Assembly (NCBI GenBank): GCA_963565915.1
Contig: OY751486.1
Coordinates: 310,001 to 374,000, forward strand
Origin: Entoloma clypeatum
Taxonomy: Eukaryota; Basidiomycota; Agaricomycetes; Agaricales; Entolomataceae
Direction of reading: 5' to 3'
DNA: 64,000 nt
In this document: positions 1 through 64,000 of the stretch, piece after piece
How the letters are laid out: each line of letters opens with the position of its first letter
Numbering within the stretch: the stretch's first letter is position 1
Position numbers and translations under genes: made by a program
Notes under the pieces: generated by a model
What the model was told of the DNA's origin: nothing
Seen by the model: the letters and a program-made list of their open reading frames with translations, nothing else
Database searches by the model: none

Positions 1-777
1 GATGTTTTCACTGGTTGACTATTTTCCCCTTAGGATAGACGTCCCATCGTCTATCTCCAAAGATGAGAGTCATAAAGGTGAAAAATGCGGATGTCGTCGG
101 ATATGAGAGCAGAGTAGGTCGGATATCAGAGGTGGAGGTGTCGGAGGTGTCCGGAAAGAATCAATGTGTCAAAAAGATCATAATGCCAATTTGAAGAGAC
201 CGGAGGTTGTTTGGAATGCTTGCAGATGCAAGTAGTGAACTGTCTGCAGCCAGGGTTGCAAGTATACACCATGTAACTGCAAGATAGGCATAGTGCAGAT
301 ATCGGAGGTGACTAGAGGTCGGAGTGACCAAAGTCAGAGGACAGAGTTTGCAAAAGACCAACTTAAGCAATAAGACATTGAGGGCTTGCACTCTTCAGAA
401 AATGGATGGAAAAGGTACTGGCCCAATACCCAAACAATGCAAAGATTGTGAAGTGGGTGAGCTAGTGGTATCCTATAACCATAGAAATTCGAGCCAAGCA
501 AGGGTTTCACAAAATACATGAGGACCAATAGAAAATGGCGAAAATATCGGAGGAGGATGGAGATATTGGAGGATGAATGGAGGGATGTGATAGCGAAAGA
601 CCTAAACTTGAAAGACCAGATTGTAAGGCCAGGATGGAATAGGATCGGAGGGGTGCAGAGTGATGATCGAAAGAGGGTGTCAAAGGAATGGTGTCAGTTC
701 GAATATACTGTCACATAGCGTGTTTCTCAATGTCGGAAAATATCGGATGCATCGGATGAGTTGGAGCAGTCAGAGCG
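1..777. other. Non-coding flank rich in TCGGA motifs
   Basis: No credible gene is seen; the open frames are short and have no recognisable composition. The stretch holds many scattered TCGGA, ATCGGAGG and GGATGTCGG words. The same words recur beyond the inverted-repeat element at about 13540-13930 and, as the complement (CTCCGAC), in the Gypsy-C LTR. It may be an old degraded LTR of that family, but no alignment could be run. Confidence 0.4.
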
Positions 778-1004
778 TACTGTACCATTTCGACCAAGTG
801 TTCACAGGGTGTGACCTGTGACACCAAGTGTTCACTGATCAGACGGTTCACTGGTGAGTATGACCTGTGACCAAAGTTCATAATAAAGTGTTCACTGTTC
901 AAACTCAGGTGATTGTGTGTGCCAAGAGCCAGAAATGTGTAAAACCTCCCCAATTTGCACAGAAATTCACAAAAAGACTCCCAGAACACCCTTCGGGAGC
1001 CTGG

Positions 1005-1372
1005 TGTTACGGACTAACGACTACGGACGTATATGCTTACTTTTTCACTTATACTCATCGGCCCCCGCTTACACATATCGTATTATACTTTATTTCCTTT
1101 AGTATACTTCGCTCCCACGCTGACTCGCTTTCCGCAGCTGTCTGACTCATTCCGCAGTCGTCTTACTCAGACGCACTGCCTTCCGCAGTTATCTTACTCA
1201 GATACACTGCCTTGCGCAGCACTGACTCATATGCTATCGCCTATAGTCAGTACCTATATAAACCCTTTGTACTATAGCTAGATTCCTTAGATTTAGCAAT
1301 CACATTGCTCTTCGCCTTTCCATCTTCCTGCATACTCTGCCCGAACCTTGGAACGGTTTGTTACGCATAACA
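1005..1372 (+). repeat. Gypsy-A 5' LTR
   Basis: 368 bp, starting TGTTACGG and ending CATAACA, so the ends are TG/CA. A TATATAAA box lies at 1255-1262. The predicted RNA start near 1289 falls at a sequence complementary to the primer site just after the LTR. Confidence 0.95.
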
Positions 1373-1385
1373 AGTTGCTAAATCT
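1289..1385 (+). promoter_or_regulatory. Gypsy-A self-priming pair (RNA 5' end and PBS)
   Basis: AGATTTAGCAA at 1289-1299 lies 34 nt after the TATA start, where transcription should begin. Its exact 11-nt complement TTGCTAAATCT is at 1375-1385, two bases after the LTR. In Tf1 the first 11 nt of the RNA fold back onto the PBS and are cleaved to prime reverse transcription; the geometry here is the same. No tRNA-type TGG site follows the LTR. Confidence 0.75.
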
Positions 1386-2563
1386 CGTTAGGTTCGCCCA
1401 GAGCGAAGAGAGCAACTACCAGACGAGTCAAGACGTCGCGCTTCTTTGAAGACTTCACCAGTAACCCATTCAGCACGCCAGAAGCCCGACAGGAGGAGCT
1501 AAGTCCTCGAGACAGTATCAATTTTACACTCATCCAGCAGTACATCGAATCGGAGATCTGTCGCATCCTACAGCAGGTGCTTGACGAAGAACTAGACAAC
1601 GACGAGCATCGCCCCCACGGCGAGATAGCAGAGAGCATCCATCTTGCTCGACAACACCAGATCGCGCGCTACAACGCCCGACAGAACGAACTCGAAAGCT
1701 TTCGCGTTCAAGAAGAACCTCAGACAGGTCGGATCACAGAGATCAGAGAGTTTATCGGTGTCCAGACAACCGTTATCAGAAGATTGATTAGGACGCTCAC
1801 ATTGAGACGTCCCAGAGCCGCATCACCACGTCTTACTCGAAGCAGCAGATCTACGCCCACTTCACCACCAACGAGCAACAGACCGAGTACAACCGTTGGG
1901 CACGAAACGAGAGACTTGACCCCTTCTCGCGACCAACAGACGCGCAGGAACAGAGATTCATTAGAGATCTACAGAGGAAATACCCCGAACGTTTTGCCAC
2001 CGATTCCGCCGACGAGTCCCCTGACGAATTTACTTTTGACTCCGCGCAGTCAGATACCGAACAGACGCCTAGAACAGGGACTAATTTTCAACCCCTACCT
2101 GTATCCCGAACCCCATCTTCATCCCAACAACCCGACACCTCTCCTACTCCGCAGGTTCTAGACATGGCAGAAGCACCGACAGTGCAAACGATGGATACAT
2201 CCAAGATCATCAAAGATCCTGGGATGTTCAAAGACAGACACACCTTTGACGAGTGGTGGAAAGCCACCAAACTATACATCAGGTTCCAGAAGGGCCTGTC
2301 CGACGATCAGAAGATCCTGGCGGTGTTATCCCGCATGATGGAAGGGTCCGGTAAACACTGGGCCAGCAACAAGTTAGACGATCTTGCCACCGATGGCGAG
2401 ACTCGAAGTCCTGAAACAGGAGAAACGCACCATCGACGAATTCTTGGACGAATTCGAAGAGCTCTTGAAGCTGTCAAACCTTGGCGAAGAAACTGGGAAA
2501 TACATCCTGGAAAAGAACGTCAACCACAGAATTTCTGAACAAGTAGCTAGCGATGGCAAGACG
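1382..2563 (+). pseudogene. gag: Gypsy-A gag, 5' part (frameshifted)
   Basis: A Gag-like frame opens after a stop at 1379-1381 with no ATG. It reads through acidic and glutamine-rich sequence to about 1745. The plausible frame then moves to another register until the ATG at 2164, after which a retrotransposon-Gag-type segment (DEWWKATKLYI) follows. A second break near 2385 shifts the frame again. The last frame continues exactly across the Copia-A insertion: codons before 2563 and after 8352 join in register. Translation probably starts at 2164 or further upstream; this cannot be settled from a broken copy. Confidence 0.7.
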
Positions 2564-2872
2564 TGTTGAAACTTTTCCCATCACGTAGATTAGATTAGAT
2601 TAGATTACATCACGTGACCTTTACATATCTTCATTACATACTTGTTTGGTTGGTACAAACAGTAGTACGGTATATAAGACCAGGAAACTGTCAATACCAA
2701 CAAGTTGTCTCTTGACTCTTAACCAGCTCCATCGCTCTTACCAGCCTCAACCGCTCTCACCAGCCTCACCCCTCCAAACCATGTAAGTGGCTAGAACGGT
2801 TATGTAGAGTACTTCCACTGTAGCTGTGTTGCTCAGTACATCTGTGGCTAGCGCCCAGGTGGAACTTCAACA
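2564..2872 (+). repeat. Copia-A 5' LTR
   Basis: 309 bp with a tandem GATTA tract near the start, a TATATAAG box at 2671-2678 and a GTAAGT splice-donor sequence at 2783-2788. The ends are a perfect 7-bp inverted repeat. Confidence 0.95.
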
Positions 2873-3223
2873 GGTTATGGGCCCCGGATAGCAGAGGGAC
2901 TTGGGAAACGCTGGCAACAGCGAGTACCTGCCCACTCTACCCTGGTTGGCAAAGAACCGATCGAAAGATCTAGGTTCTGAGTCTTACTTCTTCACATATG
3001 AACCTGGGAACGTCAGTACGACAAGTACCTGTCATGAGGCGTCCCTAAGGGGATTGACATAGTACACTTCATGTGGAAACGTTGATCACACCTTATACGT
3101 TTCTGACATATAAAGGGTTTTCCCATGACCGCTATTCCTGAAGGGAATATGTCATAAGGAATCATTCAATTGTTTTCTCGAATCATATTCATAACACATC
3201 ACTGATTGGGAACCCCTTTTTAG
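2783..3223 (+). other. Predicted leader intron of Copia-A
   Basis: The donor GTAAGT lies inside the LTR. The acceptor is a pyrimidine run ending TTTTTAG at 3223, with CTGAT as a plausible branch site about 20 nt before it. The predicted intron is 441 nt and holds the LTR tail, the primer site and the whole leader up to 12 nt before the gag-pol ATG. The same donor and acceptor occur in Copia-B and Copia-C. Confidence 0.5.
2873..2887 (+). promoter_or_regulatory. Copia-A primer binding site (half-tRNA type)
   Basis: GGTTATGGGCCCCGG follows the LTR directly. It is complementary to the anticodon arm of initiator tRNA-Met (CCCAUAACC, anticodon CAU), not to a tRNA 3' end. Drosophila copia is known to prime with a 5' fragment of initiator tRNA-Met that pairs with the same kind of site. 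Confidence 0.75.
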
Positions 3224-3234
3224 ATTCATCTACA

Positions 3235-6200
3235 ATGTCTACTTCTCGCTCTGCTCTTGACACCATCGCCCCCTTTGACGGCATTGACTACCAAAGCTGG
3301 GCCGAGAGGGTAAAGTCCTACCTCCTCCATCAAGGAGTCTGGCGCATCGTCTCTGGCGACATCACACGTCCCGAGATCGCCGACTTCACCACTACGGTCT
3401 CCACTCCCGGTCCCACCGCCGCTGCTCCCCCTGTGTTGACTACCACGGTCGACCAACCCGGCTTCCGCAAGGAAGAAAAAGCCTGGATCAGAGACGACGA
3501 CGTAGCTCTCGGGGCGATACGCCTGAAGGTCTCTGAGGCAATCAGACGCCACATCAAAGACAGCACCTCGGCACTTGACGCGTGGAAAACGCTAAAAGAC
3601 ACCTACTCTAAGGTATCCCCGGCTGTCATCTTCGGCGACTTCAAGGCCGCCGCCACCTACAAGCTATCTGGACGCGACCCCGTGCCCGAAATCGAACGCT
3701 TGGGATCCCTTTTCGCCCGGCTCGCCGATTCGAACTTCGATGTTCCCGATCTGATGCAGGCAATGATCCTGGCCAACGCGATCCCTGACGCCTGGTCGTC
3801 ACTCTCCACTGCCCTTTTCCAGGTCTACGACGCCGACGATTTCACCTACAAAGCCGTCGCCGAGAGCATCATCTCTGAATACCGGCGCAAGTACTCGATC
3901 GGGTCTACTCGTGCGTCCAATGAGCAGGCCAAGAAAATTTCCGGGACAAAGCGAAAGGGGCAAGACCCCAAATGGGAAAAGCAGCAAAAGCCGAGTACCT
4001 CGCAGAACGATGCTGACGAGCAGCCTAACTCGGGCGACCCGAGTACCGCTTCTGAAAAGAAGAAGGGAAAAGGACGCTGGCGCAATCAGAAGAAAAGCGC
4101 CAACACTGCGGACAACGCGTCCGACCATGTGGAAGAAACGGTTGAGTTTGTTGCTCCCGCCATCCACCTCCCTCCTCTTCCGCCACCATCCTTCACCACC
4201 GTCACTGGCCGCGGGAAAACGTTAAGTACCGCCCAGCCTGATTCCGCGAGAATGCAGTCGCTCCTACAGCGAATGAACCCGCCGCCATCCCAGTACACCG
4301 GGCTTCCTTCGGGCAAGCCGTCTGCGTGGAAAAAGAATGATCACGTCAGGAAACTCGCGCGGAACATCGGTGCTCGTCCCTCAGGATCAAACCTTCGGAT
4401 TCTGGATACGATTATCCCAGAAGAAGATGAAAGACCATCCAAGCAGCGTCGAGTCACTCCGCCCTTGGATGACTCCCTCAGGATGATGGACATCGACCAT
4501 CAGAGCGAGCGGATGGGGCCGGAGCAATTTGAAGATGGGCTGATCGAACTTGACGGTTCGTCACTTTCTCCTCTCAAACTTGACCAAATGGGAAACGCTA
4601 ATAATCACGCACAGACGTTTGAATACATATTAGCTAGTACCAATGCAGATAGTATAGATCTCTTTAGTGATGATCTGTACAAAAAATATATCAAACATTT
4701 CGCGTCCTGCACACACTGCAAAGAGAGAGAACGCGCTCAGTGGATCTTAGATTCCGGCGCATCATTACACTTTACCCATGAGTTTAAAGACTTCGCGTAC
4801 TACAGGCCTCTTAAGGCTAAGCGATTTGTCCAAACGGCTGAAAAGGGAAAGAAACTGGAAATTCTCGGAGTTGGGGCCGTTCCAGTATGGCATACCCTAA
4901 ATGGGGAAATAAAAACCCACCTTCTCCGACCTGTATTCTACATTCCGGACATGGACACACGCCTATTGTCCCTAGGTGTCTTCCTTAACCACGGTTACAA
5001 AGTAGAAGGAATGCGTGGAGAAATCAACATCTCCAAAGGACAGAACAAAATACAGTTCTCGCCTCACATTCTCGGACAAACCATTTATTGGTTAGACACT
5101 GAAATACGCTATGACCAAATCCACGCGATCTCTAGCGAAGTCACTGTCGAAACCTGGCATAAGCGTCTTGGTCACCCAAATGATCAAGCACTTCGAAAGA
5201 TTCCCACCAGTACCAAAGGGGTACCTAAGACACTAGTACGTGAGAAATCACAGGAAAGTTGTACAGGTTGCCTCAAAGGGAAAATGCCAAATCAATCATA
5301 CCCCAATTCGATGACAAGAGCAACCAAGACCTTCGATCTTATCCATTCTGATCTCAAACAGATATCCACGGCATCTTACCACAAATACAAATATTTCCTT
5401 ACGTTTTTGGACGACTTCTCATCCCACGTCTGGGTCGTCCTGCTTAGAAAGAAGTCTGATGCCATCACGGCACTAAGACAATTTCTTGCGATGATCCAGA
5501 ATCAGTTCGCTGCTACCCCTAAAAAGTGGCGAGTTGATGGAGGTGGAGAGTTCGACGAATACAAGGATGTACTTGCCGATCATGGAATCCTGATCGACAT
5601 CACACTCCCATATCAGCATCAGCAGAATGGTAGAGCAGAAAGGATCAATCGAACTCTATGGGAAAAATCTCAGGCCTTGCGCTTCGACGCGTGTCTACCA
5701 CCTATGTGGTGGGAATTCTGTTTGGAACATGCAGCGTTCCTCTACAACAGAACCCCCATGCAGCGTCTTGAATGGAAAACCCCTTATTTCAGGGTGACCA
5801 ATGAGATCCCCGACATGTCCAGCGTCAGAGTCTTCGGATGCCAAGCATACGTATATATCCCAAAAGAAAAACGCAGAAACTCCCTGGAGTCAAGATCTCG
5901 ATTGATGATCTATCTCGGATCAAAACCAGGGGTCAAAGGATACCGCTTCATGGATCCTGAGACCAACACGATTTTCATGGGCGGGAAAGCTATCTTTGAT
6001 GAAAGCAAGTACCCTAGATGCCACATCGACCCCTTGCCAGAAAACCATCCAGAAATGGAAAACCCAGAGCCGGCTGATGAGTTTGAGGATCTCATCCCCG
6101 GTAGCAATGACGACGATAGTCACAACGAAATACCTCATGACCCAGTTCCCATTGAACAGGATCAACCCGAATCAGACAACGAACTGCCTGCCAATGAGCC

Positions 6201-7962
6201 TGATGACGAACCACGAGTACCCACTCCGGAACCCGAGCAAGTACCAGATCGACCGATCAGGGAACGACGAGTCCGGAAAATGCCAGGAAGCATCTATGGG
6301 GAAGACACTCCAGCGTCTGATCTTGAAAAATTAGATCGAAGACGGAGATTGGGCGGTCAAACGGCATGGATGAATGACCTCCTGATGGAGGCAATATCAG
6401 TCCAAGTAGGCACCGTTGAAATGTCCCATAAAGACATATACCCTCTTCCAAATAAAGAAGACTGGTATGCGGCTGAACGTAAAGAGCTAGACATGCTCAA
6501 ACGCCGCGGGGTGATCACGGAGCTAGTACCCCTGCCTGAAGGGAGGAAAGCTCTAAGGAACAAATGGGTTTACAATGAAAAATCCGATGGGCGTCTGAAA
6601 GCGCGCCTCGTCGCAAAAGGATTCTCACAGGTAGAAGGGATCGACTTTGATCAAATCTTCTCACCAGTCGTGAGATATGAAACCGTCCGATTAATACTGG
6701 CATTGACAGCCCTTGAAGGGTGGTTCATGACACTTTTGGACGTCTCATCAGCCTTCCTCTATGGAACGCTCCGTGAGGTCATCTACATGCGACAGCCTGA
6801 GGGCTACGTAATAAAAGGGAAAGAACACCTCGTGTACCAACTATTCAAAGCTCTATATGGACTTAAGCAGGCCGCATTAGCCTGGTGGAGAGAACTTGAT
6901 TCCTCCATGAAAAAGCTCGGCTTTGTCCGGCTTCACTCCGATGCGGGAGTTTTTATTCACAAAAGTACCAACGGGGAAATTGTAATCGCCGTCATCTATG
7001 TCGACGACTCTGCTTTTCTCGGCACAAACCGGGAATACACGCTAGAGAAGAAGAAGGCCTTCATGGCAACATGGGAATGTAGGGACCTAGGGCACCTTGT
7101 GCCTGATGGGGAACCAAAAGAATTTCTCTCTATCCAAATAAGGCAACGTGGGAAGAGGATCTTCATTGATCAAGTACCTTACCTTGAGAAAATTTTGGCA
7201 CGCATGGGGATGAGCGAATCTAATGCCACCCATACCCCACTCCCTACGGGCTACAAACCCATGGCGTCCGAAGATGAACCCAATGCGGAACTTCGATCCA
7301 AGTACCAATCCGTCATCGGATCACTCCTATATCTGATGATTGGAACGAGGCCTGACATCTGCTTTGCTGTAATCAAAATGTCCCAATTTTCCGCAAATCC
7401 CACAAAACGCCATCTAGAGGTGGCTAGGGATATTTGCAGATATTTAAAGGCAACAAAAAATTACGCAATAATGTATGATGGGGACTCAGGGAAAGGGATC
7501 TATGCATTCACAGACTCCGACTGGGCGTCAGATGAGAACACGAGGAGGTCTACCACCGGCTTCTTCATATCACTGGCGTCTGGAGCAATAACATGGGTAT
7601 CATCGGCGCAGAAGACCATCGCCCTCTCTTCTACAGAAGCAGAGTATATGGCGCTATCAGATTGCAGTCGCGCAGCAACATGGCTGAGAAGCATGCTTGC
7701 CGAACTTGGAATGCAGATCGGATCAGTACCGATCTATGGAGATAACAACGGCTCCGTCTTTATCGCATCCAACCCTGTGACTGAGAAGCGATCCAAGCAC
7801 ATTGACGTGCGATTCCACTTCGTCAGAGAAAAAGTCTCCGAAGGAATAATTACGGTCGAATTCATTGAAGGAGTGAACAACCCCGCAGACCTTTTAACTA
7901 AGAATCTGGGAAAAATCCTCTTTTCCAAGTTTATCCCGTACTTCGGATTGATAAAAAACTAG
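3235..7962 (+). CDS. gag-pol: Copia-A Gag-Pol polyprotein
   Basis: The 1,575-residue single polyprotein makes the particle and all enzymes for copia replication in the cytoplasm and integration in the nucleus. In order: a UBN2/copia-type Gag (about 1-240), a basic linker without a CCHC knuckle, aspartic protease with DSGAS (506-510), the pre-integrase HHCC region (WHKRLGHP near 641, then CTGC), and integrase with catalytic D about 705, D about 767 and E about 802. Then come reverse transcriptase with LYGLKQ near 1208 and YVDD at 1255-1258, and RNase H with TDSDWASDE and STEAEYMAL. The integrase-before-RT order defines Ty1/copia. The start is the ATG in CAATGTC shortly after the predicted leader acceptor. 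No stop or frame break is seen. Confidence 0.96.
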   Translation: MSTSRSALDTIAPFDGIDYQSWAERVKSYLLHQGVWRIVSGDITRPEIADFTTTVSTPGPTAAAPPVLTTTVDQPGFRKEEKAWIRDDDVALGAIRLKVSEAIRRHIKDSTSALDAWKTLKDTYSKVSPAVIFGDFKAAATYKLSGRDPVPEIERLGSLFARLADSNFDVPDLMQAMILANAIPDAWSSLSTALFQVYDADDFTYKAVAESIISEYRRKYSIGSTRASNEQAKKISGTKRKGQDPKWEKQQKPSTSQNDADEQPNSGDPSTASEKKKGKGRWRNQKKSANTADNASDHVEETVEFVAPAIHLPPLPPPSFTTVTGRGKTLSTAQPDSARMQSLLQRMNPPPSQYTGLPSGKPSAWKKNDHVRKLARNIGARPSGSNLRILDTIIPEEDERPSKQRRVTPPLDDSLRMMDIDHQSERMGPEQFEDGLIELDGSSLSPLKLDQMGNANNHAQTFEYILASTNADSIDLFSDDLYKKYIKHFASCTHCKERERAQWILDSGASLHFTHEFKDFAYYRPLKAKRFVQTAEKGKKLEILGVGAVPVWHTLNGEIKTHLLRPVFYIPDMDTRLLSLGVFLNHGYKVEGMRGEINISKGQNKIQFSPHILGQTIYWLDTEIRYDQIHAISSEVTVETWHKRLGHPNDQALRKIPTSTKGVPKTLVREKSQESCTGCLKGKMPNQSYPNSMTRATKTFDLIHSDLKQISTASYHKYKYFLTFLDDFSSHVWVVLLRKKSDAITALRQFLAMIQNQFAATPKKWRVDGGGEFDEYKDVLADHGILIDITLPYQHQQNGRAERINRTLWEKSQALRFDACLPPMWWEFCLEHAAFLYNRTPMQRLEWKTPYFRVTNEIPDMSSVRVFGCQAYVYIPKEKRRNSLESRSRLMIYLGSKPGVKGYRFMDPETNTIFMGGKAIFDESKYPRCHIDPLPENHPEMENPEPADEFEDLIPGSNDDDSHNEIPHDPVPIEQDQPESDNELPANEPDDEPRVPTPEPEQVPDRPIRERRVRKMPGSIYGEDTPASDLEKLDRRRRLGGQTAWMNDLLMEAISVQVGTVEMSHKDIYPLPNKEDWYAAERKELDMLKRRGVITELVPLPEGRKALRNKWVYNEKSDGRLKARLVAKGFSQVEGIDFDQIFSPVVRYETVRLILALTALEGWFMTLLDVSSAFLYGTLREVIYMRQPEGYVIKGKEHLVYQLFKALYGLKQAALAWWRELDSSMKKLGFVRLHSDAGVFIHKSTNGEIVIAVIYVDDSAFLGTNREYTLEKKKAFMATWECRDLGHLVPDGEPKEFLSIQIRQRGKRIFIDQVPYLEKILARMGMSESNATHTPLPTGYKPMASEDEPNAELRSKYQSVIGSLLYLMIGTRPDICFAVIKMSQFSANPTKRHLEVARDICRYLKATKNYAIMYDGDSGKGIYAFTDSDWASDENTRRSTTGFFISLASGAITWVSSAQKTIALSSTEAEYMALSDCSRAATWLRSMLAELGMQIGSVPIYGDNNGSVFIASNPVTEKRSKHIDVRFHFVREKVSEGIITVEFIEGVNNPADLLTKNLGKILFSKFIPYFGLIKN

Positions 7963-8037
7963 GCGAAACAGAGTACCTATATACATATGTGGGAAAAAGT
8001 AAGATGTATTTAGAAGTATGTACTAAATATGGGGGGG

Positions 8038-8346
8038 TGTTGAAACTTTTCCCATCACGTAGATTAGATTAGATTAGATTACATCACGTGACCTTTACAT
8101 ATCTTCATTACATACTTGTTTGGTTGGTACAAACAGTAGTACGGTATATAAGACCAGGAAACTGTCAATACCAAAAAGTTGTCTCTTGACTCTTAACCAG
8201 CTCCATCGCTCTTACCAGCCTCAACCGCTCTCACCAGCCTCACCCCTCCAAACCATGTAAGTGGCTAGAACGGTTATGTAGAGTACTTCCACTGTAGCTG
8301 TGTTGCTCAGTACATCTGTGGCTAGCGCCCAGGTGGAACTTCAACA
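8038..8346 (+). repeat. Copia-A 3' LTR
   Basis: 309 bp, nearly identical to the 5' LTR and followed by the second copy of the AGACG target duplication. A poly-G purine tract precedes it. Confidence 0.95.
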
Positions 8347-8738
8347 AGACGTACACCGATTACGCAAAGGAGATCCGAAACAAGGGACGACAGATGGAGG
8401 GACATGCATTAGTCATCCGAGGGGGTGGCGACACATGCACCAGATCAGGCACCACTTATGGTGGTCAAGGCAAAGCCATGGAGATCGACAAAGCAGGAGT
8501 AGCCCGTTGCTACAACTGTCAGCGCTTTGGTCACCTTGCCAAAGACTGCAAAGCCCCAAAGAAGAAAGATGGTCGTAAGTGTTTCAACTGCGACCAAGAA
8601 GGACATATCGCGCGCAACTGCCGCAAGCCGAAGAAGAACTCTGGAAAGATTAGGAAGGTGTCTGATGGAGATACCGATGATGATGAAACCATCACCATAG
8701 AGACCGATGAGAAGGATTTTCCCGAAGGGTCCGATTAA
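8347..8738 (+). pseudogene. gag: Gypsy-A gag, 3' part with two zinc knuckles
   Basis: This is the C-terminal nucleocapsid part of Gag, split from its 5' part by Copia-A. Two CCHC knuckles bind RNA: CYNCQRFGHLAKDC (from about 8509) and CFNCDQEGHIARNC (from about 8579), separated by a lysine-rich linker. The acidic tail ends at TAA 8736-8738. The frame is continuous with the pre-insertion frame when one AGACG copy is removed. The reading frame itself is intact here; the damage lies upstream. Confidence 0.85.
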
Positions 8739-11700
8739 ACGACGCTAAGTCGCGACCCTTATCCATTAAACGAACTCGCTTGCCTGGTGCAGTTACAGAC
8801 AATATAACTTATGTTATCCCTGCAAAGCGAGCCGTTGCGTCAACTAAGATTGTCAAGGGAGATAAACCTCCAAAACGACGAGAGATCAAGCTGCAAGCTC
8901 AGATCAAAACACGACGAGGACCAAAGGCCATTCAACCCGAGGTCGATAGCGGATGTGAACGCACATGTATCCATCCCAGAATAGTACGTGAACAGAACCT
9001 TCCCACACGTGGAATAAAGCCCATATCAATCCTAAATGCGGATGGATCGCCAAACCGACGACAGAAAGCAGAAAAACTTGCCGAAGTCACGCTGGACTTA
9101 GGAACACACCAGGAAACCATGGAAGCAATGGTATTGGACATTGGGAGAACAGATATGCTTTTGGGACATGACTGGTTGGTGCACCACAACCCTACAATCA
9201 ATTGGACAACCGGCGCCGTAACATTCAACCGGTGCCCATCAACATGTCAAACCAAACACTCGGATTTCAGGGTTAACCTTAATGGTTGCAAACATCGGGT
9301 TCGCATGGTGGAAGTACGAGACAAGGACGCACCCAAGAAATCGGATCAGAAATGGAAGCCCGGAGACCCCATATTGGAAGCAGTTACTTCCACACCACCT
9401 CCCACAACCAAACGACCCTCATACGTTGAACGTTTTGCCCATCTTTTTGAAAAAGAAAACTTTGACAAGATCCCAAAGGAAAGGGAATGGGACCACGGCA
9501 TCGAACTTACACCGGACGCACCAAAGGAGCTAGGGGGGAACACGTACCCTATGACCCAAAAGGAGCAAGAAGAACTGGACGAATTCATCGATGAAGGCCT
9601 GGCAACCGGAAAGATCCGACCGTCCAAATCCCCTTATGCATCACCCTGCTTCTTCATTAACAAGAAAGACGGTTCCAAACGATTGGTACAGGACTATCGC
9701 ACGGTTAACAAATTCACGGTTAAGGACAAATTCCCACTCCCACGCATCAACGACCTCTTGGATGTATTGAAGGACGCAGTCTACTTCAACAAAATGGACA
9801 TCATGTGGGGATACAATAATGTGCGGATCAAAAAGGGTGACGAATGGAAAGCCGCCTTCTTGACCAGCCGAGGATTGTTTGAACCATTGGTCATGTTTTT
9901 CGGTCTCTGCAATTCCCCGGGAACGTTCTCTCAGATGATGGCCAGCCTATTCAGGGATCAGATCCGTCAGCGCATCTGTGTGATTTACATGGATGATATA
10001 GTGGTTATTGGTAAAACCAAGGAAGAACTCGCCCGGAATACCGAAGAGATCTTGCAGATCCTGTCGGACAATGACTTGTTCCTAAAGGAGAAGAAGTGTC
10101 TTTGGGAAGTAACGAAATACCCCATATTGGGATATGTCGTTGGAGAAGGACGTGTTGAGATGGAAACTGAAAAGGTGGACACAATCCGGAACTGGCGAGT
10201 ACCCACATCAAAAAAGGAAGTCCAGAGGTTCCTGGGATTTGCCAACTTTTATCGACGCTTCATTGAAGGATACTCAAACATCGCAAAGCCACTCATGACA
10301 CTTACGGGAAATACAGCATTTACATGGGGACCAGCGGCGCAAGAAGCATTTGAAGGTCTCATACGGGCAATCACGACAGCACCAGTCTTGGAATTGCCCA
10401 AACCGGACGGACAGTTCAGGGTTGAAACCGATGCATCGGGTTATGCAATTGGAGCGGTACTCTCACAGAAACAAGACGACAAGTGGCATCCTATCGTGTT
10501 CTTGTCGCGGACCATGTCCGCGGCCGAACAGAATTACGAGATCTATGACAAGGAACTCTTGGCAGTCATGGAAGCACTGAAGGACTGGCGACATTATCTA
10601 CTTGAAGCCAAGGAACGTTTCGAGATCTTAACTGATCACAAAAACCTGGAGTATTTCCGGCGTCCTCAGGACCTAAACCAACGACAGAGGCGCTGGAAGA
10701 TGAAGCTACAAGACTATGACTTCGAATTGCGACATGTACCTGGGAAGACAAACGCGAAAGCAGACATCCTGTCACGTTTACCCTGGTATGAGACGGAACT
10801 CGAGCCGCAGGACAGCGACCAAATGCTCAAGGAGGGGCTATTTTTGAAACGATTGGAATCAGAAGATGTGATACAAATGGAGATGTTCACGGAGGAACAA
10901 TTCTTTGAAGGGGGTGAAACACCTGATTCCATCAAAATCAGAAACATCACAACCATCGAAAACCCATGGATCGTACGCATCAAGGCCTCGAATCACATGG
11001 AGACAGAAGTAGCCCAGGGTCTGAAGAAGAATCCTCACTGGTACCAGCAGGAAAATGGCATCACCTACGCAGGAGAACGAGTCTATGTTCCACCAGACCC
11101 ACAATTGCGCCAAGAACTGATGTTTGAAGCGCACGACGCACCAGTGGCAGGACATCCAGGACAGTATCGAACACATGAACTTCTCACTCGCACCTACTGG
11201 TGGCCCACCATCCTACATGACGTAAAGAAGTATGTGAAAGGTTGTGACACCTGTCAACGCAACAAGATCAGCCGCCAAAGGAGACACACCCCTCTGCACC
11301 CTAACGCCGCGCCAAGTCAACCATGGGAAGACATAGGGATTGACGTCGTGGGACCGATACCAGAATCTGATGGGAAGAACGCAATTCTGGTCATCACGGA
11401 CAGACATTCAAAGATGCTTCATCTCATCCCGACAACCGTGGAACTATCGGCTGAAGGATTAGCCAAGATCTATCGGGACCAGATATGGAAACTTCATGGA
11501 ATTCCCAAGAAGATCATCAGCGATAGGGGACCGCAGTTCGCCGCGAAGTTTATGGAGATACTTTGCCGCATGTTAGGGATCAAAAGAAATCTGTCCACTG
11601 CGTACCATCCACAGACTGATGGACAGGCTGAACGATCGCATCAGGAAACCGAGGTGTTCTTACGAAACTTTGTCAACCATCTACAAGATGATTGGGTGGA

Positions 11701-12405
11701 ATGGATCGCAATCGCAGAATTCCAGTACAATGACAAAGAACATCAAGCGACAAAGTACACACCATTCTATCTCAACTACGGTCTGCATCCTTGGAAGGGA
11801 GAACTTGTGTTGGAAGACACCAATCCGGCAGCAAACGACTTCTTGAAAAAACTCAAACAGGCACGAGAAGAAGCCAACGCAGCACTGAAACAGGCACAGG
11901 ATCAGATGAAGAAGACAGTTGACACACGACGAAGCCCGTCTCGGGATTACCGCATCGGAGACAAGGTGTGGCTGGAAGGGACTAACATCAGGACTGATCG
12001 TCCCTCAAAGAAACTTGACGCCCTCCGACACGGACCGTTCAAGGTCCTAGAGAAGAAAGGAGCTAGCGCATACCGTCTTGATCTTCCCAAAACCTGGAAA
12101 ATGATCCACCCTGTGTTCAACGAAACCCTGTGTTCAACGAAACCCTGTTATCGCCATACGAAACCCCGAAGTATGCCATTCAGAAAAAGAAGCCAGCCCC
12201 TGATCCGATCATCGTCGAAGGACGAGAAGAATACCATGTCTCCACGATCCTGGACTCTCAAAAATTCCGCGGAAAGATCCAGTACCTTGTCCAATGGGAA
12301 GGGTATGGCCCAGAAGAGAACACGTGGGAACCTCGGACTAATGTTCAGAACGCTCAAGACTTGATCCGAGACTTTCATCGGCAAAATCCATCGCGTCCAC
12401 AATAA
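8711..12405 (+). pseudogene. pol: Gypsy-A pol (protease, RT, RNase H, integrase, chromodomain), one frameshift
   Basis: It replicates and integrates the element. The pol frame overlaps the end of gag in the -1 register and needs no own ATG. In order it shows a protease motif DSG (about 8945), RT with YMDD near 9986, RNase H with ETDASGYAIG near 10428, an integrase zinc region H-x-H...CDTC (about 11128-11265), the DDE core (IGIDVVG, SDRGPQF, the E after GQA) and a C-terminal chromodomain (YLVQWEGYGPEENTWEP, about 12280-12340). A 17-bp tandem duplication at 12109-12142 throws the last 90 residues, including the chromodomain, out of frame. Otherwise the ORF is intact and the catalytic residues are present. 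Confidence 0.93.
8714..8720 (+). promoter_or_regulatory. Putative -1 frameshift heptamer, Gypsy-A
   Basis: GGATTTT is read G GAT TTT in the gag frame. The pol frame is closed by TGA at 8708-8710 just upstream and open from 8711, so the slip must fall in 8711-8738, where the heptamer lies. The related G GAU UUA is a known slippery site (mouse mammary tumour virus pro-pol). Confidence 0.6.
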
Positions 12406-12523
12406 AAGAACAAACTTTGAGAGCCATTTTTCCACATCGACTTCTGTCACATCGAGTTCCCCGCTCCAACTCTTCTCGCCCAACACGCCGTTCTTCTTAT
12501 ACCTTTCAAACATCATTTCTGCC

Positions 12524-12892
12524 ATGTCCAACATCACCGCCGCCTCCACCGATGCTTCCGATATCAACCCCACCATCACCACCCTCATCGGCGAAGCGCT
12601 CTCCATGCGCGACCAGATCCATGCGCTCGAAACCTCCGTCGCCGACATCCTTCACCGGCAGATGCATATCCGCCTTCATACCCTTTCCAATTTGCCAACC
12701 GCCCCCACCGCTGAGGAGAAACTCATCCTCAAAAACTATACCAACACCCTTGCTGTCGAGAACCGACGCCTTCGCCTCGCCGTTCGAGGTTTAGAGTTTG
12801 CCACGGCGGTAAACGATGAACTGATAAAGGATTGGGGTAACCGAGTTGACCCTGCCTGGGCCAATCCAAATGGCAACGATGGATGGGAGTAG
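12524..12892 (+). CDS. Extra 3' ORF of Gypsy-A, unknown function
   Basis: I do not recognise this 122-residue protein. It begins with an ATG in good context (GCCATGTCC), lies between the chromodomain and the 3' LTR, and stops at TAG 12890-12892, shortly before the LTR. It is rich in leucine, alanine and polar residues. Heptad-like stretches (IHALETSVADIL, NTLAVENRRLRLAVRGLEF) suggest a coiled coil, and the tail is acidic with WDP-like tryptophans. There is no signal peptide or membrane segment, so it is not env-like. Upstream (12406-12523) is pyrimidine-rich and could serve as a leader. It could be a captured host fragment or an accessory protein. Confidence 0.55.
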   Translation: MSNITAASTDASDINPTITTLIGEALSMRDQIHALETSVADILHRQMHIRLHTLSNLPTAPTAEEKLILKNYTNTLAVENRRLRLAVRGLEFATAVNDELIKDWGNRVDPAWANPNGNDGWE

Positions 12893-12929
12893 GTAGTCTG
12901 TGAGGACACAGACCTTGAGGAGGGGAACA

Positions 12930-13297
12930 TGTTACGGACTAACGACTACGGACGTATATGCTTACTTTTTCACTTTTACTCATCGGCCCCCGCTTACACA
13001 TATCGTATTATACTTTATTTCCTTTAGTATACTTCGCTCCCGCGCTGACTCGCTTTCCGCAGCTGTCTGACTCATTCCGCAGTCGTCTTACTCAGACGCA
13101 CTGCCTTCCGCAGTTATCTTACTCAGATACACTGCCTTGCGCAGCACTGACTCATATGCTATCGCCTATAGTCAGTACCTATATAAACCCTTTGTACTAT
13201 AGCTAGATTCCTTAGATTTAGCAATCACATTGCTCTTCCCCTTTCCATCTTCCTGCATACTCTGCCCGAACCTTGGAACGGTTTGTTACGCATAACA
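12930..13297 (+). repeat. Gypsy-A 3' LTR
   Basis: 368 bp, the same length as the 5' LTR with about three differences by eye. A purine tract (GAGGAGGGGAACA) ends directly before it and CCTGG follows it. Confidence 0.95.
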
Positions 13298-13447
13298 CCT
13301 GGGGAGAAATTTTTCAAAAAATGGACATTTGTGACCCATTTTTCGAAGTGTTCACAACCCATTGTGACCTGTGACATTTCCATGACAGTGTTCAGTTCAC
13401 AGTCCGGTGTGACATGTGACTGAACACTTGGTCGAAATAGTACAGTA

Positions 13448-14499
13448 GTGGATGTGACAAGTCCGATGTTTTGCAGAAAGGACCTGGCTTCAACTTATGT
13501 GTTGCGCCCCATTCTTTGATGTGGTCCTAGATTTTGGATTGGCTGATGTTGGAGGTTGAGAGGAGCGGATGTGCGGAGCGGATGCGCGGAGATGTAGATG
13601 TGAGAAGGAGGATGAGGATGAAAGGTAATGGCAGCATATAGTGACGTATAAGACGTTAATATTCGAACTGAGGAACTACAACGGAATTCATACTACTTAT
13701 ACAGTAGTAAACCAGAAGTGGGTCAGTAACTACTATAGGTAAGGTGCGGATGTCGGAGTTAGTCATCGGAGCAATTGGAGTATGGAGAGGAGTAAATGCG
13801 AAATCAACATCAAGATGTCTACTTGTCAGCATAATTAGAATGTTAACTAGTTGAGATGTCAATAAGTACTATTATGAAATCATTGGATGTCGGATTGGAT
13901 AAATTGTCGAAGTCATCGGATGTGTTGGTGTGAATTGCATGGTTATGACAATCACCTTCATCACCACGATGTAATTATAGGCTCACCAAACTATGCGTCA
14001 CATCTCTCGTCTCATCATGTCTTTGGTCTTATCCCATGTCTTGTCTATGCCCCCACTGCATCATGTTTACATTTAATTCTTCAGGCCTGTTTCGGCCATT
14101 ACCACAAACTGGACAAATGGGTCAGATCGATCACATGATTCAGAATTCCAGACAAATGCACAAAGGCTCATGTGTGGTGGCCAAAGTGGTTCAATCTGTC
14201 CCACCCTATGTTGACTTTGCAGGCCTCCAGGGTCAGATTCATGCATTGTCTAGGAGTTATAACACAAAAGAATCAAACACACCTCATGGGGCTAAGCAGC
14301 AAGCTGGCAGACAGTGCTCAGGCCCTTTGAGGTTGTTGTTGCTTTGCACATGCGAACTGTGGATAATGAATACAGTAATTGACTGGTCTTCTGTACACCA
14401 GAAATGAATTTGCCTCCCATTTGACACTGTCAATACAAACTCAGAAACTGAGAACCTAAAACTCATTCACTATAGAGAGAGATGCTATGTTATGAGTTT
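13448..14499. other. Intergenic stretch without recognisable gene
   Basis: Short open frames only. The left part repeats CGGAGCGGATG and TCGGA words like those at 1-777, so it is the other side of the same flank. Nothing else can be supported. Confidence 0.45.
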
Positions 14500-14529
14500 T
14501 AGGGCAATCGGTCCACTGTGGATAGTGTT

Positions 14530-15033
14530 CAAGGGTTCAGTCCAGTCTGGTTTTTTGACCAAAAAATTGATGAACTGGAGACTGGCAGTTCATTTTTTTT
14601 TCTCAAAGTCTGAAAAAACTGGACTGGACTGGTAAAGACTGGTTTAAATCAATTTAAACTGGTAAAATCCTCAACCATCTATAAACCTACCAAAAGCCTG
14701 TTTTTTCAAATCAAAAACTTGAAAATATACTCAATCTGTTATCAATAACATGTTTCTCAAGCATTTTGGATATAAACTCTTGTAAGTATGATTGAAAACT
14801 GTATAAAAGAACATCTTTGCCCATAAAAGCACAGTTTTTGAAAGAATATATAGTCAAAAACTGGAACCAGTTCATATTTTCCAGACCCAAAACTAGAACT
14901 GGGGGTGAACCAGTCCAATTTTCTTCCAAATTTGGAGAGACTGGAGACTGGTTGAGCTCAAAATCAGTGAGACCTGAACTGCCAGTTCAGGTCTCTTCCA
15001 GTCCAGTCCAGTCCAGTTCAGGTTCATTTTCCA
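14530..15033. repeat. CTGGA-rich degenerate inverted repeat
   Basis: The left side (about 14530-14660) reads repeatedly ACTGGACTGG and GAACTGGAGACTGG. The right side (about 14880-15033) carries the complement CCAGTCCAGTCCAGT. Inside the right side is a perfect 27-nt palindrome at 14969-14995 (13-bp arms, one central base). This looks like a decayed foldback or MITE-like element; no target duplication was found. Confidence 0.45.
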
Positions 15034-15430
15034 TGATCCGGTAATCAATCATTAATCCTCATGCCAAAAAATGTTGAAAAGATGGTAGTTCACCCCCCAA
15101 GAGAGCATACACAACAGTCTCATGTCCAGGACACCTTCAAATCCTCTGTGGAACACATGTGCATGATTTGGCATACACAAGATAGCCAGATGTTGGGTGA
15201 GGATTGAGAACAAGTCAGTGTACAGTTGAGTGATGGTGTACAGAAGACTGGTCAATTACTGTAAACAAATAGTCCGGAAAGTGCCGAACTCGACACGTGA
15301 CTGGGATGTCCTGACGGAAGGGTCAAAAATCTTGATTCCCTTGTTTTTTTGCCCTTCCAACATTGTAGGCCCTTTGATACACAACCTGTATATTAGGGTC
15401 AACTTATTAAACTGTCGAGTACTACTTCAC
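15034..15430. other. Intergenic, nothing recognised
   Basis: AT-richer sequence with no credible ORF, repeat or motif. Confidence 0.4.
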
Positions 15431-15439
15431 GTATTTGCT

Positions 15440-16110
15440 AGAACGATGGAGGTAGAGCCATGGCATCTCTCGCGATTGGCAGTCATGTCGCTCCCTTACT
15501 CGTGAATATAGTGGTCCGTCTCGTGGTGCTGCCTTGTTATTCTCTCGTCGACGACGTGGGGTGGCGGGTCTCGTGGTGTAGTTGTCTCGTCTCCTGGTGG
15601 GTCCCGTCATACAGCCGTCTCGCCCCTTCCAACCGGCTCGCCACTTCGTCGATGAGGGGGGGCTCGTGGCGCAGGTGTCTCCTCTCGTCGACGATGAGTG
15701 GGGTGGAAGACTCCGTCACGGACTGTGTCATCTCATCTCCCTCGACGAGATGGTGCGCCGGGTTTCGTGGTGCAGCCACAACAGTGGTGGGTTATGGTGT
15801 GTGCAGCCGTCTCGTGTTTTCGTCGGCGTCCCCCTCTCCACCGATGAGACCCGTCCTTTCGTCGACGAGGAGAGGAGTGGTAGGGTCGCCTGGTTCTGCC
15901 GCCTCGTCCTTTCGTCGACGACGTGAGCTGGCGGTGGGGTTGCCTCGTTACTTGAGGCGTGGGCGAGACTGAGCATGCCAATGTCGTCGAGACCTGGTGT
16001 GGTGAGTCTCATGGTGCAGCTGTCTCGTCCTGGTGGGTCTCGTCGTACAGCTGTCTCGCCCCTTCGTTTATGAGGTGGGTCTCGTGGCGCATCGAGCAGT
16101 TCAGTTTCTC
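15440..16110. repeat. GC-rich degenerate repeat tract
   Basis: The palindromic word TCGTCGACGA and variants occur about eight times, mixed with GTCTCGTGGTG(C/T)AG. A longer block at about 15587-15674 (TCTCGTC...CTGGTGGGTC...TACAGC) returns in diverged form at about 16021-16093. ORFs run through both strands because of the composition, but none has protein-like features. Confidence 0.45.
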
Positions 16111-17424
16111 TGCGTTGTCTGCTTGATCTGCCCAGGGACACGGGTTTCGTAGGGCGGGGCTCTGGGGGAAACAATGGATTTTACATGCTCGTGAGGACTT
16201 GGCAAAAGGAAACGGTGCGCGAGTCGTCGAAGAAGGGGTCTCGAGAAAGGGGAGGTGGCTTGGATGAGTGGGAGACGAGGGACGAGTGAGACAAGGGGCA
16301 GGAGTGGCGGATGTTGCGTAGGAGAGGAGGACGGCGGCTGTAGTGCACATCGCGTAGGTCGACGTCGACGACGAAGGGTTGACAAGGGGACGCGCGTCGT
16401 TCACGGAGTGCCATGGGCGGATTCTTGTGTGCCAGAGAGTGGGGATCCAGAGGCAGATCACGACAGACGTTCCGTCGCCAAGGAAAGTGGGGAGGGAAGT
16501 GGAGGTGTGTGGGTAGAAGGGGTCGTTCCGTCAGCGAGGGAGTTGGGTGAGAGAGCGTGGACTGGTGGGCGGCGATGGTGGGACACAGACACGGGCTCCG
16601 TGACGAGGCGAGCCTGTCAGCAGAAGGGGGTGAAGTCATCAGCACAGACGACGGCGAATCTGCCGCCGTCGTTGTTGTTGATGGTGTGGTGAAGGACATA
16701 CCTTTTTCCCGGGCTCTGATCGCCGTCGTCGAAGAAGTGATAAGGGGTTGAGGCATCCGAGGCGGGGGCGAGGTCGAAGGAATGGAATGGGACGAGCGGC
16801 AACAGATGTCGTCGTCAACGAAGTGCCGAGATCTTGATGCATCCGAGGAGGGGTGAGTTGAAAGAATAGAGACGCGATGCCAGGGACTACTCCCCGGAAG
16901 AACGTCCCTCGCCCAGCGACGAGGGAGAGAGGAGCCCAGATGCACGACCTTCCTCGTGCGTCGATTTATTGTGGACGGATGCCAAATGTGGGAAAATTCC
17001 CACAGCAACCCGAAACAGGTGAGATCTTGAGATCTTCGCACAATCCGCATTGGTCGGCGACGATCGCGGACTCGGTACATTCGTTCCGTGAGGCTGTAAG
17101 TACACTGGCTGTGCCATGGCTGCACGAGGACCACCTTGTGAGTGTCTAGCTTTCACGGAGACTGCACGGAAGCGGGTTCCGTGCACTCTCCCTCTGTGGT
17201 CCGCACTGGCTCCTTCTCTGTCACGAGGACGATGTTCTACTGGGGAGTAGTCAACATCAATCTCTCGTCATCTGCGTCTGGATGCCTGTGTCTGGTCATC
17301 AAGCTACGACGGGACCCTTCGTCGACGCTCTGTTCCCTCCAGCGGCTACTCTGGATGCGTGGCCACTCTGCCTGCCTCATCGCTTGGTCGACGACGCCAC
17401 ATTCGTGACCACATTCATCCTAGT
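16111..17424. other. GC-rich stretch without supported gene
   Basis: A 317-codon open frame on the minus strand (16181-17134) has a Ser/Pro/Arg-rich, patternless translation and is probably composition-driven. A perfect 8-bp hairpin GCACGGAA/TTCCGTGC lies at about 17164-17184. Nothing else can be supported. Confidence 0.4.
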
Positions 17425-18892
17425 CAAACTCCTTCCCATGCTGAAGAACAAGATCATCCCGCGACAGATATCGCTTGAAACCTTGAAACCTCGCTCCCCC
17501 CCCTTTGGAAATCGACAATACGATAATTGACGTCATGTCGGTGCCATGGACGCCTTCTCCTGTCGGCGCGACCAGGGTCGCGCTCCTCAACAACTTCGGG
17601 GCTGCGGGATCGAACACCGCTCTTCTTCTTGAAGAGCATTTGGACAGCCCGCGTTTGCCTGAAGCGCCAGACATGCACTTCATTTTTGGGATGTCGGCCA
17701 AGGATGAAGTCGTGCTTGAAGCCCTACGCACAATGTACTTGCATTTCCTCAGGAGTTCCGATGGCGCTTCGCTCCCTGATGTCGTCCACTGCACGTCGAC
17801 AGCTCCATGACCATCGCCTTTCCGTCTCTGCGAGCAGCATTAGTGACCTCGCCGAGAAGCTCAGCAAAGCCCTCCCCGTTATGACGAAGTCCAAGAAGGG
17901 ACGCGTCGTTTTTGTATTTTCCGGACAGGACCTCGGAATAGGACGCCTTCTATACCGCACAACACCTCTAGAGTTTCAAACAACATATTGTTACTGCCAA
18001 AATATCTTAATCAAGGCTGGCTTCCCGGGGGTTCTCTCGATCATAAACGTGGATATAGGCGCTCAGACGAGCGGCTTATCTGTACTTGTAGAATTCGAGG
18101 CATATCAAGCGGTGATTTTCTCTCTTGAATATGCTCTGGCACAACTCTGGATTTCTTGGGGAATATCCCCGGTCACGGTCGTTGGACATAGAGGTACATC
18201 TTCCATCCATCCGTTTAACAAGTAAACTCACCGTCTCAATTATTTCCTCAGCCTTGGGGAATATGCTGCGTTGGCCATTGCGGATGCTTTGTTCCTAGAT
18301 CACGCACTTTTCGTCGTTGCAAAACGTGTGCGGTTGATGGTCCAACAGTGCGCTGTGAACAGCACCGGAATGATTGCCGTGAATTTGGGACCAGGGGCGG
18401 TGGAGGACCTGTTAGTGCTACAATAGCCCCATCGACTGTGTTGCATCTGGTCCGTTGCTCGAACTCAGGGCGTTCAAGGCTCATCTGGATAAGGAGGTCG
18501 GCTGCAAGAGCATCCTGCTCAGATTGCCGTTCGGTTACCATAGTTGTGCGATGTCTCCTTTACAGGAGGATCTCACGGCCTTTGCTCGTCTCGTCGCGCT
18601 CAACGCGCCGACCATTCTCGTTGTCTCCACTGTCCTAGGTGATCTGGTCCTTCCAGGCGATAAATCCGTCTTTGACTCAGAATACTTTGCACGTCACTGC
18701 GAGGAACCTGTCCAGTTTGAAAAGGGTATTCGTAGTCTAATGTCGAAGCCCTCTTTCGAACCAGTCGACGCTTGGATCGAAATCGGACCTCATACCACGA
18801 CGCTTCCCATGTTGAAGTCGAACAACGGCATTATAATCTCCCGCCCTTTTTTTCCTTGTGTCGATTACATGTCTGTTGGGTGGAGACACTGA
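17425..18892 (+). pseudogene. Relic of a fungal non-reducing polyketide synthase (end of KS, then acyltransferase)
   Basis: The piece starts inside the ketosynthase: KLLPMLKNKIIPRQIS, then VPWTPSPVGATRVALLNNFG and AAGSNTALLLEE, the end of a KS domain of the orsellinic-acid-synthase type. A linker and an acyltransferase follow (VVFVFSGQ; VGH then LGEYAALAIADA, interrupted by a likely 58-bp intron at 18194-18251; later LPFGYHSCAMSPLQ and IEIGPHTT). Breaks seen: an extra C in the run at 17496-17503, a shift near 17790, two extra bases at the splice junction in the active-site GHSLGEY, and a shift near 18413. The KS active site, product-template, ACP and thioesterase parts are absent. It is a decayed fragment; no neighbouring cluster genes are seen. 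Confidence 0.85.
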
Positions 18893-19143
18893 TATGCTCT
18901 CGTCGTGACCACATCCTCCTTGTGTAGCTCCTAAATTTTCTGGATTTTCGTAGACAACATTTGTAAACTTTTTATGCAACAATAATAATCACATTTGCCC
19001 TTCCGATCGATTAGGCACAAAAAGCCCTCAGTAAGTACCGTAATTTTGCGCAGGTTTGACACGCGAAGCTCGCTCCACAAAAAGTACCATGATTTTTACA
19101 GGAGCCCGCGCGATATAAATTAGTAAGCGACAGGACGAGGTTG
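18893..19143. other. Intergenic between PKS relic and FYVE gene
   Basis: Short AT-rich stretch that includes the 3' side of the minus-strand FYVE gene. No feature recognised. Confidence 0.4.
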
Positions 19144-20288
19144 CTAGAAAGTGGAGGTCAAAAAAGGAGACCGGATAGCCGTGACGGGCGCGTCGTGTTG
19201 ACACGGAAATCGGTATTGAAACTCGCCATCCTTGATGATGGGGCTCTCTCTCCGGCGTTTCTCCTCAAGTTCCTGCTGTTCCATCTCGAGCTCGTACGAG
19301 GCTTTGGCGCCGAGGACGGGCGGACGATAGCCAGCCATTGCAGGCTCATGTTTTGGGGTCCAGCGACCTCCGCCGGTGGCTTTGCACAAGCGGCTTGAGT
19401 GTCTGAGGGGATAGGCATCAAATTCACCGTAAGAACACTTTTTGAGCTCGCCGGGGAGTGGGCGGTGTGAGGCATGAGCGGTGGAGCGACGCATGCCGTC
19501 AAGGATGGGTACACTTGGTGTAGTGCGTAGCGAGCGGGGTCTGCGCGGGACTGGGGGGGGGAAGTCAAAGGATGCGAGACGGGGGCGAACATCAGAGGGG
19601 GAGGAAAGGGGGGAGGGGGTGCCGGAGGCTGGGGAGGCAGAGAAGTGGGGCTTGAGCATGGAGATGGGGTAGGAAAAGAGGCGGAGGATGGTGGGGCGGA
19701 TGAGGTCCGGGGTGTGTGGGGTGGAAGGATTACCATGGAGCTGGTCCCAGCAGTCATCGCAGATGCGACTGTTGAGGATGGGGGACTCAGGGGACTCGTA
19801 GGTGGAGAGAGGGAAGTTGCGGGGGGGATTCAGGAACGTGAGGTTCGAGGTGTTGAGCAGCCCCGTCGTCTGGGACGTGCACAACGCGCAGAAGACGCCC
19901 CCGCACTTGCGGCAGTGCTGTGGAAAAAGCTGGGTGAGCCAATGGGGTCCACAAGGGGGGCCAGTCACGACTCACGTGTTTCCGCTCAAACACGGAGAAC
20001 TCGACGCGGCAGTAGAAGTTGTCGCACCGCGACGCCAGAAAGTCTGGCTGTCATGGCGTCAGCGCGGAGTCTAACCAAGCGGACGGTTTGACAAACCTTC
20101 CACAGGGCCTTTGGGAGCAAGATGGCAAGATGTTCATTTGTATGCTTGGGGATACTGTGGAGACTGGATGCTGAAGAGGACGCGCAGCTGTGGGTGAGGG
20201 AAGGCAGTTGGGAATAGCATAATTCTGGGGAGACTATCCGAGGAACCAGATGGGCAGCGAGGGACGGGTTCGCAGTGAATGCAGACAT
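19144..20288 (-). CDS. FYVE zinc-finger protein (3 exons)
   Basis: The model is join of 20288-20097, 20047-19976 and 19917-19144, with GT-AG introns of 49 and 58 bp, giving 345 residues. FYVE domains bind phosphatidylinositol 3-phosphate on endosomes and vacuoles. The finger spans about residues 63-155: W-K-PDFLASRCDNFYC, then RKHHCRKCGGVFCALC, built only when intron 2 joins FERKH to HCRKCG, and RICDDCW as the last pair. The first pair is C-x4-C instead of the usual C-x2-C, and a long insert (TSNLTFLNPP...) precedes the last pair. The C-terminal half is Pro/Ser-rich and probably disordered, with a short charged helix (ELEMEQQELEEKRRRE). It is divergent from the neighbouring AreA-like gene across 344 bp. 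No damage is seen. Confidence 0.88.
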
Positions 20289-20632
20289 GAGAGCGTGGTT
20301 AGGGATTGGAGACGATCGTTTTCCGTAACGTTTAGAGACCTAGGAATAAATTCTAAACCATTTGAAAACCCTTGATGTGAGCATAGAGCCAAATGCGAAT
20401 TGTGACTGATTTGTGACTGATTTGGCAGGCACGAGGCTCGCCTAAGAGATTTAGGAAATAATTTCGTCCCTCCGGAAGAAATTCACAACACGTTGTCTGT
20501 CACCTGCCAGGGCGGAATCAGGCGGAATCAGACCTGAATTAGATCGGGGCTCTGTTAATATTATAATGTCGTAATGCGCACACTGTTTTTTTGCGCAGTG
20601 TCGCCAACGTTCCCCGCTTGTCCAGGAACTCC
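20289..20632. promoter_or_regulatory. Divergent intergenic promoter region
   Basis: The 344 bp between the two start codons contain two tandem exact duplications: TGTGACTGATT (about 20401-20421) and GGCGGAATCA (20511-20530). An AT-rich TTAATATTATAAT stretch at about 20553 could serve the plus-strand gene. Which factors bind is unknown. Confidence 0.4.
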
Positions 20633-23600
20633 ATGCCCGCTTCTGTCGCCGTTCTCTCAGTCGCGGCCGACGCCATCCACGACCTCGAAGGCCGTGAAGC
20701 ACTGTCTGGACTATCGGCTCGTAAGTTCATTTTTCTTCTTTTCTTAGTAGTTGAACGGCGTTAATGTTTCCGGCGAGCAGTGTTCACGAAATGCAAAGAG
20801 TCGATACATGAAGGTCACCGGCTTGAAAATATCTCATGGCGGTTGTGGCATCGCGAGTTGGCACTGTCTGCATCAGGAGAAAGACAGCTTGAAACTTCAA
20901 ACGAGAATGGCCCCCGATCGACCGATACGAACTATTTCGAGAAAGACCCATGTCTGTTCGATGAGAACGTACTACCGGCGGATGAAGTTTCTCCCTCCTG
21001 GATACCCAGTGAGCACTTCATACCTCACCATCTCATGGGAATGCCGTGCGAACGGGGCAGGCACTTCTGCTTCTCGTTGTAACTCGGTCCCAGAACCTAG
21101 CGGACTCGAAAAACTAATATATCCTCCTCACAGACTTTTCGCCATCGGTGCTGGCCCGTACTGCATTGTCGCCGCCGCCTTTTACTTCGCGTCGAAACTC
21201 ATCTGTTGGTCAGATGATCGTGGACATACTCCTCGCAACCACTCTCTCACCACTCCACCCCATGTCGAGTTCCTCCAAGAACAGATCGACCCTCTCGCTC
21301 TTGCGTCCAATAACAACCTGTCTCCCAGCCCGCCCTTCCTCAGCTCCAGTGGCTGCACCCACGCATGCGCCTGTGGAATCGCACCAGGGGGTCCCGCCTT
21401 CAGCCATGTATCAACCTCTCATCGTTTCCACTGCATCGACAGCACCCCTTGGAGAGCCTGATCACATATGCCCCTTACGCGTCCCTTTATCCCCTGTTGC
21501 CGTCGCTGATGGGAAGTCACTTCGCCCATCCGCGGTCGATTCCGAGGCAGAGGTAAGTCTCCGCGTAATTCAAAAGAATGATGGACTAATATATTTCGCT
21601 AGTTAATTGCGATCCTTATGACCCCCACAGCTACTCCAACCCCTCCTTTCCCAGATCCGGAGTTGAAGATCCAGGTTTCAACCCAAACGGAGTGTTCTAC
21701 CCCGCAATTGCTTCCACAGCCACCACATGCGGAACCTGACCTGCCCCAAGCAGCCAGTGAAGTCCCTATCACACCTCCGCCTTTGCCGGCCCCTGTAACG
21801 TTTCAGAACCCCGCCATCGCCGCAACATCCCCATTCATCTTACAGTCTGTGGCACCGATGCCAACCCGCCATCCGTTGCTTCCACGCCTCGTAATTGCCC
21901 AACCCACGCCGGGAGCGACACCCCACCCCACCCCGCCTGCGACGCCTCGTCTGGGCCCTCGCAGGTCCGAGAAGTTGGAGGCCGCGTTGACCGACAACGA
22001 TGCCGGGGGACTGTTGACGCCTTCTGAGAGCTTGTTCTCGGGTATCACAGAGACAAGCCCATTGAGCCTTGATGGGGGACAGATCTGCTCCGCAGCCGCT
22101 GAGGAACGCCACTCTGACATCTACCCCCCATCACCTCACGCTTCCAACTTAACCACATATACCCACCAACCTACTCCAACGTCTCAAGTGGGTCGTGGTC
22201 ATGTGAGAAAATCGAATGCGTCTAGCGCCCCGCTTGGGGACAACGCGACGCAGAACAGGAATGTCGGTACTGCGAAGAACCAGGTGAGGGGCGCAGCAAG
22301 GTCCACTATGACTGGACGAATCGAAAGGGCAAGAGCACCAGCAGGAGCAGGGGCCCTGCTTGTCCTGGCATTAGTGGGCTGACGATAACGATGACGAATG
22401 CAGTCGTTCTGAATAGTCCCGTGGGTGCGACAGGAGGAGCCGCAGCTCGCGGGGCGCATGCGACAGAGAAGACGAAGAAGGCTGGGGTGGTGCGTGGGGC
22501 AATAAGGAGCACCGGGAAGAGGCCCGGGTTGGCTGTCGTCGGCATCAGGAGGGCGTTATCTGCGGGGCGTGTCGTTGGCACTGGGCACGCCAATCATGAA
22601 GGACGGTCTGGCCCACGAGGGAAGGAAATGGTGTCTTTTGTTGCCGAAGAAGCTGCCACTGTTGCCTCCGACGGCGGGAAGAAGGCCGTTCATGCTGGAG
22701 GGGAAGATGACGACAATGGAGACTGGGCTAGCGAGTAAATGAGTGGCGAAGAAGAGCGACCTAAGGTCCCTGCTAGATCCCCGCCGGCACAGTCCCTTCA
22801 GAACCGCGGAGCGAGCGGGGGACTGCAGCAACAATATCAAGCCCAACTTCACCACCACCATCTTCAGCAGCCCCGTCATGCGAAACGCCTGCAAGCTGAG
22901 GCTCAGGCCCATCACGCCCAACATACTATCGAACAGGTGGTGCTCGAGGCTGAACACCTCCGCGATATGTTCGTGAGGAAACCTGTCCCGAGCTCTGAGC
23001 AGCTGGCTGCGATGAGAGCCAAGGGTGTCGGCCTTCTGACGCAGCTGATGAATCCTGACCCGCGAATCTTCCTCGTTGGGCATCCATATAAGAGGGGTTT
23101 CAGTTCAGAAGAGCTTGCTTTCGGGGGAGGTCAGGGAGGAGCGACACGAGTCGTGAGTGAGGGCAGAATTGTTCTTCATCCTATGGACACTGAACGGGAT
23201 CCTCAGACGAGACGGGATGTGATTGGGGAGGGATGCACGCCGCGAGGACTTCCACCGATGGGTGGTATTGGCGCCCACAGGTTGAAGAGTTCAGCGGCGG
23301 TTCCTGTCGCTTCACAGGTGCAGGTTGGGAGCGTCGTCGCGGTTCAGGCGATCAGGAGCAATGGCACCGGCCTCAATGCAAGTGGGAACGGAGGCTCGAC
23401 AAGCAACATCCGTTCCCCCAAGATGAACGGGATGAGTGGGGGATACCGACCTCGCGGACGACCTGCGGACCAGGAACTCGAAGACACGGAGAGTGAGAGC
23501 GGGGGTGAGGGCGGGGACGGGAAAGGGAAGAATTCGATTTTGTTGTCGAGGAGCGTCGCACAGGAAAAGCTGATGGCGCTGGCGATGAGGAGGGGGATCA

Positions 23601-24193
23601 AGCCGAGTACGGGAACAAATGAGAATGCAGGGGCAAGTGGAGGGGAAACGAAGCTGGGGAAGGGGCAGGAGGGACATGAATCGCAACCTCAGCAGGATGC
23701 TCACGATCGAACCTTCCAACAACTTTCGCATCTCTTCCAGCAGCACTTCCATATCCATCGCGCCGCAAGTGCTGCCCCAGCTCCCATCCCCGTTGGCCAT
23801 CCGTACAACCTCCCTCCGCCCGCGCCACCCTCGACGCCTCGCACTACGCGCCGCCTCATGCTGCAGACGGAGATGTCTGAGAGCTTGCGGCGAAACTTGC
23901 TTTGGGAGCGTCAAGTCAGCAAGATGAACGTAGCAGGCTTCAGACGCATGAATTCGAGCGGGAACACATCTGGCTCTGGCCCTGCAAGATGGGGGAAGAT
24001 TCTGGGTGGGGGAGTACAGCCGCTGACGGAGTTGCCAGACAACGTCGTCCGGTTGACGGCGAAGAAGGGGAAAGGCATCGCTGAAGAGAAGAGAGATGAG
24101 CCCCCGCAAGTGTTGGATGCCACGGAGAATGAAAGGCGGGCATTGGCGAGGACGAAGAGCTGGGCAAATGATTTCCATTATTCGGGGTGGTGA
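20633..24193 (+). CDS. AreA GATA-like N-domain / DUF3295 protein (probable nitrogen-response regulator, 6 exons)
   Basis: The proposed model is join of 20633-20720, 20781-21008, 21134-21552, 21603-22202, 22259-22734 and 22777-24193, 1,075 residues, all joins in frame. Near the N-terminus LFTKCKESIHEGHRLENISW followed by RLWHREL fits PF08550, the AreA GATA-like domain also found in yeast Mks1 and Reg1-type regulators. The last exon fits DUF3295: LLTQLMNPDPRIFLVGHPYK, RRNLLWERQ and the ending ARTKSWANDFHYSGW. The middle is Pro/Ser-rich and disordered, with a His/Gln tract near the start of exon 6. Family knowledge suggests a role in nitrogen or carbon signalling rather than direct DNA binding, since no CX2C GATA finger is seen. 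The exon 4-5 join and the 42-bp last intron are the weak points. Confidence 0.75.
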
Positions 24194-24514
24194 GGTCAGG
24201 TCAGTTGAGGTCTCTTGCCCCAAGAACACATTTTGAATTTTGGTCTTTTCTTTGTTTCTTGGGCTGGGTTCCTAATTTATGGTTTACTTATCATGTACAT
24301 ACAACTTAGAACAGGTACCCCTAACCTTGCGTGCAAGGTATCTCCTCTGAAATTATGCCTAGCCTTCCGGCAAATGCCAAATGAGATAATCATGCCCCTT
24401 TTAGGTTTACGAGCATTTAGACCCGTGCTTCGCAACGCAGCGTCGTCTCTGCACGGGATTATGAGATATTTAACATGAATTAATTTAAATTAAATGGGAG
24501 ATATACATTACTGT
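24194..24514. other. 3' flank of the AreA-like gene
   Basis: AT-rich sequence after the stop codon with no further ORF or repeat recognised; presumably 3' UTR and spacer. Confidence 0.4.
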
Positions 24515-24826
24515 ACACAGTGTGTTATGGCGCTTGGACCTGCGGCCCTCGCTTGTAGAGAAGTGTTGTATGTAATAGTATCATCAGCAGATACAACATT
24601 TTACACAATGTGCTATGGCGCTCGGACCTGCGGCCCTCGCTTGTAGAGAAGTGTTGTATGTAATAGTATCATCAGCAGATACAACATTTTACACAATGTG
24701 CTATGGTGCTTGGACCTGCGGCCCTCGCTTGTAGAGAAGTGGGGTATGTAATAATATCATCAGTAGTTACAATATGTGTCATGGCACTCAGACCTGTGGC
24801 CCTCACTTGAGAGAAGTCACCTTCAC
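24515..24826. repeat. 88-bp minisatellite, about 3.5 copies
   Basis: Units start near 24521, 24609, 24697 and 24775. Each contains TATGG(C/T)(G/A)CT(T/C)(G/A)GACCTG(C/T)GGCC followed by CATCAGCAG-like sequence. The first two periods are exactly 88 bp and the last is shortened by about 10 bp. The first copies are almost identical and the last is diverged. Confidence 0.85.
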
Positions 24827-24924
24827 AGTAATCAATACAGAATAAAATTAAATCAATTATATTTCCAATACACTACATGTACAGTACATATATACAAAAT
24901 ACTAAAAGAAAAAGAGGGGGGGAG
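24827..24924 (+). other. AT-rich tract ending in a purine run
   Basis: It ends AAAAGAAAAAGAGGGGGGGAG directly against the Copia-B LTR. This resembles the polypurine tract and the TATATA-containing stretch before the 3' LTR of the copias. It could be the end of the internal region of another copia element (see findings). Confidence 0.35.
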
Positions 24925-25234
24925 TGTTGAAACTTTTCCCATCACGTAGATTAGATTAGATTAGATTACATCACGTGACCTTTACATATCTTCATTACAT
25001 ACTTGTTTGGTTGGTACAAACAGTAGTACGGTATATAAGACCAGGAAACTGTCAATACCAACAAGTTGTCTCTTGACTCTTAACCAGCTCCATCGCTCTT
25101 ACCAGCCTCAACCGCTCTCATCAACCTCACCCTCTCCAAACCATGTAAGTGACTAGAACGGTAGAGTAGAGTACTTCCACTGTAGCTGTGTTGCTCAGTA
25201 CATCTGCGGCTAGCGCCCAGGTGGAACTTCAACA
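24925..25234 (+). repeat. Copia-B left LTR
   Basis: 310 bp, TGTTGAA...TTCAACA, with a TATATAAG box and the GTAAGT donor at 25145. It differs from the right LTR near the middle (GATTAGATTA block unchanged, changes around 25120-25165). Confidence 0.93.
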
Positions 25235-25595
25235 GGTTATGGGCCCCGGATAGCAGAGGGACTTGGGAAACGCTGGCAACAGCGAGTACCTGCCCACTCT
25301 ACCCTGGTTGGCAAAGAACCGATCGAAAGATCTAGGTTCTGAGTCTTACTTCTTCACATATGAACCTGGGAACATCATTACGACAAGTACCTGTCATGAA
25401 GCGTCCCTAAGGGGATTGACATAGTACACTCCATGTGGAAACATTGATCGCACCTTATACGTTTCTGACATAAAAAGGGTTTTTTCCCACAACCGCTATT
25501 CCTGAAGGGAATATGTTATGAGGAATCATTTATTTGTTTTCTCTAAAAATCAAGAATATCACTGATTGGGAAATCTCCTTTTAGATTCATTAAAA

Positions 25596-28500
25596 ATGTC
25601 TACCTCTCGCTCTGCTCTTGACACCATCGCCCCCTTTGACGGCATCGACTACCAAAGCTGGGCCGAGAGGGTGAAGTCCTACCTCCTCCATCAAGGAGTC
25701 TGGCGCATCGTCTCTGGCGACATCACACGTCCCGAGATCGCCGACTTCACCACTACGGTCTCCACTCCCGGTCCCACCGCCGCTGCTCCCCCTGTGTTGA
25801 CTACCACGGTCGACCAGCCCGGCTTCCGCAAGGAAGAAAAAGCCTGGATCAGGGATGACGACGTAGCTCTCAGGGCGATACGCCTGAAGGTCTCTGAGGC
25901 GATCAGACGCCACATCAAAGACAGCACCTCGGCACTTGGCGTGTGGAAAACGCTAAAAGACACCTACTCCAAGGTATCCCCGGCTGTCATCTTCGGCGAC
26001 TTCAAAGCCGCCGCCACCTACAAGCTATCTGGACGCGACCCCGTGCCTGAAATCGAACGCCTGGGGTCTCTTTTTGCCCGGCTCGCCGATTCGAACTTCG
26101 TCGTCCCCGATCTGATGCAGGCAATGATCCTGGCCAATGCGATCCCTGACGCATGGTCCGCGCTCTCCACCGCTCTCTTCCAGGTGTACGACGCCGATGA
26201 CTTCACATGGCAGGCTGTCGCCGACAGCATCATCTCAGAGTACAGGCGCAAGTATTCGGTCGGGTCTACTCGTTCGTCCAATGAGCAGGCCAAGAAAATT
26301 TCTGGGACAAAGCGAAAGGGGCAGGACCCCAAATGGGAAAAGCAGCAAAAGCCGAGTACCTCGCAGAACGATGCTGACGAGCAGCCTAACTCGGGCGACC
26401 CGAGTACCGCTTCTGAAAAGAAGAAGGGAAAAGGACGCTGGCGCAATCAGAAGAAAAGCGCCAACACTGCGGACAACGCGTCCGACCAGGTGGAAGAGAC
26501 GGTTGAGTTCGTGGCTCCTGTCATCCACTTCCCTCCTCCTCCTGCACCATCCTTCACCACCGTCACTGGCCGCGGGAAAACGTTAAGTACCGCCCAGCCC
26601 GATTCCGCAAAAATGCAGTCGCTCCTGCAACGGATGAACCCGCCTCCTTCCCAGTACACCGGACTTCCATCTGGAAAGCCGTCCATGTGGAAAAAGAACG
26701 ACCATGTTCGCAAACTCGCGCGCGGCATTGGTGCTCGCCCCTCAGGATCGAACCTTCGTATCTTGGATACCATCATCCCTGACATCGACGAAAGGCCGGC
26801 TAAACAGCGTCGCGTAGCCCTGTCGATAGAAGAATCGCTGAAGATGATGGATATCGACCAGGAACGGATGGGGCCGGAGCAATTTGAAGATGGGCTGATT
26901 GAACTTGACGGTTCGTCACCTTCCTCTCCTGAATCTGACCAATTAAGGAAAGCTAATAACACCTCCTTACAGACGTGTAAAATATTAGCTAGTACTAGTG
27001 CAGAATGTATGGATCATATTGACAACGATCTATATAAAAAATATACAAAGCACTTTGCGTCATGCACACACTGTAAGGAGAAAGAACGCGCACAATGGAT
27101 CTTAGACTCCGGTGCCTCGTTACACTTTACCCATGAGTTCAAGGACTTCGCGTACTACAGGCCTCTCAAGGCTAAGCAATTTGTCCAAACAGCTGAAAAG
27201 GGAAAGAAACTGGAAATTCTCGGAGTTGGGGCCATTCCAGTACGGCATACCCTAAATGGGGAAATAAAAACCCACCTTCTCCGACCTGTATTCTACATTC
27301 CGGACATGGACACACGCCTATTGTCCCTAGGCGTCTTCCTTAATCACGGTTACAAAGTAGACGGAATGCGTGGAGAAATCAACATCTCCAAAGGCCAGAA
27401 CAAAATACAGTTCTCACCTCACATTCTCGGACAAACCATCTATTGGTTAGACACTGAAATACGCCAAGACCAAATCCACGCGATCTCTAGCGAAATCACT
27501 GTCGAAACCTGGCACAAACGCCTTGGCCACCCAAATGACCAGGCGCTCAATAAGATTCCCACCAGTACCAAAGGAGTACCCAAAACATTAGTACGTGAGA
27601 AATCACAGGAAAGCTGCACGGGGTGTCTAAAAGGGAAAATGCTGAATCAGTCTTACCCTAACTCGATGACAAGGGCTGTCAAACCCTTTGATTTGATCCA
27701 TTCGGACTTGAAGCAGATATCCACGGCATCGTACCACAAGTACAAATATTTCCTTACCTTTTTGGATGATTTTTCTTCCCATGTCTGGGTTGTCTTGCTT
27801 AGGAAAAAGTCAGGCGCCATCACGGCGCTGAAACAATTCCTTGTGATGATCCAGAATCAATTCGCCGCCACCCCTAAAAAATGGCGGGTTGATGGAGGTG
27901 GAGAATTCGAGGAATACAAGGATGTACTTGCCGATCATGGAATTCTGATCGATGTCACACTCCCATATCAGCATCAGCAGAATGGTAGAGCAGAACGGAT
28001 AAATCGAACTCTGTGGGAAAAATCTCAGGCATTGCGTTTCGACGCATGTCTACCGCCGATGTGGTGGGAATTCTGTTTGGAACATGCAGCATTTCTATAC
28101 AACAGAACCCCCATGCGGCGTCTTGAATGGAAAACCCCTTATTTCAGGGTGACCAATGAGATCCCCGACATGTCCAGCGTCAGAGTCTTCGGATGCCAAG
28201 CATACGTATATATCCCAAAAGAAAAACGCAGAAACTCCCTGGAGTCAAGATCTCAATTGATGATTTATCTCGGATCAAAACCAGGGGTCAAAGGATACCG
28301 CTTCATGGATCCTGAGACCAACACGATTTTCATGGGCGGGAAAGCTATCTTTGATGAAAGCAAGTACCCTAGATGCCACATCGATCCTTTGCCAGAAAAC
28401 CATCCAGAAATGGAAAACCCAGAGCCGGCTGATGAGTTTGAGGATCTCATCCCCGGCAGCAATGACGACGATAGTCACAACGAAATACCTCATGACACAG

Positions 28501-30317
28501 TTCCTATTGAACAGGATCAACCTGAATCAGACAACGAACTGCCTGCCAGTGAGCCTGATGATGAACCGCGAGTACCCACTCCGGAACCCGAGCAAGTACC
28601 AGATCGACCGATCAGGGAACGACGAGTTCGGAAGATGCCAGGAAGCATCTATGGGGAAGACACTCCAGCATCTGATCTTGAAAAATTAGATCGAAGACGG
28701 AGATTGGGCGGTCAAACGGCATGGATGAATGACCTCCTGATGGAGGCAATATCAGTCCAAGTTGGCATCGTTGAAATGTCCCATAAAGACATATACCCTC
28801 TTCCAAATAAAGAAGACTGGTATGCGGCTGAACGTAAAGAGCTAGACATGCTCAAACGCCGCGGGGTGATCACGGAGCTAGTACCCCTGCCTGCAGGGAG
28901 GAAAGCTCTAAGGAACAAATGGGTTTATAACGAAAAATCCGACGGGCGTCTGAAAGCGCGCCTTGTCGCAAAAGGCTTCTCGCAGGTGGAAGGGATCGAC
29001 TTTGATCAGATCTTCTCACCAGTCGTAAGATATGAAACCGTCCGATTAATACTGGCATTGACAGCCCTTGAAGGGTGGTTCATGACACTACTGGACGTCT
29101 CATCAGCCTTCCTCTACGGAATGCTCCGAGAAGTCATTTACATGCGACAGCCTGAGGGCTACATAGTAAAAGGGAAAGAACACCTCGTGTACCAACTATT
29201 CAAAGCCCTATATGGACTTAAGCAGGCCGCATTAGCCTGGTGGAGGGAACTTGATTCCTCCATGACAAAGCTCGGCTTTGTCCGGCTTCACTCTGATGCG
29301 GGAGTGTTTATTCACAAAAGTACCAAAGGGGAAATTGTAATCGCCGTCATATATGTCGATGACTCTGCTTTCCTCGGCACAAACCGAGAATACACGCTAG
29401 AGAAGAAAAAGGCCTTTATGACCACATGGGAATGTAGGGACCTAGGGCACCTTGTGCCTGATGGGGAACCAAAAGAATTTCTCTCTATCCAAATAAGGCA
29501 ACGTGGGAAACGTATCTTCATTGATCAAGTACCTTATCTTGAGAAAATACTCGAACGAATGGGGATGAGCGAATCTAACGCCACCCATACCCCACTTCCT
29601 ACGGGCTACAAACCCATGATGTCCGAAGATGAACCCAATGCAGAACTTCGATCAAAGTACCAATCCGTCATCGGATCACTTCTATATCTGATGATTGGAA
29701 CGAGGCCAGACATCTGTTTTGCCGTGATTAAAATGTCGCAGTTTTCCGCAAATCCCACCAAACGCCATTTAGAAGTGGCTAGGGATATTTGCAGGTATCT
29801 AAAGGCGACAAAAAATTACGCAATCATGTACGATGGCGACTCAGGGAAAGGAATCTACGCATTCACAGACTCCGACTGGGCGTCAGATGAAAACACGAGG
29901 AGGTCTACCACTGGCTTCTTCATATCACTGGCGTCTGGAGCAGTAACATGGGTATCATCGGCGCAAAAGACCATCGCCCTCTCTTCCACAGAAGCAGAGT
30001 ATATGGCGTTATCAGATTGCAGTCGCGCAGCAACATGGCTGAGAAGCATGCTTGCCGAACTTGGAATGCAGATCGGATCAGTACCGATCTACGGAGACAA
30101 CAACGGCTCCGTCTTTATCGCATCCAACCCTGTAACCGAGAAACGATCCAAGCACATTGACGTGCGATTCCACTTCGTCAGAGAAAAAGTCTCCGAAGGA
30201 ATAATTACGGTTGAATTCATTGAAGGAGTGAACAACCCTGCAGATCTTTTAACTAAGAATCTGGGGAAAATCCTCTTTTCCAAGTTTATCCCATACTTCG
30301 GATTAATAAAGAACTAG
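25596..30317 (+). CDS. gag-pol: Copia-B Gag-Pol polyprotein
   Basis: The 1,573-residue protein is nearly the same as that of Copia-A, with the same domain order: Gag, protease DSGAS, pre-integrase, integrase, RT with YVDD and RNase H. I start it at the ATG of AAAATGTCT at 25596; an in-frame TTG at 25566 is upstream but not a normal start. Most changes against Copia-A lie in the Gag linker and in the stretch between Gag and protease. No stops or frame breaks are seen. The enzyme set looks functional although the element's flanks do not match. Confidence 0.95.
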   Translation: MSTSRSALDTIAPFDGIDYQSWAERVKSYLLHQGVWRIVSGDITRPEIADFTTTVSTPGPTAAAPPVLTTTVDQPGFRKEEKAWIRDDDVALRAIRLKVSEAIRRHIKDSTSALGVWKTLKDTYSKVSPAVIFGDFKAAATYKLSGRDPVPEIERLGSLFARLADSNFVVPDLMQAMILANAIPDAWSALSTALFQVYDADDFTWQAVADSIISEYRRKYSVGSTRSSNEQAKKISGTKRKGQDPKWEKQQKPSTSQNDADEQPNSGDPSTASEKKKGKGRWRNQKKSANTADNASDQVEETVEFVAPVIHFPPPPAPSFTTVTGRGKTLSTAQPDSAKMQSLLQRMNPPPSQYTGLPSGKPSMWKKNDHVRKLARGIGARPSGSNLRILDTIIPDIDERPAKQRRVALSIEESLKMMDIDQERMGPEQFEDGLIELDGSSPSSPESDQLRKANNTSLQTCKILASTSAECMDHIDNDLYKKYTKHFASCTHCKEKERAQWILDSGASLHFTHEFKDFAYYRPLKAKQFVQTAEKGKKLEILGVGAIPVRHTLNGEIKTHLLRPVFYIPDMDTRLLSLGVFLNHGYKVDGMRGEINISKGQNKIQFSPHILGQTIYWLDTEIRQDQIHAISSEITVETWHKRLGHPNDQALNKIPTSTKGVPKTLVREKSQESCTGCLKGKMLNQSYPNSMTRAVKPFDLIHSDLKQISTASYHKYKYFLTFLDDFSSHVWVVLLRKKSGAITALKQFLVMIQNQFAATPKKWRVDGGGEFEEYKDVLADHGILIDVTLPYQHQQNGRAERINRTLWEKSQALRFDACLPPMWWEFCLEHAAFLYNRTPMRRLEWKTPYFRVTNEIPDMSSVRVFGCQAYVYIPKEKRRNSLESRSQLMIYLGSKPGVKGYRFMDPETNTIFMGGKAIFDESKYPRCHIDPLPENHPEMENPEPADEFEDLIPGSNDDDSHNEIPHDTVPIEQDQPESDNELPASEPDDEPRVPTPEPEQVPDRPIRERRVRKMPGSIYGEDTPASDLEKLDRRRRLGGQTAWMNDLLMEAISVQVGIVEMSHKDIYPLPNKEDWYAAERKELDMLKRRGVITELVPLPAGRKALRNKWVYNEKSDGRLKARLVAKGFSQVEGIDFDQIFSPVVRYETVRLILALTALEGWFMTLLDVSSAFLYGMLREVIYMRQPEGYIVKGKEHLVYQLFKALYGLKQAALAWWRELDSSMTKLGFVRLHSDAGVFIHKSTKGEIVIAVIYVDDSAFLGTNREYTLEKKKAFMTTWECRDLGHLVPDGEPKEFLSIQIRQRGKRIFIDQVPYLEKILERMGMSESNATHTPLPTGYKPMMSEDEPNAELRSKYQSVIGSLLYLMIGTRPDICFAVIKMSQFSANPTKRHLEVARDICRYLKATKNYAIMYDGDSGKGIYAFTDSDWASDENTRRSTTGFFISLASGAVTWVSSAQKTIALSSTEAEYMALSDCSRAATWLRSMLAELGMQIGSVPIYGDNNGSVFIASNPVTEKRSKHIDVRFHFVREKVSEGIITVEFIEGVNNPADLLTKNLGKILFSKFIPYFGLIKN

Positions 30318-30395
30318 GCGAAACAAAAGTACCTATATATATATATGTGGGAAAAAGTAAGATGTATTTAGAAGTATGTACTAAATATGGGGGGG

Positions 30396-30704
30396 TGTTG
30401 AAACTTTTCCCATCACGTAGATTAGATTAGATTAGATTACATCACATGACCTTTACATATCTTCATTACATACTTGTTTGGTTGGTACAAACAGTAGTAC
30501 GGTATATAAGACCAGGAAACTGTCAATACCAACAAGTTGTCTCTTGACTCTTAACCAGCTCCATCGCTCTTACCAGCCTCAACCGCTCTCACCAGCCTCA
30601 CCCCTCCAAACCATGTAAGTGGCTAGAACGGTTATGTAGAGTACTTCCACTGTAGCTGTGTTGCTCAGTACATCTGTGGCTAGCGCCCAGGTGGAACTTC
30701 AACA
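30396..30704 (+). repeat. Copia-B right LTR
   Basis: 309 bp, preceded by a GGGGGGG purine tract. It is followed by 16 bp of spacer and then the Gypsy-D LTR. Confidence 0.93.
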
Positions 30705-30720
30705 TCTTCTCCCTCGCTTG

Positions 30721-31019
30721 TGTTGAGGCGACGCTAAGTCTGATGACGTTGCGAGCCCAAACTTCTGAACTTAGAGGAAAAATGTGGAAAGATGAGAAAG
30801 GTGCTGTATTGCCAAGAGACCCAGCGGAAATCTCAAGAGAACAAGCTATTGAATACAAGTGAAAGTAGCCTACTTATATATGTAAATACCATGAGGCTGC
30901 ATTGAGGCTGCATCATGCTGCGCGATAATGATGAGATGTCCTCATGTATGATATGATGTAGATAAGATGAGATTGAGATAAGATAAGATAAAGTGAAAAG
31001 TGAAAATACGATCATAACA
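30721..31019 (-). repeat. Gypsy-D 3' LTR (minus orientation)
   Basis: 299 bp. The reverse complement begins TGTTATGATCGTATTTTCAC and ends CGCCTCAACA, matching the Gypsy-B LTR with clear divergence. The element therefore belongs to the Gypsy-B family but is an older copy. Its other LTR is not in the window. Confidence 0.85.
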
Positions 31020-31031
31020 TTACCCCCTTTC

Positions 31032-33076
31032 TAGATCTCGACTTCCAGGCGAGATATGATGTCCTCCGGGGTGTCCGTGAAATTCTCATATGGTTTGAAT
31101 TTTAATCCTTCAAAGATGTTTGCGCGTAAGTGCCGGGGTGCATTCAGGTTTAATTTAAAGAAGTCCTCCACCGCTTCCTTGGCATGTTCCAGGTGATCCT
31201 CGGGTTCCCACATGTTGTGGTCCTGAGTCAGACCCTCCCATTGTACCAGATACTCCACCTTCCCTCTCTTTATTCTTGAGTCAATAACTTTAGACACCTC
31301 ATGTTCTTCTTTTCCGTTGATTACAATGGGGTTCGGCGCTCGCGTTGTTTGAGACTTATATATAGGTTCCTTGAATAATCGAATCCGTGATACATTAATT
31401 ACCGGGTGAATTTTCCACGACTTTGGCAATTTAAGTTCCACAGCGTGTGACGAAATGATTTTTGTTATGGTATAGGGTCCAATCCATCGTTCGGCAAGTT
31501 TCTTCAAAGCTCGGTTCAATTTCAGGTCTTTAGTTGATAACCAAACTTTGTCGCCAACTTTGTAAACTGGTGCATCACCCCGTTTTAGATTTGCATACCG
31601 TTCCATCTCTTCTCGTGCTTTTACTAGCGCTGCTTCTGCCTCCTCATGAATCTTCTTCATTCGCTCCGCGAATTCTTTTGCCGGTTCCGACTTTTCTGCC
31701 CTCCGAGGTTCTATGCCCATCCTAGGGTTGAATCCATAATTTACATAGAACGGCGAAAACTGAGTTGTTGTGTGTATCTTATTATTATAGGCGAACTCCA
31801 CGCTTGCCATCCATTCGGGCCAATCTGTTTGCCGATGGGAAATAAATGATCTTAGATACTGTTCCAACTCCTGGTTGATTCGTTCTGTTTGTCCATCTGT
31901 TTGCGGATGGTATGCCGTTGATAATTTAGTTGTAATTCCCAGGATTTTGTTCAATTCTTTCATAAAAGTTGCCGCGAATTGCGGTCCTCGATCTGACGTC
32001 AGCGTTTCCGGTAATCCATGAAGTTTCCAGACTTCGTCCCGATATAGCTTAGCTAATCCCTCGGCTGAGACTTCGTCACATGTTTTGATAAAGTGTGCTT
32101 GTTTTGTAGATCTACAAGCGACCACTAATACGGCGTTATATCCCTGTGCTTCTGGGAGTCCTACAATAAAGTCCGCAGTGATGTGTTTCCATGTTCCAGC
32201 ATGTTCCGTGTTTGCTTTTAATTTACCAGCTAGCGATTGAGGCACGTTTTTTGATCATTGGCATTTGTCGCAGCCCTCGACATAAGCTTTAACCATGTTT
32301 GTGATTCTGGGCCACCAATAATTACGCGTGACTAATTCCAGGGTTTTCCATTGACCCGGATGTCCAGTGACTGGATTGTCGTGATGTAATTTAATAATTT
32401 CCACCCTGAGTTCCTGATCCTTTGGAACATAAACCTTTCCTCTGTGCAACCATAAACCCTGCTCCTCATGCCATTCCTCCACTCGTAATGTTTTCGTGTT
32501 TGTTTTCTTTAGTTCTTCCACCGCTTTGAGCACTTGCTCATCAAATTCTTTTGCATCTCTGATGCATTTCAATAGTTTAGTTTCTTCTCCATCAATAAGT
32601 AGATGTTCCCGATCCATTGCATGCAAGTGGAAATATTCGGGTTTCAATAGTGTTACATCCTCATTGTCATTTTCCACCCCCTTTCTATGGTCGACTCTTC
32701 TTGAAAGAGCATCTGCCTTCCCCATTGAGGTTCCTGCCTTGTGTATTAATTTCAAGTTGAAACATGTTAGATACAACGCCCAACGTGCTTGTCTGCGATT
32801 AAGCTTTCGACCCTGCATGAAGTACTCCAGGTTTTTGTGATTGGTCCAGATCTCGATCTCATGTTTGGCTCCTTCAAGGTGGTGTCTCCATGCTTCCAGC
32901 GCTCTGATAATACCCAGCATTTCTTTATCATGGACATCATAATTCCGTTCAACGTCATTCAATCCCTTAGACAAGAACACACATGGTCTCCAGTGACCGT
33001 CTTCACATTCCATAGATAAGATTGCTCCTGTGGCAAAGTCCGATGCATCCGATTCTACCCTTAATTTCTGATCCGG
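31032..33076 (-). pseudogene. pol: Gypsy-D pol fragment: RNase H, integrase, chromodomain
   Basis: It matches the second half of the Gypsy-B polyprotein: RNase H-side DHKNLEYF-like (here NHKNLEYF), the integrase zinc region ending GCDKCQ, DDE integrase (TADFIVG, SDRGPQF, the E of TERIN) and a chromodomain (YLVQWEGLTQDHNMWEP). One in-frame TGA sits at about 32252, where Gypsy-B reads CGA after CQ. The fragment is cut at 33076 by Element E. It is non-functional and much diverged from Gypsy-B. Confidence 0.9.
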
Positions 33077-34179
33077 TGATACGACCGCTGCGCGGCTGTG
33101 CGTGAAAATTCACTTGTCCCACAGTTTTGTCAATATAAGAATATAATGCTGGCCCCTTCACAAACATATTCTATTGGAACTGATGGTACTACTGGCTACC
33201 TAAGAGTGTCTAAATACCACTGGACCACCTTTGGTCATGATCTTGGAAACAGTCACTTTGAGGGCTTAACCAAAACTTGACACAAAACACTTTATTTCTC
33301 AATGGATAAGACCATTGAGGGGACCAGTCATTAATAAGAATATTCTATGACATATCACCCTATCCAATCACTACTATTGACTATGGACAATCTGAGGGCT
33401 CGGGGGACTCATAATAATGAGCAGGATGCCCAGCATCACAGTGTACGACGCGCGATCACAGATGCCGTGATGCCGATCTGTGTGACTTACCAGAAATAGA
33501 CCGAACCCTGGAAACGGGTTCCCGGTCCGTGACGCTTCAGACCCTTGATCAATGACAACCGGGAACTTGATTGATCGATCGACAACATCAATATTGATGC
33601 GGCGTTCTAGAATGCTCGCGAAACGACGCGTTCTTGTCGCTCCACTCCGCCAGGGCCGGTTGCCCTCTCGACACCTCGGAAATATGTTTAAAGGACCCCT
33701 GTGAATATTTGGACCATGCCCAAATAACAGATACCCTGGAAACCGATTTGTTATGGACATATCTTGTGATAAACCTTATATATATATTTCATCTCTTGTC
33801 ATGTATAAAAACTGTAGTTTCCTGCCATGTACTGTAGATTAGAAAGGCCCCCCAGCCAGATCCAATCCCTCTCTCTCTCTCAGTGATTGATTGAGTGGTT
33901 AGATTTTCTAAGTCTCATCCAAAGGGAGTCTCAGTGAACCCCGAGGAAACTCGATCTCATATTATTATTTTATTTGATCAAAACCCTTGATTGTCGACGC
34001 GCGACCTCGCGACGACTTTCTACAAAAGACAAACGAGTCTAACTACTTACGAAATAAGTGGTTAAGTTCCCGCCACCCTTGAACTAATTGTTGAGAGTGT
34101 TGTTGGGTGTTTGAGGTGTTTGTAGAGCTCTGACCAGAGTCTCTCGCATTTTCGGCGCTCGTCACAAACTCGCTTCTCA
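33077..34179 (+). repeat. Element E 5' LTR
   Basis: 1,103 bp, beginning TGATACGACC and ending GCTTCTCA (TG/CA ends). TATATATATA and TATAAAA occur at about 33776-33806. Small ORFs inside are repeated identically in the other LTR and need not be genes. Confidence 0.93.
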
Positions 34180-34180
34180 T

Positions 34181-34197
34181 CTGGAGCCCACCGCGAG
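34181..34197 (+). promoter_or_regulatory. Element E primer binding site
   Basis: TGGAGCCCACCGCGAGG starts two bases after the LTR. Read as a tRNA 3' end it gives CCA, discriminator U, a 7-nt acceptor strand and a 5-nt T-stem strand, which fits tRNA geometry. U at position 73 is typical of tRNA-Cys among eukaryotic tRNAs, so tRNA-Cys is a candidate primer. Confidence 0.6.
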
Positions 34198-34481
34198 GGG
34201 TGGTTTCAGTAGTTGACCCGTTTGCCTTCCAATTTCCTCCGTGGAGATTGTACCCCCCGTCCCATACCATCGCGCTTTGTTGTTTGAGACGCGAAGTGCC
34301 GTACAGTTGATTATTTGACTGTTCGTCTCGCCTGAAAAGAAAAGACAACATACCCTTGACGAGACTTAGGAATATCTGGTATATTCCAAACCCACGCCGT
34401 CGAACCAATTTCCCGTTCGACCGCAATAAAATCCAAAAGACCCTTTTGAGTCCGTTCTGCGGACTCCGAAACAAAAACCCC

Positions 34482-36413
34482 ATGACCAGACCACGCCGCG
34501 TTGATAAACCCAGCAACCCCGTTGCACCCGAACCGCCGCCTTGGAAACTTGGTGAAAGTTCGTCGTCGAAACTTGCGCCGAAATCCGCAATTTTTGAGCC
34601 CCTACCTGAGACATCCGAACGAGACCCCGACCCAGAGTCAGAAGCTACCGAAATGGCTTCTGAATCACCCACAAAAGGCATGCCCAATAGACGCGACAAC
34701 AAGGCCCCGTTCTATGACAGGAATAGGCCTGTGGAATTACTCCGTTATATTGAGGATGTCATGAAAGAGTTGGTACGGACCGGTGTCTCGAGTGACCAAG
34801 AAATGAAAGATTGGCTAAGATATTATGCCGATCAGCGTACTGCAGATGAATGGACCGTTTTGGAGACTTACCCACCGGAAGGCGGTTCTTTCGAAGCCTT
34901 CATAGAGGAGCTCGTTAGCCACTACCCCGAGGCTACAGATAGTCTTGAAGGGTCGATCGTGCGCCTGGACAAATTGTGCGCCAAGTCGACGCCTTTGACG
35001 AACGAGTACCTGTCGGTAGTCTTAGAATTTATCAGATCATTTAAATTCGAAGGACGAAGACTCTTACGCGGTGGCTGTATCTCGAATCGTGAGATCGCTG
35101 CTAAGTTCCTGAATTGCCTTGACCCCGAATTGAAGAGGACCGTGGTTTGGCAAGTATCTCAACTGTCTTTGAATGGCGCTCGCGCGTCTGACGAGGGAGA
35201 AAAGAAAGCACGTCACCACACTGACCCGATTGAGTTTGAAACCTTGCTCAAGGTCTCAGAACATTTGGCACGGTCGGCTGACAGTTATAATGCTGTTTCG
35301 AGTAGTAATACATCTGGTTTGACCACCAGATCTATCAATAAAGTTCAGCATACGATTTTGCAACGACCTACGGAGCCTGCTACCTCGTCCGACCGGATGG
35401 TGCAGCTCCTCGAGGACTTGAGTGAGTCGATGGCGAGGAACACGGACATCCTCGTGAATATGTCTAAGGAAAACAGTCAGCATCACGACGAAACGGCGAA
35501 GTCGTTAGAAAAGATGACTACGTTGTTGTTGAGTTCGTCGCCCTGCAAAGACAAAGGGAATAAGATCCTCCTGTCGAGCCAACCGTCTTGGCGAAAATGC
35601 TACTACTGTTGGGGCCCTGGACACTTCATCGCGGATTGTCAATTCTTGACGGCGGACATACTAGAAGGAAAAGTTGAAGCTCACGCGAGAATTGACTCAG
35701 AGCATTTCCCAAAGGAACCCGCGAACCTGTCGCCGAAAGACCGATTACGTGAACTATGGAAAAATAAGACGAAGTGTTTTATTGACAATTTACCTGAGGA
35801 CGGAATAATTGACCTTATTCCGAGCAGTATAGTCAATCTTCGGAATCGGAATGAACAAAAACATAAACCGTGCTATGTTGAAGACATGCCTGATGATGGA
35901 TTCGTGGACCTTGCGCCGAAAACCCTGGCCACACTCCAATCCCATCGGAATCTAGACCGAGCACCGTTCTTTGTTGACTCGGACATACCCGAGGACGGAT
36001 TCGTTGAGTTAGTCCCGAATGACCTGGTCACACTTCAATGTCATGAGAAGCGAGACCACACACCGTTGTATGTTGAGGATATACCGGAAGATGGATTTGT
36101 TGATCTCATGCCTAACGGCATGATCACGCTCCAGTCAAATTCGAATGTACGAGATAAAGAAAATGAACTTATCTCGGAATTAAAAGAAAAGGCAAGACGC
36201 GCGGCTGAAGAACGCGATATGTGGAAAGCGGTGACGGATACTGGACAACTTGAAAAGAACTCGTCAGTACCGATTGCTCCCCAAGTACCGCCGAGCATAC
36301 CTCAGTCGACTGCTCAGTCCACTCAAGCTACGGAATTCATGACTATGTTAGCCAAAATGATGAGCCCTTCGACGCAGGAATGTGTCGAGAGGGTTTCCCA
36401 AGGTTCTCAATAG
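34482..36413 (+). CDS. gag: Element E Gag with zinc knuckle and four tandem PEDG repeats
   Basis: 643 residues from the ATG at 34482; the frame is open further upstream but only with a TTG. The N-terminus is Pro/Ser-rich. The middle looks like a capsid region (PVELLRYIEDVMKELV, WTVLETYPPEGG, LNCLDPELKRTVVWQ). One CCHC knuckle, CYYCWGPGHFIADC, is at about 373-386. Then four tandem units of about 32 residues (about 430-550) share [YF][VI][ED]-x-[IML]-P-[ED]-D-G-[FI]-[VI]-[DE]-L-x-P. A charged coiled-coil-like stretch and a Gln/Ser/Thr-rich tail follow. The role of the repeats is unknown; they could bind a host factor or the partner's proteins. Codons show no damage. Confidence 0.85.
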   Translation: MTRPRRVDKPSNPVAPEPPPWKLGESSSSKLAPKSAIFEPLPETSERDPDPESEATEMASESPTKGMPNRRDNKAPFYDRNRPVELLRYIEDVMKELVRTGVSSDQEMKDWLRYYADQRTADEWTVLETYPPEGGSFEAFIEELVSHYPEATDSLEGSIVRLDKLCAKSTPLTNEYLSVVLEFIRSFKFEGRRLLRGGCISNREIAAKFLNCLDPELKRTVVWQVSQLSLNGARASDEGEKKARHHTDPIEFETLLKVSEHLARSADSYNAVSSSNTSGLTTRSINKVQHTILQRPTEPATSSDRMVQLLEDLSESMARNTDILVNMSKENSQHHDETAKSLEKMTTLLLSSSPCKDKGNKILLSSQPSWRKCYYCWGPGHFIADCQFLTADILEGKVEAHARIDSEHFPKEPANLSPKDRLRELWKNKTKCFIDNLPEDGIIDLIPSSIVNLRNRNEQKHKPCYVEDMPDDGFVDLAPKTLATLQSHRNLDRAPFFVDSDIPEDGFVELVPNDLVTLQCHEKRDHTPLYVEDIPEDGFVDLMPNGMITLQSNSNVRDKENELISELKEKARRAAEERDMWKAVTDTGQLEKNSSVPIAPQVPPSIPQSTAQSTQATEFMTMLAKMMSPSTQECVERVSQGSQ

Positions 36414-36416
36414 TTG

Positions 36417-39016
36417 CAACCCGCGCTCAGAAAAGAGCCGACGGAGTTGCATGAGGGTTGATGAATCTTGGAAAATTGAGTATTAATAATAATTGTACCT
36501 GAAAAGAGAATCCAAGATGGATCTAGACGAGGCCGTTGAGGACTCAATGAACTTGATGAACTCGGAAATGACTCACCGTTCGAGACATACGAGCGTGAAA
36601 CGGTACCCTCTGAAAGGTTAGGACAAGATCGCCATGAAAACACGATTTGAATCTAAAAGGAATTGGACGACCCACCTCGTTAATCAGAGAATCGAGGTCT
36701 CATGGCACAGACTGCCCAGAGACGCCTCGCAACTGGATTCAAGGAAAAGGGAGTTCAGAATCAGATCTACGCGAATGCACCGTGTCTTGAGGACTTAGTA
36801 ACAGTGGCGTTCCGCCAAGGATCTCGAACGAGCGGCCTAGACACGTCATCGTCAAAAAGATTGACCTGCAAATGGGCAGACACATATCAGGTCTTGAGGA
36901 CCATGGAAGCATGTTCGTCGAGATTGACAGGACCAGAAAGTCATGATAGGACATCTGACTTGAGAACGTTAGACGCGTCCCACAGGATGACAATGGTACG
37001 CACTTGGATAATGAACCTAGACATGAGCAACAGAGAAGCATAGTGAACATCCACCTTGACATCCTTAACTTGGATCTCAGCTCGTCGCTGGTAGCGTCGT
37101 AGTATGAAGGAAACTGTACATTGTGACTACGGGATGCGACATATCCGTAATTGCTAGTACTACTGGTAACTACGAAATAGAGTGCCGTTTAGGGACCCTC
37201 CGGAGAGTCCTGTCAAGCACATCATGGTTGAGCATCCCGTTTGCAAGAAAGAAAAATCTGACAAGGCTCACCGTTCAACATGACGGCGTGGAGCCGAAAG
37301 CCCATCAACCTCCACGAAAACGTTGATAACGGAAGGGCTTGACCGATGTCTCTGAACGACGAGAGGGACACTCTGGTACCTTGAAATGCCAAAGACGCCC
37401 CGCCGATGATCTGGAACCAAAACATATTGACCGTGGAATGGACAGTAATCGAGACGAACCCTACTCGCCCTGAAATCCCACGTATTATGACGGAAACGAA
37501 ACGCCCGAGACCGTTGGACGGACAGAAACTGAGGTTCGCATGACTGTGCATCCTCGAGCTGTAGAAAGGCGTGATACGGCTATAAAACGATGATGCTCGA
37601 TTTATGGTGGACGTAGCTCGTTGGGAATGGCCGTGAAGCGTCGTCTCCCAGTGTAGTACCACACAAAACGGCTCGGACTTGCAGCCGGAGACGCCCATGG
37701 ACGAGGACTCGAGCCTGAGCCTAAAACGCCAAGCTTCGTCAACGGTTGACTCGGAGAGTCAATTGTATTGTCTGGGGAGGGATATACATGAGTTACATAC
37801 CTGGTGTTGCCCTTTCACCCATAAGATTTCGAGACCTTTGAAATTAATAAGTCGTGCTCGAGATTCTGAACCGTCGAGAGCCCGTTAATCGACAGCGCCT
37901 TCGAATGATGATAATCAATGCCGACCAATGAAAAGAAAAGACTTACCGTTGAATGAACAAGACGCGGCCGGGAACGGCTGGCGCGCGACGAAAATTTCGC
38001 GATTTCGGCGTTCAAGTCGACGATTGCGGCGATCAAACGATCTAGACACGAAACGATATCAGAGAATTTTGAGAGCAATGAAATAAAAGAACTTACCGAA
38101 TGACCCCTGCCCCAACGTTGTGGTCGTGCCCCGGCGTTTCGGCCCCACGGACTGGATGGATCAGAGGCGACGCCTAGTCGAGCCTCGAAATGGGCGACAC
38201 CTGGTCTAACCCAACAACGATCGCGCTGATCGAGCCAGAATACGCCATCGCTTGGAAGAGCGTGCCCTTTCGCGATCTTGAAGTGGACAGATGACACCGT
38301 TTCGGAGTGAGCAAGAACAGCCTACGCCAGGACGGGCCGTTAGGGAGACAAGATGTGTCTTCCGAGTCGAAACGAGGAACCTACGCATAGAACGGTGCCC
38401 ACGGGCGAAATTAGGTGCGCTGAAACGATACAAGACTTACCGATCATCGAGAACGTACCATGTGCCAACGCCCTGGACCCTACTCGATGATTGGTGCCAA
38501 ATTTGAAAAAGACTTGCCGAAACAGACTTGACGGTCCGTTCTTGAGGTCTTACATGATCCTAAAGGCTTAAATAAAAGAATAGAAATGAAATGATAAGAC
38601 ACCACTTACTTGAGGGCGTCGAACGAAACTCGACGGAGCGAGGACGGAAGCAAAGAGACAAAGACTTGTTGAAGACTTGCCGCCTCTCATTGTTGATGTA
38701 GTGACCGAATCAACGGATGACCAATCGATCACATGATGCACGCGACGCGTCTACAGATGTAACGGGTGTCAAGCAGGGGACAGTCACATACGCTCGACTG
38801 AAGGCGTTGAGTTGTTGCAACTCACCCACGGTCCGCATAGACACTGGAATGCAATGCCGGCACTCCGTCGTTTGCTGGTCTGCCCACGCGGACATGTAAA
38901 TGAAGGAAAACTGCGAAATAAAAAGAATAAAATAAAATTTGAGGAACCTGATGACCCGAAAAATAGGACCATACCCTGAAATGATTGGGGACAATCGATT
39001 TTAAGTGTGGGGGAGA
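36417..39016. other. Element E internal region without long ORF
   Basis: 2.6 kb with no ORF above about 160 codons. No YxDD, DSG, DDE or zinc motifs were found on either strand. On the minus strand four strong GTAAGT donors lie at about 37939-38609, some with a pyrimidine-rich AG downstream. They could mark antisense exons (see findings). A polypurine tract ends the region. Confidence 0.5.
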
Positions 39017-40119
39017 TGATACGACCGCTGCGCGGCTGTGCGTGAAAATTCACTTGTCCCACAGTTTTGTCAATATAAGAATATAATGCTGGCCCCTTCA
39101 CAAACATATTCTATTGGAACTGATGGTACTACTGGCTACCTAAGAGTGTCTAAATACCACTGGACCACCTTTGGTCATGATCTTGGAAACAGTCACTTTG
39201 AGGGCTTAACCAAAACTTGACACAAAACACTTTATTTCTCAATGGATAAGACCATTGAGGGGACCAGTCATTAATAAGAATATTCTATGACATATCACCC
39301 TATCCAATCACTACTATTGACTATGGACAATCTGAGGGCTCGGGGGACTCATAATAATGAGCAGGATGCCCAGCATCACAGTGTACGACGCGCGATCACA
39401 GATGCCGTGATGCCGATCTGTGTGACTTACCAGAAATAGACCGAACCCTGGAAACGGGTTCCCGGTCCGTGACGCTTCAGACCCTTGATCAATGACAACC
39501 GGGAACTTGATTGATCGATCGACAACATCAATATTGATGCGGCGTTCTAGAATGCTCGCGAAACGACGCGTTCTTGTCGCTCCACTCCGCCAGGGCCGGT
39601 TGCCCTCTCGACACCTCGGAAATATGTTTAAAGGACCCCTGTGAATATTTGGACCATGCCCAAATAACAGATACCCTGGAAACCGATTTGTTATGGACAT
39701 ATCTTGTGATAAACCTTATATATATATTTCATCTCTTGTCATGTATAAAAACTGTAGTTTCCTGCCATGTACTGTAGATTAGAAAGGCCCCCCAGCCAGA
39801 TCCAATCCCTCTCTCTCTCTCAGTGATTGATTGAGTGGTTAGATTTTCTAAGTCTCATCCAAAGGGAGTCTCAGTGAACCCCGAGGAAACTCGATCTCAT
39901 ATTATTATTTTATTTGATCAAAACCCTTGATTGTCGACGCGCGACCTCGCGACGACTTTCTACAAAAGACAAACGAGTCTAACTACTTACGAAATAAGTG
40001 GTTAAGTTCCCGCCACCCTTGAACTAATTGTTGAGAGTGTTGTTGGGTGTTTGAGGTGTTTGTAGAGCTCTGACCAGAGTCTCTCGCATTTTCGGCGCTC
40101 GTCACAAACTCGCTTCTCA
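39017..40119 (+). repeat. Element E 3' LTR
   Basis: 1,103 bp, identical to the 5' LTR at every position compared line by line. CCGG follows. Confidence 0.93.
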
Positions 40120-40123
40120 CCGG

Positions 40124-40439
40124 ATCAGGGGAAACTAATATGGGTGCTTCCGTAAATAATTCCTTTAGTTCTCTAAATGCTTCTTTCTGCTCCGTACTCC
40201 ATTTCCATACCATGTCCTTCCTTGTTAACTTATGTAATGGTCCGGCCACTTTAGAGAAGTCCTTGATGAATCTTCAATAGAAATTGGCGAGTCCAAGGAA
40301 TGATTGTACTTCCTTGACCTTAGTCGGTGTCGGCCATTGTTTGATGGCATCTACTTTTGAAGGGTCCATCCTGATTCCGTCTTTCCCAATAATTAATCCC
40401 AAGAACTCTATTTCGTCTTTATTGAAGAAACATTTTTCT
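40124..40439 (-). pseudogene. pol: Gypsy-D pol fragment: RT C-terminal part
   Basis: This is the continuation of Gypsy-D beyond Element E. It reads LTRKDMVWKWSTEQKEAF and the SFLGLANFY region on the minus strand. An in-frame TGA follows ANFY where Gypsy-B has CAA AGA. It is cut at 40439 by Gypsy-B. The remaining 22 bp (46619-46640) lie beyond Gypsy-B, after which Gypsy-C begins. Confidence 0.85.
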
Positions 40440-40728
40440 TGTTATGATCGTATTTTCACTTTTCACTTTATCTTATCTTATCTCGATCTTATCTTATCTA
40501 CATCATATCGTACATGAGGACATCTTATCATTATCGCGCAGCATGATGCTGCCACAACGCAGCCTCATGGAATTTACATATATAAGTAGAGTACTTTCAC
40601 TTGTATTCGATAGCTTGTTCTCTTGAGATTCCCGCTGGGTCTCTTGGCAATACAGTTCTCTTACCATCTTTCCACTTCGTTCCTAAGTTTGGGCTCGCGA
40701 CGTCGTTTGACTTAGCGTCGCCTCAACA
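40440..40728 (+). repeat. Gypsy-B 5' LTR
   Basis: 289 bp, starting TGTTATGATC and ending CGCCTCAACA. TATATAAG at 40579-40586 sets the RNA start near 40612. Confidence 0.95.
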
Positions 40729-40740
40729 GAAGAACAAGCT
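40612..40740 (+). promoter_or_regulatory. Gypsy-B self-priming pair
   Basis: AGCTTGTTCT (40612-40621) lies 33 nt after the TATA start. Its exact complement AGAACAAGCT is at 40731-40740, two bases after the LTR. The layout is the same as in Gypsy-A and Gypsy-C. Confidence 0.75.
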
Positions 40741-41304
40741 CTTTCTACTCGCCCGCCCAAACACACACTCCCCACTCCATCATCACTATCCCCGCCGTTT
40801 CGCACTTTTGCGTTAAAAGTCGCACTTCGTTATTACACGCGGACCCTAGCGTTAAGGGGGATCTCCCGGACTTCAGGGATAAGAAGAGAAACGCTTGGTG
40901 CACCCACCATATCTAGCGTTGCCGTTTGAGACACATAGGGAAACGTTGAGCCCGTCCCGTGTCGAGGTGACCAAAGGCCGACGCAACTAACCTTCGGGAA
41001 AGCTGCTGGCGCGTGTGACGGTTGGAGAGAGCAGACCGTACACGTCTAGATCGCAAAAGGTGTTCCAACCCCCGACCCCATTTCAGGATATCGACCAGTC
41101 CAGCGCGCGTAGGGGATCTGACCGCGTGGACTTCATCTTTCCTAGATCTTCCTTTGCCAGGGTAAATCGGCTACCTGGGTAAACAGATCGCTCTTTGGGT
41201 TTTTTCTTTTAGATTTTTTCTCGCCTAAGCGTTAGAACAGGGTCGCGTGCCCGACGCAAGGTACTACTGTTCAAAAAACAACCACTCCCCCTCATCGCAC
41301 CATC
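40741..41304 (+). other. Gypsy-B leader
   Basis: About 560 bp of untranslated leader with no ORF. A pyrimidine run CTTTTAG occurs at about 41207-41213 and might be a splice acceptor; no convincing partner is seen. Confidence 0.5.
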
Positions 41305-42390
41305 ATGGCCGAAGGCACCAATGCCCAATTCGACGAAGAGTTTGAACAACACCACGCACCATCACCCCTACCTCCGTTACCGTTGTTCAATCACCCCCCC
41401 CCACAAAATAACAACCGCGGAAGGAAATTAGAAGTCGCCGCGGATCCCGGCAAATACAATGGATCCAAAGCAACGTTCACAGTATGGTGGACTAAGATGC
41501 TTGCATGGCTCAGGGTAAACCGAGAGCTATTTAATGGAGAAGAAGAAGTGTGCATTGCAGTGTGGTCGCGTTTGGACGGACCCACGGCAGGAGTCTACGG
41601 GGAAACCCGTTTGAACCAATGTATGGAATCAGAAGACTGGCCAACGTACCGAGAGCTAGTTAGCGAAATCACAACGAGGTTTCGTCCCACCACTGAGATC
41701 GAATGGGCCCGATCCAAAATCGAGAGCTTTAAGCAAGGTTCAATGAAGACCGATGATTGGATTACGCAATTCGGGACCCTGGTGATCAAGGGCAAGATTG
41801 AGGAAAGGCATGGTGTAACCCTTTTGGAAAGGAACGCCAAGGAATCTATCATGCAACAACTCTTCCAGCAAGGAAGGAGAAAGTCCACGGTGCAGGGCAC
41901 CTGTGAAGAAATTTTGGCAATCGGCAGAGCGGAAGAGACTTTCGCAGCAAGACCAGGCATGAGGACTGGCAATAACTTTGGACAACAACGTAACACATGG
42001 GGCAATCGACCCGCATATGGACAACAGCAGCAGCAACAACAACAGAACGGGGGGTACCGTCCTCAACAACAAAACGGTCAACAACAACAACAGCAGCAAC
42101 CACGACGGGATCCAAATGCAATGGACGTCGATAGGAACCAGAGACGCGCTCCTGGGAATTGTTACAACTGCGGCGGACAGGGGCATTTTGCCCGAGACTG
42201 CAGACGGCCCCAGCGAAGGGTACAAGCGGCAATGATCGAACAGATCGACGAACATGAGGAGGAGGAAATTTTGAGACAGATCAACGCAAGGCGTCAAGCG
42301 CGCCAAGCTAATAATGGACAGCAGGGCCAACCGGCTCAGAACAACGGACAGGCTGCAGCGCAGCAGGATTTTGTAAACGTCAACCAGTAA
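41305..42390 (+). CDS. gag: Gypsy-B Gag
   Basis: 361 residues starting at an ATG in good context (ATCATGGCC). It forms the particle and packages the RNA. The capsid part (about 40-200) contains FTVWWTKMLAWLRVN and WARSKIESFKQGS, typical of the retrotransposon Gag fold. A glutamine/asparagine-rich linker (about 225-270) with long CAG/CAA runs precedes one CCHC knuckle, CYNCGGQGHFARDC. The tail is again Gln-rich and ends at TAA 42388-42390. The knuckle motif DPNAMDVD just before it also occurs in the Gypsy-C Gag. Confidence 0.93.
   Translation: MAEGTNAQFDEEFEQHHAPSPLPPLPLFNHPPPQNNNRGRKLEVAADPGKYNGSKATFTVWWTKMLAWLRVNRELFNGEEEVCIAVWSRLDGPTAGVYGETRLNQCMESEDWPTYRELVSEITTRFRPTTEIEWARSKIESFKQGSMKTDDWITQFGTLVIKGKIEERHGVTLLERNAKESIMQQLFQQGRRKSTVQGTCEEILAIGRAEETFAARPGMRTGNNFGQQRNTWGNRPAYGQQQQQQQQNGGYRPQQQNGQQQQQQQPRRDPNAMDVDRNQRRAPGNCYNCGGQGHFARDCRRPQRRVQAAMIEQIDEHEEEEILRQINARRQARQANNGQQGQPAQNNGQAAAQQDFVNVNQ
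42366..42372 (+). promoter_or_regulatory. Putative -1 frameshift heptamer, Gypsy-B
   Basis: GGATTTT is read G GAT TTT in the gag frame 18 nt before the gag stop. Slipping back one base leads directly into the open pol frame (TGT AAA CGT...). Confidence 0.6.
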
Positions 42391-45300
42391 TTCCCCCGCT
42401 GGCTCTGACAAATCGATATGAACAATTGCCGATAGACTCTTACATACATAAAGACACTGTAAATTCTTGGTTTCAAAAGCTTATGGACGCAGCAGTTACA
42501 TACAATAAAATACTACTGGACAAACCCAAAAAGGTAAAAACCCAAAAAAATAGCACAGATGAATCGGACTTAGATACGCTTGTAAACTATATCATTGGGG
42601 AGCCCTCGGCAACGAGGCTTGGTTTGTCCCCTACGGATGAATGCTTAATTCCCTGTTGCAAAGAATCAGATAATTTAACTAGGCAAACGGACTCTATGGG
42701 GGAACCATCTTTTATTCGATCCGCTTCTTTGGAAAAGGAGCTTATGATGAAAATCACGCTGGAAACGTTGCAGGACAAACGCACATTTGATGTTGAAGCA
42801 TTATTAGACTCAGGGGCGACAGGGATGTTCATAGATCTGGACTTCGCCAAAAGGAACAACATTAAATTAAGGGAACTACCTTTCCCCATTCGGGTCTACA
42901 ACGTTGATGGCACGCTTAACCAAGGAGGTTCAATCACGCATGAAGCAGTCATGGCTATGCGGTATAAAGGACATGTGGAGATAGCCGTGTTTGAGGCATG
43001 CAACCTAGGGAAAGCTAAAATTATTGTTGGACATACCTGGCTGAAACGCCATAATCCAGAAATCGATTGGGAAAAAGCGGAAATTAAACTATCAAGATGT
43101 CCAGAAGAATGTGGCATGCGTCGAACACGTTATTTAAATAAAACTGCAAGAACCAGATGGGGCGGAAGAATGGAAGAAGTAGTAGAAGGAAATGAGGAAG
43201 AAATGGAGGAGGAAGTAATCCACATGCTCAGGGCAGCTAAAGGAGAACCCTCAGATGAAGTACCGGCAGAACAGGTTGTCCCCCGGAAATATCACAAATA
43301 TCTATCAGTCTTTGAAAAGAAAGCATCGGAGAGATTACCAGTCAGGAAACCATGGGACCACGCTATAGACTTAAAACCGGATTTCGTACCAAAGAAGGCC
43401 AAAGTCTATCCCCTGTCACCGGATGAAAGGAAAGAAGTATCCGAATTTGTAAACGATCAATTACGCAAAGGATATATTCGACCTACCAAGTCACCACAAA
43501 CTTCGCCAGTATTCTTTATACCCAAAAAAGACGGAAAGAAACGAATGGTACAGGATTACCGACACATTAACAGCTGGACCGTTCGCAATAATTATCCACT
43601 CCCGTTGATTCCGGAATTGATCGATAAATTAAAGGGAAAGAAAAGGTTTACCAAAATGGACCTCAGATGGGGGTATAACAATGTACGCATCAAAGAAGGA
43701 GACGAGTGGAAAGCGGCATTTACAACCCCAGATGGAGCCTTCGAACCAACAGTGATGTTCTTCGGATTAAATAATTCCCCAAGCACGTTTCAAACTATGA
43801 TGAACGACATATTTAGAGACTTGATTGATCAAGGAGATGTAGTTATCTATATCGATGATATATTGGTAGCAACTGAAGGAGGAAAAGGACACAGTGAAAT
43901 CGTGGAGGAAATTCTAAAAAGATTACAGGAAAACGACTTATTCTTAAAACCGGGAAAATGTTTCTTTGACAGAGACGAAATAGAGTTCTTAGGGTTAATT
44001 ATTGGGAAAGACGGAATTCGAATGGATCCTTCAAAAGTAGACGCCATCAAACAATGGCCGAAACCAACGAAAGTCAAAGAAGTCCAGTCGTTTCTAGGAT
44101 TGGCCAATTTCTATCAAAGATTTGTCAAAGACTTCTCTAAAGTGGCAGGACCATTACATAAATTAACAAGAAAAGAAACAATCTGGAATTGGAAAGAGGA
44201 ACAGGAGGAAGCGTTCGATATGCTAAAGAAATTATTTACGGAAGCACCTATATTAGTATCTCCCGATCCAGATCAGAAGTTAAGAGTAGAATCAGATGCA
44301 TCGGACTTTGCTACAGGAGCAATTCTATCTATGGAATGCGAGGATGAGAAATGGAGGCCATGTGCCTTTCTATCGAAAGGATTGAATGACGTAGAACGAA
44401 ATTACGACGTACACGATAAAGAAATGCTGGGCATAATTCGAGCGCTGGAAGCATGGAGACACCACCTTGAAGGAGCCAAACATGAGGTCGAGATCTGGAC
44501 CGATCATAAAAACCTCGAGTACTTCATGCAGGGACGAAAGCTTAATCGCAGACAAGCACGCTGGGCGTTGTATCTAACACGCTTCAACTTTAAATTAATA
44601 CACAAAGCTGGCACCTCAATGGGAAAGGCAGATGCTCTTTCGAGAAGGGTCGATCATAGAAAGGGGGTGGAAAATGACAACGAAGACGTAACATTATTAA
44701 AACCGGAATACTTCCACTTGCGAGCAATGGATCGAGGTCACATACTTATTGATGGAGAAGAAAGTAAACTATTAAAACGCATCAGGGATGCCAAGGAGTT
44801 TGACGAACAAGTGTTGAAAGCAGTGGAAGAGTTAAAGAAAACAAATACCAAAACATTGCGCGCAGATGAATGGCATGAAGAGCAGGGACTCTGGTTACAT
44901 AGAGGAAAGGTTTATGTTCCGAAAAGTCAGGAACTCAGGGAGGAAATAATTAAATTACACCACGACAACCCAGTTGCAGGACACCCAGGGCAGTGGAAGA
45001 CCCTGGAATTGGTTACATGTAATTATTGGTGGCCTAGTATTACAAACATGGTCAAAGCATACGTCGAGGGCTGCAACAGATGTCAACGATCAAAAAACGT
45101 GCCTCAACCGCTAGCCGGTAAATTAAAAGCAAACACGGAACATGCAGGACCATGGAAACATGTTACAGCAGATTTTATCGTAGGACTCCCAGAAGCTCAG
45201 GGGTACAACGCAGTATTAGTTGTGGCTTGCAGATCAACAAAGCAATCACACTTTATCAAAACACGCGATGAAGTCTCAGCAGAAGGATTAGCTAAACTAT

Positions 45301-46313
45301 ATCGGGTCGAAGTCTGGAAACTTCATGGACTGCCAGAATCGTTAACGTCAGACCGAGGACCACAATTTGCGGCAATATTTATGAAGGAACTAAATAAAAT
45401 ATTGGGGATCACAACTAAATTATCAACGGCGTATCATCCGCAAACAGACGGACAGACGGAACACATCAACCAGGAGTTGGAACAATATCTAAGATCATTT
45501 ATTTCCCATCGGCAAACAGATTGGCCCGAATGGATGGCAACCGCGGAGTTCGCCTATAATAATAAAATTCACACGGCAACTCAGTTTTCGCCGTTCTATG
45601 TAAATTATGGGTTTAACCCTAGGATGGGCGTAGAACCTCGGAGGGCAGAAAAGTCAGAACCGGCAAAAGAATTCGCAGAGCGAATGAAGAAGATTCATGA
45701 GGAGGCGGAAGCGGCGCTAGTAAAAGCACGAGAAGAGATGGAACGGTATGCGAACCTGAAACGGGGTGATGCACCAGTTTACAAAGTTGGCGACAAAGTT
45801 TGGTTCTCGACTAAAGACCTGAAGTTGAACCGACCCTTAAAGAAACTTGCCGAACGATGGATTGGACCCTATACCATAACCAAAATCATTTCGTCACATG
45901 CTGTAGAACTTAAATTACCGAAAACTTGGAAAATCCACCCGGTCATCAATGTATCACGAGTCCGATTATTTAAGGAACCACTATTTATATCACAAAGGGT
46001 GCAGGCACCAAACCCGATAGTTATCAATGGCGAAGAGGAGTACAATGTTGCAAAAGTTATTGACTCAAGGTTGAAGAGAGGAAAGCTGGAATATTTAGTG
46101 CAATGGGAGGGTCTGACTCAGGACCACAACACGTGGGAACCCGAGGATCACCTAGAACATGCCAAGGAAGCGGTGGAGGACTTCTTTAAATTAAACCCGA
46201 ATGCACCCCGGCGCTTACGCGCAAACATCTTTGAAGGATTGGAATTTAAACCATATGAAAATTTCACGGACACCCCGGACGACATCATATCTCGCCTGGA
46301 AGTCGAGATCTAG
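42372..46313 (+). CDS. pol: Gypsy-B Pol (protease, RT, RNase H, integrase, chromodomain)
   Basis: About 1,313 residues, expressed by -1 shift from gag; no ATG is needed. In order: protease LLDSGATG (about 42801), RT with YIDD at 43848-43859, RNase H VESDASDFATGAIL (about 44286), an integrase zinc region H-x-D-NPVAGHPG to GCNRCQ, the DDE core (TADFIVG, SDRGPQF, the E in TEHIN), a GPY-type region (RWIGPYTI) and a chromodomain (YLVQWEGLTQDHNTWEP) that could direct integration to marked chromatin. All catalytic residues are present and there is no stop. Small oddities against Gypsy-D: YRVEVW for YRDEVW and VTCNYWWP for VTRNYWWP. Confidence 0.96.
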   Translation, partial: CKRQPVIPPLALTNRYEQLPIDSYIHKDTVNSWFQKLMDAAVTYNKILLDKPKKVKTQKNSTDESDLDTLVNYIIGEPSATRLGLSPTDECLIPCCKESDNLTRQTDSMGEPSFIRSASLEKELMMKITLETLQDKRTFDVEALLDSGATGMFIDLDFAKRNNIKLRELPFPIRVYNVDGTLNQGGSITHEAVMAMRYKGHVEIAVFEACNLGKAKIIVGHTWLKRHNPEIDWEKAEIKLSRCPEECGMRRTRYLNKTARTRWGGRMEEVVEGNEEEMEEEVIHMLRAAKGEPSDEVPAEQVVPRKYHKYLSVFEKKASERLPVRKPWDHAIDLKPDFVPKKAKVYPLSPDERKEVSEFVNDQLRKGYIRPTKSPQTSPVFFIPKKDGKKRMVQDYRHINSWTVRNNYPLPLIPELIDKLKGKKRFTKMDLRWGYNNVRIKEGDEWKAAFTTPDGAFEPTVMFFGLNNSPSTFQTMMNDIFRDLIDQGDVVIYIDDILVATEGGKGHSEIVEEILKRLQENDLFLKPGKCFFDRDEIEFLGLIIGKDGIRMDPSKVDAIKQWPKPTKVKEVQSFLGLANFYQRFVKDFSKVAGPLHKLTRKETIWNWKEEQEEAFDMLKKLFTEAPILVSPDPDQKLRVESDASDFATGAILSMECEDEKWRPCAFLSKGLNDVERNYDVHDKEMLGIIRALEAWRHHLEGAKHEVEIWTDHKNLEYFMQGRKLNRRQARWALYLTRFNFKLIHKAGTSMGKADALSRRVDHRKGVENDNEDVTLLKPEYFHLRAMDRGHILIDGEESKLLKRIRDAKEFDEQVLKAVEELKKTNTKTLRADEWHEEQGLWLHRGKVYVPKSQELREEIIKLHHDNPVAGHPGQWKTLELVTCNYWWPSITNMVKAYVEGCNRCQRSKNVPQPLAGKLKANTEHAGPWKHVTADFIVGLPEAQGYNAVLVVACRSTKQSHFIKTRDEVSAEGLAKLYRVEVWKLHGLPESLTSDRGPQFAAIFMKELNKILGITTKLSTAYHPQTDGQTEHINQELEQYLRSFISHRQTDWPEWMATAEFAYNNKIHTATQFSPFYVNYGFNPRMGVEPRRAEKSEPAKEFAERMKKIHEEAEAALVKAREEMERYANLKRGDAPVYKVGDKVWFSTKDLKLNRPLKKLAERWIGPYTITKIISSHAVELKLPKTWKIHPVINVSRVRLFKEPLFISQRVQAPNPIVINGEEEYNVAKVIDSRLKRGKLEYLVQWEGLTQDHNTWEPEDHLEHAKEAVEDFFKLNPNAPRRLRANIFEGLEFKPYENFTDTPDDIISRLEVEI

Positions 46314-46324
46314 AAAGGGGGTAA

Positions 46325-46613
46325 TGTTATGATCGTATTTTCACTTTTCACTTTATCTTATCTTATCTCGATCTTATCTTATCTACATCATATCGTACAT
46401 GAGGACATCTTATCATTATCGCGCAGCATGATGCTGCCACAACGCAGCCTCATGGAATTTACATATATAAGTAGAGTACTTTCACTTGTATTCGATAGCT
46501 TGTTCTCTTGAGATTCCCGCTGGGTCTCTTGGCAATACAGTTCTCTTACCATCTTTCCACTTCGTTCCTAAGTTTGGGCTCGCGACGTCGTTTGACTTAG
46601 CGTCGCCTCAACA
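46325..46613 (+). repeat. Gypsy-B 3' LTR
   Basis: 289 bp, the same as the 5' LTR by eye. It is preceded by the purine tract GAAAGGGGGTAA and followed by TTTCT. Confidence 0.95.
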
Positions 46614-46640
46614 TTTCTGGTTTTAAGAATAAATTGTTCT

Positions 46641-47182
46641 TGTAAGGGCAACCACTTTGCACTTTCCCTTTCCGTTCATTTCCACCATCTCCGACGTCCT
46701 CCGACGCCCTCCGATCGTATCTGTTGCCTCCGATATCTTATTCACCTCTCCGCACCTCTCCACATCCGACGACTCCGCGCCCCTCCGCTCCTCCACACGT
46801 CGGATCGCAGGTACTATCATTCATCTTGTTTCCATTCATCCCCCATCCCTCACCTCTCCGCACCTCTCCACATCCGACGACTCCGCGCCCCTCCGCTCCT
46901 CCGCACGTCGGATCGCAGGTACTATCATTCATCTTGTTTCCATTCATCCCCCATCCCTACTCCCGACCATTACTCATCATTCATATGTCTCGTTTTATCT
47001 TTTATTTCATATCTCATTTTACTATTTATCTCCCTAGCTTGCAGGGGAATCCTTAGAACTTTCTCTTCGGATCTCCCTTGCAAGGTGTGTGTTGTATTAC
47101 TTATCAGACTGCTCAATCTAAACTTCGGATCTCCCTTGCAAGTATCTGAGTTTGAGTCTTGGATTGTAAGGTCGCCCTTACA
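46641..47182 (+). repeat. Gypsy-C left LTR with internal 108-bp duplication
   Basis: CACCTCTCCGCACC... is repeated directly at 46743-46850 and 46851-46958, almost identical; the right LTR has one copy. CTCCGAC words are very frequent. The predicted RNA start near 47055 lies at AGAACTTTCT. Confidence 0.9.
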
Positions 47183-47194
47183 GTAGAAAGTTCT
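47055..47194 (+). promoter_or_regulatory. Gypsy-C self-priming pair
   Basis: AGAACTTTCT at 47055-47064 is exactly complementary to AGAAAGTTCT at 47185-47194, two bases after the LTR. The TATA element is weaker (a TATTTAT about 35 nt upstream). The layout is as in Gypsy-A and Gypsy-B. Confidence 0.68.
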
Positions 47195-47343
47195 CATCTA
47201 ATTGGACCGGGTCCGATTGCATCGTTGTCACGATTCCGCGCTTCGGAGTAGCTTCGTCCGCGTCCGACTCCGATACATCTCACACCCCTTCCAGTTCTTC
47301 TAATTACCTCTCCGTAACCGGTGATTCTGCTCCGCGCATAGTA

Positions 47344-48498
47344 ATGGACGACCCCAATCGCCTTGAACAGCTCGAGCACGAGTTCCAGGAACAACGTCAA
47401 ACTCTCGCTGATATCTCTACTCAACTTGACCAACTCCTCCTCGCCTTCAACGCAATTCCTGCCCCAGCTCCGCCACCTATCCCACCTGCTCCCGCACCCG
47501 CACCTCCACCTGCTCCGCTCGCTCCGGCCAATCCGGGCGTGCGTCGAGCAAAACCCGCCAATCCGTCAGACTTCGACGGATCGCGCGCAAATGGCTGGAC
47601 CTTTCTAAACTCCTGTGAATTGTTTATGGGGCTGGCTCCGGAACAGTTCGCAGACGACCACGCTAAAATTTATTGGGCCTTATCTTTCATGAAGAGTGGA
47701 CGCGCAGCACGCTTTGCGGATCGCATTATCCGACAAGAGCGGAGGACCGGTGCTCCGCCTTATCGGACTTGGGTGGACTTCCGCGCCGTCTTTACAACGG
47801 AGTTCACTCCGAAGAATGAGGAACAGGACACGAGACTGATCCTCGAAGGAGAATCCTATTATCAAGGTCAATGGGATGTCGAGACCTATATTGACGAGTT
47901 CAAAGACTACATTGACAAAGCAGGCTATCAGGAGGATACCAATATAGTACTCAAATTCCGCCATGGTCTCCGTTCCGACATTCAGAACGAGATCGCCACC
48001 CTGACCCACGGACGGCCTGCGGACGACAACCCCGATGAGTGGTACTCTGCAGCACGAGTCAACGACGACAATAGGATTGCCAACAAAGCCTTCAAAGCCA
48101 CTGCTCCGACCTGCACATCCGCCTTCCACAACGTCGTCGGACCAAGAGTACCTGGCACCTCAGTATTCCCTCGCCCCTACATTCCATTCACTCTGCGTCC
48201 AGCTCCGCTCGCATCCGCAACCGCTCCGCCAACAAGGGACCCTAATGCAATGGACATTGATACTTCATGCGTCAAAGGCAAGAATGCCAATGCATGCTTC
48301 AGATGTAACAAAACGGGTCACTTCAGTCGTGAATGCCCCCTTCGCTTCGACGTCCGATTCATGACAATGGAGGAACAAGACGAGTTTATCATGGAACAAC
48401 TCGTGGTCAAGGACGCGGCAGAAGGCAACTCCGTTCTGCCCACGGAGTCTGCGGAGTCGGAGGGAGGACAGGAGGATTTTCCTCCTCACAACAAGTGA
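47344..48498 (+). CDS. gag: Gypsy-C Gag
   Basis: 384 residues from the ATG at 47344. A short coiled-coil-like N-terminus (RLEQLEHEFQEQRQTLADIS) and a proline/alanine run (about 38-65) precede the capsid region (NGWTFLNSCELFMGL, YIDEFKDYIDKAGYQ). One CCHC knuckle, CFRCNKTGHFSREC, is at about 318-331, and an acidic tail ends at TGA 48496-48498. The ORF is intact although pol is not. The product would coat and package the RNA. Confidence 0.9.
   Translation: MDDPNRLEQLEHEFQEQRQTLADISTQLDQLLLAFNAIPAPAPPPIPPAPAPAPPPAPLAPANPGVRRAKPANPSDFDGSRANGWTFLNSCELFMGLAPEQFADDHAKIYWALSFMKSGRAARFADRIIRQERRTGAPPYRTWVDFRAVFTTEFTPKNEEQDTRLILEGESYYQGQWDVETYIDEFKDYIDKAGYQEDTNIVLKFRHGLRSDIQNEIATLTHGRPADDNPDEWYSAARVNDDNRIANKAFKATAPTCTSAFHNVVGPRVPGTSVFPRPYIPFTLRPAPLASATAPPTRDPNAMDIDTSCVKGKNANACFRCNKTGHFSRECPLRFDVRFMTMEEQDEFIMEQLVVKDAAEGNSVLPTESAESEGGQEDFPPHNK
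48474..48480 (+). promoter_or_regulatory. Putative -1 frameshift heptamer, Gypsy-C
   Basis: GGATTTT is read G GAT TTT in the gag frame, 16 nt before the gag stop codon. The -1 frame continues into the pol frame. Confidence 0.6.
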
Positions 48499-49418
48499 AC
48501 AGTGTGCCCTCGTTGTCTACTAAAAATCGTTATGCTGCCTTATTTATGGAACAATATGATCCTATACCCTCCATCTCTAAGCCTGCAAATGATCCTATAG
48601 TCGCACCCAACTCCGCAAACCCTATCCGCATCCGCTTCTCTAAGTGGGAGCGGCGGCTTCCAAAACAATATGTTCTCGCCGCAGCCGCTCACTCCGACAA
48701 TTCCCTCGAACTAGACATAGTTCTCGAAACTACCGACACTAAAGACATACTATCACAAAAGGCCTTACACGACAGTGGGGCAACAGGATCGTTTATTGAA
48801 CGTACTCTGGTCGAGAAACACCGACTCTCTACTCGAAAACTACAACGCGCAATTCCGGTATACAACATCGACGGAACTCCAAATGAGGCCGGAGCAATAA
48901 CGGAGGTGTTGGACGTAGTGCTCCGCTATCGGGATCACTCGGAACGGACCCAGCTTGCAGTCACAAGTTTGGGAAAACAAGAAATCGTGTTAGGCTTCAC
49001 TTGGCTCAAAGAACACAACCCCGAGGTAGATTGGACTTCAGGGGAAGTGAAGATGAGCCGGTGTCCTGCACGATGTCGGACATGCCAACAGGAGGCAGCC
49101 CAAGAGCGGAAGGAGCGGAAGTTCGAACAAGTCCGCATCCGAGCCTGTCGGATGGGTTCCACTCCGACGTCCGGTCTAGAGGAGGAGGCTCCACGCGGCC
49201 CATGGGTGGAGGATGTCACAGAAGGAGAAGAAGCGGAGGAGTTAGCGGAAGATGATGAGGAAGAGGATGAGTTTGAGGAGGGAGACCGCCTGTTTGTCGG
49301 AACAGTACCTGCGGAGGCGGAGTTCATCCGCGCTTCATCCAATATCTCGCAACGTCTATCGGAGGCCTTCCTCAGTAACCAAAAACCCAAATCTTTCCGC
49401 GACTCCGTACCAGACCAC
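48480..49418 (+). pseudogene. pol: Gypsy-C pol, 5' part (protease)
   Basis: Protease region with LHDSGATGSFIE and the VLGFTWLKEHNPEVDW segment, followed by a highly acidic linker (about 49220-49300). The frame is the -1 frame of gag. It is cut by Copia-C, and its last codon joins in frame to 55208 when one ACCAC copy is removed. Confidence 0.88.
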
Positions 49419-49727
49419 TGTTGAAGTTCCACCTGGGCGCTAGCCACAGGTGTACTGAGCAACATAGCTACAGTGGAAGTACTCTACGATACCGCTATGG
49501 TCACTTACATGGTTTGGAGGGGTAAGGCTGGTGAGAGCGGTTGAGGCTGGTAAGAGCGATGGAGCTGGTTAAGAGTCAAGAGACAACTTATTGGTATTGA
49601 CAGTTTCCTGGTCTTATATACCGTACTACTGTTTGTACCAACCAAACAAGTATGTAATGAAGATATGTAAAGGTCACGTGATGTAATCTAATCTAATCTA
49701 ATCTACGTGATGGGAAAAGTTTCAACA
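49419..49727 (-). repeat. Copia-C 3' LTR
   Basis: 309 bp, identical to the other LTR by eye. Several bases differ from the Copia-A LTR around the donor site (GTGACCATAGCGG for GTGGCTAGAACGG). Confidence 0.93.
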
Positions 49728-49804
49728 CCCCCCCATATTTAGTACATACTTCTAAATACATCTTACTTTTTCCCACATATATATATATAGGTACTTTGTT
49801 TCGC

Positions 49805-52800
49805 CTAGTTCTTTATCAATCCGAAGTACGGGATAAACTTGGAAAAGAGGATTTTCCCCAGATTCTTAGTTAAAAGATCTGCAGGGTTGTTCACTCCTTC
49901 AATGAATTCAACCGTAATTATTCCTTCGGAGACTTTTTCTCTGACGAAGTGGAATCGCACGTCAATGTGCTTGGATCGTTTCTCGGTTACAGGGTTGGAT
50001 GCGATAAAGACGGAGCCGTTGTTATCTCCATAGATCGGTACTGATCTGATCTGCATTCCAAGTTCGGCAAGCATGCTTCTCAGCCATGTTGCTGCGCGAC
50101 TGCAATCTGATAACGCCATATACTCTGCTTCTGTAGAAGAGAGGGCAATGGTTTTTTGCGCCGATGATACCCATGTTACTGCTCCAGACGCCAGTGATAT
50201 GAAGAAGCCAGTGGTAGACCTCCTCGTGTTTTCATCTGACGCCCAGTCGGAGTCTGTGAATGCATAGATTCCTTTCCCTGAGTCGCCATCGTACATGATT
50301 GCGTAATTTTTTGTCGCCTTCAGATACCTGCAAATATCCCTAGCCACTTCTAAATGGCGTTTGGTGGGATTTGCGGAAAACTGCGACATTTTAATCACGG
50401 CAAAACAGATGTCTGGCCTCGTTCCAATCATCAGATATAGAAGTGATCCGATGACGGATTGGTACTTTGATCGAAGTTCTGCATTGGGTTCATCTTCGGA
50501 CATCATGGGTTTGTAGCCCGTAGGAAGTGGGGTATGGGTGGCGTTAGATTTGCTCATCCCCATTCGTTCGAGTATTTTCTCAAGGTAAGGTACTTGATCA
50601 ATGAAGATACGTTTCCCATGTTGCCTTATTTGGATAGAGAGAAATTCTTTTGGTTCCCCATCAGGCACAAGGTGCCCTAGGTCCCTACATTCCCATGTGG
50701 TCATGAAGGCCTTCTTTTTTTCTAGCGTGTATTCCCGGTTTGTGCCGAGAAAAGCAGAGTCGCCGACATAGATGACGGCGATTACAATTTCCCGTTGGTA
50801 CTTTCGTGAATGAAAACTCCCGCATCGGAGTGAAGCCGGACAAAGCCGAGCTTTTTCATGGAGGAATCAAGTTCCCTCCACCAGGCTAATGCGGCCTGCT
50901 TAAGTCCATATAGAGCTTTGAATAGTTGGTACACGAGGTGTTCTTTCCCTTTTACTATGTAGCCCTCAGGCTGTCGCATGTAAATGACTTCACGGAGCGT
51001 TCCGTAGAGGAAGGCTGATGAGACGTCCAACAGTGTCATGAACCACCCTTCAAGGGCTGTCAATGCCAGTATTAGTCGGACGGTTTCATATCTTACGACT
51101 GGTGAGAAGATCTGATCAAAGTCAATCCCTTCCACCTGCGAGAAGCCTTTTGCGACAAGGCGCGCTTTCAGACGCCCGTCGGATTTTTCGTTATAAACCC
51201 ATTTGTTCCTTAGAGCTTTCCTCCCTGCAGGCAGGGGTACTAGCTCCGTGATCACCCCGCGGCGTTTGAGCATATCTAGCTCTTTTCGTTCAGCCGCATA
51301 CCAGTCTTCTTTATTTGGAAGAGGGTATATGTCTTTGTGTGACATTTCAACGATGCCAACTTGGACTGATATTGCCTCCATCAGGAGGTCATTCATCCAT
51401 GCCGTTTGACCGCCCAATCTCCGTCTTCGATCTAATTTTTCAAGATCAGACGCTGGAGTGTCTTCCCCATAGATGCTTCCTGGCATCTTCCAAACTTGTC
51501 GTTCCCTGATCGGTCGATCTGGTACTTGCTCGGGTTCCGGAGTGGGTACTCGCGGTTCGTCATCAGGCTCACTGGCAGGCAGTTCGTTGTCTGATTCGGG
51601 TTGATCCTGTTCAATGGGAACTGGGTCATGAGGTATTTCGTTGTGACTATCGTCATCATTGCTACCGGGGATGAGATCCTCAAACTCATCAGCCGGCTCT
51701 GGGTTTTCCATTTCTGGATGGTTTTCTGGCAAAGGGTCGATGTGGCATCTAGGGTACTTGCTTTCATCAAAGATAGCTTTCCCGCCCATGAAAATCGTGT
51801 TGGTCTCAGGATCCATGAAGCGGTATCCTTTGACCCCTGGTTTTGATCCGAGATAAATCATCAATCGAGATCTTGACTCCAGGGAGTTTCTGCGTTTTTC
51901 TTTTGGGATATATATGTATGCTTGGCATCCGAAGACTCTGACGCTGGACATGTCGGGGATCTCATTGGTCACCCTGAAATAAGGGGTTTTCCATTCAAGG
52001 CGCCGCATGGGGGTTCTGTTGTATAGAAATGCTGCATGTTCCAAACAGAATTCCCACCACATCGGCGGTAGACATGCATCGAAACGCAATGCCTGAGATT
52101 TTTCCCACAGAGTTCGATTTATCTGTTCTGCTCTACCATTCTGCTGGTGCTGATATGGGAGTGTGATGTCGATCAGAATTCCATGATCGGCAAGTACATC
52201 CTTGTATTCATCAAATTCTCCACCTCCATCAACCCGCCATTTTTTAGGGGTGGCGGCGAATTGATTCTGGATCATCGCAAGGAATTGTTTCAGCGCCGTG
52301 ATGGCGCCTGACTTTTTCCTAAGCAAGACAACCCAGACATGGGAAGAAAAATCATCCAAAAAGGTAAGGAAATATTTGTACTTGTGGTACGATGCCGTGG
52401 ATATCTGCTTCAAGTCCGAATGGATCAAATCAAAGGGTTTGACAGCCCTTGTCATCGAGTTAGGGTAAGACTGATTCAGCATTTTCCCTTTTAGACACCC
52501 CGTGCAGCTTTCCTGTGATTTCTCACGTACTAATGTTTTGGGTACTCCTTTGGTACTGGTGGGAATCTTATTGAGCGCCTGGTCATTTGGGTGGCCAAGG
52601 CGTTTGTGCCAGGTTTCGACAGTGATTTCGCTAGAGATCGCGTGGATTTGGTCTTGGCGTATTTCAGTGTCTAACCAATAAATGGTTTGTCCGAGAATGT
52701 GAGGTGAGAACTGTATTTTGTTCTGGCCTTTGGAGATGTTGATTTCTCCACGCATTCCGTCTACTTTGTAACCGTGATTAAGGAAGACGCCTAGGGACAA

Positions 52801-54531
52801 TAGGCGTGTGTCCATGTCCGGAATGTAGAATACAGGTCGGAGAAGGTGGGTTTTTATTTCCCCATTTAGGGTATGCCGTACTGGAACGGCCCCAACTCCG
52901 AGAATTTCCAGTTTCTTTCCCTTTTCAGCTGTTTGGACAAATCGCTTAGCCTTGAGAGGCCTGTAGTACGCGAAGTCTTTAAACTCATGGGTAAAGTGTA
53001 ATGATGCGCCGGAATCTAAGATCCACTGAGCACGTTCTCTCTCTTTGCAGTGTGTGCAGGACGCGAAATGTTTGATATATTTTTTGTACAGATCATCACT
53101 AAAGACATCTATACTATCTGCATCGGTACTAGCTAATATGTATTCAAACGTCTGTGCGTGATTATAAGCGTTTCCCATTTGGTCAAGTTTGAGAGAAGAA
53201 TGTGACGAACCGTCAAGTTCGATCAGCCCATCTTCGAATTGTTCCGGCCCCATCCGCTCGCTTTGATGGTCTATGTCCATCATCCTGAGGGAGTCATCCA
53301 AAGGCGGAGTGACTCGACGCTGCTTGGATGGTCTTTCTTCTTCTTCTGGGATAATCGTATCCAGAATCCGAAGATTTGACCCTGAGGGACGAGCACCAAT
53401 GCTCCGCGCGAGTTTCCTGACATGATCATTTTTTTTCCACGCAGACGGCTTGCCCGAAGGAAGCCCGGTGTACTGGGATGGCGGCGGGTTCATTCGCTGA
53501 AGGAGCGACTGCATTCTTTGAGAGTCTGGCTGGGCGGTACTCATCGTTTTTCCGCGCCCAGTGACTGTAGTGAAGGATGGTGGCGGAAGAGGAGGGAAGT
53601 GGATGGCGGGAGCAACAAACTCAACCGTTTCTTCCACATGGTCGGACGTGTTGTCCGCAGTGTTAGCGCTTTTCTTTTGATTGCGCCAGCGTCCCTTTCC
53701 CTTCTTCTTTTCAGAAGCGGTACTCAGGTCGGTCGAGTTAGGCTGCTCGTCAGCATTGTTCTGCGAGGTACTCGGCTTTTGCTGCTTTTCCCATTTGGGG
53801 TCCTGTCCCTTGCGCTTTGTCCCGGAAATTTTCTTGGCCTGCTCATTGGACGCATGAGTAGACCCGATTGAGTACTTGCGCCGGTATTCAGAGATGATGC
53901 TTTCGGCGACGGCTTTGTAGGTGAAATCATCGGCGTCGTAGACCTGGAAAAGGGCAGTGGAAAGTGACGACCAGGCATCGGGAATCACGTTGGCCAGGAT
54001 CATTGCCTGCATCAGATCGGGAACGACGAAGTTCGAATCGGCGAGCCGGGCGAAAAGGGATCCCAGGCGTTCGATCTCGGGCACGGGGTCGCGTCCAGAC
54101 AGTTTGTATGTGGCGGCGGCCTTAAAGTCGCCAAAGATGATGGCCGGGGATACCTTGGAATAGGCATCCTTCAACGCTGCCCATGCTTCAAGGGCCGAGG
54201 TGCTGTCCTTGATGTGGCGCCTGATCAGCTCGGAGACCTTCAGGTGTATCGCCCCGAGAGCTACATCGTCGTCCCTGATCCAGGCTTTCTCTTCTTTGCG
54301 GAAGCCAGGCTGGTCGACCGTGGCAACCAGCACAGGGGGAGCAGCAGCAGTGGCTCCAGGGGTGGAGACCGTGGTGGTGAAATCGGCGATGACAGGGCGG
54401 ACGATGTCGCCAGAAACAATGCGCCAAACTCCTTGATGGAGGAGGTAGGACTTCATCCTTTCGGCCCAGCTCTGGTAGTCGATGCCGTCAAAGGTGGTGA
54501 TGGTGTCCATGGCGGAGCGAGAGGTAGACAT
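49805..54531 (-). pseudogene. gag-pol: Copia-C Gag-Pol with a 1-bp deletion in RT
   Basis: The ATG is at 54531-54529. The first frame runs to 50782 and contains Gag, protease DSGAS, integrase and the first half of RT. At about 50790 a run of four G in Copia-A (ACGGGGAA) is three here, which breaks the frame just before IVIAVIYVDDSAF. The remaining RT and RNase H are intact in the next frame down to the stop at 49805. With identical LTRs the break must be recent, or the element moved with help from others. Confidence 0.93.
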
Positions 54532-54543
54532 TTGGGAATGAAT

Positions 54544-54983
54544 CTAAAAAGGGTTCTCAATCAGTGATGTGTTATGAATATGATTCGAGAAAACAATTGA
54601 ATGATTCCTTATGACATATTCCCTTCAGGAATAGCGGTCATGGGAAAACCCTTTATATGTCAGAAACGTATAAGGTGCGATCAACGTTTCCACATGGAGT
54701 GTACTATGTCAATCCCCTTAGGGACGCCTCATGACAGGTACTTGTCGTAACGACGTTCCCAGGTTCATATGTGAAGAAGTAAGACTCAGAACCTAGATCT
54801 TTCGATCGGTTCTTTGCCAACCAGGGTAGAGTGGGCAGGTACTCGCTGTTGCCAGCGTTTCCCAAGTCCCTCTGCTATCCGGGGCCCATAACCTGTTGAA
54901 GTTCCACCTGGGCGCTAGCCACAGGTGTACTGAGCAACATAGCTACAGTGGAAGTACTCTACGATACCGCTATGGTCACTTAC
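54544..54983 (-). other. Predicted leader intron of Copia-C
   Basis: The donor GTAAGT (complement at 54978-54983) and acceptor TTTTTAG (complement at 54544) are placed as in Copia-A; 440 nt, including the primer site. Confidence 0.5.
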
Positions 54984-55202
54984 ATGGTTTGGAGGGGTAA
55001 GGCTGGTGAGAGCGGTTGAGGCTGGTAAGAGCGATGGAGCTGGTTAAGAGTCAAGAGACAACTTATTGGTATTGACAGTTTCCTGGTCTTATATACCGTA
55101 CTACTGTTTGTACCAACCAAACAAGTATGTAATGAAGATATGTAAAGGTCACGTGATGTAATCTAATCTAATCTAATCTACGTGATGGGAAAAGTTTCAA
55201 CA
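54894..55202 (-). repeat. Copia-C 5' LTR
   Basis: 309 bp with TATATAAG and the GATTA tandem tract, adjoining the half-tRNA primer site on the minus strand. Confidence 0.93.
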
Positions 55203-55207
55203 ACCAC

Positions 55208-58200
55208 TTGTTTGATTTCGAAGACGTATTCTCAAAGACCTCTTTCGACACCTTACCAGAAGAGCGGACGTGGGACCACGCCATCGAACTTGTTCCGGAC
55301 GCCTCTCCGGCGGGTTGTAAGGTATATCCGCTCGCCCCGAACGAACAGAAAGAACTCGACGCGTTTTTGGAGGAAAACCTTGCAACTGGTCGTATCCGCC
55401 CTTCCAAGTCTCCGATGGCATCTCCGGTGTTCTATATCAAGAAAAAGGATGGCTCCCTTCGTCTTGTACAAGACTACCGGTCACTCAATTCCAAAACTAT
55501 CAAAAACAAGTATCCGCTTCCGCTCATATCCGAACTGATCAATAAACTTCAACGCGCTCAATACTTCACCAAACTCGACATCCGCTGGGGTTACAACAAT
55601 GTACGGATAAAACCCGGAGACGAGTGGAAGGCCGCTTTTCGGACCAATCGCGGACTCTATGAACCATTGGTGATGTTCTTCGGCCTCACTAATAGTCCAT
55701 CCACATTCCAGACTATGATGAACGAGATCTTTCAGGACCTTATCACTGAAGGTGTAGTTTGTGTTTACCTTGACGATATACTCATCTTCACGGAGACCCT
55801 TGCGGAACATCGGAGGGTCACACGGATTGTACTGGAACGACTTCGCGAACACAAACTCTATCTAAAACCAGAGAAATGCGAGTTTGAGCAAACGCGCATT
55901 GAATACTTAGGCCTTATTATTGAACAAGGACGCGTAGAGATGGATCCGGTGAAGGTAGCGGGGGTCGCGGAGTGGCCTGCTCCGACAAACGTCCGAGAAG
56001 TACAGTCCTTTCTGGGATTCACTAACTTCTATCGTGGTTTTATTGAAGGGTTTTCGGACATCGCACGCCCTCTTTTCGAGCTCACGAAGAAGGGGCACCT
56101 CTGGTCTTGGAAGGAAGGAGAAGTGTCCGCATTTGCGGAGTTGAAGCGGAGGATTACATCCGCTCCGATCCTGGTCTTAGCTGATCATCGAAAGGAGTGG
56201 CGGGTAGAAGCGGATAGCTCGGACTTTGCAACCGGAGCAGTACTGTCCCAACCAACAGAGGACGGTAAGTGGCACCCTGTCGCATTCTATTCCAAAAGCC
56301 TCAGTCCGGTGGAACGCAACTACGAGATCTATGACAAGGAGATGTTGGCAGTGGTCCGCGCATTAGAGGAGTGGAGGCACTTCCTTGAAGGAGCGGAGAA
56401 GACAGTGGAGATTTGGATGGACCACAAAAATCTTGAGTACTTCATGACAGCTCAAAAACTAAATCGATGACAAGCTAGATGGTCCTTATACCTCGCTCAT
56501 TTCGATTTCAAAATGCACCATCGACCTGGAAAGTCAATGGGCAAGTCCGACGCTTTGTCCTGACGAGTGGACCACGGAGACGGATCGCGGGACAACAAAA
56601 ACATCATCCTTCTTCGACCAGAACTGTTTGCAGTGCGAGCAAGCGAGCAATGCGTGGGGTAACTGTTCAAGGGGAAGAACACGACGTCCTCCGCAAGGTC
56701 CGACAGGGAATCCGAGAGGGGCTACTGGAGGATAGTGTGGCGAAGGTTGTCAAATCCCTTCTGACCATCGGAGCGGGGTCCGTCCAAAGTGCGGAGTGGA
56801 GGCAAGCGGAAGGTTTGCTCTAGTTCAGGGATCGTATCTATGTTCCTAACAATCCCCAACTGCGTCATCAGATCCTCACACAACACCACGACACACCGGT
56901 GGCCGGACATCCTGGACGGTGGAAAACCTTGGAACTGGTGTCGCGCAATTACTGGTGGCCACACATGTCTCGTTTAATAGGTCAATATTGCAAGACATGC
57001 GACCCATGCCTCCGCACCAAGGTCCGATGCACTCCGCCCTCCGGAGACCTCAATCCACTACCGGCCCCCACGGAGCGATGGCAAGTAACCAGTGTTGACT
57101 TCATTACTGAACTACCAGAAGCCCATGGCTACGACACTATCATGGCGGTAGTGGACTCAGTAGGGAAGCGGGGACACTTCATCCCGACACACTCCGACAT
57201 CTCCGCACTCGGAACTGCACGCTCCTATGTTCAAAACGTCTGGAAACTCCACGGACTACCGGAGGCCATTGTCTCTGACCGCAGACCACAGTTTGTTGCC
57301 AAGTTCATGCGTGAACTATACAGGCTGCTTGGCATTAAGGTTGCTGCCTCAACAGCCTACCATCCGCAGTCGGACGGACAGACAGAGCGGGTCAATCAAG
57401 GATTGGAACAATACCTTCGCCTATTTGTCAATGAACGTCAAGACGATTGGGATGAATGGCTTCCAATGGCTGAATTTGCATACAACAACCATGTTCATGC
57501 ATCGACACGTCAAACTCTGTTCTACATTGAAACCGGCCACCATCCGCACATGGGATTCGAACCTCGCGAGAAGCGGACAGAAATCGAGGCGGTAGCGGAT
57601 TTCAGCGAGCAGATGAAGTCCGCTCTGGAGGAGGCTCGCGCAGCACTGACAAAGGCAAAAGACGACATGGCGCGATACTACAACCAGCATCGGAGCACCA
57701 CTCCGACATTCCGCCCGGGGGACAAGGTCTTTTTAGACTCATCGGACCTCAAAACCACCCAACCCACAAAAGAACTTGCACATCGGTATGTAGGCCCTTT
57801 CCCAGTGGTCCGACCTGTCGGAACACATGCCTACGAACTTCGCCTTCCCCCTTCCATGTCCCGCATTCACCCAGTATTCCATGTCGTCAAACTTTCACTA
57901 GTTCCCGACGACCCTTTCCGACGCCAAGTCCGCTCTCCTCCGTCTCCGACGGTAGTCGGAGAAGAATTGGAGTACGATGTTGAAAACCTCTTGGACAGCC
58001 AACTGCATCGAGGCAAGCTTCAATTCTTGGTCAAATGGAAGGGATATGGCTACGAAGAGAATTCCTGGGAAGCAGAAGACAATGTCCACGCTCCGCGCCT
58101 AGTCCGCGACTTCTACCGACGTCATCTGGGAGCTCCGCGTCGGATCTCCGCTGCGATATTTGACTCGTTTTGCCTGACACGTCGAGACGCCGTGCCTTGA
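55208..58200 (+). pseudogene. pol: Gypsy-C pol, 3' part (RT to chromodomain)
   Basis: RT has YLDDILIF (about 55766), followed by RNase H EADSSDFATGAVL. The frame stops at TGA 56468-56470 where the family reads CGA (LNRRQARW), and again at a TGA after DALS (about 56561). A frame break lies near 56650 and a TAG near 56821. From there integrase is open to the end: zinc region HDTPVAGHPG to CDPC, the DDE core with SDRRPQF instead of SDRGPQF, and a chromodomain (FLVKWKGYGYEENSWEAED). All the stops can be explained by C-to-T or G-to-A transitions. Confidence 0.9.
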
Positions 58201-58211
58201 AGGGGGGGTGA

Positions 58212-58656
58212 TGTAAGGGCAACCACTTTTCACTTTTCCTTTCCTTTCTATTCCACCATCTCCGACGTCCTCCGACGTCCTCCGACGTACTCCGACGCCC
58301 TCCGATCGTATCCGCTGCCTCCGACATCTTATCCACCTCTCCACATCCGACGACTCTGCGCCCCTCCGCTCCTCTGCACGTCGGATCGCAGGTACTATCA
58401 TTCATCTTGTTTCCATTCATCCCCCATCCCTACTCCTGACCATTACTCATCATTCATATGTCTCATTTTATCTCTTATTTCATATCTCATTTTACTATTT
58501 ATCTAACTAGCTTGCAAGGGAATCCTTAGAACTTTCTCTTCGGATCCCCCCTTGCAAGGTATGTGTTGTATTAGTTATCAGACTGCTCAATCTAAACTTC
58601 GGATCCCCCTTGCAAGTATCTGAGTTCGAGTCTTGGATCGTAAGGTTGCCCTTACA
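58212..58656 (+). repeat. Gypsy-C right LTR
   Basis: 445 bp with one copy of the 108-bp segment and many base differences from the left LTR, for example an additional GACGTCCTCC unit. It is preceded by the purine tract GAAGGGGGGGTGA. Confidence 0.9.
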
Positions 58657-58833
58657 ATCTCCCTCAATGCTTCAAGGACCTCTGTGAAGCCCTCGGGAAG
58701 CTCAATGGTGCTTTCAAGAGAAAAAATGTGAATCTATTTTGACCGTAACACATAACAGCAACCCAGTGAGCCTATTCCCCACAAGTTCACAGTGTAACAC
58801 GTAACATAGTGTGAACCTATGGTCGTAATAGTA
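58657..58833. mobile_element. Right end of a TIR element related to the one at 780-13445
   Basis: The end reads, on the minus strand, CTGTACTATTACGACCATAG, matching the other element's terminus at 14 of the first 16 or so bases, and abuts TA (58834-58835). Inside are repeated GTGTTAC/GTAACAC and GTGAAC words. The left end is not in the neighbourhood; Gypsy-C occupies its place. Confidence 0.5.
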
Positions 58834-58835
58834 CA

Positions 58836-59480
58836 GTATTCCATAGTTTGTAGAAATGCTCCTCATTTGCATTGTGCGCTGTTGTATTATACTACATGTG
58901 ATGTTTTTCTGATTTCATGCAAACTGTTATTTATTTTATCTTGTGCTTCCAAGAAAGATAGGCATGATTTTATCACTATGCTCCACACCAATAATATGGA
59001 CTCAATTCAATGAATTTCTGTGCAGAACCTATGAATTGCTTCTCCAGGTAACTCCAACAGTCTGGTATGCATATTCCTACTCAGAAAGCCTTTAAACAAT
59101 CTACTGATTCACTTATATTATATATTGTTCATTACAAGTTGGTCTAGTATGTGACAATATGTCCCACACTGCTCCCGTGCCTGCTTGATGCAGATGTGCA
59201 GATGTGCATGTGCGGGAATGTGGGAACGGACATTGAGCAATGCACCGAACAATGTGTGGGAATCAAGTGATGTTGCGCTTGCCCAGCAGTCATTTGAGCT
59301 GGTGCTTACTCAGCTGGACCCTTTTGCTCAAATTTTGACTTTTGTCGGATATTTGTGCAATTCACATGACATCCACATGCAGTCGCGGATTTTTGGACGA
59401 CATTGACCTGCATAATGCCTACACAGCCTTTTTACTGAGGTTCATTGCTTGTTGATAAACAAGCTTCTTGGTGATCACCA
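58836..59480. other. Intergenic AT-rich sequence
   Basis: No ORF with protein-like features, no repeat found. It leads into the hairpin array. Confidence 0.4.
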
Positions 59481-59784
59481 CCACCTTTCGAGGCTCTTCC
59501 ATGAGCCTCGTCTCTCGTAGCTCGACGCCTACCTGCTTGATGACCGGGGCACGTTCAGTGCCGAGCGACGTTAGTTGCCCACAGCCATCAAGATTTGCGG
59601 GGAGTGCAATTTGACGAGGGACGAGGGCAATTTTGCCCTCGGTGATGGGTTCTGGCAGCTGTCGTGATGCGGCAGCTTTGGAGGGTGCATGCATGGGGCA
59701 TGCAAAGATGCATAGCATCTTCCTTGGTACCAGGGAATGGCACAATGCGTGCCGTTTTGTCATTTGTTAACCAATTTTTCATTT

Positions 59785-60330
59785 GAGGGACATTGTCCCT
59801 CCAGGATTTCTTTTTTCATTGTTGGTTGACTACTGGGAGTCGACCCTGTCTTGTTAAGCATCGGCGAGGAGAGCTTCAGCTTGTCTTCATCAACTGCTTC
59901 TTCATTCGCCAACGCCGCCCCATTATTGCCGGTGTTCGTCATCAATAGACGACTCCTGGTCGAGGGGCGATTGTTGTCCCTCCATTCTCGTCGGTCGGCC
60001 ACCTTCACGTCGACCCTGTTCCATTACGCATCGACAAGAGGAGCTTCGGCTCGTCCTCGTCAATGCCTTCGACATCCTGCCACGCCGTCCCAATGCCGGC
60101 GTTTGTCATCGTTCAGACGACTCCTGGTCGAGGGATGTACATTGTCCCTCCGTCTTTTCCTCGGTCAACTCCTTTGAGTCGACCTCGTCCGGCTACGCCT
60201 CGAGGAGGGCAAGCTTCGGCTCGACCTCCCGTCGACTTCAACCTCTGCCAACGCCATCCAAATGCTGGCGTTTCGTTGCAGTGACGCACGGTTGGCGTCT
60301 ATGACCAGTGCCGGGCACTGGTCGGTTGGG
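59785..60330 (+). repeat. Degenerate tandem repeat of about 170-180 bp, three copies
   Basis: Each unit has, in order, a GTCCCTCC hairpin, a GTCGACC block, GAGCTTCGGCTC, CCAACGCC or CCGTCCCAATGCCGG, and ACGACTCCTGGTCGAGG. GTCCCTC recurs near 59795, 59976 and 60143. Copies are diverged in sequence but keep paired stems. Confidence 0.6.
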
Positions 60331-61210
60331 GATGCACAATTTGCGCGTCTCCACGTCCGAGAAGGTACATGGTACCTTCCTCCTGTAGTGGGGACGACGC
60401 CATGGGCGTTGTTTGTCATCATTGACGATATTTTGTTTGAGGGACGACTGTCGTCCCTCTAGGTTCCTCGTTTCCTATCGGTCGACTCATTTGAGTCAAC
60501 CTCGAGTCCTTGCATGTCAACGAGAATGAGCTTCGGCTCGTACTAGTGTTGACTGCTCTGATATCCCCTAACACCATCCAACTGCCGGGTCGACTGGGTT
60601 TACGAAGGTACATGGTACCTTCTATGTCAAATGGGGACGGCGCATGAGGCGTCATCTGTCATTAATTAATGACTCTCATTTGGGGGCGCTGGTCGTCCCC
60701 CTAGGTCGTATCATCTTTCCAAACTGACTCATGAGTCAGTTTCTCTACGACCCAGTGCAGGGAACATCTTTGTTGTTCGTGATGCATGTAGGGGAAGTTG
60801 GGGCAATGGTTACCCCATTTCCTCCCCTTCTTGCTTCATGAAGCAAATCTTGAGGGTCCCGAAATTGGCCCTCTTTTTGCCAGTCGGGGACATTCATTTT
60901 CCCCTGTCGTGTTTCGCGACTTTTTGTTTTCCAAACGACATGTTGTTGCTTTGGTTACTGGGCAATATTACATCTCCAGTTTTGTTGGGAAGATCTTTTG
61001 AGCTCCCCAGGTCCGTTTTCTGGACTCCAATGTTCTTTTCTCATGTACTGGCTTCATGTCAGTACTCATCTCCGTTTCAGGCTCAGATGAGCCTAAAGCT
61101 TTCGGAGGTTCTATTGAACCTTCTTGACCTCTCTGTGGCATTTTCACGCCATTCGGTAATTGTTACCGAACTTTTTCGTGAACAACTGGTGTCGTCCTAT
61201 ATCTCTATTT

Positions 61211-61279
61211 AACCAAATCAATTTGGTTAACAATTCTATCATAACCAAATCAATTTGGTTAACAATTCTATCATAACCA
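61211..61279 (+). repeat. 32-bp direct repeat containing a palindrome
   Basis: AACCAAATCAATTTGGTT plus AACAATTCTATCAT occurs twice in full (61211-61242 and 61243-61274), and a third copy starts with ATAACCAA. Each unit contains a perfect 8-bp hairpin with a 2-nt loop. Confidence 0.85.
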
Positions 61280-64000
61280 AGGGGTCTCTTGACTCCTCCA
61301 TGGTTGACGATGACCACATCTTTGATCATTCTCATCATGGATGACTCTTGAGTCATCCTTGGTGCAGGTTCTTTCAAACCTGCTTGGTTTGGTAGCACAT
61401 TTTCTTCAAATGTGCAAGGTGTATTGACACCTTGTATATTACGAAGTGGTGCTGTTGTACCACCTGTCGTTTGACAACTATTGTGGAAATGACACCTTTC
61501 GTTCCCACTGGTTCTCATGTTTCACGGTCATCTCTGTCTGTGCAGGTTTATTTAAACCTGCTTGTTCTGATTTTGGGGTGGTTTTGTGGGACAATTATGT
61601 TCCCATTTCCTCCCCTTCTTGCTTCGTACCACGATGAAGCATATCAGAGTTCCTGTGAGGCAATTTCCCTCACTCGTCCTCTGGGGATAATTTATCCCTC
61701 GTCGTTTGCAATGACCTTTTCTATTCTTTCATATGATGGTATCTTTGTATGCCATCTTTATATCCATCATATTGGGACTTATATTTCCCAAGTCGTGGTC
61801 CATGACTTTTTGTTCAACAAACAACATATGTTTGTTTTTCATTGGCGAGACTTTTGCCAAGTATATTATCTTTGGCGAGCTTAGCTTGCCAAGTCGTTTG
61901 TTCATTTCTGGGGTTTGCGAGAATCCCCATGTTCACATGAACCTATCATAAACAACATGTTGTCGTTTCTATCTTTCTTCGGCATGAACATCTTTCGTGC
62001 CTTTCATATGATGGTATCTCTGTATGCCATCTATGTACATGTTGTATGGGGACATATAATCCCCATGTCGCAGTTCGCGACTCTTAGTTCAATGAACTAT
62101 ATTCATTGTTGTTGGCGAGATCTTTCGCCACCTATACTTTCTTTGGCAAGCTTAGCTCGCCGTATTGTCAGTTCATTTTTGGGGTTCACGTTGATCCCCA
62201 TGTCATTCACGTGAATGACAACTATAGCAGTCTTTGTTACTGATTCTATATGAGACAACAACTTATTGTTATCGTCAACTGTATTTTCTTAAATGACATA
62301 TTGTTGTTTCTACTTTACTTTCGATGGTGTTGGTTCATCGACTTCACACCGTCCTTTCTGTTTTGTTGCCAGAAGGTACATGGTACCTTCCTCATTTATT
62401 GTAGATAGCGCTATCACCATCTATAGTCTCTTTGTGACTATTTCGTAGTATGGCCTTAGAGACCGTAAGTTGGGAAGGGAAAAATCTCGCGTTGCGGGAT
62501 TATGTGGTGTGATATAGGTGCCGTTGTCACCTATTCATTGGGGGAGGTGTCCCCTCCTCTGCCCCCTTCCAAAATGTTCCGTGGGTTCCTTGGAATCCCT
62601 GCTTCCCCCTTTCTTGCTTCGTTTATAATGAAACAAATTATTGTGGGGGGTTTGAGGTTTTTGAGACACTATAATTGTCTTGGAGGATGATTTCTATCCT
62701 CCACAAAATGTGGAAATGACAGACTCAGTGTCCGTCTATTCTGTCAGATGGGCCTCTATGAGTCTCCATCCATTACGAATTATATGGAGGACACTCGTGG
62801 TCCTCCCTCGTCTTCTTTGGCAGGACTTTTCAGTGCCCTGCATGTCGCCAACTTTATTCTTGGCGAAATTTGACCTTTCGAGGCAGACATAGTCACCTCA
62901 GTGTTTACGGAGGACACTTTTGTCCGTCCTTTTGTCATTTCGCGGCAGTCACTTTTAGTGGGCTGCCTGTCGCCGACTTTATGTTCGGCGCAATTTGATT
63001 CCAATGTGGTGTCTGTTACCACAGTTTTTGACAAACCGTCGCAGACGACGACAATAACTTTGTCGTCTACTTTCGCAACCTTAGCGACATTTGTCACTGC
63101 AGTTCCAGCATCTATTGCCGTAACTTTAGTTTCTCCATGGACAATCTTTATATCATCCATTCACTTGCAACAACAATTGTTGTTGCTGTAGCAGCTACTG
63201 TAGCTGCTGGTTCTCGGCTTTCGCAGATGACATCCATAACATCTCTTGTTGATTTATTGCAGACGACAACTTTGTTGTCTTCCTTCGCAACTTGTGATTA
63301 TATTATTTCCGTGGACAACTTTCATGTCATCCACTTTGTCATTTGCGACAACTATATTTGTTGTCGCAGCAGCTCCAATAGCTGTTGATTCTTTTCTATC
63401 GCAGATGACAACCTTGTCGTCTAGTTTACAATTTTTAATGACATTTTTTGTCATTGTTGCGGCACACGCTGCCTCAGGGTTTCTACTCTCTTGGACAACA
63501 TTATTCTCATCCGTATTCTTGTGTTCATAATGTTCCGACCTGTGGACATCTTGTTTTTTGGATGTGACTATTTGAAGCACCAAACGAACTTCACAAGTTC
63601 GTTCTCCAGTGGTCATGGCTTGACCACTCTGCTTCAATATCAAGCAGACAATCTTTTCATTACACATAGAGCACAATTTTGTGCTCTTGTTGTCAGTCGA
63701 CACATGTTGTCGACTTTCGCTACTCTTGCGACGTTGATGGCGGTGTTTTCGTCGCCGTCTCTTCTTCTCTACTGTGACAGAGTCTTCTGTACTCTGTCTC
63801 TCTTTCTCATTGTCTCTTTGACGGTGAATATTTTGCTGTCAATTATCATTCTCGCCTGGGTTATGTTGACCCAGATGTTTGCATTTATTTCAATGATCTT
63901 GTTGTCATCAATAATGAACCTGTTGTTCATTACTCGCAGTCCGATGTGGTCTATTTGACCCATCATTTCTGGACAATGAGATCTTTTCATCTTGAGGGTT

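Follow-up and report, generated by a model that had tools for sequence, protein, structure and literature searches.

The string of short perfect hairpins that closes the window, i.e. the whole stretch of 64,000 nucleotides of Entoloma clypeatum DNA that was analysed, is the internal region of a dispersed long terminal repeat (LTR) retrotransposon without a recognised protein. This assignment is well supported. As to the function of the string, we infer, with a probability of roughly 45%, a non-autonomous LTR element whose RNA has been selected as an unbranched string of short stem-loops. The initial annotation of this DNA knew of no named nuclear element with such a design; the array nevertheless has a home, in a family of LTR retroelements that duplicate 5 bp of their target site.

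Ends, copies and strand of the element

The array had been placed at 59485-63960, where it is real, but it is longer: it starts at 59440 and continues beyond the window end (64000) up to an LTR ending at C2:376330 (L009:2330). The internal region reaches L009:2149 (C2:376149) and is followed by the LTR at L009:2150-2330, which is ~181 bp long with TG..CA termini. Terminal repeats of the LTR retroelement kind were found, the left LTR starting with TA rather than TG in one of five copies, and 5-bp target duplications (GTATT, AGCAT, CTGGA, AGAGG and CGTTC) flank each of the five copies that were read at both termini. A search of the 60-Mb genome with the LTR gave 33 matches, the window element's own included. 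The window copy is truncated at its left end at 59440, and the copy at C1:3.86M has ~387 further bases between the point homologous to 59440 and its left LTR; setting the C2 copy beside this left end gives a full internal region of ~7.1 kb.

The sense strand is probably the minus strand of the window, as suggested by the polypurine tract GAAGGGGGATA, located on the minus strand immediately ahead of the minus-strand 3' LTR, and by the A-skew of the array, which resembles that of the coding strands of the eight other retroelement stretches measured. Tracts of the GAAGGGGGATA type, with variants, are also present at the other left ends listed. No primer-binding site of the TGG type was seen adjoining either LTR when these sequences were read by eye, and scans with Rfam (gathering threshold) and for tRNAs and tandem repeats returned nothing that explains the array. 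Among the matches listed from the openly licensed literature, as represented by titles and the beginnings of abstracts, no such element is described, which does not imply absence from print.

Table 1. Positions of the array and of individual hairpins, duplicates and variable sites in the window
Feature	Positions	Strand	Remarks
LTR retroelement part, hairpin array	59440..64000	- (probable sense)	from copy alignments, ends, hairpin density
Hairpin GAGGGACA t TGTCCCTC, 8 bp	59785..59801
Hairpin, 10 bp, apparent loop 1	60303..60323
Hairpin GAAGGTAC atg GTACCTTC	60361..60379		identical at 60604-60622 and 62372-62390
Hairpin, 11 bp, apparent loop 0	60721..60742		longest in window copy
Hairpin-plus-spacer module, two tandem copies, period 32	61209..61261		32-base deletion in alignment of 6/8 other stitched copies
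Hairpin, 9 bp, loop 2	61339..61358
Hairpin	61364..61383		13 consecutive bases inverted in one other copy (C5:1.09M)
Diverged internal duplicate of 62001-62215	61726..61941		74% identity
Hairpin, 10 bp, apparent loop 0	62201..62220
Insert site, 22-56 bases related to neighbouring hairpin module	62299..62306		insert in 5/8 other stitched copies, some of the 8 not covering the site
Diverged internal duplicate of 63294-63452	63120..63279		68% identity
Hairpin, 10 bp, apparent loop 0	63167..63186
Hairpin, 9 bp, loop 7	63344..63368
Hairpin, 8 bp, loop 7	63776..63798

Density, folding and kinship of the hairpins

With loops of 0-8 nucleotides, 59485-63960 holds 41 non-overlapping perfect stems of at least 7 bp, against a mean of 1.63 (maximum 7) in 500 dinucleotide shuffles; the figures are 53 against 6.92 (maximum 15) for stems of at least 6 bp and 30 against 0.40 (maximum 3) for those of at least 8 bp. 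The initial annotation had claimed hairpins far above chance and had named such shuffles as the refuting test; they give far fewer, and each of the seven hairpins that it pointed to has a perfect stem of 8-11 bp around a loop of 0-7. In 55 overlapping pieces of window positions 1-59000, each as long as this segment, stems of at least 7 bp average 4.1 per piece (maximum 10). Over the whole array (6.71 kb, loops 0-12), 102 stems of at least 6 bp were counted versus 16.1 in 30 shuffles (maximum 22), and in nine stitched regions the excess tracks the shared repeat (500-base bins). The commonest stem length in the C2 copy is 8 bp, and of 168 hairpin positions, each represented by its best copy, only three exceed 10 bp; because the stems are this short, a Dicer-type precursor is unlikely, which speaks against the small-RNA source once suggested. 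Elsewhere, the DNA at 14.5 kb of the window and at L028:7.4-7.9 kb is hairpin-rich and carries a repeated CCAGT motif, which is a different thing, and the C9 copy contains an insertion with a milder hairpin excess (L012:2.5-4.0 kb).

Folding against shuffled sequence, a check that had been proposed along with the array, gave a folding-energy excess (MFED) of 37-40%; on either strand, every one of the 22 windows (300 bases, 15 shuffles each) had a negative z. At the hairpin tips of the C2 copy, complementarity is near chance (0.24) for pairs that enclose no base (9/29) or a single one (7/27) and reaches 15/29 for those that enclose 2 bases, a pattern that speaks for a folded single strand. This loop rule is soft: in sets with outer pairs beginning at a loop size of 8 or 10, innermost pairs are complementary at 0.43-0.45 (n = 30 and 11). 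Wobble pairs that the sense RNA would tolerate show no excess. Stems of at least 8 pairs with one or two A-C (G-U on the minus strand) number 13 and 3 (shuffles 1.75 and 1.35), those with one or two G-T 24 and 7 (shuffles 2.2 and 3.25), and the G-U share on the sense strand is 0.066 versus 0.122 in random letters. When pairs span at most 40 bases, the antisense strand has the stronger fold (-87.7 per 300 bases, against -83.4 for the sense strand), and the element has 15.2 perfect stems of at least 6 bp per kb versus 5.8 in random letters selected for equal energy. Asymmetry of mismatches (G-T 10, A-C 7) and of shared wobbles (G-T 19, A-C 10) was rejected as a guide to the RNA strand, the counts being roughly even or unfavourable to the sense strand.

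The hairpins, initially described as mutually different, are so only in part, since the array contains internal duplicates, repeated hairpins and similar left arms; its hairpins are partly related and not fully independent. There are 13 duplicated blocks inside the array at E<=1e-3; one hairpin occurs three times and another twice in tandem; 33 of 5151 left-arm pairs are close, against 5.6 in shuffled arms (maximum 10, 15 shuffles), GAGG, AGGT, GAAG and GACA being over-represented. Modules consisting of a hairpin and a spacer have been gained or lost whole between copies. The reported purine richness of the 5' arms is borne out, at 60% purine with 68 purine-rich and 15 pyrimidine-rich hairpins, against 50.2 +- 5.4% in the arms from 60 shuffles with few hairpins each (maximum 63.5%), but it does not by itself give the array the direction claimed for it, because a purine-rich 5' arm looks alike on either strand.

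Variation among copies and competing explanations

A first estimate of low stem divergence was inflated because intact hairpins had been chosen in one copy, and a comparison of variants shared among copies was built to reduce this bias. At non-CpG columns, shared variants occur at 8/938 stem and 75/2654 spacer positions (OR 0.30, p = 0.0002), i.e. 3.3-fold fewer in stems, and at 9/273 loop positions; single-copy variants amount to 6.0% in stems versus 8.9% in spacers (p = 0.004). The stem effect shrinks (OR 0.62, p = 0.0017) when C2 is required, more strictly, to agree with every other copy or with all except one. Since shared variants are fewer in stems, the short stem-loops seem to have been preserved for as long as the element remained mobile, and the earlier suggestion that the fold is what is conserved gains support, the stems being constrained and the loops not. 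Compensatory changes, the other proposed check, are nearly absent between genomic copies at non-CpG columns (one column), where shared alternatives of pair columns are paired in 2 cases and unpaired in 19. Covariation between copies (42 compensated cells) lies almost wholly in CpG columns and was set aside as evidence, since both arms hold CpGs that decay independently. Between internal duplicates, 14 compensated pairs were found against 6.1 +- 2.1 in controls (maximum 13 of 500), and in duplicates of 63-74% identity a hairpin is present at the homologous place in 32 of 43 comparisons (both directions counted), against 1-8 of 43 at shifted places.

A structured RNA, one of the possibilities raised at the outset, stays the best reading, backed by the hairpin density and folding excess, the low number of shared variants in stems, the loop rule, the gain and loss of whole modules and the compensated pairs between internal duplicates. 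The genomic RNA would form an unbranched row of about a hundred stem-loops of 6-11 bp with A-rich spacers between them. Duplication of hairpin-plus-spacer modules accounts for at least part of the growth of the string, which diverged while its stems were kept, as the variants shared among copies show; selection on the folded RNA may have kept them. Such an RNA would borrow Gag and reverse transcriptase from another element, and the fold would be selected because a borrowing RNA gains by being compact, packable and shielded from antisense RNA and nucleases; the stems would stay too short for Dicer, and the hairpins would decay once inserted. Counted against selection on RNA are the shortage of wobble pairs, the stronger antisense fold, the scarcity of compensated pairs, the soft loop rule, the perfect stems beyond those of energy-selected random letters and another LTR element without pol (33077-39316), whose non-coding 2.6 kb has no hairpin excess; the purine-rich 5' arm is a further point against it, which it leaves unexplained.

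The trace of a hairpin-forming mutation process, also raised at the outset, remains the main rival, doubtful on balance. According to this molecular drive, polymerase template switching in short imperfect inverted repeats rewrites arm from arm, so that a long non-coding region turns by itself into perfect micro-hairpins during the copying cycle, no function being needed. The mostly strict Watson-Crick stems without sense-strand wobble preference, and the composition of the right arms near that of the spacers (41% purine) and of the left arms near its complement, as if copied arm-to-arm, fit drive better than RNA selection; yet right-arm composition is independent of the local spacer (rho 0.06, p = 0.55), and the asymmetry may be a founder effect because the arms are related, the 44 unrelated arms comprising 23 purine-rich and 11 pyrimidine-rich ones. 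One clear 13-base hairpin flip and a less clear loop flip common to two copies also favour drive, but the clear one is confined to a single copy, and control segments also yield flip look-alikes (2/1222). Candidates at 61877 (a near-palindrome altered at two sites) and C1b 7351 (ambiguous) were not counted, and indels are mostly not inverted copies of their own flanks. The compensated changes in the older internal duplicates agree with drive, which however predicts many compensated stem changes also among the shared alternatives (2 paired, 19 not), and among the coding parts of retroelements examined in the window, those for the copia and gypsy polyproteins show no hairpin excess. In favour of drive, the available part of PMC8604942 reports that template switching in yeast homogenises short arms and flips spacers, and that non-coding short inverted repeats of proteobacteria are more conserved than their surroundings. 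It is rather doubtful that the copying cycle wrote the array by template switching on the nascent sense strand and that the product was then perhaps co-opted as RNA armour.

An origin as a decayed tandem-repeat array, in which one or a few captured hairpins were multiplied by duplication and inherited without selection or drive, accounts for the duplicate blocks, the module gain and loss and the related arms; it is unlikely, being weakened by the rarity of shared variants in stems relative to spacers and loops, by hairpin retention in the diverged duplicates and by their excess of compensated pairs over controls. Packaging in trans is a necessity for an element that lacks proteins of its own, and the related, degenerate arms may be dispersed packaging or dimer sites, each stem-loop a degenerate site for a helper's Gag, by which the parasite would compete for packaging; this special case of RNA selection is quite unlikely, as the loops, often the contact, vary most and no helper has been identified. 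A minus-strand protein-coding region whose repeats happen to fold is very unlikely: the minus-strand ORFs of 258, 194 and 171 aa compare with a longest ORF of 210 in 200 shuffles, but 10 minus-strand ORFs of at least 95 aa have no consistent third-position excess of substitutions, coding on either strand was rejected for want of a consistent phase signal, none of six array ORFs scanned in the C2 copy reached a Pfam cut-off (best DUF6072, 17.6 of 27 bits), and a search with the 170-aa ORF gave no homologue at E<=1.

Relation to known systems and meaning

Classical LARDs have kilobase-long LTRs, whereas those of the array element, at only ~181 bp, fall short of the very long LTRs of that class; it shares with LARDs a long interior without coding capacity, as judged from the six scanned ORFs. 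In the available part of PMC7215508, LARDs such as Sukkula resemble it in LTR ends, protein-less interior and presumed helper dependence, and LARDs and TRIMs are stated to specify well-conserved RNA structures; the array element differs in its fungal host and its micro-hairpin string, which that part of the LARD description lacks. TRIMs are alike in short LTRs and absence of proteins but have, in the same excerpt, almost no internal domain, compared with ~7 kb here. Quasipalindrome or template-switch mutation, as excerpted from PMC8604942 and PMC3820800, likewise yields short perfect inverted repeats and flips spacers, in single-site events rather than a kilobase-long array. GORS, in the accessible excerpts, consists of consecutive, largely unbranched stem-loops with short stems and high MFED in RNA virus genomes with coding sequence, and folding energy below shuffled along the whole molecule is shared (22/22 windows). 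The excerpts give an MFED of ~15% for SARS-CoV-2 and up to 23.4% among vertebrate RNA viruses, versus 37-40% here, with windows and shuffles differing between studies. Unlike GORS as excerpted, the array has hairpin positions common to its copies, and it belongs to a DNA-borne LTR retroelement in a chromosome rather than to an RNA virus genome.

If the preferred reading of a selected RNA fold is true, a mobile element can spread without a recognised gene of its own, its maintained product being a genome-length fold, with a folding excess above that of the vertebrate RNA viruses surveyed in those excerpts. The element would offer one object in which to test whether pervasive structure serves a parasitic RNA for protection or for packaging, and the same array makes testable the idea that template switching, with no selection involved, can turn a sequence into hairpins.

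The hairpin array and the element that carries it

The initial annotation had described a string of micro-hairpins at 59485-63960, and this array is real. The interval holds 41 non-overlapping perfect inverted repeats whose stems reach 7 bp or more, with loops of 0-8 bases, all seven hairpins named in the annotation were recovered, and 500 dinucleotide-preserving shuffles give a mean of 1.63 such stems and never more than 7; the maximum among 55 overlapping stretches of equal length from window positions 1-59000 is 10. In a scan with 1-kb steps, the excess sets in within 59-60 kb and lasts up to the window end. Over 59440-66149, 102 stems of 6-11 bp (loops 0-12) occupy 30% of the bases, compared with a mean of 16.1 stems in 30 shuffles, and stem lengths peak at 8 bp (33/102). 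Folding energy exceeds that of shuffles by 36.7% on the plus strand and 40.1% on the minus strand (22 windows); the same measure lies between -2 and 5% in the copia and gypsy stretches.

The window corresponds to positions 310001-374000 of contig C2. A 501-base array probe has 16 matches, including itself, in the 60-Mb host genome of 20 contigs, all at least 88% identical. The DNA around nine of these places was taken and stitched per place, and in all nine regions the hairpin excess tracks a shared repeat (500-base bins). Beyond the window, the repeat terminates at contig position 376330 (position 2330 of L009, a separately fetched continuation) in a unit of ~181 bp, TGTAAC...GTTACA, which in other copies is also found at the opposite end, followed by TATCCCCCTTCAAG and further hairpins. 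The terminal unit has 33 genome matches and the stretch adjoining the left unit has 25. Within one copy the two terminal repeats are 94.5-97.8% identical, with transitions making up 37 of 39 differences, and each of the five copies read at both ends has an identical 5-base sequence on either side. The terminal repeats and flanking duplications therefore identify the array-bearing object, almost certainly, as an LTR retroelement. Several copies are interrupted by later insertions, and the window copy lacks the left LTR and ~387 bases relative to the copy on contig C1.

No protein was recognised among the ORFs scanned: none of six array ORFs of the window copy reaches a Pfam family cut-off (best DUF6072, 17.6 of 27 bits), one array ORF has no match at E ≤ 1 among 5.8 billion proteins, and ten minus-strand ORFs carry no consistent third-position substitution excess as a codon-phase signal. 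The longest minus-strand ORF in the array has 258 aa. The sense strand is probably the minus strand of the window, since a polypurine tract, GAAGGGGGATA (plus-strand counterpart CTTAAAAAA), immediately precedes the 3' LTR there and the array is A-rich on that strand (AT skew 0.27), like the coding strands of all eight other retroelement stretches in the window (0.09-0.24). No primer-binding site was seen by eye on either side of the element, so this orientation falls short of certain.

Among known kinds, LARDs come nearest, as LTR elements without recognised genes, and TRIMs are similar in LTR size; the titles and abstract beginnings of the literature matches listed contain no description of a comparable element. 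The design is also like the genome-scale ordered RNA structure reported for RNA viruses (PMC7642675), with a larger folding excess here: the figures there are about 15% for SARS-CoV-2 and at most 23.4% for vertebrate RNA viruses, obtained with windows and shuffles that differ from ours.

Anatomy and maintenance of the stems

When the best copy at each place is taken, 168 hairpin positions have a stem of at least 6 bp: 54 at 6 bp, the threshold class, which is inflated by chance matches, a second peak of 49 at 8 bp, and 3 above 10 bp. At the 114 positions with stems of at least 7 bp, on average 75% of the covering copies have a same-centre stem of at least 5 bp. In the window copy, pairs enclosing 0, 1 and 2 bases are complementary in 9/29, 7/27 and 15/29 cases (chance 0.24), and in nine pooled, non-independent stretches in 36/144, 38/136 and 59/144; complementarity climbs to 0.6-0.8 farther from the loop. 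This near-chance pairing of the innermost bases speaks for a folded single strand. In sets whose outer pairs begin at loops of 8 or 10 bases, complementarity of the innermost pair is 0.43-0.45 (n = 30 and 11), which makes the loop rule a tendency.

The proposed purine-rich 5' arms and pyrimidine-rich spacers were confirmed (purines make up 60% of the left arms, whose outer positions are A- and G-rich; plus-strand spacers are 59% pyrimidine). The description of the stems as mutually different needs qualification, the arms being more alike than shuffled ones (33 close pairs vs 5.6). Moreover, the array contains 13 duplicated blocks, and modules of ~28, 32 and 38 bases, consisting of one hairpin plus spacer apiece, are present in some copies and absent in others; the array therefore owes at least some of its growth to modules that were duplicated and then diverged.

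Element copies, which lie on several contigs, differ from one another mainly at CpG columns (pairwise ~0.36-0.41 vs 0.03-0.07 elsewhere), a pattern expected where repeats undergo methylated or RIP-like decay. The CpG variation is of similar extent in stems (0.36) and spacers (0.40), and we take it to be decay that followed insertion. For non-CpG columns, hairpins were picked in the window copy and variation was scored in other copies where the window copy was not the odd one. Variable columns number 64/938 in stems, 312/2654 in spacers and 38/273 in loops. Variants common to at least two copies, which should mostly be older than insertion, occupy 8 stem, 75 spacer and 9 loop columns (odds ratio for stem against spacer 0.30, p = 0.0002). 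The effect is weaker for single-copy variants (6.0% vs 8.9%, p = 0.004), and the strictest column condition gives an odds ratio of 0.62 (p = 0.0017). Thus, the stems were held during the period of element movement; the loops were not. The suggestion that the fold is the conserved feature stands insofar as stems vary less than spacers, but hardly any compensation is seen at non-CpG pairs when genomic copies are compared (1 column). Among the internal duplicates, which are older (63-74% identity; 21 alignments, both directions counted), 32/43 hairpins are matched by one at the homologous place, compared with 1-8/43 for shifted targets. Compensated double changes there number 14 in stems of at least 5 bp (6.1 ± 2.1 in re-paired controls) and 9 in stems of at least 6 bp (4.7 ± 1.8, controls reaching 10).

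Neighbouring and other repeats

The gag/protease remnant next to the element matches Retrotrans_gag at E 0.0027, under the family cut-off. Two of its ORFs hold 6 stems of at least 7 bp vs 0.9 from synonymous shuffles, the third holds 0, and MFED is 20% on both strands. Relatives occur at three further genome places (66-81% identical), one of which has 4 stems of at least 6 bp vs 1.4 in shuffles (566 bases read). The LTR element at 33077-39316 is probably very young, its compared 300-base repeat units being 100% identical; its ORF has a zinc knuckle under the cut-off and 8 stems of at least 7 bp vs 1.25 in synonymous shuffles (maximum 5 of 100), with an MFED of merely 3-5%. For the ORF at 22739-24193 there are 238 relatives at E ≤ 1e-5, and nearly all of the 120 among the matches listed carry a DUF3295 domain; the named ones, such as that of Amanita rubescens (43%), are from Agaricomycetes, which makes the host probably a mushroom-forming fungus.

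Repeat features of the window, its continuation (L009) and other fetched stretches (L012, L026, L028)
Feature	Location	Remarks
5-base flanking duplications		GTATT, AGCAT, CTGGA, AGAGG, CGTTC
Gypsy-like gag/protease remnant	L009:2333-5250 (contig 376333-379250)	Just outside right LTR; hairpin-rich
Second hairpin-rich stretch	L009:3.5-4.5 kb	Directly beyond element
432-base long-inverted-repeat, MITE-like element	L009:2995-3426	Inside gag remnant; self-match in both orientations, 78%; dozens of genome matches
LTR element	33077-39316	685-aa gag-like ORF; no pol-sized ORF
Other palindrome-rich repeat kind	14500-15000; L028:7400-7900	Recurring motif CCAGT/ACTGG
13-bp hairpin	14969-14995	Example in CCAGT/ACTGG repeat
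Tandem repeat	24514-24772	~3 copies of 88-base unit
Part of 88-base unit	L026 ~6180-6560	Seen by eye
Insertion in element copy on contig C9	L012:2500-4000 (C9:3610000-3611500)	Milder excess, 5 stems of at least 6 bp per 500 bases; unrelated to array as far as seen

Origin of the stems

Selection on folded RNA ranks first, with a probability of roughly 0.45. It would account for the constraint on stems, for their limited length, for the tendency seen in the loops and for the unpaired part of the sense strand being A-rich. Confidence is limited to this level because the loop tendency is soft and the local fold of the antisense strand is at least as strong as that of the sense strand; over the 22 windows, the minus strand is slightly ahead of the plus strand in energy relative to shuffles (t 1.7). 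Furthermore, wobble pairs are few and show no preference for the sense strand, the arm asymmetry is left unexplained, and 20 random sequences selected to equal energy need far fewer perfect stems.

The wobble pattern, the antisense fold, the arm asymmetry and the number of perfect stems are accounted for by the second-ranked and less likely explanation, molecular drive, in which template switches from arm to arm during copying would have written the stems. It is also favoured by a 13-base hairpin flip seen in a single copy and by a second, less clear flip common to two copies. However, under drive compensated changes should be more frequent than they are, the composition of the right arms does not track the local spacers, and the arm asymmetry may be a founder effect, given the relatedness of the arms (23 vs 11 among those that are unrelated). 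Selection on folded RNA and template-switch drive may also act together in this element.
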